Assembly (NCBI GenBank): GCA_015664885.1
Contig: DQPL01000052.1
Coordinates: 1 to 40,250, forward strand
Source: Gemmatimonadota bacterium
Lineage (GTDB): Bacteria; Gemmatimonadota; Gemmatimonadetes; Longimicrobiales; Gaopeijiaceae
Direction: 5' to 3'
Length of the DNA: 40,250 bases
Shown piece by piece: positions 1-40,250 of the stretch. Under the pieces are notes generated by a model. It was not told the DNA's origin and did no database searches. It worked only from the letters and a program-made list of their open reading frames with translations. The position numbers were made by a program, and so were the translations under genes. The number at the start of each line of letters is the position of its first letter. Within the stretch, counting starts at the first letter, position 1.

Positions 1-2
1 AA

Positions 3-566
3 ATGGGCTCGCTTAAGCTTCTCCCGGTCCTGATCCTCCTCGGGCCGGCGGCCGCGCTAGCGCAGTCGCCCACGTTTGGGCTGGGAAGGACCCCGGGCGC
101 AGATGAAGTCCGCGTTTGGGATATCTCCATCAGTCCCACAGGAGAAGAACTGCCTCCGGGACAGGGAATCGCCACGGGAGGCGCGCGTGTCTATCGATTG
201 AGATGCGCGCGATGCCACGGGAGGGATGGCACCGAGGGGCGCGCCCCCAGATTGGTCAAGCGCGAGCGCCCGGCGGATACACACCCCTGGGACCTGGGGC
301 GTATACTCCCGATCCGCGCGCCGTACGCGACGGCGGTATGGGATTACATCAATCGCGCCATGCCTCTCAATAGAGAAGGAACGCTCAGCGCCGATGAGGT
401 CTACCAGCTGACGGCGTTGCTGCTCTATTGGAACGAGATCATCGCGGAGGACGAGGTGATGGACGCCAAGAGTCTGCCGCTGATCATCATGCCAAATCGA
501 GACGCCTGGGCTGAGTTGCCGGATTGGAAACCCGGGACGGTGAGGCTTCTGGGTTACCCCTACTGA
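3..566 (+). CDS. SoxD-like monohaem cytochrome c, exported
   Basis: A 187-residue exported c-type cytochrome. A hydrophobic signal peptide covers about residues 1-21 and ends in an Ala-x-Ala-Gln cleavage-like site. One haem site CARCH lies at residues 68-72, and Met in the later RAMPLN segment is the likely axial ligand. The block after the signal (GRTPGADEVRVWDI) and the tail (LPLIIMPNRD) resemble SoxD or sulfite-dehydrogenase cytochrome subunits, which take electrons from a SoxC-type molybdenum enzyme in the periplasm. That partner would be expected upstream, outside the window. The ATG is only three bases from the window edge, so a start further upstream cannot be excluded. The haem call is seen directly; the SoxD-like role is by family resemblance. 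Confidence 0.8.
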   Translation: MGSLKLLPVLILLGPAAALAQSPTFGLGRTPGADEVRVWDISISPTGEELPPGQGIATGGARVYRLRCARCHGRDGTEGRAPRLVKRERPADTHPWDLGRILPIRAPYATAVWDYINRAMPLNREGTLSADEVYQLTALLLYWNEIIAEDEVMDAKSLPLIIMPNRDAWAELPDWKPGTVRLLGYPY

Positions 567-637
567 CGTCACGTCCCGGGCACTATCGATCGGTAGGGAC
601 TCCCAACCATTGGTCTGCCTCCTCAGGGGGTAGGGCC

Positions 638-1027
638 AAGTTCAACAGCCTCGTGATCGGGGCCTTTGCACTCATGGGTCTCATGCTGGCCAGCGCCGGC
701 GTATTTGGGGTGACTTCCTATACAGTCGGACGTCGGACACGAGAGTTCGGGCTCCGAGTCGCGTTGGGTACGCAGCCCGTTCAAGTGCGACGGCTCGTCC
801 TGCGCAACGCCGGGCTCATGGCGATGGCGGGCATCGGAGTCGGACTACTCACTGCGCTCATGTTGTCCGGCAGCCTGTCTGACTTGCTCTTCGAGGTGGA
901 GGCGGTCGCCGGAGCCACGTATGGCGGTGTGGCCGTGCTTCTCGCGGGAGCGGTGTTTCTAGCCTCGTATGTGCCGGCGCGCCGCGCCACAAAGGTGGAT
1001 CCGATGAGCGCGCTGAGGGGGGACTGA
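638..1027 (+). pseudogene. 3' remnant of an ADOP/MacB-type ABC transporter permease
   Basis: About 130 residues match the last FtsX-like domain of large ADOP-family permeases. A first membrane helix is followed by the conserved TREFGLRVALGTQ segment, two further helices, and the typical C-terminus PARRATKVDPMSALRGD. A full family member is roughly 800 residues, so only the C-terminal sixth survives. The open frame can be extended back to an ATG at 524, but those residues overlap the cytochrome gene and do not resemble the family. It has no periplasmic domain and no ATPase partner, so I call it a decayed gene end, not a functional small permease. Confidence 0.75.
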
Positions 1028-1035
1028 GCTGAGCG

Positions 1036-2031
1036 CTAGCCGCCGCCCGACGCTGTAAGCACGTCGGATACGATGAGTTCGCCGTGCTCGCGGCCGTTCT
1101 CGATGAAAATCTTGTTGGCGTTGTGGCCTGCTGCAATCACGCCGGCGATGTAGAGACCAGGAACGTTGGTCAGCATCGTGCACTTGTCGTGTGTCGGGAT
1201 GCCCGTCTCAGGGTCGATTTCAACGCCGAGCGCCCGCAGAGGAGTGTGGTCCGCCCGCCACCCGGTCATCGCGACTACGAAATCGTTGTGAATCTCCGTA
1301 TCGGTGCCGGTGGCCTCGTCGCGGAGGATGACCGACGAAGCACGAATCTCGACGACGCGGCTATTCCAATGCACGCCGATCTCGCCTCGCTCCAGACGAT
1401 TGGTGATGTCGGGCACGACCCAGGGCTTTACGCCTCGATCGATCTTGTCGAGGAAGTGCACCATCGTGACTCGAGCGCTGTTCCTGAACATCTCGAGCGC
1501 GGATTCGACTGCCGAGTTGCCCGCTCCAACGACCAGAACGTCCTGGTCGTGGTAGGCGTACGGCTCATGGTAATAATGGTGGACCCGGTCGAGGTCCTCT
1601 CCTGGTACGCCGAGCAGGTTAGGCTCATCGAAAATTCCGGTAGCTACGACGACCGAGGCGGCGTGGTAGGTCTCCTCCGTGCCGTCGGCTTTTCTCGTCT
1701 CGAGCGTGAAGTCGCCCTCCCGCCCACGTACCGACGTGACCTCTTGGTATTGGCGCACGTCCATCTCCCAGCGCTCGACCACCCTACGGTAGTACGCGAG
1801 CGCCTCGCGACGGCTCGGCTTCGCGTCAGGGATCGTGAACGGGACGTCGCCGACTTCCAGCATCACCGCGGTGCTGAAGAAAGTCATATAGTAGGGATAG
1901 CTCATGAGCGAGCTCGTGACGCACCCCTTGTCGAAGAGCACGCACGATGCGCCGGCCTTCTTCGCCGCAGCGCCTACGGCGATGCCGCACGGGCCGGCAC
2001 CGATGACGATGAGTTGGAATCGATCGTTCAT
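1036..2031 (-). CDS. ypdA: YpdA-type FAD/NADPH oxidoreductase (bacillithiol disulfide reductase family)
   Basis: A cytosolic flavoprotein of 331 residues, the normal family length. An N-terminal FAD-binding motif GAGPCG spans residues 11-16. The family-specific Cys15 within it is the residue proposed to attack bacillithiol disulfide. A second dinucleotide motif GAGNSAVE binds NADPH. The segment YPYYMTFFSTAVMLEVGDVPF is characteristic of YpdA and separates it from thioredoxin reductases, which carry a CxxC pair that is absent here. The predicted role is reduction of oxidised bacillithiol or a related low-molecular-weight thiol. The gene converges on the permease remnant with an 8-base gap and is divergent from the small gene at 2163. 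The family is clear; the thiol used in this organism is inference. Confidence 0.87.
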   Translation of the reverse strand: MNDRFQLIVIGAGPCGIAVGAAAKKAGASCVLFDKGCVTSSLMSYPYYMTFFSTAVMLEVGDVPFTIPDAKPSRREALAYYRRVVERWEMDVRQYQEVTSVRGREGDFTLETRKADGTEETYHAASVVVATGIFDEPNLLGVPGEDLDRVHHYYHEPYAYHDQDVLVVGAGNSAVESALEMFRNSARVTMVHFLDKIDRGVKPWVVPDITNRLERGEIGVHWNSRVVEIRASSVILRDEATGTDTEIHNDFVVAMTGWRADHTPLRALGVEIDPETGIPTHDKCTMLTNVPGLYIAGVIAAGHNANKIFIENGREHGELIVSDVLTASGGG

Positions 2032-2162
2032 GCGGGCAGACTACCCCCTTGGCTTGAGCGGTTCCAGCCCGTCGCCTTCACCGCTCCTGGCGCAATCCCT
2101 GCAACGACGTCCAGTTTGCCACCTTCGAAGGACCGTAGGGCCATGCGATCACCCAGCGCGCG

Positions 2163-2423
2163 ATGACATCTGCAGAATCAGAGGCACGCAAGTCGCTCAA
2201 TCGGCTGCGGCGAGCCGCGGAGAAGGCGCAGCGCGAGCTCGATGCTCTCGAGGGGGCGCTAAGACACGCCGAGGGGAGCGATTTTCCGCTCGGGACATAC
2301 GAGCAGGTGGCCGAGTCGCTTAAGTACGTGCTTGACTTCACGGAAGAGGAGGGGGCCAGGCTCCAGGAGAAGATCCTGCACGCCGGTGGCCTGGAGCCGG
2401 GCAGAGTGAAGCACGGCGGATGA
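2163..2423 (+). CDS. small hypothetical helical protein
   Basis: An 86-residue protein with no family I recognise. The first half is charged and alanine/leucine-rich with a heptad-like spacing (roughly residues 5-38), suggesting a short coiled coil. The second half (TYEQVAESLKYVLDFTEEEGARLQEKIL) also looks helical. There is no signal peptide, membrane segment or cysteine. It is divergent from ypdA with 131 bases between the two starts, room for two promoters. The acidic and basic residue balance fits a real soluble protein better than a shadow frame. Function unknown. Confidence 0.5.
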   Translation: MTSAESEARKSLNRLRRAAEKAQRELDALEGALRHAEGSDFPLGTYEQVAESLKYVLDFTEEEGARLQEKILHAGGLEPGRVKHGG

Positions 2424-2551
2424 CCGTGGACCGCTGGCGGGGGAGCATCGGCGCGCGGCGGATGAGCGTCGACAGTGGGCCGATGAGGACCGATCATGCG
2501 CACATGGGTTTCGATCACGGAGTGAGATCCTGAGACGCCGCACCTTCGTGC

Positions 2552-2740
2552 GCGGACTTGGTCGCGTTCGGTCCCGGGATCGTGGCGGATCAGGCCACCT
2601 TCGAGAATCCGCACCAGTACGCCGTGGGCATCCCGCTGGTGATCGTGAACGGCGTAGTGACGATTCGCGACGGTGAGCACACCGGAGAGCTCGGGGGTCG
2701 CGCAGTGCGGGGACACGGAAGAGCGGTGGGTGGGGGGTGA
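2552..2740 (+). pseudogene. 3' remnant of an N-acyl-D-amino-acid deacylase type amidohydrolase
   Basis: The frame encodes ADLVAFGPGIVADQATFENP followed by a glycine-rich tail. This matches the C-terminal strand region of D-aminoacylase and dihydroorotase-like amidohydrolases, where the conserved pattern is ADLVVFDP then ATFEDPHQYPVGI then VNG then DGEHTG. Only about 60 of some 500 residues remain. The metal-binding barrel is gone, and no convincing start or ribosome site precedes it. I call it a decayed gene end. Together with the permease remnant it marks 0.6-2.75 kb as a zone of gene loss. Confidence 0.65.
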
Positions 2741-2782
2741 CAACACAGGTGCCCGATGGGGAGGGCGTTCAGGTACTTTGAC

Positions 2783-5077
2783 TCAGAACCGGTACACGTA
2801 GTTCATCTTCACCGACCCGCCGCGCGACAGGGTGATCAGGTCGCGGTCGTCCAGGATATTGCCCCCGAGGTTCTGCCAGTTGTGGGTATAGACCAGAAAG
2901 ATGTCGTTGCCCGGTTTCACGATCCAGCGGAGGCGGGCGAAGAGGCCTATGAGTTGCGTCTGGTCGTCGTACCGGACCTGTCCGGTCATGCTGACCCACG
3001 GATTTGGACTCCAGTCGGTCTCGACCTCGTATAGGTTCGCGTCGAAGCTCCCTTGCGGAAGATCGACCTTGTTGATCTGCAGGTTGGTTCCGATGCTGAC
3101 CCCCGGGTTCGGCCGGAAGGTGATGCGGCCTCCGAAATTGGTGCGGGTACCGCTCCAAAACCCCGACCGGGTGATGCCCCCAAAAACGGAAACCCGTCGC
3201 CGACCCGAAGTGCCGCCTCGCGCCGCGTACTCCCAGTTAGTGTATTCGCCGGGTTCAATCGCGATGCCCTCGCTCACCTCGTACCCGAAATCCAGATACT
3301 CGTAGGTCCGCTTGGCGCTGAAGTTGATGTTGTCTCCGCTCTCGAAGCGGATGCCGAGCACGGTGAAGTCCCACTCCCGCTCTTCCAGGATCCCTGTACC
3401 CAACTGGCTCTGGTTCCGGAATTGGGCCGAGAAGCTCAGGCTACGGATCCAGTCGATGCTTTCAGGACGCGGTGAGAATCGGATCTGAGGCTCGACTCGC
3501 CGGTAATTCCTTCGCGTGACGAAGCCCAGGGTAGGTCGGTAGTCACTGCCGAACTCCCGGTAGGACAGATGGCCGGACCAGCGATCATTGGGAAAGTTCA
3601 AGCGAGCGCCACGTGCTGAAAGATCGCCGGCCGAGCGGGCTACGGCGGGGTCTGGGTTCGAGTTCCAGACCGCGAACGCCTCGAGCTCGGCGTTGTTGTT
3701 GCCCATGAAGTGGCGCGAAGCCATCTGTAGATCGACCCCTGCCGTGTGCCCGGCCTCCGGCATGAAGCCTGATGCGTCGGGCGAGGTCGCGCGTCGTGTA
3801 TAGATGGCGCCGATCGAGGACTGCTCGAAGATGCGCCGCTTCACGCGGGCGGCCGTAAACCGCTCCGTGGGCACTGTCGTGTTGCCGACTCCCTCGGTGA
3901 AGAAGGTCTGCTCGCCGGTCCCGATCTGGTAGAATCCCACCTCGTACTGGCCGACCTGTCCCGTAACCCGCGTGCCGTAGTCGATCGGGACCTGCTGGCC
4001 CGACTTGAGCCCGATCTGCCGGGAGAAAAACGGCTGTACGCCGCTGCGCGGCGCGAACGAGAAGACGCCCGATCCCTCCAGGAAGAAGTCGCGCCGCTCC
4101 GGAAAACGCGTAGGGAAGCGCGTCAGGTTCACCCGCCGCTGGTCGCTCTCGACCTCCGCGAAATCGGTGTTCACCGAGAACGACGCGCGTAGGCTGGACG
4201 TGACACTGTAGTTCAAGTCCAGGCTGATGTCGCGTGGGTAGGTCGTTGGCGTGGTATTCGTGGGTATGTCGCGCCAGCCCACGATCGAGGACGGCACAGC
4301 TTCGAGTCCGAGCCCCTGCGACATGCCATGGAGGCCCGTCAGCTGGCCAGCGTAAACGGGTCGGCGGAGCCCCTCGTTGCGACGCCACCCGCGCCAGAGA
4401 ATGTCCTCGTTTCGGCGTCGGATGGTGCGTTGGAAGTTGATGCCCCACGTGTCCGACTCGGGGTCGAAGTTCAGCGTCCTGAACGGGATCCGGATTTCAG
4501 CAGACCAGCCGTCAGGGCGTATGGCGGTTCGGGCCTCCCAGATGCCGTCCCACGCCTTGCTGCTGCTGCCGCCGAAGCCACCGAAGCCACTGTAGCCGCC
4601 TCGGCCGCTGCTACTACCGCTCATGAGGCCATCGCCCATGAGCCCCGCTGGGTTGATCTCGAAGAAATAGCCGGTACGCCCGTCCTGGAACGTATCGAGG
4701 ATCCACTGGAAGCTGTCGTCGGTGTTCAAAAAGGCGTCGCGCTCGCGCTGGAAGGCGAGGATGCCGTCCGGATCGTCATAGATGATCGCCCCGATGTAGA
4801 GGTTGTCATCATCGTAGGCGACCCAGACCTCGGTGCGCTCGGACGGCTCGCCGCCCTCCACCGGATCCTGTTGCGTGAAGTCCGAGATGGGGACCGCGAG
4901 CGACCAGAACTCCTCCTCGATGCGACCGTCGAGTTGGATTTCCGTGCCGTTGCTCAGCCGGTACGCTTGCAGTGTGAGGGGCTCGTCCTCGCTAGACTGC
5001 TGGGCAGCAGCGAAGGAATACGCACCCGACAGCGTGAGGCATAGGGTGGTAACGGCTGGCAGCGCCGCTCGCTTCAT
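2783..5077 (-). CDS. DUF5916 outer-membrane protein with CBM9-like N-terminal domain
   Basis: A 764-residue protein with a signal peptide (cleavage near residues 24-26, AAAQQ). A sandwich domain similar to family 9 carbohydrate-binding modules follows at about residues 35-240. It carries IQLDGRIEEEFWSLA and YDDDNLYIGAIIYDD, the hallmarks of DUF5916 proteins. The remaining 500 residues are alternating aromatic and polar strands, and the protein ends in an aromatic residue after NYVYRF, as expected for a beta-barrel inserted by the BAM complex. It probably acts at the cell surface; the substrate is unknown. A GGAG lies 8 bases before the ATG. A glycine/serine-rich insert near residues 175-195 (SGSSSGRGGYSGFGGFGGSS) is a local oddity, probably a surface loop. 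It is divergent from luxE. Confidence 0.85.
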   Translation of the reverse strand: MKRAALPAVTTLCLTLSGAYSFAAAQQSSEDEPLTLQAYRLSNGTEIQLDGRIEEEFWSLAVPISDFTQQDPVEGGEPSERTEVWVAYDDDNLYIGAIIYDDPDGILAFQRERDAFLNTDDSFQWILDTFQDGRTGYFFEINPAGLMGDGLMSGSSSGRGGYSGFGGFGGSSSKAWDGIWEARTAIRPDGWSAEIRIPFRTLNFDPESDTWGINFQRTIRRRNEDILWRGWRRNEGLRRPVYAGQLTGLHGMSQGLGLEAVPSSIVGWRDIPTNTTPTTYPRDISLDLNYSVTSSLRASFSVNTDFAEVESDQRRVNLTRFPTRFPERRDFFLEGSGVFSFAPRSGVQPFFSRQIGLKSGQQVPIDYGTRVTGQVGQYEVGFYQIGTGEQTFFTEGVGNTTVPTERFTAARVKRRIFEQSSIGAIYTRRATSPDASGFMPEAGHTAGVDLQMASRHFMGNNNAELEAFAVWNSNPDPAVARSAGDLSARGARLNFPNDRWSGHLSYREFGSDYRPTLGFVTRRNYRRVEPQIRFSPRPESIDWIRSLSFSAQFRNQSQLGTGILEEREWDFTVLGIRFESGDNINFSAKRTYEYLDFGYEVSEGIAIEPGEYTNWEYAARGGTSGRRRVSVFGGITRSGFWSGTRTNFGGRITFRPNPGVSIGTNLQINKVDLPQGSFDANLYEVETDWSPNPWVSMTGQVRYDDQTQLIGLFARLRWIVKPGNDIFLVYTHNWQNLGGNILDDRDLITLSRGGSVKMNYVYRF

Positions 5078-5208
5078 TCAGGTAGCTCCGGTCAAAACTT
5101 TCCCCAGGAGCGAGATCGCACCTGGGGACGCCATGCAAGACACGTAGTGACACGTCGTTGTTGCGCTCCGCCGGGTGCGCGGAGGAAGGGACGCGTACAT
5201 TTTCCAGC

Positions 5209-6351
5209 ATGACACTAAGCCAGGGAAGGAGCCCAATAAAGGCCGGGTCAGCTGCCGTCGACTTCGACGCACTCGCGACGGAACTGACGGCGCGATTCTC
5301 CGAGGGAGTCGATTCACCGTGGAGCGACTCCGATTTCGGGGCCCTTGCATCAAGAGTTTTCGAGTACCAGTTCGCGCACAACTCGACGTATCGGCTCTAC
5401 AGCGAGCGACGCGGTGCGACCCCGCAAACGGTTCGGTCGTGGCGGGAGGTTCCGCTGGTACCTACAGACGCCTTCAAGCATCTGGATCTGGTGGCGGGTG
5501 AAGCGCAGGGGGTGGAGGCGGTGTTCCATACCAGTGGCAGTGGCACGGAAGGTGTTGCGCCTGGCCGGCACCTCATTCCGCGCCTGTCGTTGTACCGGGC
5601 GTCACTGCTGCCACCGTTCAAAGCGCACCTGCTGCCCGACCGGGAAAGGCTCCGTTTCATCTCGCTCATCCCTTCGCCGGAGGAGCTGCCACGATCCTCG
5701 TTGTCGCACATGGTGGAGGTAGGAGCCCAGGCTTTCGCGAGCGAGGTGCACTGGGTCGTCGATGGCACTGGCTTGATCGACCGAGAGCGGCTCGAGGGTG
5801 CGATGCGCGACTGCAGAAGGGACGGCGAGGCAGTCCTGTTGCTTGGAACCGCCTTTTCGTTTGTGCACGCGCTCGACCAAGATGCGCTGGGCGCGCTTCC
5901 CCCCGGTAGCAGGATCATGGAAACCGGCGGCTTCAAAGGCCGTTCCCGGGAGGTGGCGAGCTCAGAGCTGTACCAGTCACTCTCGTCGCAGACGAAGGTC
6001 AGTCGCGACCACATCGTGAACGAGTATGGCATGACGGAGCTGCTGTCCCAGCTCTACACGCCTGTGCTGAGCGAAGGGGCCGCAGACGGTGGTGCGCATG
6101 TGTTGCCACCGTGGCTGAGGGTGCGGGCGCTCGACCCTTCGACGCTGGACGAGGTCGAGGAAGGGACCGAGGGCCTGCTCGCGTTCTTCGATCTGGCGAA
6201 CGCCGGCTCGGTGTGTCACCTGCTCACCGAGGATGTAGGCTCGATCCTCGGCGGTCGGCTACGTCTTGCCGGTCAGGTCACCGGAGCGGAGCCGCGCGGC
6301 TGTTCGATGGCGATGGACGACCTCATGGCCGCTTCGCAGACTTCGCGATGA
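5209..6351 (+). CDS. luxE: LuxE-like acyl-protein synthetase
   Basis: A 380-residue member of the LuxE family, which activates fatty acids with ATP and passes the acyl group to a partner reductase. The adenylate-forming loop is visible as HTSGSGTEG, preceded by REVPLVPTDAFKHLDL and followed by METGGFKGRSRE and NEYGMTELLSQLY, all typical LuxE blocks. I start at ATG 5209. The frame stays open back to a TTG at 5158, but those 17 residues are not family-like. No strong ribosome site stands directly before 5209, so the start is uncertain. The stop codon overlaps the start of luxC in an ATGA, so the two are translationally coupled. No luciferase (luxAB) or luxD is nearby. Confidence 0.82.
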   Translation: MTLSQGRSPIKAGSAAVDFDALATELTARFSEGVDSPWSDSDFGALASRVFEYQFAHNSTYRLYSERRGATPQTVRSWREVPLVPTDAFKHLDLVAGEAQGVEAVFHTSGSGTEGVAPGRHLIPRLSLYRASLLPPFKAHLLPDRERLRFISLIPSPEELPRSSLSHMVEVGAQAFASEVHWVVDGTGLIDRERLEGAMRDCRRDGEAVLLLGTAFSFVHALDQDALGALPPGSRIMETGGFKGRSREVASSELYQSLSSQTKVSRDHIVNEYGMTELLSQLYTPVLSEGAADGGAHVLPPWLRVRALDPSTLDEVEEGTEGLLAFFDLANAGSVCHLLTEDVGSILGGRLRLAGQVTGAEPRGCSMAMDDLMAASQTSR

Positions 6352-7748
6352 GCGGGGCCTTCGACGCATGGGCCCTGCCACACGGGGTCGACGCTCCTAC
6401 GCGGTCGAGCCTATCGCTCGTGGGTGGTTCGTCGCAGCTGCGCTACCTCGATTCCGACCCCGACTGGTTGGCGCAGCTGCTCGACGTGCTGGCTGATGCA
6501 CGAGTGGGCCTGCTGGACCGGCGCGCCGGCGATCTGTGCGCGGTGCTCGGCTCGGTCGGCGCGCGCCTGCTCGATCCTCACGACGCGCTGCGCAAGCGGG
6601 CGCTCGAGCACCTACCAGCCGATTCGGGGTTGTCGCCCGAGATGGCCGCTGTGGTTCTGGACGGTATGGCACGGGACTGGACCGAGGACCGGCTGAGGGC
6701 GCTACTCGTCTCGGAGTTCAGAGACGTCGCGTATCTCGATGGATTCGTCGAGCGCGACGGTCGAAGCTCGATGGCGGTGGGTCCAAGGCTTTGCTTTCAG
6801 GTCATCGCGGGTAGCGTGCCCGGCGTCGGGGTATCGGCGCTGATCCGGAGCCTGCTCTTGAAGTCGCCCACGCTGCTCAAGCCCGGTCGCGGTGATTGCG
6901 TGCTGCCGGTCCTCTTCGCCTCAGCACTAGGCGAGGGGGACCCGGAGCTCGCAGCCGCGCTGGCGGTGGTGTATTGGCCCGGCGGCAGCGAGGTGCTCGA
7001 GGGCGTCGCGCTGCAGCGGGCGGACACGGTCGTAGCATACGGAGGCGACGAGAGCGTCGCTGCGCTTCGGAACCGAGTGCCGGTCACGAAGCGATTCGTG
7101 GCGTACCATCATCGCTTCAGCGTTGCCGTCGTGGGGGTGGAGGCGCTCGGTGAGCCTCAGGCCGAGGCATGCGCAGCCGATCTAGCGAATGCGGTGGCGA
7201 TCTTCGACCAACGCGGCTGCGTTTCGCCTCGCGTCGTATACGCCGAGCAGGGCGGGGCAGTCAGCCCGAGGGCGTTGGCGAGATTGCTCGCACGGAGCCT
7301 CGCCGACTTGGAACACACACTACCCAGTGGGGCCCTCGACGGTGCCGAAGCTTCTGCGCTCCACCAGGTCAGGGGGACTGCCGAGTTGTTGGCCGCGTCG
7401 GACTCAGGGGCGGAGGTCCATCATGGCGGTGGAGCCTCGTGGACGGTGATCTTCGATCCGGGGCTTACGGTGCTCGAACCGTGCTTGGGCCGGATGGTCC
7501 AGGTGGTGCCACTCGCCGACGTCGCGCAGCTCCCCGACATATTGGCTGGTTCGGGCGTGCACCTACAGACCGTGGGCATCGCGGGACTCGGAGATCGCGA
7601 GAAAGGACTCGCGTTGCGCCTGGGCCACGCAGGGGTGTCACGAGTCGTACCGCTTGCTGAGGTGCCTTTCCCGCCGCCGTGGTGGCATCACGATGGCGGA
7701 AGCCCGTTGGGAGACCTGATACGGTGGGTCGATCTCGGAGATGGCTGA
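6348..7748 (+). CDS. luxC: LuxC-like acyl-CoA/acyl-protein reductase
   Basis: A 466-residue aldehyde-forming reductase of the LuxC family, related to aldehyde dehydrogenases. It reduces an acyl thioester, formed on its catalytic cysteine, to a fatty aldehyde with NADPH. The nucleophile is Cys291 in FDQRGCVSPR. The core substrate and cofactor region includes GPRLCFQVIAGSVPGVG and LLKSPTLLKPGRGD. The start is the ATG that overlaps the luxE stop by four bases. The open frame extends much further upstream, but that part lies inside luxE and is not family-like. Paired with LuxE it should convert free fatty acids to aldehydes. Without luciferase the product probably feeds lipid, wax, hydrocarbon or pigment chemistry, which is inference. 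Confidence 0.83.
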   Translation: MSGAFDAWALPHGVDAPTRSSLSLVGGSSQLRYLDSDPDWLAQLLDVLADARVGLLDRRAGDLCAVLGSVGARLLDPHDALRKRALEHLPADSGLSPEMAAVVLDGMARDWTEDRLRALLVSEFRDVAYLDGFVERDGRSSMAVGPRLCFQVIAGSVPGVGVSALIRSLLLKSPTLLKPGRGDCVLPVLFASALGEGDPELAAALAVVYWPGGSEVLEGVALQRADTVVAYGGDESVAALRNRVPVTKRFVAYHHRFSVAVVGVEALGEPQAEACAADLANAVAIFDQRGCVSPRVVYAEQGGAVSPRALARLLARSLADLEHTLPSGALDGAEASALHQVRGTAELLAASDSGAEVHHGGGASWTVIFDPGLTVLEPCLGRMVQVVPLADVAQLPDILAGSGVHLQTVGIAGLGDREKGLALRLGHAGVSRVVPLAEVPFPPPWWHHDGGSPLGDLIRWVDLGDG

Positions 7749-7761
7749 AGAGTAGTGTGCT

Positions 7762-7959
7762 CTACTCCTCGTCGTCGGGCTGTTGCTCAGCCCGCCAGAT
7801 GACCATTTGACGCCCCCCACGTGGATTCTCCTCGACCCGGACGGTCAGAGAGTCCCCCTCATCGATTCCCAAGTCTTCTCTCATACCCTGGGGAATCGTT
7901 ACCCGCCCACCGACGCCGACCGTGACATCCGTATAATAGAGGGTACGATAGATGGCCAT
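7762..7959 (-). CDS. AbrB/MazE/SpoVT-type DNA-binding protein
   Basis: A 65-residue protein with the swapped-hairpin AbrB fold signature: VTVGVGGRVTIPQGMREDLGIDEGDSL at about residues 12-38. Such proteins bind DNA as dimers and act either as transition-state regulators or as the antitoxin half of toxin-antitoxin pairs. No PIN or MazF toxin frame follows it in its own direction, because the next gene that way is luxC on the opposite strand, 13 bases away. It therefore looks like a stand-alone regulator. The acidic C-terminus (PDDEE) is unremarkable. It is divergent from the ABC operon starting at 8074, which it could control; that link is inference. Confidence 0.82.
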   Translation of the reverse strand: MAIYRTLYYTDVTVGVGGRVTIPQGMREDLGIDEGDSLTVRVEENPRGGRQMVIWRAEQQPDDEE

Positions 7960-8073
7960 TCAGCCTCCTCGTGGGTTCGTTCTATAGCCACATAAGCTAA
8001 GCAAAAGCGCGGCGGCTCTGAAGAGAGTCGGCGCGGGCGTCGTACCCACCCTGTTCCTTCCCTTCAGACGAGC

Positions 8074-9036
8074 GTGAGCATGAGCGACGACGGATTCGCG
8101 GTGAAGCTAGAAGGCGTGACCAAGCGCTTCGGAAAGCACACCGCGATCTCGGACTTCGACTTCGAGGTTCCACGGGGCACGATCTGCGGACTTCTGGGCC
8201 CGAACGGGTCCGGCAAGACGACGAGCATCCGCATGATCATGGGCATCCTGCACCCGGACGAGGGTCGGGTCAGCCTTTTTGGCTCGGACCCCGACGTTAC
8301 CCGGCGCACCAAGGTCGGATACTTGCCGGAGGAGCGGGGCCTCTACAAGAAGATGAAGGTCTTGGAGTTGCTCACCTTTCTAGCCGAGATCCGAGGTGTG
8401 AGGCGGTCGGAAGGTCGGAAGCGTGCCGGAGTTTGGCTGGAGCGCCTCGGCCTGACCGAATGGTCCGACAAGCGCGCCGAGGACCTCTCGAAGGGCATGC
8501 AGCAGAAGGTCCAGTTCATAGGCACGGTCTTGCACGATCCTGAGCTACTCATCCTGGACGAGCCGTTCAGCGGACTCGACCCCATCAACCAGGACGTGCT
8601 CGAGGAAATCGTGCGCGACTACCATGCCAAGGGCACGACGATCCTCTTCTCGACGCACCTGATGCACCAGGCCGAAAAGCTGTGTGAGCGCGTCTGCCTG
8701 ATCTCGAACTCGAAGAAGGTCTTGGATGCCGAGCTCAAGGAGCTCAAGGCGGCGGAGCGCAAGGGCGTCGTCGCCGTGGAGTTCGAAGGCCCAGATACGT
8801 GGATTCGCGGCCCCGAGGTGGACCATGTGGAAGAAGTCAACGGCGCGCTCCATCTGATTCTGCGGGACGGAGCCGATCACCAAGCGATCTTGGCGCGCGG
8901 TGTTCAGTCCGAAGCGCGCATCCTGCGCTTCGACCTGGTCGAGCCGACCCTGCACGAGATCTTCGTTCGACACGCGGGCGCGGACGCCGTCGGTGACGCG
9001 GGCATGCCAGTGCTCGCGGGCGCCAGCGGCACCTGA
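8074..9036 (+). CDS. ABC-2 exporter ATP-binding protein (NatA-like)
   Basis: A cytosolic ATPase of 320 residues energising the two permeases downstream. Walker A GPNGSGKT is at residues 42-49, the signature LSKGMQQKV begins at 138, and Walker B LLILDEP with FSGLDP lies around 158-170. The switch histidine follows in FSTHLMHQAEKLCE. The C-terminal 90 residues form the DUF4162-like extension typical of NatA-type subunits. The start is either GTG 8074 or ATG 8080, two codons apart; neither has a clear ribosome site. Its stop and the next start share one base (TGATG), so the operon is coupled. NatA-like systems export sodium, lipids or drugs; the substrate here cannot be told from the sequence. 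Confidence 0.9.
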   Translation: MSMSDDGFAVKLEGVTKRFGKHTAISDFDFEVPRGTICGLLGPNGSGKTTSIRMIMGILHPDEGRVSLFGSDPDVTRRTKVGYLPEERGLYKKMKVLELLTFLAEIRGVRRSEGRKRAGVWLERLGLTEWSDKRAEDLSKGMQQKVQFIGTVLHDPELLILDEPFSGLDPINQDVLEEIVRDYHAKGTTILFSTHLMHQAEKLCERVCLISNSKKVLDAELKELKAAERKGVVAVEFEGPDTWIRGPEVDHVEEVNGALHLILRDGADHQAILARGVQSEARILRFDLVEPTLHEIFVRHAGADAVGDAGMPVLAGASGT

Positions 9037-10283
9037 TGTGGCACAACGTCTGGGCGGTCATCCGCCGGGAGTATCTGCAACGTGTGCGCTCGAAATGGTT
9101 CATCATGGTGACCCTTTTGGCGCCGATCATCATGATCGCGATGATCGTCATTCCCACCTTCATCGCGGCACGTAGTGATCGGTCTGACCGCGACCTGCTC
9201 ATCGTGGACGGCTCGGGCGTGCTGTACGAGCGACTGGCGTCCGACTTCGAGGCAAGCGGCTACACGGTGGCCGAGGAGCCATGGACGGTCGACGTCGTCA
9301 CGGATCTGCGGCAGCAGGCTTCGGACGGTGAGATCGGCGGCTTTCTCGTACTCGATGACTTGACGCTCGAGACCGGCGAGGCGGTCCTGTATGCGAACGA
9401 GCGTCCCTCTCTGATCCGTCGCATGACACTGCGTAGCGCCATCGCTAGTGCTGCGCTCGAGTACCAGCTCGAGCAGCAGGGTCTCGACGCCGGCGCGATG
9501 CTCGCGGGCGGCGAACTCCGAGTCGAGATGCTCGTCGACGAGGGCTCTGACACAGATGACCCGCAGTTCTTCGTCGCCTACATGGGCACGATGTTCCTCT
9601 ACATGGTCATTCTGATTTACGCGGTCTCCGTGATGCGGGCGACGCTGGAAGAGAAGACCAGCCGCATCGTGGAAGTCATCGTTTCCTCCATGAAGCCCTG
9701 GCATCTCATGCTGGGCAAGATCCTCGGAGTCGGCGCCGTGAGCCTCACCCAGATCGCGGTGTGGCTGTCCATGGGCGCTCTCGCGGTGGGCGCCGGCATC
9801 CCCATGCTGATCGCCGCGCGACCAGAATTGGCGAATCTCGACACTGTTGTGGCAGTGCTGCCTGGTCTGTGGCTTCTCATCCTGTTCGTCGGGCTCTTCC
9901 TGTTCGGGTTCTTCATGTACTCGGGACTGTACGCGGCCGTGGGGGCCATGTGTAGCACCGACGAAGAAGCTCAGCAGGCTCAGTTCCCGGTCATGATGTT
10001 TCTCATCATCCCCATCCTGTTCGTACTGCAAGCGATTCAGGAGCCGCTCACGCCTCTCGTCACGTGGCTTTCGCTCTTCCCGCTCTTCTCGCCGGTTCTG
10101 ATGTGGGCGCGCGTGGCCGGAGGGGGCGTCCCGGGATGGCAGATCGGCCTCTCGTTCGTGCTGATGGGTGCCACGGTGATCGGGGTGGCGTGGTTGGCCG
10201 GTAGGATCTACAAGGTCGGGATTCTGATGGCCGGCAAGAAGCCGAGTCTGCCGGAGCTGTGGCGCTGGGTGAGGGAAGCATGA
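9036..10283 (+). CDS. ABC-2 exporter permease, first paralogue
   Basis: A 415-residue inner-membrane permease of the NatB/ABC-2 type. The N-terminal cytoplasmic elbow (VIRREYLQRVRSKWF) leads into a first membrane helix at about residues 22-46. A soluble extracytoplasmic domain of roughly 130 residues follows, and five more helices complete the second half. The TLEEKTSRIVEVIVSSMKP stretch after the second helix is the conserved coupling region of this family. It follows the ATPase gene with a one-base overlap, and its own stop overlaps the next start in an ATGA. Strong similarity to the next gene shows that the pair arose by tandem duplication. Confidence 0.87.
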   Translation: MWHNVWAVIRREYLQRVRSKWFIMVTLLAPIIMIAMIVIPTFIAARSDRSDRDLLIVDGSGVLYERLASDFEASGYTVAEEPWTVDVVTDLRQQASDGEIGGFLVLDDLTLETGEAVLYANERPSLIRRMTLRSAIASAALEYQLEQQGLDAGAMLAGGELRVEMLVDEGSDTDDPQFFVAYMGTMFLYMVILIYAVSVMRATLEEKTSRIVEVIVSSMKPWHLMLGKILGVGAVSLTQIAVWLSMGALAVGAGIPMLIAARPELANLDTVVAVLPGLWLLILFVGLFLFGFFMYSGLYAAVGAMCSTDEEAQQAQFPVMMFLIIPILFVLQAIQEPLTPLVTWLSLFPLFSPVLMWARVAGGGVPGWQIGLSFVLMGATVIGVAWLAGRIYKVGILMAGKKPSLPELWRWVREA

Positions 10284-11536
10284 TGGGCACCGCGATGACC
10301 TCGATTGGGGCGGTGATTCGGCGGGAGTACCTACAGAGGGTGCGGTCGAAGTGGTTTCTGGTGGCGACGATCGCTGGACCGCTTCTCATGGGGGCGCTCT
10401 TTTTCGTACCGGTGTACCTCGATTCTCGTAACGAGTCGACGGAGCGGGATCTGGTGGTCACCGACGCCACCGACCGCCTCGCGGACCGTGTCGCGTCACG
10501 GCTCGAGGACGCGGGCTACACGGTGCGCGTCGAGCCCTGGAGTGAAGCGGCTGTGGAACAGCTCTCCCAGCAAGCGATCGACGGCGACTTCGGGGGATTC
10601 ATACGGTTGGACGACCAGACGCTCGAGACTGGGAATGCGTCCTTCTTCACCACGTCGCGCCCGTCATCGATACGTCGACTGATGATGCAGTCGCTCATCA
10701 GCCGGTCGGTGCTCGAGGCAGCACTTGAGGTCGACGGGGTGGATGCCGCTGCGTTACTCGCAGGTGGTGATTTGCGCGTCGAGGTGCTGGACGAGGTAGG
10801 GGACAGCGACGATGCCGATTTCCTGATCGGATTCCTCGGGTCCATGATGCTCTACATGGTCATCCTTCTGTGGGCAGTGGCTGTGATGCGCGCCACGCTC
10901 GAGGAGAAAACCAGCCGCATCGCGGAGATCATCGTGTCCGCGATGAGGCCGACGTATCTGATGCTCGGCAAGATCATCGGGGTCGGGGCGGTCGGGCTCA
11001 CGCAGATGTTCGTGTGGGCTGTGTCGCTCGCCTTGGTGCTGGTGTTCGCGCTGCCCACGATCGTCGCGGCGCGCCCCGAGCTCGCAGCGCTGCAGGAAGT
11101 GCCCGCCATGCTGCCCGGGCCGGGAGCGCTGACGCTCTTCGTGGGTTATTTCCTCTTCGGCTTCTTCATTTTTGCCGGCATGTATGCTGCGGTGGGCGCG
11201 ATGTGCAACAGCGACGAAGAAGCACAGCAGGCGCAGATCCCCGTGATGTTCTTGATCATTACGCCAGCCATGTTCCTTATACCCGTAATCGAGGACCCGA
11301 GCAGCACGCTGTCGGTCAGCCTCTCGCTCTTCCCGTTCTTCTCACCGATTCTGATGTGGCCGAGAGTGGCCGCCTCAGCGGCGCCCGTGTGGCAGATCGC
11401 GCTGTCGTTCGTGCTCATGGCGGGCGCGGTATTCGCGGTCGCCTGGCTTGCGGGGAGGATCTACAAGGTGGGGCTGCTCATGACCGGCAAGCGGCCGACG
11501 CTGCCGGAGCTACTCAGGTGGGTGCGGGAAGCCTAG
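10280..11536 (+). CDS. ABC-2 exporter permease, second paralogue
   Basis: A 418-residue permease with the same plan as its upstream neighbour: VIRREYLQRVRSKWF elbow, helix, soluble domain, TLEEKTSRIAEIIVSAMRP coupling region, and C-terminal helices ending in RIYKVGLLMTGKRPTLPELLRWVREA. The same ending occurs almost unchanged in the first paralogue. I use the ATG at 10280, which overlaps the previous stop as ATGA; the extra seven codons upstream lie inside the previous gene. Both halves of a heterodimeric exporter would be supplied by the two paralogues, with the single ATPase as a dimer. That stoichiometry is inference. It is the last gene of the operon, which converges on the minus-strand gene at 11557. 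Confidence 0.86.
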   Translation: MMGTAMTSIGAVIRREYLQRVRSKWFLVATIAGPLLMGALFFVPVYLDSRNESTERDLVVTDATDRLADRVASRLEDAGYTVRVEPWSEAAVEQLSQQAIDGDFGGFIRLDDQTLETGNASFFTTSRPSSIRRLMMQSLISRSVLEAALEVDGVDAAALLAGGDLRVEVLDEVGDSDDADFLIGFLGSMMLYMVILLWAVAVMRATLEEKTSRIAEIIVSAMRPTYLMLGKIIGVGAVGLTQMFVWAVSLALVLVFALPTIVAARPELAALQEVPAMLPGPGALTLFVGYFLFGFFIFAGMYAAVGAMCNSDEEAQQAQIPVMFLIITPAMFLIPVIEDPSSTLSVSLSLFPFFSPILMWPRVAASAAPVWQIALSFVLMAGAVFAVAWLAGRIYKVGLLMTGKRPTLPELLRWVREA

Positions 11537-11556
11537 GGAATGGCGCGAAGCCGGGG

Positions 11557-11880
11557 CTATTCCACCTCGTCCGGTAGAGCAGAGCGCAGCAGCCCTTGCA
11601 GCTGACGGTCGTCGAAGCTGCGCGCCTTGGCGACTGCCTCTTCGTAGCTCTGCTCGATGACGATGACGGTTGTCCTTACGGGTTTGCCCACGAAGTCGCT
11701 CACGTCAGCGGCGTCGAATCTGAGGCGCGCGCGGTACAGATCCGGCCGATGGGGGTCGTCGTCGAACTCGAGGTATGCGTCCCAGATCCGCCTTCGGTGC
11801 GCGATGGTCGCGACATGAAGGCCTGGGACAGAGCCGGGGGCGGAAGGGTGCTGACCAGGCGTCATGCTTGGACCATACAC
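11557..11880 (-). CDS. hypothetical protein, 107 residues
   Basis: I do not recognise a family. The protein is soluble, with no signal or membrane segment. The central stretch RRRIWDAYLEFDDDPHRPDLYRARLRFDAADVSDFVGKPVRTTVIVIEQSYEEAVAKARSFDDRQLQGLLRSAL has alternating strands and a C-terminal helix, so it looks like a small folded domain. An internal ATG at 11865 (MTPGQH) is an alternative start five codons in. It lies 22 bases upstream of the tgpA 3' end when read on the plus strand, but it is transcribed after tgpA on the minus strand, so it could be the last gene of the moxR-DUF58-tgpA operon. Confidence 0.55.
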   Translation of the reverse strand: MYGPSMTPGQHPSAPGSVPGLHVATIAHRRRIWDAYLEFDDDPHRPDLYRARLRFDAADVSDFVGKPVRTTVIVIEQSYEEAVAKARSFDDRQLQGLLRSALPDEVE

Positions 11881-11902
11881 GCCGCGCCGTGGTGACGGTA
11901 GG

Positions 11903-13909
11903 TCACGCTTTGGCGCGGAGGGTCTTGCGTGCGACGCCGAGCGCCTCGCTCATCTCGCGAAGTTCGGACTCACCAAGAGTTTCGCCCCCGTAGCGCGCGT
12001 GCAGATAAAGGTCGACTACGCGTTCCGCGGCTCGTCCCGCGGTCGTGCGCCGCTCGCGGACTCGGGCCACCAGTGCCAGTGGCGTCAGCCCGGGCGTGAC
12101 GCCCAGTTCCGCGCGCGCGCACGCTTCCCGCAACTGAAGGTAGGCGCGCGTGGCGGGCGTTATCTCGCGGCCGCCACGGCGCGCCCAGTATAGGCCCCCG
12201 CCGAGCAGGAGCAGAAGCAGCGCTACCCCAAAGGGATTTCGCCGAGCTACGTCGCTCGCGCCGCCGCCGGATTCATTCGTCCGGTTTCCCCAAAGCCCCG
12301 ACCAGCGGTCGAACAGGCCTATCTGATCGTCGGCGTTGTAGTTGAGTACCCACTTGCTCCACCGGTGCTGGAGGCCGTCGAAGAAGACGTGTCCCGGCCA
12401 GAACCAGGAAGTGAGCTGCGACGATGATGCAGCGCCGGCGGGCGTGGGGTCGATCGTCACCCAGCCGTATCCGGGGAACCAGACCTCGACCCAGGAGTGC
12501 GCCTCGTTCTGCGTCACGACCAGATAGTCGCCGAACGCGCTCCACTGCCCGCCCAGGAAGCCATTCACGTTTCGCGTCTGGATGCCGATCGTACGCAGCA
12601 TGACCGCCAGCGCGGTGCTGAAGTACTCGCAGTGGCCGGCTTGACGCTCGAAGAGGAAGTGCTCGAGCGTGGTCTCGCGTGCCGTGGCGGGCAGGTCCCG
12701 TGTGTACTCGAAGCTTTGCAGATACCGCTGGATCGCGACCACGCGGTCGTAGGGGTTGTCGAGTCCGGTGGTCAAGGAGTCCGCGAGCGCCGCGATGCGT
12801 GGATCGAGATCGTTCGACAGCTGCGCGAAGTGACGGGGGCGGGGTGTGTAACCCTGGGCGGAGCGGAGGGAGTCAGGCCCCGGCGGTTGAGATCGGGAGT
12901 ACGCGGTATACGAAGGCGCTCCGCTACCCCAGTAAAGGTGGTCGCCAGCATTGTCGAAGAGAGGCTGGATCCCGTTTTCCGCCTCGATCTCGATGGTAGG
13001 GTGAAGCGCAAAGAGCACACGCACGTCGAGCGGAGCGGCGAAGATCTTCTGTTCGATTACGCCGCTTCTCCACCGATCCCTGTAGAAGCGCGGCCGCGCC
13101 GACGGCGGGTGACTTCGCGAGCGGCTCCAACGGATGCCGTCGAAGCGGTCGTAGGAGCGACCGCGCCAGTGTAGCGAGGCGATGTCCTCAGGCGGTCCCT
13201 CCGGGAACTCGACACGAAGCACGATCTCCGGGTTGCCTAGGATCGTGGAGCCGAACTGTCCGAGGGAGATCTGATCACTGAATCCCGAGATCGACGTAGC
13301 CAGGGTCTCGCCTCGTCCCGCCCACCCTTGAGACACGCGCGGGAATGTGACGAAGACTGCGAGCGCCACCATCAGGATTACGCCGGCTAGGGCCCCCGTA
13401 GTAGCAACGAGCCCTCTGCCGAGCGGAAGGTCCCGGACCTTGTGGGATTCAGCCTCCCGGCGCAGGTGTCCGACCATGAGCGCGAGCGTCGAGAGACCGA
13501 TGTAGGCGACAAAGGCCATCAGGAACACGATACCAGGGCGATATGCGGTGGACGCCAGGATCAGCGCGAAAGAGAGCGCGTAGAGCCGCACATCGTTGGG
13601 AGCGTCTAGTGAGCGCAGGGCTTCCGCCGCCATCAACAGCAGCAGCAGATCGACGACCGGGATCACCACATCGCCGTCGACGACGAAAACGATCAGCGCA
13701 CGCGCCAGCAGCAGGGCAGCGAGAGGCAAGAAGACCTTCTCCATGCGCTCGGACAGATCGCGAGGCGGGTGCCAGAACAAAGCGGTCACGAGCGCTGTCG
13801 CTGCCAGCGTAGCGGAGATCGGCTCGAAGCCTGCTCCGCCCGCGAACGCGAGCAAACCGGTGAGACCCATGGAAACGGCGAGCCGTCTGTGCAGCAACCT
13901 CAGACTCAC
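11903..13909 (-). CDS. tgpA: TgpA-like membrane transglutaminase (DUF3488 + transglutaminase core)
   Basis: A 668-residue inner-membrane protein. About six helices in the first 190 residues form the DUF3488/TgpA N-terminal region. A large extracytoplasmic domain carries a papain-like transglutaminase core with Cys427 (AGHCEYF), His471 (AHSWVEV) and Asp487 (TIDPTPA) in the expected order. A further helix near residue 575 precedes a C-terminal DUF4129-like tail. The start is GTG 13909, which overlaps the DUF58 stop as GTGA. The open frame continues 30 codons upstream, but into the DUF58 gene. Together with MoxR and DUF58 it forms a well-known cluster thought to mature or cross-link envelope proteins. 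All three catalytic residues are present, so it should be active. Confidence 0.87.
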   Translation of the reverse strand: MSLRLLHRRLAVSMGLTGLLAFAGGAGFEPISATLAATALVTALFWHPPRDLSERMEKVFLPLAALLLARALIVFVVDGDVVIPVVDLLLLLMAAEALRSLDAPNDVRLYALSFALILASTAYRPGIVFLMAFVAYIGLSTLALMVGHLRREAESHKVRDLPLGRGLVATTGALAGVILMVALAVFVTFPRVSQGWAGRGETLATSISGFSDQISLGQFGSTILGNPEIVLRVEFPEGPPEDIASLHWRGRSYDRFDGIRWSRSRSHPPSARPRFYRDRWRSGVIEQKIFAAPLDVRVLFALHPTIEIEAENGIQPLFDNAGDHLYWGSGAPSYTAYSRSQPPGPDSLRSAQGYTPRPRHFAQLSNDLDPRIAALADSLTTGLDNPYDRVVAIQRYLQSFEYTRDLPATARETTLEHFLFERQAGHCEYFSTALAVMLRTIGIQTRNVNGFLGGQWSAFGDYLVVTQNEAHSWVEVWFPGYGWVTIDPTPAGAASSSQLTSWFWPGHVFFDGLQHRWSKWVLNYNADDQIGLFDRWSGLWGNRTNESGGGASDVARRNPFGVALLLLLLGGGLYWARRGGREITPATRAYLQLREACARAELGVTPGLTPLALVARVRERRTTAGRAAERVVDLYLHARYGGETLGESELREMSEALGVARKTLRAKA

Positions 13910-14985
13910 GCGGCCTCCTCTGGGTCCAACTGCGCGTCCCCACCCACGGCCAACACATCGCCGAAGCCGCTGCCGCCCTCGACACAGACGAGCACGCACG
14001 ACGCCGGATCCACGGGAGGGGAAGGCGCCGGGTTCGTCGGTAGGAAGTCGACGCGAGCCAGAACATCGAGGATGCGCTCGAGTTGACCGGGCCCCTCGCC
14101 GGGCTCGATCACCACATCTCCAGCTGCGAGCGCCACCGGCCTACCTTCGGCGATGGCGCGTGCCGCCAGCGAAGCAGCGACCTCGACCGCTACTTCCGAG
14201 GCGTCTGTCGGCTCTGCTCGCGTATCGAGGCACATCCAGCACGTCTCTGCGCCGTCGCGCTCGTACTCGCGAATGACGGGCTCGCGCAGCCGAGCGGACG
14301 AACGCCAATGGATGTCGCGGGGGTCGTCGCCCGGGCGGTAAGCTCTCAGGCTTCGGTACTCGCCCGTGGTGCCCGCGGCGCCACGCGCCGAAACGCCGAG
14401 CCGAGGTATACGCCCGCCGCCGGGTGACGGTGTGCGCACGGGCCGGTCACAGCGCGGCCACACGACGACTTCGCCGGCGATCTCGATGTCCCGTTGCTTC
14501 AGGAACATGCCGAAGGGGAACGCCGTCGAGAGCGTCACGGTCGACAGCGGGTAGATTCCACGGCGCACGAAACGGTTCGTAGAACGGGCCTCCGCGGTGC
14601 CGCCTGCCGGGACGTGCGCCAGGAATGCGCTTTGCGGCAGGCCCTCCTCGAAGATCTCCACCGTGAGGCTCGGTAGCCACCTCTTGAGGTTGCGCACGTG
14701 GTAGCCCAGTCGCATCGGTTGCCCCACGGTGACCGCCCGCGGAAGGTGTCGTTCGATGCTCAGCTTCCAGATGGCCTGCTCAGAGAGCCAGCCACTCACA
14801 GTGATGAAGCCCAGCATGGAACCGAGCAGCAGGTAGAGCAGGTTGTTGCCCGTGTTCATCGCCGCGAAGCCGACCGCGAGCGCTCCGATCGAGAAGACGA
14901 GCCCGCCGGACGTGAAGCTGATGCGGCGCCAGCCCCGGAGCTTCCGCCACGCCCGCTTGATGTTAGCGAGTAGCGCGGGAATCAC
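13906..14985 (-). CDS. DUF58 domain protein
   Basis: A 359-residue protein with two N-terminal membrane helices (residues about 25-65). A beta-rich domain follows, then the DUF58 signature YRPGDDPRDIHWRSSARLREPVIREYERD around residues 210-240, and a von Willebrand-A-like C-terminal region. It starts with GTG at 14985, overlapping the moxR stop by four bases, and its own stop overlaps the tgpA start. DUF58 proteins are the usual partners of MoxR ATPases and probably present a metal-binding adhesion domain for remodelling by the ATPase; no enzyme activity is known. Family identity is certain, function only by association. Confidence 0.86.
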   Translation of the reverse strand: MIPALLANIKRAWRKLRGWRRISFTSGGLVFSIGALAVGFAAMNTGNNLLYLLLGSMLGFITVSGWLSEQAIWKLSIERHLPRAVTVGQPMRLGYHVRNLKRWLPSLTVEIFEEGLPQSAFLAHVPAGGTAEARSTNRFVRRGIYPLSTVTLSTAFPFGMFLKQRDIEIAGEVVVWPRCDRPVRTPSPGGGRIPRLGVSARGAAGTTGEYRSLRAYRPGDDPRDIHWRSSARLREPVIREYERDGAETCWMCLDTRAEPTDASEVAVEVAASLAARAIAEGRPVALAAGDVVIEPGEGPGQLERILDVLARVDFLPTNPAPSPPVDPASCVLVCVEGGSGFGDVLAVGGDAQLDPEEAA

Positions 14986-15965
14986 ACCGGCGCCTCTACC
15001 TCATCGAGAATCCCCTCCAGTATCCGGGTTGCTTGCTCGTGCGCGTCCAGAGTGGAGCCGGTGGTGCCCGTGGGGAGAATTCGGTGAGCGAGGCACGGCA
15101 CGACGAGCTCACGGACGTCGTCCGGAACGAGGTAGGTGCGGCCCTGGGTGAGCGCGTAGGCCCGGGCCGCACGGGAAAGCTGGATGTTGCCACGCGGGCT
15201 CACGCCCATGCGGAGCTGGGGCGAGGTGCGTGTTTTCTCCACGATCGCCATCAGATAGTCGAGGATGGCCTCGTCGACGTCGACTTCCTCCACACGCTCT
15301 TGCAGCGCGAGCACCTGCGCCGTGGAGAGGACCGTTTGCAGGCGATCCATGACCGGCTCGATCACCGCAGACTCGGTCAGGATGCGCCGCTCGGCCTCGG
15401 GAGCCGGATAGCCGATCGTGATGCGCATCAGGAACCGGTCGAGCTGACTCTCGGGCAGTGGATAGGTGCCATGATGCTCGAGCGGGTTTTGCGTCGCCAT
15501 GACCACGAACGGCTTCGGCAGCTCGTGGGTTTCGCCGTCGATAGTGACACTGCCCTCTTGCATCGCCTCGAGCAGTCCGCTCTGCGTTCGCGGGGGCGCG
15601 CGGTTGATCTCGTCCGCGAGCACCACGTTGGTGAACAGGGGGCCCCGGCGGGTCTCGAACTCGAGCGTCTTGGGGTTATACACGGAAACGCCGAGCACAT
15701 CGGAGGGCAGCAGATCGGCGGTGAACTGGATGCGACGGAAGCCTGCTCCCAGTGTCTTAGCGAGCGCGTGCGCTAGCGTCGTCTTGCCCACACCGGGGAC
15801 GTCCTCGAACAGCACGTGTCCACGCGCCAATACGCAGGCGAGTGCGAGCCGGACGACCTCCCTTTTCCCGTGGAAGACTGTCTCGACTTCGTACACGAGG
15901 TCGTCCAGAAGCTCCAGAGAGGGTTGCGTCGCCCTCGATGGTGGGGGCGCTGTCGTTTCAGGCAT
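14982..15965 (-). CDS. moxR: MoxR-family AAA+ ATPase
   Basis: A 327-residue chaperone-like ATPase. Walker A EDVPGVGKTT is at residues 54-63 and Walker B LADEINRAPP near 116-125. Sensor 1 is in ATQNPLEHHGTYPLPE, and the Arg-containing SPRGNIQLSRAARAYAL occurs in the lid. I start at the ATG at 15965 (MPETTAPP). Frames open back to 16106 are excluded because a likely promoter lies there, although an ATG at 16049 remains possible. MoxR ATPases help fold or insert cofactors or assemble envelope proteins with DUF58 partners, which here follow directly with four-base overlaps. Confidence 0.89.
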   Translation of the reverse strand: MPETTAPPPSRATQPSLELLDDLVYEVETVFHGKREVVRLALACVLARGHVLFEDVPGVGKTTLAHALAKTLGAGFRRIQFTADLLPSDVLGVSVYNPKTLEFETRRGPLFTNVVLADEINRAPPRTQSGLLEAMQEGSVTIDGETHELPKPFVVMATQNPLEHHGTYPLPESQLDRFLMRITIGYPAPEAERRILTESAVIEPVMDRLQTVLSTAQVLALQERVEEVDVDEAILDYLMAIVEKTRTSPQLRMGVSPRGNIQLSRAARAYALTQGRTYLVPDDVRELVVPCLAHRILPTGTTGSTLDAHEQATRILEGILDEVEAPV

Positions 15966-16306
15966 CGAAGTCACGTAGCGTCGTACCGAGTACAGGGCCG
16001 GAAACGGTCCGCCGACCCGCGTTGTCGCGGGCCCAGAGAGAGTCCGCATCGGGGGTGTTCGACCGCCTCGGAAACCAGGCCTGCCGAAGTGGAGAAAGTA
16101 TAACACCCACGCGGAGAAAAAGGTCTCTAAAAAGGTTTTTCAAGGGGGTTTCGACCGTCTTGACCCTACCCCGAGCCTTCCGGTAGCTTTTGGCCGCATT
16201 CAGGGCTTGTTCCGATTTGTCACAAACCGTCGGCGGATCGTAAAAGAGCCCTTCGGCGCCTCTCGTCCCAGGGGCGCTGTGCTTGCCTTCAGGCACAAGG
16301 CTCCGA
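15966..16306. other. divergent intergenic region between moxR and actA
   Basis: A 341-base gap between divergent operons with no protein-like frame. It holds the candidate moxR promoter near 16100, and an A5-GG-T5 palindrome at 16132-16143 in an A/T-rich patch that stands out from the GC-rich surroundings. Before the actA start there is a short inverted repeat (TGCCT-tc-AGGCA, near 16284-16295). An AAGG precedes the actA ATG by about six bases. I see no clear plus-strand promoter; a TTGTCA at 16217-16222 lacks a matching -10. Confidence 0.5.
16097..16105 (-). promoter_or_regulatory. possible extended -10 promoter for moxR operon
   Basis: Read on the minus strand the site is TGTTATACT: a TATACT -10 hexamer (five of six consensus bases) with an upstream TG at the extended -10 spacing. 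There is no good -35 hexamer 17 bases upstream (GACCTT), which fits an extended -10 promoter. Transcription would begin near 16090 and give a leader of about 125 bases before the moxR start at 15965. This is a motif match only. Confidence 0.35.
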
Positions 16307-16921
16307 ATGAAAAAGCATTGGCTCATCGGCGGGCTGGCCGGCGTTTTCGCGCTTGCCGGTCTCGCGTTCGTCCAGGGTGGAGGTGGCGAGGGCGGAGAGG
16401 GAGCCGAGGGTGCGGTCGAGACCGGACAGCCCATCGCGTTCCCCCACAATCAGCATGCCGGCAGCGAGCCAGGGCAGAACAACATGGACTGCCAGTTCTG
16501 CCACTTTTCGGCGGAGCGCTCGGTCGACGCGGGCATCCCGTCCGTCGCGAGCTGCTGGGGATGCCATGTAGCGATTCCTGGCACGAACCATCCGGAAGAG
16601 GTCGCCAAGATCCAGGGGTACCTAGAGCGCGACGAGCCGATCCCCTGGGTGAGGATCTACAAGATCTCGGACCACGCGCACTTCCCGCACATGCGCCATG
16701 TCAATGCGGGCCTCGAGTGCCAGGAGTGCCACGGTGAGATTCAGGAGATGGAAGTGTTGACCAAGCCTGACGAGTGGTGGACTCCGGCCAAAGAATTGTT
16801 CTTCGGACAGGATCCGGTCTGGGGTGGTGACAACATGGGGTGGTGCGTGGAATGCCATCGGCGGCCGGATGAAAACGGCGAGCAGCAGGCGTCCACAGAC
16901 TGTGCCGTCTGCCACTACTAG
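16307..16921 (+). CDS. actA: alternative complex III subunit A, pentahaem cytochrome c
   Basis: A 204-residue membrane-anchored multihaem cytochrome. One N-terminal helix (residues about 4-23) is followed by a glycine/glutamate linker. Five CxxCH haem sites lie at residues 62-66 (CQFCH), 83-87 (CWGCH), 138-142 (CQECH), 180-184 (CVECH) and 199-203 (CAVCH). Five haems and the cluster order identify ActA of alternative complex III, the periplasmic electron outlet that passes electrons to a small cytochrome c or directly to an oxidase. The ATG at 16307 (MKKHWL) is preferred over an in-frame start 8 codons upstream because the hydrophobic anchor follows it at once. First gene of the act operon. 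Confidence 0.94.
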   Translation: MKKHWLIGGLAGVFALAGLAFVQGGGGEGGEGAEGAVETGQPIAFPHNQHAGSEPGQNNMDCQFCHFSAERSVDAGIPSVASCWGCHVAIPGTNHPEEVAKIQGYLERDEPIPWVRIYKISDHAHFPHMRHVNAGLECQECHGEIQEMEVLTKPDEWWTPAKELFFGQDPVWGGDNMGWCVECHRRPDENGEQQASTDCAVCHY

Positions 16922-16936
16922 GCCGAGCCCATAACT

Positions 16937-19900
16937 ATGACTGACGGAATCAAACGCCGCGACTTCCTCAAGGTACTCGGCGTAACGGGCGCGAGCGCGA
17001 CGCTGACCGGCTGCTCGGAACCCGAGCGGCTCCTCCCTTACGTAGTGGCTCCCGAAGAGATCACACCCGGCGTCGCGACCTGGTATACGACGGTTTGTGG
17101 CGGATGCTCCGCGCAGTGCGGCATGTGGGTGCGTACGCGCGAGGGCCGTGCGGTCAAGGTGGAGGGCAACCCCAACCACCCGGTCTCTCGAGGTGGTCTC
17201 TGCTCCAAGGGCCACGCCACGCTGCAGCATCTCTACAACCCGGACCGCTTCCACGGGCCGATGATCCGCGAGGGTGATCGCCTGCGGCAGGGTACCTGGG
17301 ACGAGGCGGAACAGTTGCTCGCCGCACAAATCACGGCGACTGGCAACGTGATGTTCATCGGCGGCCGCATGGGGCCCTCGATGAGCAATCTGGTCGATGA
17401 GTTCGTCGCGGCGGTGAACGGCACGCGCATCGAGTACGACGCGGTGTCCGACGCTCCGCTGCGAGAGGCGGCCCGCATCACGTACGGTGCGACCGGACTA
17501 CCCAGCTACGACATCGCGAACGCACGGCTGCTACTGTCGTTCGGCAACGACTTCATCGAGACCGGTTCCTCACCGGTGGCCCATAATAAGGGCCTCGCGC
17601 AGATGAGCGCGGTGGACGCCGCGGGCTCCAAGGGGCGCTTCGTGTACCTCGGGCCGCGACTCTCGACCACGGGTCTGAACGCGGACGAGTGGTACCCGAT
17701 CCGACCAGGCTCCGAGGCTGCGGTCGCGCTGGGCATGGCTGCTGTGATCGCGGATGATGCCGGAGCGGCAGGCCCCTACGCCGACGTGCTGCGTGCGTAC
17801 AGCCCGGCCGTGGCGGCCCAGGCCGCCGGGGTCAGCGAGGATTCGATCCGTGAGCTCGCGGAGCGCTTCGCTTCCGAGAGCCCGACGCTCGCCATGGGTC
17901 CGGGCGTGGGTGGCCACCACCGGAACGCGACCGCCGCGAACATCGCGGTCATGATCCTCAATCATGTGGCAGGCAACGTCGGTCGTACCGTGCACTACGA
18001 CGCAGCCGTGAGCGCCGCGGCCGGTGCGTACGCGGACATGGAGTCCGCGGTGAGCGCGATGGCCGCCGGCCAGGTTGGCGTCGCGATCGTGCACGGCGCG
18101 AACCCCGCGTACTCGATGCCTGCTGCGTCCGGTTTCGTGGAGGCCTTCAGTCAAGCAGCCTTCAAAGTCTCCTTCGCCTCGGCGATGGACGAGACCGCCG
18201 CTCTGGCCGACCTGATCCTGCCCGACCGTCATTTCCTCGAGGCGTGGGGCGACTCGATGCCTCGCTCCGACGTCGTGGCGCTGCAGCAGCCGGTCATGCA
18301 ACCGGTTCCGCACTTCGACTCCAAGTCAGCCGGAGACGTGCTGCTCGCTACGTCGGTGCATCTGGGCAACGACTTCGGCGCGACGACGTTCTACGACTTC
18401 ATGCGCAATGGCCACATGGAGATGCACGACGACTCCGTGGGTGACTTCGAGACCTCCTGGCGCCTGGCGTTGCGCACCGGTGCGGTCGAGCACGACATGG
18501 GCACGACCGCCGCGCCGTCGCAGCTGCAGGCACCGGAAGTCGCGCTCTCGTTCGACGCTCCGGCGCTCGATCTCGGTGGGGATCTGACGCTGCTGGTGCA
18601 CCCGTCGCCGAGGTTCGGTGGCGGTGAGTTCTCGAACAGCCCGTGGCTGCAGGAGTTGCCGGATCCGGTCTCGAAGATTACGTGGCATTCGTGGCTGGAA
18701 ATGAACGGAACCACCGCGGAGGAGCGCGGCATCCGTGAGGGTGACATCGTCAGGGTGACGTCCCCGCACGGAGAGGTAGAGGTCCCGGTCTGGATCTATC
18801 CCGGCATCCGTGAAGACGCGGTCGCGCTCGCCATGGGTGGTGGGCACACCAACATGGGCCGGTGGGCCAACGGGAGCGGTGTGAACGCCCTGGCATTGTT
18901 ACCGTCCGAGTCCGAGCAGCCGTCTGGTGCGATGCTCACGCTCGCGACGTCGGTCACGGTGACCCCCACCGGTGAACGCCGGCGCATCGCGACCATCGAA
19001 GGGTCGAGCGATCAACACGACCGTCCGATCGCGCCGGCGGTGGCGCTCGCCGACCTGGGACACGTGGAAGAAGCCGAGCACGACGAGGGCCACGCCGAGT
19101 TTCAGGAGCTGCAGGGTGTCGGTGGGTTCGTGCCCGTGCCTTCCGAGGGTGGCGCGGCTACGGCGTTCCCCCTCGAGGGCTCCAGGCACGGTCCATACGC
19201 GGAGTCGCACGATCTTCCGCGCTGGGCGATGGCAATCGACCTCGACAAGTGTACGGGCTGCAGCGCGTGCGTGACCGCGTGCCAAGCTGAGAACAACGTG
19301 CCGTGGGTCGGTGAGGAACAGGTCATGATGGGCCGCGACATGAACTGGGTGCGCATCGAGCGTTACATCGAGCACATGGATGCGACGCAGGCGGGCGACC
19401 TGGACGTGCGCATGTTGCCCATGATCTGCCAGCACTGCGCCAACGCGCCGTGCGAGCCGGTCTGCCCCGTGTTCGCCACGTACCACACACCCGAAGGCGT
19501 GAACGCGCAGATCTACAACCGTTGCGTGGGAACGCGGTACTGTGCGAACAACTGCCCCTACAAGGTGCGGGTGTTCAACTGGTATCGGTACATGGACGAA
19601 AACGTACCGGAGCCCATGAACTGGCAGTGGAACCCGGACGTCACGATTCGTACCAACGGCATCATGGAGAAGTGCAGCTTCTGCATGCAACGCATTCGGG
19701 ATGTCGAGAACCGCGCGGCGTTGGAGGACGGCCGCGCCATCAACGACGGCGAGATCGTACCGGCGTGTGAGCAGAGTTGCCCCGCGGAGGCGATCGTCTT
19801 CGGCAATATCCGTGACGAGAACTCGCGCGTGTCGCAGGTGGTTTCGAGCGAGCGCACGTATCGGGTTCTCGACGAACTCCTCAATACGCAGCCAGCGGTA

Positions 19901-19954
19901 CACTATCTGAGGAAGGTGACGTTCCACGAGATCGCGTCGGGAGGGCACGACTAG
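16937..19954 (+). CDS. actB: alternative complex III subunit B, molybdopterin-oxidoreductase-like plus four-cluster ferredoxin domain
   Basis: A 1005-residue fusion of a molybdoenzyme-like domain (about residues 1-740) and a ferredoxin domain (about 760-1005). The start carries a twin-arginine motif KRRDFLK and a lipobox-like TLTGC at Cys26, so it should be exported by Tat; tatA lies at 37028. The ferredoxin part has 15 cluster cysteines. The third group reads RCVGTRYCANNC, with Thr where a fourth Cys would stand, predicting one [3Fe-4S] and three [4Fe-4S] clusters, the known ActB set. Unusually, the N-terminal domain keeps Cys54, Cys57, Cys61 and Cys89 in the arrangement of a further [4Fe-4S] site. 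Fifteen bases separate it from actA. Confidence 0.93.
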   Translation: MTDGIKRRDFLKVLGVTGASATLTGCSEPERLLPYVVAPEEITPGVATWYTTVCGGCSAQCGMWVRTREGRAVKVEGNPNHPVSRGGLCSKGHATLQHLYNPDRFHGPMIREGDRLRQGTWDEAEQLLAAQITATGNVMFIGGRMGPSMSNLVDEFVAAVNGTRIEYDAVSDAPLREAARITYGATGLPSYDIANARLLLSFGNDFIETGSSPVAHNKGLAQMSAVDAAGSKGRFVYLGPRLSTTGLNADEWYPIRPGSEAAVALGMAAVIADDAGAAGPYADVLRAYSPAVAAQAAGVSEDSIRELAERFASESPTLAMGPGVGGHHRNATAANIAVMILNHVAGNVGRTVHYDAAVSAAAGAYADMESAVSAMAAGQVGVAIVHGANPAYSMPAASGFVEAFSQAAFKVSFASAMDETAALADLILPDRHFLEAWGDSMPRSDVVALQQPVMQPVPHFDSKSAGDVLLATSVHLGNDFGATTFYDFMRNGHMEMHDDSVGDFETSWRLALRTGAVEHDMGTTAAPSQLQAPEVALSFDAPALDLGGDLTLLVHPSPRFGGGEFSNSPWLQELPDPVSKITWHSWLEMNGTTAEERGIREGDIVRVTSPHGEVEVPVWIYPGIREDAVALAMGGGHTNMGRWANGSGVNALALLPSESEQPSGAMLTLATSVTVTPTGERRRIATIEGSSDQHDRPIAPAVALADLGHVEEAEHDEGHAEFQELQGVGGFVPVPSEGGAATAFPLEGSRHGPYAESHDLPRWAMAIDLDKCTGCSACVTACQAENNVPWVGEEQVMMGRDMNWVRIERYIEHMDATQAGDLDVRMLPMICQHCANAPCEPVCPVFATYHTPEGVNAQIYNRCVGTRYCANNCPYKVRVFNWYRYMDENVPEPMNWQWNPDVTIRTNGIMEKCSFCMQRIRDVENRAALEDGRAINDGEIVPACEQSCPAEAIVFGNIRDENSRVSQVVSSERTYRVLDELLNTQPAVHYLRKVTFHEIASGGHD

Positions 19955-21330
19955 TGTCCAACGCGACCAAGGATCCGATCGTGCGGGGAGCGCTGGCCCA
20001 CCCCGACGTCACCAGGCTCGACGACGTAAACCGCGACGTCCTGAAAGTGCTTGCCACGCCAGGAAAGGGTTGGTGGGCACTGTTCTCGCTGGCGTCGCTG
20101 GGACTCGTCGTCTTCTTCACGTCCTGGGGCTGGCAGCTCTATCGAGGCATCGGAGTCACTGGCCTGAACGCGCCCGTAGGGTGGGGCGTCTACATCACGA
20201 CGTTCGTCTTCTGGGTCGGTATCGCGCACTCGGGCACGCTGATCTCGGCGATTTTGTTCCTGTTCCGGGCACCGTGGCGGCAGGCGATCTATCGGGCCGC
20301 CGAGGCCATGACGGTCTTCGCAGTGATGACCGCGGGGCTCTTCCCGCTCATCCACGTCGGCCGCCTCTGGCACGCCTACTGGCTGATCCCGTATCCGAAC
20401 TCCCGATTCCTGTGGCCAAACTTCAAGTCGCCGCTGGTGTGGGATGTGTTCGCGATCACGACGTATTTCACGGTGTCCGCGACGTTCTTCTACCTAGGCA
20501 CGATCCCGGACATCGCGGCTGCGAGAGACCGGGCCACGGGGCTGAGAAAGAAGCTCTACCAGGTGATCTCGATGGGCTGGCGCGGCACCGACCAGCAATG
20601 GCACCACTTCGGCAAGGCGTACATCTTCCTCGCCGCGCTTGCCACACCGCTGGTGCTCTCGGTTCACTCGGTCGTTTCGTGGGACTTCGCGGTGTCGATC
20701 GTACCGGGCTGGCACACGACGATCTTCGCGCCTTACTTCGTCGCTGGAGCCATTTACTCCGGCGTGGCGATGGTGATCACGCTGGTGGTGCCGATCCGGA
20801 AGGTCTTCGGGCTCGAGGCCTACCTCACCACGAAGCACTTCGACGCCATGGCCAAGCTCTGCCTGCTGACGTCGATGATCGTGGGGTACGCTTATATGTC
20901 CGAGTTCTTCATGGCCTGGTACAGCGGTGAGGAAATCGAGCGCACCGCCTTCTGGAACCGACTCTTCGGCACCTATTGGTGGGCGACCTGGATCATGCTC
21001 ACCTGCAACATGTTCGTGCCGATCATGCTGTGGTTCAAACGCGTGCGGTACTCGATTCCCGCGCTGTTCGTGATCTCGATTTTCGTGAACATCGGCATGT
21101 GGTTCGAGCGATACGTCATCGTGGTCACGTCGCTTCACCACGAGTACGAGCCGTTCGCCTGGGGCATCTACCGTCCCTCGCTCACAGAGATGGGGATCCT
21201 GCTCGGTAGTTTCTGTTGGTTCAGCTTCTGGTTTCTGCTCTTCACCAGGCTCCTGCCGCCCATCGCGATCCAAGAGCTCAAGGAAGTGCTGCCGCCGCCG
21301 ATGCGTAAGCAGAAGGAGGCCCACTCATGA
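19954..21330 (+). CDS. actC: alternative complex III subunit C, NrfD-like quinol-binding membrane protein
   Basis: A 458-residue polytopic protein with about ten membrane helices, of the NrfD/PsrC family. As ActC it forms the quinol oxidation site in the membrane beneath the iron-sulfur arm of ActB. The family pattern of His, Asp and Glu residues in the helices is visible, for example GVYITTFVFWVGIAHSGTLISAIL in the second and third helices. It begins with GTG sharing one base with the actB stop (TAGTG), and its stop overlaps the actD start as ATGA. Family and position in the operon make the assignment firm. Confidence 0.93.
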   Translation: MSNATKDPIVRGALAHPDVTRLDDVNRDVLKVLATPGKGWWALFSLASLGLVVFFTSWGWQLYRGIGVTGLNAPVGWGVYITTFVFWVGIAHSGTLISAILFLFRAPWRQAIYRAAEAMTVFAVMTAGLFPLIHVGRLWHAYWLIPYPNSRFLWPNFKSPLVWDVFAITTYFTVSATFFYLGTIPDIAAARDRATGLRKKLYQVISMGWRGTDQQWHHFGKAYIFLAALATPLVLSVHSVVSWDFAVSIVPGWHTTIFAPYFVAGAIYSGVAMVITLVVPIRKVFGLEAYLTTKHFDAMAKLCLLTSMIVGYAYMSEFFMAWYSGEEIERTAFWNRLFGTYWWATWIMLTCNMFVPIMLWFKRVRYSIPALFVISIFVNIGMWFERYVIVVTSLHHEYEPFAWGIYRPSLTEMGILLGSFCWFSFWFLLFTRLLPPIAIQELKEVLPPPMRKQKEAHS

Positions 21331-21851
21331 GTCAAAGTGGAGGGCTTCTCGCTTCGTACGAGTACCTCGACTCGACGGTCGACGCGATCGAGCAGCTCAA
21401 GAAGGCCGGCTTCAAAGGGGTGAAGGCGTATTCACCCTACCCCGATCATCACATTGAGCATGCGCTCGGCTACGACCAGAGCCCGGTTCGGGTATGGACG
21501 CTCGTGGGGGGGCTCACGGGTACAGCGACAGGGTTCGCGTTCACCACCTGGACGTCGGTGGACTGGCCCCTGGTGGTTGGCGGCAAACCCATCGTCTCGA
21601 TTCCGGCCTACATCATCATCGCGTTCGAGTTGACCATTCTCTTCGGCGCTCTTGCGACCTTGATCGGCCTGTTCATTCTCAGTCGCCTGCCCGACCTGCG
21701 ACCAGCCGTGGTCTACGATCCCGAGTTCACGGCCGGGCGCTATGGCGTGTACGTGCAGGCCGAGGGCGGTCGCCTCGACGAAGCGAGAAATATCCTGAAC
21801 GGGCAGGAGCCTATCGAGCTCCGTGAGGGAGAAGGAGGGGCCAATGTTTAG
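21327..21851 (+). CDS. actD: alternative complex III subunit D (DUF3341)
   Basis: A 174-residue DUF3341 protein. An N-terminal soluble ferredoxin-like part (residues 1-55; LLASYEYLDSTVDAIEQLKKAGFKGVKAYSPYPDHHIEHAL) is followed by two membrane helices at about 58-80 and 92-122, and a short cytoplasmic tail. ActD is a structural membrane subunit without cofactors. It overlaps actC by four bases, and its last codons overlap the actE start. The spacing of these overlaps shows that actC-D-E-F are translated as a coupled unit. Confidence 0.92.
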   Translation: MSQSGGLLASYEYLDSTVDAIEQLKKAGFKGVKAYSPYPDHHIEHALGYDQSPVRVWTLVGGLTGTATGFAFTTWTSVDWPLVVGGKPIVSIPAYIIIAFELTILFGALATLIGLFILSRLPDLRPAVVYDPEFTAGRYGVYVQAEGGRLDEARNILNGQEPIELREGEGGANV

Positions 21852-22479
21852 GTTCCGGTTCGCTCGCCCGCTCGTTGCGGCGCTCGCGCTCATCACGCTG
21901 GGAGGCTGTAAGCCACTCGATGATGTCGCGGTCCTGGTCTTCGGGCGCAGCATGCGGAATCAGCGCTCGTTCGATCCGTACGAGAACCCGCGAGGAGCGC
22001 CCGAGAACTCGGTGGCATTCGCGTCGGGCAACTACCCAGCCGCGCCAGGCGAGGTCAACCTCGGCCAGCCGGAAGGCGTTGACGTGCCGCGGTTCACTCA
22101 ACTCGATCTGGGTACGCCCGGCGTAGGCAACGAGGTGATTCAGGGGCTCGTGAACCCGATGGATCCCAATGACGCGGTGTCGATGGCGCGTGGTGAAGAG
22201 ATCTACATGCGGTTCTGCGTGGTATGCCACGGCCCCGATGGGGTCGGCGCCAACGCCTACATCGCGGATAAGCATCCATTGCTTCCGGCCTACAACGTTT
22301 CCGGGGAGACCGTTGCTGCGTATAGCGACCAGTACCTCTACGCGATAATGCGTGTCGGGCGCGGGCTCATGCCCGAGTACGGCAGCCGCATCACGCATTT
22401 CGACCGCTGGAGTGTCGTGAACTACGTCAGGCAGCTGCAACGACAGGCGGGTAACACGCCTGCCGGGGGTGACGAGTAG
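21844..22479 (+). CDS. actE: alternative complex III subunit E, lipid-anchored monohaem cytochrome c
   Basis: A 211-residue lipoprotein cytochrome. The signal ends in a lipobox TLGGC with Cys22, so it is probably anchored in the outer face of the inner membrane. A single haem site CVVCH is at residues 125-129 in the family context RGEEIYMRFCVVCHGPDGVG, and Met in GRGLMPEYG is the likely axial ligand. ActE is the second cytochrome subunit of the complex beside pentahaem ActA. The start is the ATG at 21844, inside the 3' end of actD; the frame is open seven codons further, but the signal peptide fits this start. Confidence 0.92.
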   Translation: MFRFRFARPLVAALALITLGGCKPLDDVAVLVFGRSMRNQRSFDPYENPRGAPENSVAFASGNYPAAPGEVNLGQPEGVDVPRFTQLDLGTPGVGNEVIQGLVNPMDPNDAVSMARGEEIYMRFCVVCHGPDGVGANAYIADKHPLLPAYNVSGETVAAYSDQYLYAIMRVGRGLMPEYGSRITHFDRWSVVNYVRQLQRQAGNTPAGGDE

Positions 22480-23781
22480 ATGGCCAACATCGACATCCCC
22501 TCCGAAGTCCCGGTTCGTTACCTGCCGCGTTCGAGGAATGCTTCGACATTGATCGGGGCCCTCTTCTTCGTCGGTCTCGCGGCGTTCGTGATTCGGCTCA
22601 GGCAGGACCCCGACTCTGCGTGGATCAGCTACGTCTCGAACTGGCTGTATTTCACGAGCATTTCGATCGGAGGCGTGCTTTTCGCTTTTGTGACGTGGAT
22701 CACCAAGGCCAAGTGGAACTGGTCGATGCGCCGCGTCAGCCAGTCGTTCGCGGCGTTCCTGCCGATTTCGTTCGTATTGCTGCTGCCGATGCTGCTCTTT
22801 CTCCGGGAGGACTACTTCCCGTGGATCGAGATGATGGCGACCGATGCGATCGTCCAAGAGAAGGCGGCTTACCTGAATATACCGTTCCTGGTGGCCCGGA
22901 ATCTCGTGGCCGTACTTCTGCTCTTCGGCATGGCGCTGTACTTCGTGTACCACGCCGTGCGCCCGGACATGGGGCTCACGAGGGGCGCCGACGGGGGTGA
23001 CCCAGCACGGGAGGCGTGGCGCGAGCGCCTCACCCAGGGCTGGATGGGTCAGGAGCAGGAGGAGGTCAACAGCTACAAGCGCATGACCACGATCGCTCCG
23101 GCGTTCGTCATCGTATACGCGCTCGTCATGAGCATCATCGTGTACGACTGGGTGATGACGCTCGAACCGCACTGGTACAGCACGATGATCGGTCCGTGGT
23201 TCTTCATGGGCGCGTTCTGGGGCGGAATCGCGTCCACCGCGCTGTGGAGCCTGTACCTGCGCACGCAGGACAAGGAATTCAAGAACCACATTGGGCTGCA
23301 GCAGAGGCACGACATCGGCAAGCTGGCCTTCGCCTTTAGCGTGTTCTGGACCTACCTGTTCTTCGGTCAGTACCTCGTGATCTGGTACGGCAAGCTACCG
23401 TGGGAGCAGGCGTGGATGGTGCGTCGCTCGGACCCAGAGTCTTGGGGGCCCTACTCGCTGCTCGTGATCGTGATGTGCTTCGTGATCCCGTTCGCAGGGC
23501 TGCTGGGGCGGAAGCCCAAGATGAAGCCGAAGTTGTTGGCCTTCTTCACTTCGGTGATCGTGATCGGACTCTGGTTGGAACGCTACGGCATGATGGCTCC
23601 TTCGCTGTGGCACGAGGGTGATCCGATCTTCACGATCTGGCAGCCGCTGATTGGGTGCATGTTCCTGGGGCTGTACTTGGGGGCCGTGCGGTGGTTCTTG
23701 ACCACGTTCCCGGCGATGCAGATTTGGCAGCCCATGGGGGATCCGGAGACTATTGAGGTTGAGTTAGCGGCTGCGGAGTAA
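22480..23781 (+). CDS. actF: alternative complex III subunit F, NrfD-like membrane protein
   Basis: A 433-residue integral membrane protein with about ten helices, the second NrfD-like subunit of the complex and structurally related to ActC. It begins on the base after the actE stop. Helix-rich blocks such as APAFVIVYALVMSIIVYDWVMTLEPHW and FAFSVFWTYLFFGQYLVIWYGKLP are diagnostic for ActF. The operon ends here: in many bacteria an oxidase (cox) cluster follows, but here the next coding sequence is a broken recombinase 374 bases away. Electrons from the complex therefore go to an oxidase encoded elsewhere. Confidence 0.92.
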   Translation: MANIDIPSEVPVRYLPRSRNASTLIGALFFVGLAAFVIRLRQDPDSAWISYVSNWLYFTSISIGGVLFAFVTWITKAKWNWSMRRVSQSFAAFLPISFVLLLPMLLFLREDYFPWIEMMATDAIVQEKAAYLNIPFLVARNLVAVLLLFGMALYFVYHAVRPDMGLTRGADGGDPAREAWRERLTQGWMGQEQEEVNSYKRMTTIAPAFVIVYALVMSIIVYDWVMTLEPHWYSTMIGPWFFMGAFWGGIASTALWSLYLRTQDKEFKNHIGLQQRHDIGKLAFAFSVFWTYLFFGQYLVIWYGKLPWEQAWMVRRSDPESWGPYSLLVIVMCFVIPFAGLLGRKPKMKPKLLAFFTSVIVIGLWLERYGMMAPSLWHEGDPIFTIWQPLIGCMFLGLYLGAVRWFLTTFPAMQIWQPMGDPETIEVELAAAE

Positions 23782-24154
23782 AGGGACCGCCGGGCAGGGG
23801 GGACCGCCGCGCGGGCTCTACTCGCCGCGCTCCGGCTGAAGCGGGTTGTTCCGGGGGTGCTGGCGGTGGGCGCTTGGGTCTGGGTTCCCGGGGGGCTGAG
23901 GCTCCTGCGCGGGAATCCGCTCGCTGCGCTCGCCCGGAGGCCGGCTTCGCCGGACTCCGTTTCCCGTCTTCGTCGCCTGTTCGCGGGTTATGCCTGCGCG
24001 CTCTGAGCAGAACCCACACGTCGGTCCCGGTACCAGGTTTCCTTGTTTGAGGGACTTGGCGGGTAGGTGTTTCCCTACCAATTGGCTCACGATCGGGGCT
24101 GGTGGCTGATCTGGGTATTCGCGGGCCCCCGGGGGGTGGCTAGCGTGGGGTACG
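23782..24154. other. intergenic region between actF and the recombinase
   Basis: 373 bases with no credible gene. It contains the strong nested hairpin at 23910-23966 (listed separately), a six-base inverted repeat GGTAGG/CCTACC at 24062-24079, and a run of G and C around 24120-24140. It lies just upstream of the tyrosine recombinase and is compositionally similar to the repeat-rich DNA on the other side of that gene. Confidence 0.5.
23910..23966 (+). terminator. nested inverted repeat, possible act-operon terminator
   Basis: The inner hairpin pairs CGGAG-g-CCGGC with GCCGG-a-CTCCG around a TTC loop (23935-23959), ten base pairs with one G/A mismatch, followed by TTT. An outer pair CGGGAA (23910-23915) and TTCCCG (23961-23966) encloses it. 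The inner stem plus T-rich end could terminate the act operon 150 bases after actF. The outer arms make it look more like a structured repeat of the kind seen after the recombinase. Confidence 0.45.
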
Positions 24155-25035
24155 ATGCATGCGAAGACCCGAGCGACGCTGCCTGACTGGTTGTGGGAGC
24201 TGTTGCAGCGGCTGGACGACGAGCTGGTGCTGCGTGGATGCGTGCGACAGACACGGTCGCCTTACTCTGCCCACGTGAGACGGTTCTATGCCGGGAGACC
24301 GCGTACGGATCCTGTGGCCAAGGACGGGGAGGTCCGCTCCTGGATGCTGGATATGCTCCGGTCGGGATTGTCGCACAGCTATGCCAACCAGGCGCTGAGT
24401 GCCCTCGGGTTCCTGCACAGGCATGTCCTGAATGCGCCCGCCCCGGTGGCCGACATCCCGCGGCCAAAACGCGAGAAACGACTGCCCAAGATTCTCAGCG
24501 AGCCCGAGGTGCGTCGGTTTCTGGATGAGCTCGGATCTCCGAAGCACCGGGCGATCGCGTTCATTCTGTACTCCGCGGGGCTGCGGGTCGGTGAAGCCGC
24601 ACGGCTGCAGGTGGAGGACGTCGATTCTCAGCGAGGACAGATCCATGTGCGACAGGGGAAGGGGGGCAAAGACCGTTATGCCATCCTGTCGTCCGTGGTA
24701 CTCGCGGTCTTGAGGGAGTACGCCGCGTGGATCGACCCGTGCATTGGCTCTTCCCTGGCGGCCACAGACCGGACCGACACATCACCACCAGAAGCATCCA
24801 AAGGCAGGTTTCGCGGGCCGGGAAGAGAGCCGGCATTCAGAAGCGGGTCACACCGCAAATGTTGCGACACAGCTTTGCGACCCACCTCCTGGAGGGTGGA
24901 ACGGACCTGAAGAGCATCCAGGAACTACTTGGACACGAGAAGATCCCCACGACCGTCATCTACACCCACATGGCCCAGCGTAATCTCCGGAAGGTCAAGA
25001 GTCCGATCGACCGGCTCTTTGAGGACAAGAAGTAG
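24155..25035 (+). pseudogene. tyrosine recombinase (XerC/D-like integrase), frameshifted
   Basis: The N-terminal part (24155 to about 24728) has a SAM-like core-binding domain, then [13 protein letters not shown] with the first catalytic Arg and QGKGGKDRY with the catalytic Lys. The C-terminal part continues in another frame from about 24727: [31 protein letters not shown] (His, Arg), [10 protein letters not shown] (His) and VIYTHM (nucleophile Tyr). Joined, they make a normal protein of about 293 residues with every catalytic residue. The switch near 24722-24735 behaves like the loss of one base. It lacks the extra IntI domain, so it is not a classical integron integrase. It ends in KVKSPIDRL, typical of a recombinase family widespread in environmental bacteria. 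Either inactivated or a sequencing error. Confidence 0.85.
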
Positions 25036-25037
25036 GG

Positions 25038-25118
25038 GTCGTGGCACGATACCACGACAACAATCCCCATTCGCGACAGAGTTCGTGATAGCCCCTCTTT
25101 CGCGAAACGTCGCGATTG
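25038..25118. repeat. palindrome-rich hairpin block after the recombinase
   Basis: A perfect inverted repeat GTCGTGG-n7-CCACGAC (25038-25058) starts just after the recombinase stop. It is followed by a hairpin at 25070-25106, in which TTCGCGA-c-AGAG pairs with CTCT-t-TCGCGAA (11 pairs, one mismatch, 13-base loop). CCAC and AATC upstream can also pair with GATTGTGG at 25111-25118, giving an outer stem with a bulge. The hairpin could be the recombinase gene's terminator, but there is no T-tract; it resembles the outer-stem, bulge, TCGCGA-stem plan of the two elements further on. Confidence 0.55.
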
Positions 25119-25187
25119 TGGCCGGCCGGCCCGATCGGCGATAGGGTTCGTGAAGTTGTCCGTTGGGCGACATTTGTGATAGCGGCC

Positions 25188-25256
25188 GTGCAGCAGAATC
25201 GCGAGGCGTTAGATAGCGCCGCTATTTTCGCGGCCCGAACAGGCCCCTTCTGCTGC
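25188..25256. repeat. structured repeat element, copy 1
   Basis: The 5' arm has GTGCAGCAGAATCGCGAG then GCGTTAG (25188-25212), repeated with 23 of 25 bases at 26414-26438. GCAGCAGAA (25190-25198) is a perfect inverted repeat of TTCTGCTGC (25248-25256). Inside, CGCGA pairs with TCGCG of the 3' arm and TAGC with GCTA. The 3' arm carries an extra GGCC-n6-GGCC hairpin. Copy 2 keeps the outer stem by a compensatory change. The element lies at the left edge of the methyltransferase cassette. Confidence 0.75.
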
Positions 25257-25336
25257 CGGCCTTTGATCTGCGTCGGGGCTTACTCGCCTGACAGGCTTCC
25301 GCCGACTCGCTGCGGTGTGGTCGCGGACATCGCGGG

Positions 25337-25864
25337 CTACACGACCCGGCCGCCCTGGTACATCCTCGTTCCGTTCTGGGTCGTGTGTAGCAACAAGCGA
25401 GCGTCTTCGCGGCCGTGGCAGAGCATGAGGTCGAGCATCATCGGCTCCTCCCCCATCCACGGGAAGGCGTAGACGACGTCGAAGTCGTGTAGCGCACGCC
25501 CTAGCTCCAAGTAGCCCGACGGCCCTCGGCCGATAGTTCCGTGGCGACCATCCCCGCCGGAGAGCCTCCATTCCCATCCCATCGGAACGAAGCTCCCCGC
25601 GGCGAACCGCGCGTTCGAACGCCATCGCGAGGCGAGCTCCCGCCCCACGTCGACGAGAGACGAGTCGAGCTCGATACCGCAGGAATCGAAGCCGAGCAAG
25701 TCCGCCATGATCGTGATGACGCCCGTGGCCGATCCCCACTCGAGGAACCGGAGACCCGGTCTGCGAAGAGAAACGAGCGTGGCCCGGACAGCGTCGTAGT
25801 CGGCGGCCACGAACGGGTGCCAGTCGTCTTGGCGGACCTCCGCGTCGAAGCGGTGCCAGAACAC
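25337..25864 (-). CDS. class I SAM-dependent methyltransferase-like protein
   Basis: A 175-residue protein with a Rossmann-type motif I FLEWGSATGVITIMADLLG and an acidic end of strand 2, SCGIELDSSLVDVGREL, which together bind S-adenosylmethionine. Later strands include HDFDVVYAFPWMG and ARLLLHTTQNGT. The start is GTG 25864, chosen because AGGAGG stands five bases before it. The frame stays open upstream without a start codon and reads family-like residues (RKLGTRIDALCEEG), hinting at an older, longer N-terminus. Substrate unknown. It follows the 58-residue gene on the minus strand with a 64-base gap, and both lie between the two structured repeats. The domain is clear by motif; activity is inference. 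Confidence 0.72.
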   Translation of the reverse strand: MFWHRFDAEVRQDDWHPFVAADYDAVRATLVSLRRPGLRFLEWGSATGVITIMADLLGFDSCGIELDSSLVDVGRELASRWRSNARFAAGSFVPMGWEWRLSGGDGRHGTIGRGPSGYLELGRALHDFDVVYAFPWMGEEPMMLDLMLCHGREDARLLLHTTQNGTRMYQGGRVV

Positions 25865-25928
25865 ACGACCCTCCTCGCACAGCGCATCGATGCGTGTGCC
25901 GAGCTTCCGGTCGAGGGCGGGCTCTTCG

Positions 25929-26105
25929 TCAGCCGCGATCGAGCGGTTCCGACTCGGGCGGGGTCTTGTCTGCGACTTCGCCGCTCTCGGGTGCTGAGCT
26001 AGCTGCCCCTTCGCGGCGGCGGCGTTCGGCCTTCTCCTGATTCTTCTTCTGCTTCCTTAGCTCCCGCTGCTTCTTCTCGAAGCCGTAGTTGGTGCGTCGC
26101 GCCAC
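25929..26105 (-). CDS. small basic conserved protein, 58 residues
   Basis: Found by reading the minus strand: GTG at 26105, with GGAGGA four bases upstream, opens a frame of 58 codons ending in TGA at 25929. The protein begins VARRTNYGFEKKQRELRKQK, continues with alternating Lys, Arg, Glu and Gln as one long charged helix to about residue 35, and ends in an acidic proline-rich tail. The RRTNYGFEKRQ-type opening recurs in small proteins of many soil and marine bacteria, as far as I recall; no function is known. Its basic helix suggests nucleic-acid or ribosome contact, which is inference. It precedes the methyltransferase gene and may be cotranscribed. Confidence 0.68.
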   Translation of the reverse strand: MARRTNYGFEKKQRELRKQKKNQEKAERRRREGAASSAPESGEVADKTPPESEPLDRG

Positions 26106-26413
26106 TGTTCCTCCGGATGCATTCGACTCGCGCCCTCCCGATTGGAGCCGCGCGATTTTGGACTGAAGGGGTCCCGCGGGCTGCGTTTCGGCGGGGAGGG
26201 CGCTCGTCGTCGAGGCCCTCTGAATGTACCTCCTTCACCAGTGAAGCTAGCGAATCACGTTCGAGAGGTCGCTTGGCTCGGCGGTCGGTACAGGCGCGAA
26301 CGATCCCGATTGGACCAGTGGAGGCCCCTCGATCGGTCTGTCCTCCGGTGGCCCCGGTAGCGCGCCTGATCACAAGCGACTCATCCAGCTGCCTCAGAGG
26401 CGGGCGTGCCCTG

Positions 26414-26533
26414 GTGCATCAGAATCGCGAGACGTTAGGAAAGCCAGTGTTTGACAATCGGGTAGGGCGGCGATTCCGCATAACGCCGGACTCAAGCTCT
26501 CGCCTAGGACGCTTTTCGCGAGCAGGCTGATGC
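26414..26533. repeat. structured repeat element, copy 2
   Basis: The 5' arm has GTGCATCAGAATCGCGAG then ACGTTAG (26414-26438). GCATCAG (26416-26422) is a perfect inverted repeat of CTGATGC (26527-26533). Compared with copy 1, G has become T in the 5' arm and C has become A in the 3' arm, so pairing is kept. Inner stems follow: TCGCGA with TCGCGA, CGT with ACG, and TAGG with CCTA, with bulges mainly on the 3' arm. Both copies have TTTTCGCG in the 3' arm. The loop between the arms is longer than in copy 1. Confidence 0.75.
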
Positions 26534-26555
26534 GACGTACCCTAAGCAACGGCTC

Positions 26556-26631
26556 GGCCGCTGCGCGGCCACTCCGGTGACGCCTGTCACCGTCACCTCC
26601 GCGTCGTGAGTCCCTTGTCCGTTATCGGACA
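26556..26631. repeat. three tandem perfect hairpins
   Basis: GGCCGC-tgc-GCGGCC (26556-26570), CGGTGAC-gcct-GTCACCG (26575-26592) and TGTCCG-ttat-CGGACA (26616-26631): stems of six, seven and six pairs without a mismatch and loops of three or four bases, within 76 bases. There is no T-tract after any of them. They could belong to a non-coding RNA or a recombination site. Confidence 0.6.
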
Positions 26632-26819
26632 TTCCTGGAGGCGGGCAGAGTGTGACCTGAGAAGTAACTAGGCGCTAAAGACGACGGAGTGTAGGTGCTT
26701 GCGACACGGATATCGGGGCGTCGACGTTGAGCTAGCGGTCGGGTCCATTCGCGGGTCAATTGAAGACTCGGCGTGCCGCTTCCAACGCCTAGACCCGAAG
26801 GCAGGAGGTTGAGGTGTGT

Positions 26820-26866
26820 ATTCCAACATCCGCTCAGCGATACGCTACCGCCATGTTGTTTGGAAT
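26820..26866. repeat. nested imperfect hairpin
   Basis: ATTCCAACAT (26820-26829) pairs with ATGTTG and GAAT (26853-26866), with four extra bases TTTG bulged in the 3' arm. An inner stem AGCG-ata-CGCT lies between them. The bulged, one-sided design is like the structured repeats 300 bases upstream, but no sequence is shared. Confidence 0.4.
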
Positions 26867-26947
26867 CGTTCTCGCCATCTCCGGCGAACCCCTACGGGCT
26901 CTGGAGTCTGAATACCTTGGGCAACGTAGGTTGATGGTTAGACATGT

Positions 26948-27688
26948 ATGGATGCGACCGGGCGGAACGTGACGACGGACGACGATGAACTAATCTCGGA
27001 GCAGGTAGCGTACTACCGAGCCAGGGCCCCTGAATACGACGACTGGTTTCTTCGTCGAGGGGGATACGATCAGGGTCCGGATCACTCGAAACGGTGGGTC
27101 GCGGAGATCGACATGCTGCTCGCCGAACTCGATCGCGTTGAGTGGGGCGAATCGGTCTTGGAGTTCGCACCCGGAACTGGCTGGTGGACTGCCGAGCTAG
27201 CGAAACGCGTCGAGTCCGTTATGGCGGTCGACAGCGCTCCAGAGGTCCTGACTCTGAATCAGGATCGTGTCGGCAGCCGAAACGTCGAATACGTGCAAGC
27301 CGATATCTTCGACTGGGGTCCTGGGCGCAGGTATGACGCAGTCTTCTTTTCTTTCTGGCTGTCTCATGTGCCTCCGAGTCGCTTCGAAGAATTCTGGAGT
27401 CTCGTCGGACGATGTGTACGCCCGGGCGGGACTGTCTTCTTCATCGACACCCAGCGACACGCCGAGTACCAATGGTCGGACGGCAAAAGGGTCGGCAACG
27501 CACCGGGTTCCAGGGATCACAGAGTCACCCGCGAACTAAGCGACGGTCGGAGATTCGACATCGTGAAGGTCTTCTACCACCCTCGGGAGCTCTTGGCGCG
27601 CCTCGAGGAGCTGGGTTGGGAGGGGGAAGTGTCGGAGACTCCAGAGTTCTTCTTGTGGGGGAAGGTCCACCACTCGAGGACGAGCTGA
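26948..27688 (+). CDS. class I SAM-dependent methyltransferase
   Basis: A 246-residue cytosolic methyltransferase. Motif I reads VLEFAPGTGWWT with Glu72, acidic Asp95 of MAVDSAPEVL contacts the ribose, and the motif II/post II region reads YDAVFFSFWLSHVP. An N-terminal segment (EQVAYYRARAPEYDDWFLRRGGYDQGP) is typical of small-molecule or quinone-like methyltransferases in this family. The ATG at 26948 has only a weak upstream ribosome site. The stop is two bases before the next start, so it is coupled to the dioxygenase. Substrate not predictable from sequence. Confidence 0.82.
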   Translation: MDATGRNVTTDDDELISEQVAYYRARAPEYDDWFLRRGGYDQGPDHSKRWVAEIDMLLAELDRVEWGESVLEFAPGTGWWTAELAKRVESVMAVDSAPEVLTLNQDRVGSRNVEYVQADIFDWGPGRRYDAVFFSFWLSHVPPSRFEEFWSLVGRCVRPGGTVFFIDTQRHAEYQWSDGKRVGNAPGSRDHRVTRELSDGRRFDIVKVFYHPRELLARLEELGWEGEVSETPEFFLWGKVHHSRTS

Positions 27689-27690
27689 CC

Positions 27691-28530
27691 ATGCGCCATG
27701 CTGACGACGTGCCCAGCGAGGGTCGGCTCGATCCTGCTGCGTTGGAAGACTATTTGCGCGATGGGGCCGTGTGTCTCCGTGGACTGTTCAGCAAGGCACA
27801 AATTGCCGACCTGGCACAGGGGATTGAGGAGAACCTGAGCGATCCCAGTCCCCTGGCGCAGGTCGCCAGTGATCCGGACGATCCAGGCTGGTTCTTCGAG
27901 GATTTTTGTAACTGGCAGGTGAACGACGCCTATCGTCGATTGATTTTCGAGTCCGGCGTCGCCGGTGTCGCGGCGCAGTTGATGCAAAGCTACGAAGCAC
28001 GCCTGTACCATGACCACCTGTTGGTCAAGGAGCCCGGCACTCGCCAGCGCACGCCCTGGCATCAGGACCAGCCCTACTACAATGTGGACGGCCGGCAAAA
28101 CGTCAGCATGTGGTTACCTGTGGACCCGGTTTCCCGGGGGGCGACCCTGGAGTTCGTGGCTGGTTCTCACCTAGGCCCCTGGTTAATGCCCCGCACGTTC
28201 TTGAAAAACGAAGCCAAGTGGTTCCCGGAGGGCAGCCTGGCGGATCTTCCGGACATCGATGCCAACCGAGACGACTACGACATTATTGGGTGGGCACTGG
28301 AACCCGGTGACGCGGTGTTCTTCAACATGCTCACGCTGCACGCCTCCGCCGGCGTTAGCGGTTCGCACCGGCGCCGTGCCTTCTCGGTGCGCTTCCTGGG
28401 TGATGACATGACCCATGCGCCACGACCGTGGACGACTTCACCGCCGTTCCCTGGCCTAGAGAATGAGCTGGCCGCAGGCGTTCCCATGCACCATGTGCTG
28501 TTCCCCTTGTTGAACCAAGCCAGACCGTAG
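27691..28530 (+). CDS. phytanoyl-CoA dioxygenase (PhyH) family Fe(II)/2-oxoglutarate oxygenase
   Basis: A 279-residue oxygenase. The iron ligands are visible as His124 and Asp126 in TPWHQDQPYY and His217 in LTLHASAG. An arginine-rich segment a dozen residues later (SHRRRAFSVRF) would hold 2-oxoglutarate. FLKNEAKWFPEGS and EPGDAVFFNMLTLH are typical for the PhyH family, which hydroxylates small molecules or lipids. I start at ATG 27691, two bases after the methyltransferase stop; the frame is open far upstream, but that portion is out of register with family sequence. The pair suggests a two-step tailoring (hydroxylation and methylation) of one unknown metabolite, which is inference. Confidence 0.86.
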   Translation: MRHADDVPSEGRLDPAALEDYLRDGAVCLRGLFSKAQIADLAQGIEENLSDPSPLAQVASDPDDPGWFFEDFCNWQVNDAYRRLIFESGVAGVAAQLMQSYEARLYHDHLLVKEPGTRQRTPWHQDQPYYNVDGRQNVSMWLPVDPVSRGATLEFVAGSHLGPWLMPRTFLKNEAKWFPEGSLADLPDIDANRDDYDIIGWALEPGDAVFFNMLTLHASAGVSGSHRRRAFSVRFLGDDMTHAPRPWTTSPPFPGLENELAAGVPMHHVLFPLLNQARP

Positions 28531-28555
28531 ACTACCGCTCAGGAGTGGATGACTC

Positions 28556-29188
28556 GTGATGAAAACGCTCGTCCTGAATGGCGTGCTCGCGTGCGGTCTG
28601 GCGATGCTCGTCCTGGCCTCCAGCGCGTGCGTCGCTGAGAACGGTGAAGAGTCGCCCCAGGCGGACGAAGCGCCTGCCCCGGTGGAGTCTGGTTCGGCCA
28701 CCGTGCCCGAGCGGCCGGATCAAGACCGTCCCATTCGGTCGCCCGAGCAGCAGGCCACGCTTCGAGACGATTGGCTCACCACGGCGTTCTTTCCGCCGAC
28801 GACGGGAATCGACGACGTGGAGGCAGCCTTTGGTCCACCGCAAGCCCGGACGACGACACCTTTACCTAATGACTACGTCGCTGGCCAGATCGACACGGTC
28901 GTGGTCATGGAATACGATCGCGGCGTATCGGTCAGCATTTACAAAGTGACGGGTGGTCGGGAGTTCTTGTTCCAAGCCGAGGTGACCGGGCCAGGTCTCT
29001 TGCGAAACGACCTGTTCGACGTCGGGTCATCTTGGGCCGACGTGGTGGCAGCGTTCGGTGTACCTCAGGGGCGGACGGACGGAGATCCCTACTACCAATG
29101 CGGACGCTGCGACGTGGAAGAGCCCGTCTTCTTCAGCATCGTAGACGATCTGATCGCAGGAATCCTCATCACCTACTATCTCGACTAG
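28556..29188 (+). CDS. probable lipoprotein with two BamE/SmpA-like repeats
   Basis: A 210-residue exported protein. A hydrophobic signal ends in LASSAC, a weak lipobox with Cys at residue 24 or 23, followed by an acidic linker. Two similar repeats follow: TTGIDDVEAAFGPPQART (near 80) and SSWADVVAAFGVPQGRT (near 162). They resemble the BamE fold turn GxxxxDVxxxFGxP. Two late cysteines (CGRC near residues 183-186) could form a disulfide. The start is GTG 28556 or ATG 28559, which are adjacent, with AGGAG ten bases before the former. The family link is a motif impression. It lies 26 bases after the dioxygenase gene and six before the kinase, so it belongs to the same transcript. Confidence 0.62.
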   Translation: MMKTLVLNGVLACGLAMLVLASSACVAENGEESPQADEAPAPVESGSATVPERPDQDRPIRSPEQQATLRDDWLTTAFFPPTTGIDDVEAAFGPPQARTTTPLPNDYVAGQIDTVVVMEYDRGVSVSIYKVTGGREFLFQAEVTGPGLLRNDLFDVGSSWADVVAAFGVPQGRTDGDPYYQCGRCDVEEPVFFSIVDDLIAGILITYYLD

Positions 29189-29193
29189 GTGGT

Positions 29194-29748
29194 ATGCTCA
29201 TCCTGCTCGGAGGGGCACCACGGGCTGGGAAAGGGATCATCTCCCGGCGGGTCGCTGCTGAGGCCGAGTACCGACTGCTCTCGCTCGATCCGTTGAAGAT
29301 GGGGCTGCAAAACGCGGTCCCCTCGCTTGGAATTGACGCCGACGCCAACCCCGCTGAGGTGGGGGAGAAGATGTGGCCGTTGGTGCGAGCGATCGCGGAG
29401 AACGTGTTGGACTCCGACTCCGATTACATCTTCGAAGGCGATATGATCCTGCCTCATCAAGCTGCCGCACTGCTGAGCTTTCCAGGAGCGGACGTGCGGG
29501 CCTGTTTTGTCGGGTACTGCTCTATCGACTCTCGCCAAAAGCTGGCCGAGATCCGGCAGCATACGGGGCTCCCCAATGACTGGCTGACCGAGCATGACGA
29601 CGAGTATGTGCTCGGGGTAGTCGAATAAGGCATCCGGTTCAGTCGACACCTGGCGGAGCAGTGCAACCATCACGGCCTGAGGTACTTCGATGTCTCGGAA
29701 GACTTCGCCAAGACAGTCGACGACGTTGCCGCTTACTTGCTCGAGTAG
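29194..29748 (+). pseudogene. P-loop kinase-like gene interrupted by an in-frame stop
   Basis: It begins MLILLGGAPRAGKGIISRR, with the P-loop Gly-x4-Gly-Lys at residues 7-13, as in small nucleotide or sugar kinases and 2-phosphoglycerate-kinase-like proteins. Asp32 in SLDPLK and Glu-Gly-Asp in IFEGDMILP are consistent with substrate contact. A TAA at 29626 ends the protein at 144 residues. The same frame then continues with GIRFSRHLAEQCNHHGLRYF and DVSEDFAKTVDDVAAYLLE, up to TAG at 29746, which is exactly the expected C-terminal region of such kinases. So a single base change cuts a protein of 184 codons. The first part is itself a near-complete P-loop fold, and some activity cannot be ruled out. 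Confidence 0.75.
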
Positions 29749-29886
29749 GTAGCTAGCGGGTCCGCACGCCATCGCGGTTGTCACAAAGCCGTCCGTACAA
29801 GGAGCTCGACTGCCTTTCCGAGGGGCGTTTAGCCCGACAAGTTGGACTCCCCGCTCTGAATCATCGCCGAGGAAGGAGGAGGAGAG

Positions 29887-30969
29887 ATGCCCCATTCCAC
29901 CGGTTCGCTCTGCGGCACGGCTGTGGCCGCGTTCGCCTTGATATCATTGATGGTCCCGCAGCCTCATCTCGCGGCCCAGCAGCCCGCGGCGCCCACGGGG
30001 GCTTACGCCGCTTCGCCCTATCTAGGCGAGATCCGCGACGCCGTACTCTACGGGGACATCTGGGAGCGCCCCCAGCTCTCGGCCCGGGACCGGAGCCTCG
30101 TCACGGTCGCGGTCAACCAGGCGCTCTACGCGACCAACGAGCTGCGCATCCATATGGGGAGGGCGCTCGACAACGGAGTGACGCAGAGCGAGATCGCCGA
30201 ACTCATCGCGCACGTGCTGTGGTATTCGGGATTCCCCACGGGCGTGAACGCGGCCCGGGTCGCTGCCGAAGTGTTCGAGCAGCGTGGCCTTCCGACGTCG
30301 CCGCCCGAGTCTTCGCCCCGCGAGTCTCGCGCCGACGCCGACCCCCTGTTTCCGGGTGCGTTTCCGGCCACGCCCTACCTCAGTGACCTCCTGAATCAGG
30401 TCGTCTACGCCGAAACTTGGGAGCGGCCTGAACTGTCGCCTCGTGACCGTAGCTTGATCACTGTAGCGGTCGGCACTGCGCTGTACGCCTCCAGCGAGGT
30501 ACGCTATCACGTGGGGCGGGCACTCGACAACGGAGTGACACAGGAAGAGATCTCCGAGGTGATCACCCACGTCACGTTCTATTCTGGATTCCCGACGGGC
30601 GTGAACGCGTCCCGCGTGGCCGCGGGGGTGTTCGAGCAGCGAGGCTTGCCGCTGCCCGACGCCAGGTTCCCGGGGGCACCGTATCTCGACACCCTGATCG
30701 ACGACCTCGTCTACGGGGAGACTTGGCCGCGCTCGGAACTGTCGCTCCGTGACCGCAGCCTCATCACGATCGCGATGACCCAGGCGGCGTATCAGACAGA
30801 CCAACTCCGCGTGCACTTGCGACGGGGACTCGACAACGGCATCACGCCGGAGGAGCTCTCCGAGATGATGGCCCACGTGACCCTGTACGCGGGCTTCCCG
30901 GTCGGGGTGAACGGCTCGCGGTTGCTGGCAGAGGTGCTGCGGGAGAGGGGGATTCCGCTGCCGAACTGA
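29887..30969 (+). CDS. exported protein with three carboxymuconolactone-decarboxylase-like repeats
   Basis: A 360-residue protein with a signal peptide (residues about 1-31, AAQQ). Three homologous units lie at about 44-136, 163-255 and 264-358. Each contains WERPxLSxRDRSLITVAV, then a helix with HxGRALDNGVTxxEIxE, then HVxxYSGFPTGVNAxRVAxxVFExRGLP. That is the carboxymuconolactone decarboxylase/AhpD fold. No unit has the CxxC of AhpD, and the only cysteine is in the signal peptide, so a thiol-peroxidase role is unlikely. A very strong ribosome site (GGAAGGAGGAGG) precedes the ATG. Function unknown; a lactone or lactonase-type chemistry in the periplasm is possible. It is longer than usual members, which have one or two units. 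Confidence 0.8.
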   Translation: MPHSTGSLCGTAVAAFALISLMVPQPHLAAQQPAAPTGAYAASPYLGEIRDAVLYGDIWERPQLSARDRSLVTVAVNQALYATNELRIHMGRALDNGVTQSEIAELIAHVLWYSGFPTGVNAARVAAEVFEQRGLPTSPPESSPRESRADADPLFPGAFPATPYLSDLLNQVVYAETWERPELSPRDRSLITVAVGTALYASSEVRYHVGRALDNGVTQEEISEVITHVTFYSGFPTGVNASRVAAGVFEQRGLPLPDARFPGAPYLDTLIDDLVYGETWPRSELSLRDRSLITIAMTQAAYQTDQLRVHLRRGLDNGITPEELSEMMAHVTLYAGFPVGVNGSRLLAEVLRERGIPLPN

Positions 30970-31087
30970 GGCGCGGTGGATTCTCGGAGCCCCCTTTCTG
31001 CCCCATTCGGGCTTGCGGGGTGCGGGGCGACAGTCAACCATGACGGGCCCATATGTTGGCCCCTAGACTCACAAGTGGAGGTTCTCC

Positions 31088-31408
31088 ATGGCCAAGTACT
31101 TGCTGCAAGCGTCGTACACCGCGGAAGGTGTCAAAGGCTTGCTGAAGGACGGCGGAACGGCGCGTGTAAATGCTGCGTCGCAACTGCTCACGGCACTCGG
31201 TGGCACCGTCGAATCCTTCTACTTCGCGTTGGGCTCCAGCGACGCCTATGTCGTCGTTGACATGCCTGACAATGCCACCATGGCGGCCGCCGTTTTTGCG
31301 GTCAACTCGAGCGGTGCCGTTACCGCGAACACCACGGTCCTGTTGACGGCAGAAGAGGTCGACGAGGCCTGCGCCAAGAGCCCAGCGTACCAGCCACCAG
31401 GGTCTTAG
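31088..31408 (+). CDS. GYD domain protein
   Basis: A 106-residue protein of the GYD family, an alpha-beta sandwich like the dimeric barrel folds. Hallmarks are MAKYLLQASYTAEGVKGLL at the start, FYFALGSSDAYVVVDMPDNATMAA in the middle and TTVLLTAEEVDEACAKSP at the end. The central motif reads GSSDAYVVVD in place of the usual GxYDxVVI type. Function unknown; often linked to small stress or cofactor clusters. A ribosome site GGAGG (31077-31081) precedes the ATG. The next gene converges on it. Confidence 0.82.
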   Translation: MAKYLLQASYTAEGVKGLLKDGGTARVNAASQLLTALGGTVESFYFALGSSDAYVVVDMPDNATMAAAVFAVNSSGAVTANTTVLLTAEEVDEACAKSPAYQPPGS

Positions 31409-31432
31409 TGGCCGCGGCGGCCAGCTGATTGG

Positions 31433-31894
31433 CTACCGCATGGGCGAGAAATCCGTCGGGTCGAGGAACACGCTTTCTACGTTCACGATCAGGCGCCCGT
31501 TCCGTTGCGACTCCTCGGACACTCGATCCCATTCAGGGTCGCTCCCGAAGTTGCGCCAGGCCTGGCGTGCTGCTTCGCGGGAGGGGTGAGCGAGCACGTA
31601 GACCAGCGTGTTCTCCGAAAGCGGCTCGTCCTGCGGGGTCCAGTACACGACGTTCGTCATGCCGTGCTTCTCGAAGATCCTCAGCGTGTGATCCCTGAAG
31701 CGCGCCAGGAGGTCGCCGATCTTGCCGTCCGCGGCTGTGTACGTTCTCAGCTCAAAGACCTGAGTCGCCTGGGCAACCAGCGCGGGGCTCGCCTCGGCTT
31801 CGAGCACCAAGGCTCCCTGGCTAGTACCAAGTATGTAGCCTGCGCCGAAGACGGTTACCATCAGGGCGGGAATCAAGATGCTCTTGGCAGGCAT
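31433..31894 (-). CDS. NIPSNAP-family protein with N-terminal anchor
   Basis: A 153-residue protein. One hydrophobic segment (residues about 5-22, probably a signal anchor) is followed by a NIPSNAP domain: VFELRTYTAADGKIGDLLARFRDHTLRIFEKHGM, then VYWTP, then LVYVLAHPSREAARQAWRNFGSDPEW. The start is ATG 31894, because AGGAG lies seven bases before it; the frame continues to 31933 without support. NIPSNAP proteins form dimeric ferredoxin-like barrels of unknown chemistry. It is divergent from the DUF2157 gene with a 113-base gap. Confidence 0.82.
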   Translation of the reverse strand: MPAKSILIPALMVTVFGAGYILGTSQGALVLEAEASPALVAQATQVFELRTYTAADGKIGDLLARFRDHTLRIFEKHGMTNVVYWTPQDEPLSENTLVYVLAHPSREAARQAWRNFGSDPEWDRVSEESQRNGRLIVNVESVFLDPTDFSPMR

Positions 31895-32007
31895 TTCGTT
31901 GCTCCTGGTGTGATCTCGTTGAGGGGCGCGCACTGAATGGCGCGATCCCGCAAATCATGGTGTAGTTTTCACTCGACCAGGCGCGTCCACAACCCGTTCC
32001 GGCGCAC

Positions 32008-33252
32008 GTGATGGTTTCGTTCACTTCGAAGCTGAGGCAGTTGACCAAGATCGCGACGGAGCGTGGCGTCGTCGATGCTACGACCGCGAGCGCTCTCGTG
32101 ACGCTGGCCGAGCAGCAGGAGCGAGAGGGGGGAGTGCGAAGCCTCTCCTCGATTCTGGGGGCTCTCGGTGGAGGCACCGTGGCGCTCGGTATGATCCTGC
32201 TCGTGGCGGCCAACTGGCAAGGCATCGGAGACTGGACCAAGATCGGCGGCTTATTGCTGTCGCTCGGGGGGGCACACGGTGTGGGGTTCTGGATCACGGC
32301 GACGAACCGTCCGTATGTGCGTGCGGCGGAGGCTCTGCACTTCCTGGGCGCGGGGCTGGTCATGGCTGGGGTCGCACTCGTCTCACAGATCTTCAATCTC
32401 GACGCGCACCCTCCGAACGGCGTACTGATCTGGCTCGTGGCCGTCGTCCCTTTGGCCTACCTGCTTCGCTCCGCGGCGATCACTGGGATGGCCGTCTTCG
32501 CGCTCGTGCTGTGGGCACACATGGAGGGCAGCTTCAGCGGGTCCCCCATCGAGATGCCGACGTTTGCCGTTCATCTGATGTTGGAGGTCGGGCTGGGGAC
32601 TGCTCTGCTGGGGGCTGCGAGTGTTGTGCGGGACGCCGAGCCTGAGATCTCGCACATCTTGCGCGCGGCTGGGGGGCTCCTGCTGATCTATGGCGTCTAC
32701 ACGCTCGGCTTCTATCGCTATTTCTCCGACCCAACGAGCGATGCTGGCGCTGGCGCCTGGGTCCTACCGTCGGTCGCGCTTGTGTTGGGAGGCGTCGGGC
32801 TTTGGATCGCTCGCGAGACCTTGGCGAACGAGGCTCCGTGGCTGCGGGATCGCCTGAATTCCTTGCTCGTCATCTTGCTTTCGATTGCCGCGATGGCGGT
32901 CGTGCTCGATCTCGGCGTCGTGCCGTCCGGGCGGGAACTGTGGTTCTTCGGCTTCGGTAACGACGCGACGTTCTCGATCGCGTCGCTCCTAGTGACGTTT
33001 GCCGCCTGGGCGCTCTGGTTTCTGCTTGCGTTCTGGTGCGTTGCGTTTGGAACCCGATCGGGCCGCAAACGCTACCTCGACATTGGGGTTGCCGCCGTCG
33101 GCTTGGGTGTCGTAACCCGGTTCTTCGATCTCATCGGTGGGCAGACAGGCACCGGTATTCTCTTCGTGGTCGGCGGCTTGCTACTGATCGGTACCGCGTG
33201 GGGGATGGAGAAATGGCGACGCCAAATGCTTGCACGGATGGGGGGCACATGA
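32008..33252 (+). CDS. DUF2157 integral membrane protein
   Basis: A 414-residue protein with a cytoplasmic N-terminal helix pair and about ten membrane helices. The DUF2157 signature GGTVALGMILLVAANWQGIGDWTK lies near residues 53-76, and FNLDAHPPNGVL is a further family block. The start is GTG 32008 or ATG 32011. Its stop overlaps the start of the next gene by four bases, the standard pairing of DUF2157 with GDYXXLXY proteins. Function is unknown; the pair is assumed to act together in the inner membrane. Confidence 0.85.
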   Translation: MMVSFTSKLRQLTKIATERGVVDATTASALVTLAEQQEREGGVRSLSSILGALGGGTVALGMILLVAANWQGIGDWTKIGGLLLSLGGAHGVGFWITATNRPYVRAAEALHFLGAGLVMAGVALVSQIFNLDAHPPNGVLIWLVAVVPLAYLLRSAAITGMAVFALVLWAHMEGSFSGSPIEMPTFAVHLMLEVGLGTALLGAASVVRDAEPEISHILRAAGGLLLIYGVYTLGFYRYFSDPTSDAGAGAWVLPSVALVLGGVGLWIARETLANEAPWLRDRLNSLLVILLSIAAMAVVLDLGVVPSGRELWFFGFGNDATFSIASLLVTFAAWALWFLLAFWCVAFGTRSGRKRYLDIGVAAVGLGVVTRFFDLIGGQTGTGILFVVGGLLLIGTAWGMEKWRRQMLARMGGT

Positions 33253-33752
33253 GCCGCCGAGCTAAGGTCGCCGCCGCCTGGGTCGTAATCCAACTCGGCT
33301 TCTTTGTCGGCTGGGCGTCGCTCGAGCAGGCGCGATTCCAACCAGGTGTCGGATCCTCGATTCTGGTCAGGGTCAGACCTGTTGACCCACGCGACCTGGT
33401 TCGCGGTCAGTTCATGCGGCTGGGTTACGAGTTCAGTCTCCTGGACTCGATGTTGGTTACCGGTCCCCGTCCGGAAGCGGGCGCGCGCGTCTGGGTGGTT
33501 ACGCGGCCCGACGGGGAGTTTCATGTACCGGTACGAGTGCAGCTCGACGAGCCGGCCGGGTTGCCACCCGGCCAGGTGGCCATCACCGGAAGGGTCGAGA
33601 GAAGCCGGTTGGTTTTCGGTATTGAGCGCTACTTCGTACCGGAGGGCACAGAAACGCCTGACTGGGAAGACCTGACCGTGCGCCTTCGCGTGGGGCGCGA
33701 CGGACGCCCTCGCATCGAGGAAGTGTTCCTGAGAGGCGTCCCCTGGCCGTAG
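33249..33752 (+). CDS. GDYXXLXY-domain protein
   Basis: A 167-residue protein with one N-terminal membrane helix (residues about 7-25). The extracytoplasmic GDYXXLXY domain reads here as RGQFMRLGYEF, a variant in which Asp-Tyr is replaced by Gln-Phe. The family's other block PVRVQLDEPAGLPPGQVAITGRV follows. I use the ATG overlapping the DUF2157 stop (ATGA); the frame is open 71 codons upstream inside DUF2157. The function of the pair is not known. Confidence 0.83.
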   Translation: MSRRAKVAAAWVVIQLGFFVGWASLEQARFQPGVGSSILVRVRPVDPRDLVRGQFMRLGYEFSLLDSMLVTGPRPEAGARVWVVTRPDGEFHVPVRVQLDEPAGLPPGQVAITGRVERSRLVFGIERYFVPEGTETPDWEDLTVRLRVGRDGRPRIEEVFLRGVPWP

Positions 33753-33768
33753 GTCGGGCAACAGCCGC

Positions 33769-34545
33769 CTAGCCGGCCAACTCTCGCAGGATCTCGTCGT
33801 GCAAGAGGCCGTTCGAGCTGACCATCGACCCGCCGTGCACCGTCACGTCACCTTCCAGCGTGGTGAAGCGCCCCCCGGCTTCGGTCGCAATCGTTAGGAA
33901 CGGGCCTGCGTCCCATGAGGCCGCGACGGGATCTACCTGCGCCTCGATACGTCCGGTCGCGACCAGCGCGTGCCCGTAACAATCGCCCCACGTGCGCGAG
34001 AACAAGCAGCGCTGCTGAAGGCGCCTCCAGCCGTTTCCTTCGGGACGGGCCAGGATGCGCTCCACGTCCGTCGTACAGATAACCGCTCTCTCAATGGCCT
34101 CGACGGGAGAGACCTCACAAGGGTCTCCATTCCGCGTACACCCCAGCCCCAATCCAGCGGCGATGGTCTCTTGCAGCGGGGGAAAGTGTGCGACACCGAC
34201 CACGCTCTCGGCCTCGATCTCGATGCCGATGAGAACGCCGTAGAGCGGGACACCGCGCATGAAGGAACGCGTGGCATCGATGGGGTCGAGAATCCACCGC
34301 ACGGGAGCACCAGCGTTGGACTCCCCGTACTCCTCGCCAAGTATCGAGTGCTCAGGGAATCGCTGCTCTACCCTGCGTCGAATAAGCTCTTCGGCTTCGC
34401 GATCTGCGATGGTGACGGGTGAGCCGTCACTCTTTGCGTCGTGATCCACGAGCCCACCGAAGTTGCGGAGCGTCAGCGCACCCGCTTCATGAGCGAGAAC
34501 GGTCGCGAAGTCCAGCAGCTCGCGGACCTGGTCTGAAGACGGCAC
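33769..34545 (-). CDS. hisN: inositol-monophosphatase-family phosphatase, HisN-like
   Basis: A 258-residue metal-dependent phosphatase. The metal site is formed by Glu-Glu in ILGEEYG and Asp-Asp in WILDPIDATRSF, with the C-terminal Asp in AASWDAGPFLTIATEAGG. Usually the second motif reads DPIDGT; here Gly is Ala, a conservative change near the metal. The ILGEEYG and RGVPLYGVLIGIE blocks fit the HisN type, which removes phosphate from L-histidinol phosphate, better than inositol or CysQ enzymes. Nothing else of histidine synthesis is nearby, so the substrate is tentative. It lies eight bases after the GGDEF gene in the minus-strand run. Confidence 0.78.
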   Translation of the reverse strand: MPSSDQVRELLDFATVLAHEAGALTLRNFGGLVDHDAKSDGSPVTIADREAEELIRRRVEQRFPEHSILGEEYGESNAGAPVRWILDPIDATRSFMRGVPLYGVLIGIEIEAESVVGVAHFPPLQETIAAGLGLGCTRNGDPCEVSPVEAIERAVICTTDVERILARPEGNGWRRLQQRCLFSRTWGDCYGHALVATGRIEAQVDPVAASWDAGPFLTIATEAGGRFTTLEGDVTVHGGSMVSSNGLLHDEILRELAG

Positions 34546-34553
34546 AGGACTCG

Positions 34554-36071
34554 TCAGGACTCGGTCTGAGGCTCTTCTGGGCGGTGCCCCTTTGCCGAAT
34601 ACATGTCCATGTCGGCTGCCTGGATCACGTCGGCCGTCGACTTCATCGAAGCAGGATCGAATTCCGCCAGGCCGATGCTCACCCCGAGGCCGTACTCGCC
34701 CAAGATCGCATCGCTGACGAGGCGATCCTTGACACGGTTTACGTAGAACCGGGCTCCGTCCGCGTCACTTTCGGAGAGCACCGACATGAACTCGTCCCCG
34801 CCGTAGCGCGCGACCAGGTTCATCGCGCGGTTCTCGTCGTCGAGGATCTGCGCGAAGGCCCGCAGAATGTCGTCGCCGACCAGATGCCCGAACGTGTCGT
34901 TGTAGTGCTTGAAGTTGTCCAGGTCGAAGACGACGACGACCAGGCTGCGACCCCGTCGTGCGGCAGCGACTTCCTTGTCCAGATGAATCTGGAGCCTGCG
35001 CCGGTTCGGGAGTCCGGTCAGAGGGTCGGTCAGAGAAAGCGCTTGCAGGTTGGCATGCAGTCTCGCGTTCTCGAGCGCTATGGACGCCTGACTCGCGAGC
35101 CTCTGCAGTACGGCGGCGTCGTCATCGGTGAAGTGGCGCGGACGTCGGCTTCCGGCGGTGAGTATGCCCCCGACCCGGCCGGCGATCGTCAGCGGGGCTC
35201 CTATGCTAGAGCCCGCCTCCAGGTGCTCCCGGAGGGCGTCGGGTACAAGCGGACTCGAGGCGAGGTCGTCGATGATGACCGGCTTGTGCATCTCCAACAG
35301 CTTTTCGCCCAGTTCACCGTCCAGATCCCAAGTGAGGCCGACCGGCAGGCTGATCTCGCCTCCGGCGTCCGCGATCCGCCCCACCTTTCCGTTTGGACCT
35401 TCACAGAGCCACACCGACGCTCCATCGACGTCCAATACGGCGAGTACGGCCGCGATGACCTTGCCCAGTACCTCCTTGGGATCGCGCTCGCTCGTCAGCG
35501 CCCGTCCGATTTCCTCGATCTGTTCGGCCTCACGCCGGCGCTGCTGGAGCTCGGCGAACTGCTGCGCGTTGTCGATCGCGACGGCCGAGAGATCTGCGAT
35601 GCCTTGCAGCATCGTGAGATCGTCCTCCGAGTAGGCCTCGGCGTCGTAGCTCTGAGCGCTGATCGCACCGATCATGCGGCCCTTGTGAATCATCGGGGCC
35701 GAGATGGCCGAACTGGTTACATCTGTGTCGTCGTCACCGAGCACGAGCAGCGATCGGTCGTCCAGGTGCTCGTTTACCATGGAGGCCCGCTGCGTGCGAA
35801 TGACCTCGGAATCTGAGCCCCGGTACGCCACCCCGACTCTGCTGACATCGCCCCTGTCCGCATAGTAGACGACGGTCGCCAGGTCGCGCCCCTGATCGTA
35901 GAGCGAGATGTAGAACCCGGAGGCTTCCAGTACCTCGGCAGTCTCGCGGTGGATTGCCTCGAACAGCTCATCCGAACTGAGCGTGCCCGTTAGGGCCCGA
36001 GTCGTATCGAGGAAGACTCGATAGCGCTCGGTGCTTTTCGGTGGCTCGGCGCGAGCTTCCGATTTGGGCAT
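34554..36071 (-). CDS. GAF-GAF-GGDEF diguanylate cyclase
   Basis: A 505-residue cytosolic signalling protein. Two GAF sensor domains occupy about residues 20-165 and 180-325. The first contains FYISLYDQGRDLATVVYYAD and MIGAISAQSYDAEAYSEDDL. The second contains VDGASVWLCEGPNGKVGRIA and GRVGGILTAGSRRPRHFTDDD. A short helix leads into a GGDEF domain with SLTDPLTGLPNRRRLQIHL and the intact active-site motif YGGDEF. It should make cyclic di-GMP. The inhibitory site expected five residues before GGDEF (RxxD) reads RAMN, so product inhibition is probably lost. The start is ATG 36071 (MPKSEARAE); the frame is open 22 codons upstream without family sequence. There is no EAL domain. Confidence 0.86.
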   Translation of the reverse strand: MPKSEARAEPPKSTERYRVFLDTTRALTGTLSSDELFEAIHRETAEVLEASGFYISLYDQGRDLATVVYYADRGDVSRVGVAYRGSDSEVIRTQRASMVNEHLDDRSLLVLGDDDTDVTSSAISAPMIHKGRMIGAISAQSYDAEAYSEDDLTMLQGIADLSAVAIDNAQQFAELQQRRREAEQIEEIGRALTSERDPKEVLGKVIAAVLAVLDVDGASVWLCEGPNGKVGRIADAGGEISLPVGLTWDLDGELGEKLLEMHKPVIIDDLASSPLVPDALREHLEAGSSIGAPLTIAGRVGGILTAGSRRPRHFTDDDAAVLQRLASQASIALENARLHANLQALSLTDPLTGLPNRRRLQIHLDKEVAAARRGRSLVVVVFDLDNFKHYNDTFGHLVGDDILRAFAQILDDENRAMNLVARYGGDEFMSVLSESDADGARFYVNRVKDRLVSDAILGEYGLGVSIGLAEFDPASMKSTADVIQAADMDMYSAKGHRPEEPQTES

Positions 36072-36211
36072 GGACAATTTGCTGATTCTGCGGCCGTGCT
36101 TCCATGGTCGCGGAGTAAACGTTCCCGTGCGCACCATAATAGGTAGGCGTTGGTCGGCCTCACAACACTAACCGTATGCACGGCATGGAGATTCGCTGGC
36201 CGAACGGAGGA

Positions 36212-36961
36212 TCAGCCGTCCTCTACGCGATCAATGTAGTGCCCTATTTCGTAACCAATGGCGGCCAACAGGCGGGCTTCCCGCAGGTCGGGGTCTGACC
36301 GGGCGATAATGGTGCGCAGCGTGCGCATCACCGCGGATGGCTCCCTGGCCTTGAAGAACTCAATGCGGCCGAGGCCGCGCTCAATTGCCGTAAAGGTCTC
36401 CTCGAGCTCCGCTTGGGTCGGTGCGCGCGTTGCCCTGCGGCCCAATGGAAGGCTGGGGTCCGAAGCGTCGAGGGCCAGGAAGACCTCGTAGGCGAGCACG
36501 AGGCACGCCTGAGCCAAGTTGATGCTCGAGTATTCGGAATCCGTGGGGATGATGGACACCGCATGGCAGAGGTCCAATCCCTCATTGGTGAGGCCGCGAT
36601 CCTCACGACCCAATAGGATCACCACCGGCCCGTCCTGAGCCCGTTCGGCCAGGCTGGCCGCGGCTTCCCGCGGCCAGAGATACTTACGACCCGCAGTGCG
36701 CGGTCGGGCGGTTGTTCCCAAGACGAAGCATGCGTCGGCGACCGCATCTTCCAGGGAGTCGTGGCGCGTAGCCGCTTCGATGAGGTCTCCGCTCCTGTGC
36801 GCGATTCCCTTGATGCGATACGGGTTGAATTCGTCGGGGTTCACGAGACGGAGTTTGCCGAGGCCGAAATTGTTCATGACCCGGATCACCCCGGCGATAT
36901 TCACTACGTCCTTGGGGTGATCGAGCACGATCACGACATTGGATAGACCTGGTCTTGGCAT
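36212..36961 (-). CDS. trmJ: TrmJ-like SPOUT RNA methyltransferase
   Basis: A 249-residue RNA 2'-O-methyltransferase of the SpoU/TrmH class. Motif 1 reads VVNIAGVIRVMNNFGLGKLRL, motif 2 is VVILLGREDRGLTNEGLDLC, and motif 3 is SIIPTDSEYSSINLAQACLVLAYE, which together form the knotted S-adenosylmethionine site. The C-terminal extension after residue 180 (TQAELEETFTAIERGLGRIEFF) occurs in TrmJ, which modifies position 32 of several tRNAs. The start is ATG 36961; the frame is open 12 codons upstream. It is 140 bases from the GGDEF gene, with tatA upstream in the transcript. Confidence 0.84.
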   Translation of the reverse strand: MPRPGLSNVVIVLDHPKDVVNIAGVIRVMNNFGLGKLRLVNPDEFNPYRIKGIAHRSGDLIEAATRHDSLEDAVADACFVLGTTARPRTAGRKYLWPREAAASLAERAQDGPVVILLGREDRGLTNEGLDLCHAVSIIPTDSEYSSINLAQACLVLAYEVFLALDASDPSLPLGRRATRAPTQAELEETFTAIERGLGRIEFFKAREPSAVMRTLRTIIARSDPDLREARLLAAIGYEIGHYIDRVEDG

Positions 36962-37027
36962 GGACGGGACTATGGCGCGGCCGGACCACGCCTGCAACGA
37001 CGGCGAACTGCCGGCGACCGTCGCCGG

Positions 37028-37219
37028 CTACTGCCCGTCTTCCTCCGGATCTTCCGGACGTTGCAGCTCGCCCTTGAAATTCCGAATACCCGAACCGAGT
37101 CCTTTGGCGAGCATCGGGAGCTTCTTCGCGCCAAAGAGCAGCATGACAACCGCGAAGACCAGGAAGATCTCCCAGAAGCCGAACACGAAGAGGCCCAGGG
37201 ATGGAATGAGGTAGCTCAT
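37028..37219 (-). CDS. tatA: Sec-independent translocase subunit TatA/TatE
   Basis: A 63-residue protein with one N-terminal membrane helix (about residues 10-28), the hinge FGAKKLPMLAKGLGSGI, and an amphipathic helix followed by a short acidic tail (RPEDPEEDGQ). This is the standard TatA layout, with Phe-Gly-x-Lys-Lys-Leu at the hinge. TatA polymerises to form the channel through which folded proteins with a twin-arginine signal pass; ActB, the large subunit of alternative complex III, is such a client. Its ATG overlaps the acyl-CoA dehydrogenase stop by four bases. No tatC is in the window. Confidence 0.9.
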   Translation of the reverse strand: MSYLIPSLGLFVFGFWEIFLVFAVVMLLFGAKKLPMLAKGLGSGIRNFKGELQRPEDPEEDGQ

Positions 37220-38382
37220 CGCATGAGCGCCTTGGCAATCGTCTGCCTTTGCATGTTCGACGTACCCTCGTAAATCGTGCCGATCTTAGCGTCCCGATAG
37301 AGCTTCTCTACCGGATACTCCTTCGTGAATCCATACCCACCATGCAGGTCGATGCACAATGACGCCACCCGTTGGGCCATTTCGGACGCGTATAGCTTCG
37401 CCATCGCGGCCTTGGTGAGGAACGGCTGGCCGGCGTTTTTCAGCCGTGCGGCGTTGTAAACCAGGAGCCGTCCGGCCTCGACTTCCGTGGCCATTTCCGC
37501 CAATTGGAACTGAACGCCCTGGAACGAACCGATGGCGCGCCCGAACTGCTCCCTCTCCTTCACGTAGCGCACGGTGTGGTCGAGCGCGCCCTGAGCCAGG
37601 CCGAGCATTTGGGCGCCGATGCCGATGCGGCCTTCGTTGAGGGTCTCGATCGCGACCTTGTACCCCGCGCCGACGTCGTTGAGCACGTTCTCAGCAGGGA
37701 CGCGCACGTCTTCGAGGATCAATTCCGTGGTCGACGACGCGCGAATGCCGAGCTTGTCTTCCTTCTTGCCGACCGTGAATCCGTCGTAATCCCGCTCGAC
37801 CAGGAACGCGGTGATGCCCCTGTAGCCGGCATCCGGGTCCACGGTCGCGAAGACGATGAACAGACCAGCCTCGGCTCCGTTCGTGATCCACATCTTCTGG
37901 CCGTTGAGGACCCAGTCGTCGCCGTCCTGCACTGCCCGACACGTGAGGGCGAAAGCATCCGAGCCGCTCCCGGCCTCGGAGAGCGCGTACGCACCCACGG
38001 TGTCCGACGCGAGCTGCGGATAGTAGCGAGCCTTCTGACTATCGGATGCCCAACGCCTCAGGGCATTGGTGACCAACGTGTTCTGCACGTCGACCAAGAC
38101 CCCGATGGCGGGGTCGGCCTTGGACAACTCCTCCACGACCAGCACTGACGTGAAGAAGTCGGCGCCCGTCCCGCCGTACATTTCGGGGATCTCGACACCC
38201 ATCAGGCCGAGCTCGAAGAGTTGATCGATCAGCTCTTGATCCATCTGCTGGGCCTGATCCATGGCCATCGCCCTGGGGGCGACCTCAGATGCGGCGAAGT
38301 CGCGCACGGCCTGCTGGAACATCTTTTCTTGTTCGCTGAGGCTCGTGAGCGGACGAGGGGCATCCTGGATCAACGTTTGCAT
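37216..38382 (-). CDS. acyl-CoA dehydrogenase, short/branched-chain type
   Basis: A 388-residue flavoenzyme of beta-oxidation or branched-chain amino-acid breakdown. The family signatures ALSEAGSGSDAFAL and QLAEMATEVEAGRLLVYNAA are present. The catalytic base is Glu in IYEGTSNMQRQTIAKAL, the C-terminal position of short-chain, medium-chain and related dehydrogenases. FAD and substrate blocks WITNGAEAGLFIVFATVD and GFTKEYPVEKLYRDAKIG are also intact. Electrons would go to an electron-transfer flavoprotein elsewhere. It is the first gene of the minus-strand run, with tatA attached by a four-base overlap, an unrelated partner. Confidence 0.88.
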   Translation of the reverse strand: MQTLIQDAPRPLTSLSEQEKMFQQAVRDFAASEVAPRAMAMDQAQQMDQELIDQLFELGLMGVEIPEMYGGTGADFFTSVLVVEELSKADPAIGVLVDVQNTLVTNALRRWASDSQKARYYPQLASDTVGAYALSEAGSGSDAFALTCRAVQDGDDWVLNGQKMWITNGAEAGLFIVFATVDPDAGYRGITAFLVERDYDGFTVGKKEDKLGIRASSTTELILEDVRVPAENVLNDVGAGYKVAIETLNEGRIGIGAQMLGLAQGALDHTVRYVKEREQFGRAIGSFQGVQFQLAEMATEVEAGRLLVYNAARLKNAGQPFLTKAAMAKLYASEMAQRVASLCIDLHGGYGFTKEYPVEKLYRDAKIGTIYEGTSNMQRQTIAKALMR

Positions 38383-38439
38383 CCCCTAAACTATAGAAAT
38401 CGGGGCTTTCCAGGGTGTGTCCGGAGTGCTGAGGTGCGA

Positions 38440-38491
38440 GGCTTGACCTTCGGTCGAAAGCCCGTCATCCTCAGGGCTCCTGAGCCCTGAG
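38440..38491 (+). promoter_or_regulatory. two hairpins in the gcvH leader
   Basis: Hairpin one (38440-38462) pairs GGCTT-GACC with GGTC-ga-AAGCC around a three-base loop. Hairpin two (38470-38491) is a perfect ten-base inverted repeat, CTCAGGGCTC and GAGCCCTGAG, with only CT between the arms. The end of the second stem lies 20 bases before the gcvH ATG, with GGAGAAGG in between. As DNA, the second repeat could be a dimeric operator; as RNA, it could control translation. No glycine riboswitch core is visible. Confidence 0.45.
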
Positions 38492-38510
38492 AAAACGTTG
38501 GAGAAGGCGC

Positions 38511-38897
38511 ATGTCCGACATTCCGAGCGATCTCCGATATACCGAAGAGCACGAGTACCTGAAGGCAGCAGGTGACGACGCAGTCTACGTCGTGGGCATC
38601 ACGGATTACGCCCAGGGCGAGCTCGGGGACGTTGTCTTCGTGGAGCTGCCGGAAGCGGGATCTTCATTCAACCGCATGGAGGTCTTCGGCACGATCGAGG
38701 CTGTAAAGGCGGTGAGCGACCTGTACTGTCCGGTCGACGGCACGGTCGTGGAAGTGAATGCGGCGCTCGATGACGACCCGTCGTTGGTGAATTCCGACCC
38801 CTACGACACGGGGTGGATGATCAAGCTGCGGGTCGATGACGACGACGAGGTGCGTGGGCTGCTGACCTCGGACGGCTACGCGGACCACGTGGGCTGA
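38511..38897 (+). CDS. gcvH: glycine cleavage system H protein
   Basis: A 128-residue lipoyl carrier. The lipoylated lysine is Lys66 in [19 protein letters not shown]. The flanking blocks [18 protein letters not shown] and [16 protein letters not shown] complete the standard fold. It shuttles the aminomethyl group between the P and T proteins. GGAG lies before the ATG (GGAGAAGGCGC). GcvP follows after 40 bases. No gcvT is seen upstream; the next gene in that direction is the divergent acyl-CoA dehydrogenase. Confidence 0.95.
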
Positions 38898-38937
38898 AGC
38901 CCCGCCTTCCTTCCCTGTCACGTTTCTCGGCCGCTCG

Positions 38938-40250
38938 ATGACCCGGATCGATGCTCCCGCAGACTTCGAGGCGCGCCACCTAGGGCCCGACGAAGCCGAC
39001 GTGGCAGCGATGCTGGCGGTGCTTGGATACGACTCGCTCGCCAGCCTCGTGAACGAGACGGTGCCGACCTCCATCCGCATGGACGGCGAGCTTAGGTTGC
39101 CCGCGGCTCTGACCGAGGCTCAGTTGCTGGCCAGGCTGCGCGAGATCGCCTCGAGCAACCGGGTCTTCCGGTCCTATCTCGGCATGGGCTACAGCGACAC
39201 CCTGGTACCGGGAGTGATCCTGAGAAACATCATGGAGAATCCCGGATGGTACACGCAGTACACGCCCTACCAGGCTGAAATCGCCCAAGGTCGCCTGGAA
39301 GCGCTGCTGAATTTCCAGACCATGGTGATCGATCTCACGGGCCTCGAGATCGCGAATGCTTCGCTGCTCGATGAGGCGACCGCGGCGGCGGAGGCGATGC
39401 ACCTCGCGCACGCAGAGGCAACGCGAGGCGCAAATACGTTCTTCGTCTCGGAGTCATGCCACCCTCAGACAATCGAGGTCGTGAAGACACGTGCACGGCC
39501 GCTCGGCATCGAGGTCGTAGTAGGGGATCACGACGGCTTCGGGCTGCACGACGGAGTCTTTGGTGTGCTGCTGCAGTACCCGTGTACAGACGGAAGCGTG
39601 ATCGACTACCGCCCGTTCGTGGCCCGCGCCAAGGCCCTCGGTGCGGTCATCGTGGCTGCGTGCGATCTCATGTCGCTGGCGTTGCTAACTCCACCCGGGG
39701 AGTGGGGCGCCGATGTGGTCGTTGGCAACTCGCAGCGCTTCGGAGTGCCGATGGGGTTCGGCGGGCCGCACGCCGCGTTCATGTCGGCTACGGAGTCCTT
39801 CAAGCGGAAGATGCCCGGTCGCATCATCGGGGTCTCCGTGGACGCCGACGGCAACTTAGCGCTGCGCATGGCGTTGCAGACACGGGAGCAGCATATCCGG
39901 CGAGAGAAGGCCACGTCGAACATCTGCACCGCGCAGGTGCTGCTCGCCATCATGGCCGGCGCGTATGCGGTGTATCATGGTCCGGACGGCATCAAGAAGA
40001 TCGCTGAGCGGATCCGTGACCTGGCGGGAGTTCTGTCGGCCGGACTCGGCCTGCTCGGACACGAACTGCTTACCGAGACGTTTTTCGACACGGTTCGTGT
40101 GCGACCGAAGTTGGACGCCGACGACGTACTCGCGCGAGCGGTCGGCGACGGCATCAACCTACGGGATTTCGGCGACGGATCGCTGGGCATCGCCCTGGAC
40201 GAGGTGACGACCGCCGACGATGTGGACAACCTCTTCAAGGTCTTCAACCG
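38938..40250 (+). CDS. gcvP: glycine cleavage system P protein (glycine dehydrogenase), 5' part
   Basis: The frame opens at ATG 38938 and runs off the end of the window after 437 codons, about 45 percent of a full-length single-chain P protein, or nearly all of a split GcvPA subunit. Family blocks are clear: [14 protein letters not shown] at the start, [59 protein letters not shown], and [27 protein letters not shown]. The pyridoxal-phosphate lysine would lie beyond the window if the gene is the fused type. The enzyme decarboxylates glycine and loads the lipoyl arm of GcvH. The absence of a stop by codon 437 does not settle split versus fused. Confidence 0.93.

Follow-up and report, generated by a model that had tools for sequence, protein, structure and literature searches.

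Two near-identical 25-mers lie on either side of a short segment next to a tyrosine recombinase gene in a 40,250-nt stretch of Gemmatimonadota DNA (the window), raising the question of what kind of recombination site they represent and which enzyme acts on them. In the initial annotation they were read as folded recombination sites of a class distinct from classical attC, each pairing with an arm downstream of it and together bounding a cassette of an integron-like system. Comparison confirmed that the copies, at 25188–25212 and 26414–26438, agree in 23 of 25 bases, and the inverted 7-mers on which the proposed fold was based (GCAGCAG with CTGCTGC, GCATCAG with CTGATGC) are present in the sequence. 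The search for further copies suggested at that stage, conducted in the window's own 3.96-Mb genome (G000, a metagenome assembly of 136 contigs), returned 10 matches at three or fewer mismatches versus 0 for a reversed-pattern control; these are grouped on few contigs, several of them close to contig ends, and sit at gene boundaries near recombinases. An Rfam search gave no match.

That the 25-mer pairs with a downstream arm, as a separate class of folded site, was suggested by the presence of such an arm at both window copies and by the strong downstream fold of copy 1 (z −3.1, reached by 0 of 200 shuffles). This explanation is highly improbable, as CTGCTGC or CTGATGC occurs within 130 nt downstream in only 3 of 11 genomic copies, i.e. 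both window copies and one more, the arm being missing from eight of the nine copies outside the window, and as the conserved pairing is with upstream sequence. The copy 2 downstream fold is no better than shuffles (z 0.04), and on this evidence, together with the absence of the arm from most other copies, the downstream-arm hairpin was rejected as the element. The downstream arm of copy 2 (26526–26532) sits within a different attC site, described below as A-type, and CTGATG of this arm is kept in the sister species, which has no 5' arm there. Complete copies of the 25-mer form the right half of a 100–119-bp palindrome, GCCTAACAAGCGATTGCTGCAG...GCGCAGCAGAATCGCGAGACG^TTAGGC. Across 12 such sites (B-type), 88.6% of cells are paired over 17 pairs, versus 17–38% with slid partners, and their alignment contains four pairs with changes on both sides, one of them in window copy 2, where a G-to-T change at alignment column 98 lies opposite a C-to-A change at column 18 to give an A–T pair. 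The compensatory change reported for the two copies therefore exists, but its partner is the upstream arm rather than the downstream arm.

Classical attC sites have the anatomy RYYYAAC ... GTTRRRY, and the palindrome shares it. GTTAG lies at the outer right end, as in an ordinary attC with an upstream left half, and so no new class of site is involved; the copies are ordinary attC halves. The initial annotation is thus partly confirmed, in that the observation was real, the sites are of a folded type belonging to an integron-like system and the stretch between the copies is one cassette, while the secondary structure had been misread.

Three further observations concern the copies and their pairing. 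Pairing of copy 1 with 25106–25117 was taken as incidental, that stretch being attI sequence kept in a relative of the same genus (G001). The strong hairpin at 25185–25260, a 13-bp pairing of copy 1 with its downstream arm (z −3.1), may be the remains of the left half of another attC (GAACAGGCCCCTTCTGCTGC). Elsewhere in the genome, near position 7722 of locus L019 (G000 contig C73), a small zinc-ribbon ORF takes its 3' end and its stop codon from a B-type right half that has no left half.

The best reading of the region surrounding the copies is a decayed integron-like platform, comprising a frameshifted integrase without the IntI patch (hereafter patch-less), an attI and cassette remnants with two kinds of attC, as follows:

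24155–25035, + strand: patch-less integron-type tyrosine recombinase, with a frameshift near 24720, reading 24155–24724 and then 24727–25032
25036–25162, + strand: putative attI region, with crossover TTGTCCG^TT at 25162/25163 placed by alignment; synteny with G001 stops at 25164
25163–25208, + strand: 46-nt cassette remnant by junction positions, its end being a B-type attC right half
25188–25212, + strand: copy 1, the right half (L'–R') of a B-type attC with no convincing left half
25209–26434, no strand assigned: a single 1226-bp cassette running G^TT to G^TT, delimited by a B-type right half on each side
25337–25966, − strand: cassette gene, class I methyltransferase-like by eye from its translation (LEWGSATGVITIMADLLGFDSCGIELDSSL), start uncertain
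26366–26441, + strand: B-type attC, with a degenerate left half at 26370–26388 and copy 2 (26414–26438) as its right half
26435–26621, + strand: mini-cassette by junction positions, nearly all attC
26478–26627, + strand: A-type attC (GCATAACGCCGGACTCA ... TGAGTCCCTTGTCCG^TTATCG), the type that follows the patch-less integrase on its 3' side in G001; fold z −2.5

The attC of copy 1 lacks a convincing left half, and that of copy 2 has a degenerate one. In the junction alignment none of the window's cassette units keeps an end mirroring its own start, and the array is therefore considered decayed or scrambled. The TTGTCCGTT of the putative attI recurs at 26615, at the end of the A-type attC. For the cassette gene at 25337–25966, the ORFs tested gave no Pfam or NCBIfam match. 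Beyond the array, a methyltransferase gene and a phytanoyl-CoA dioxygenase gene (26948–28530) are candidate cassette cargo or chromosome.

The tyrosine recombinase noted beside the copies was recovered at 24155–25035 and matches Pfam PF00589 and PF13495. At its frameshift the gene has one base fewer than the intact, 82%-identical copy in G001. Its match to the integron integrase model TIGR02249 is restricted to two blocks (1–177 and 235–315), and the protein lacks approximately 40 residues, among them the IntI "patch" or I2 domain. The spacing from KG.KDR to HxLRH is 63–69 residues in intact patch-less relatives versus 106–108 in canonical IntI of the same class, and 13 residues of the patch-less protein face 54 in VchIntIA (2A3V). 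The missing segment includes I2-region residues that contact the extrahelical base, as listed in PMC3053210. A predicted model of the copy from Rufibacter (pLDDT 86, good locally, with a loose domain arrangement) has no helix at the patch position, and a structure search with it ranked XerA and 2A3V together. In the tree, 21 canonical IntI proteins form one clade (100/100) separate from the patch-less proteins, the patch-less integrase is apart from the other two Xer-type genes of the genome, and an IS91-linked sub-clade (99/94) is apart from the array-bearing patch-less members. Patch-less proteins, which make up a widespread integrase family, score under the NCBIfam cut-offs of both the integron integrase (TIGR02249) and Xer models, and on their own profile reach at least 215 bits versus at most 199 bits for Xer proteins. 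A first scan of genome contigs with a single recombinase protein found no relatives. Absence of the patch is shown by alignment, tree and predicted fold.

The relative G001 is 85% identical to the window and syntenic over 14809–25164, with homology ending at TTGTCCG^TT, for which reason that point was taken as attI. At the corresponding position it has an intact recombinase gene, with 11 or more cassettes behind it and A-type attC repeated 3' of the gene. G001 also encodes a canonical IntI, which is followed on its 3' side by B-type attC sites. As the window copies are B-type like these, they are regarded as IntI-system sites inside a patch-less integrase platform, and the best explanation is that B-type sites belong to the genus's canonical IntI system and A-type sites to the patch-less integrase. 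An array lying 3' of the gene was rejected as a distinguishing mark, since the same arrangement can occur with canonical IntI of this bacterial class, and the case for long terminal repeats as exclusive to the patch-less type was weakened, some B-type cassettes having them too. The B-type identity of the window sites also raises the alternative that the locus is canonical-IntI debris, either a CALIN (a cluster of attC sites with no integron integrase) or an array cut by contig breaks, with the patch-less recombinase a mere neighbour. CALINs are common (PMC8618304), and an IntI could be missing from the 136-contig assembly of G000.

The arrays of other genomes bear against debris. In G001 and in G029 and G005, which represent two other genera, a run of approximately 120–165-bp repeats starts 3' of the patch-less integrase with no comparable run 5', and the distance from the end of the gene to the inferred attI junction is 151 nt in G001, 187 nt in G005 and 408 nt in G029. 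No canonical IntI over the cut-off was found in G005, a single-contig complete genome, or in G029. In every array, complementarity between the opening 16 nt of a cassette and R'' of that cassette's own attC exceeds that of permuted pairings (G001 118/154 vs 67.7±7.1; G029 126/168 vs 66.7±7.9; Rufibacter 104/154 vs 54.7±6.3), most weakly in G005, where the value was reached by 46 of 20,000 permutations; the mobile unit is therefore G^TT to G^TT. A structural scan pairing R'' with R' of the same junction found almost nothing; in the arrays R'' is complementary to the start of its own cassette and not of the next one. One 451-bp cassette is present twice in G005 with exact G^TT edges and only the G shared on the left, and 33 of 41 longest ORFs in the cassettes of the relatives are in array direction. 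Also in G005 (L065, L082), one array site at 4835–5009 of the 3' flank has its left arm inverted relative to its neighbours. Nine patch-less loci from the same bacterial class have 5 kb or more of 3' flank and lack an IS91 partner; of these, three had arrays, two had just two units and four were repeat-free, the latter six counting against a patch-less integron; repeats were found beside 0 of 14 Xer controls. Metagenome contigs frequently stop shortly after the patch-less gene, a pattern consistent with repeats at that point but also one that hides them.

Similar arrays occur in Bacteroidota. Patch-less integrases in isolates of Rufibacter, Mediterranea, Algibacter and Seonamhaeicola are followed 3' by 13, 12, 10 and 7 repeats, respectively, and those of Winogradskyella and a Flavobacteriaceae isolate by three each. 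IntI exceeded the cut-off in none of the eight Bacteroidota genomes with a patch-less integrase (these six isolates, Flavobacterium aciduliphilum and a Bacteroidetes MAG). Across all genomes compared, lack of IntI is firm only for the complete genome G005 and, to a lesser degree, for isolates. Covariation is seen in the Rufibacter L stem (90% paired vs 24–39% slid), and all 11 of its 11 cassettes have one main ORF in array direction. Given A-type arrays beginning immediately downstream of the patch-less gene in several genera, genomes of two phyla without canonical IntI and Xer controls without repeats, the debris explanation is quite unlikely. The sequences themselves show the sites, arrays, exact cassette units, adjacency to the integrase, lack of a patch and lack of canonical IntI in several of these genomes.

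The neighbourhood of the copies leads to what looks like a patch-less integron variant. Our main reading, to which we assign a probability of roughly 70%, is a patch-less integron lineage, the window holding a decayed platform of it in which ordinary IntI-type sites are intermixed. Against it stand, besides the repeat-free and two-unit loci, the lack of array evidence for the IS91-linked members of the same wider family, the frameshift in the window integrase, the window units without mirrored ends, and the presence of other Xer-type recombinases in every genome, which could act on attC-like sites. Under the patch-less integron reading, the intact integrase of the relatives would most likely behave like an integron integrase: it would join cassettes to attI at G^TT, use attC sites in the form of folded hairpins, and so capture, excise and shuffle single-gene cassettes. 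It would do so without the I2 or patch, which IntI uses to read extrahelical bases, and in some attC sites, those of Rufibacter, the L stem shows no evident extrahelical base; unequal hairpin-arm spacers or a fixed terminal-repeat mismatch may replace that signal. We infer recombination by the patch-less enzyme, the folded single-stranded substrate and the way of strand choice from sequence. A recurring A:C mismatch occupies base 10 of the cassette terminal repeat in different phyla (9 of 11 cassettes in G001, locus L060; 4 of 7 in G005, L065; 9 of 11 in Rufibacter, L138) and is possibly a strand-choice signal.

The patch-less integrase might alternatively recombine double-stranded cassette ends in an Xer- or Cre-like manner, with the terminal inverted repeats serving as binding arms and no folding. 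The enzyme has no I2 domain, archaeal XerA and IntI are jointly the solved structures nearest to it, and the terminal repeats reach approximately 14 bp, the length of a usual tyrosine-recombinase site arm. However, the terminal repeat is complementary within one cassette only, different cassettes sharing little beyond the conserved inner arm, and the covarying L stems favour pairing between two arms of one site, leaving this mechanism unlikely, if still a serious contender. Whether the arrays amount to a second integron lineage in at least two phyla, in which a patch-less integrase recombines folded sites and the patch is dispensable, reflecting either a pre-patch state or parallel evolution, we consider evenly balanced.

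The IntI-specific domain is reportedly necessary for activity, as Messier and Roy are said to have found in 2001. Published surveys recognise integrons by this domain (PMC9668308; PMC2426708), and gain of I2 has been proposed as the step enabling folded-site recombination (Escudero et al. 2016, PMC4792948). No description of a patch-less integron integrase was found in the open-access papers searched, which is no proof of novelty. If the reading is true, the role of I2 gain in the origin of integrons would become directly testable, some arrays 'without integrase' could be explained, and an overlooked cassette pool would be added in Bacteroidota, a phylum with very few complete integrons according to IntegronFinder 2.0 (PMC9024848).

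With canonical integrons the systems described here share a tyrosine integrase beside attI (from the synteny break at G^TT and the inferred junctions), single-gene cassettes with palindromic attC ends and G^TT crossover, cassette starts complementary to their own R'' and, in this class, arrays 3' of the gene. B-type, A-type and Rufibacter sites are all imperfect palindromes with an AAC/GTT core and L boxes, and single-gene cassette arrays are present in the relatives and as remnants only in the window. They differ in that neither the window gene nor its intact relatives have the additional IntI domain or I2 patch, and in their separate tree branch. XerA, XerC and XerD, acting on dif, share the domain plan and sequence, the best solved match being archaeal XerA 4A8E; in contrast to a single chromosomal recombinase, however, patch-less integrases are multi-copy, linked to cassette arrays, separate in the tree and end in an IntI-like SP(L/I)D motif. 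IS91-linked tyrosine recombinases belong to the same wider patch-less family (42–45% identity) but form their own sub-clade, adjoin an IS91-type transposase and have no attC-type array seen; no such transposase lies beside the array-bearing copies L030, L035 and L036 or the window copy. IS91-paired patch-less recombinases occur in many phyla (L051, L052, L058, L059, L067, L047, L117, L121, L129, L133, L139, L143 and L144). As IntegronFinder demands the IntI domain (PMC9668308), patch-less arrays would be expected to be filed as CALIN, if their attC sites are detected at all; they differ from CALIN in that an integrase of another type heads the array.
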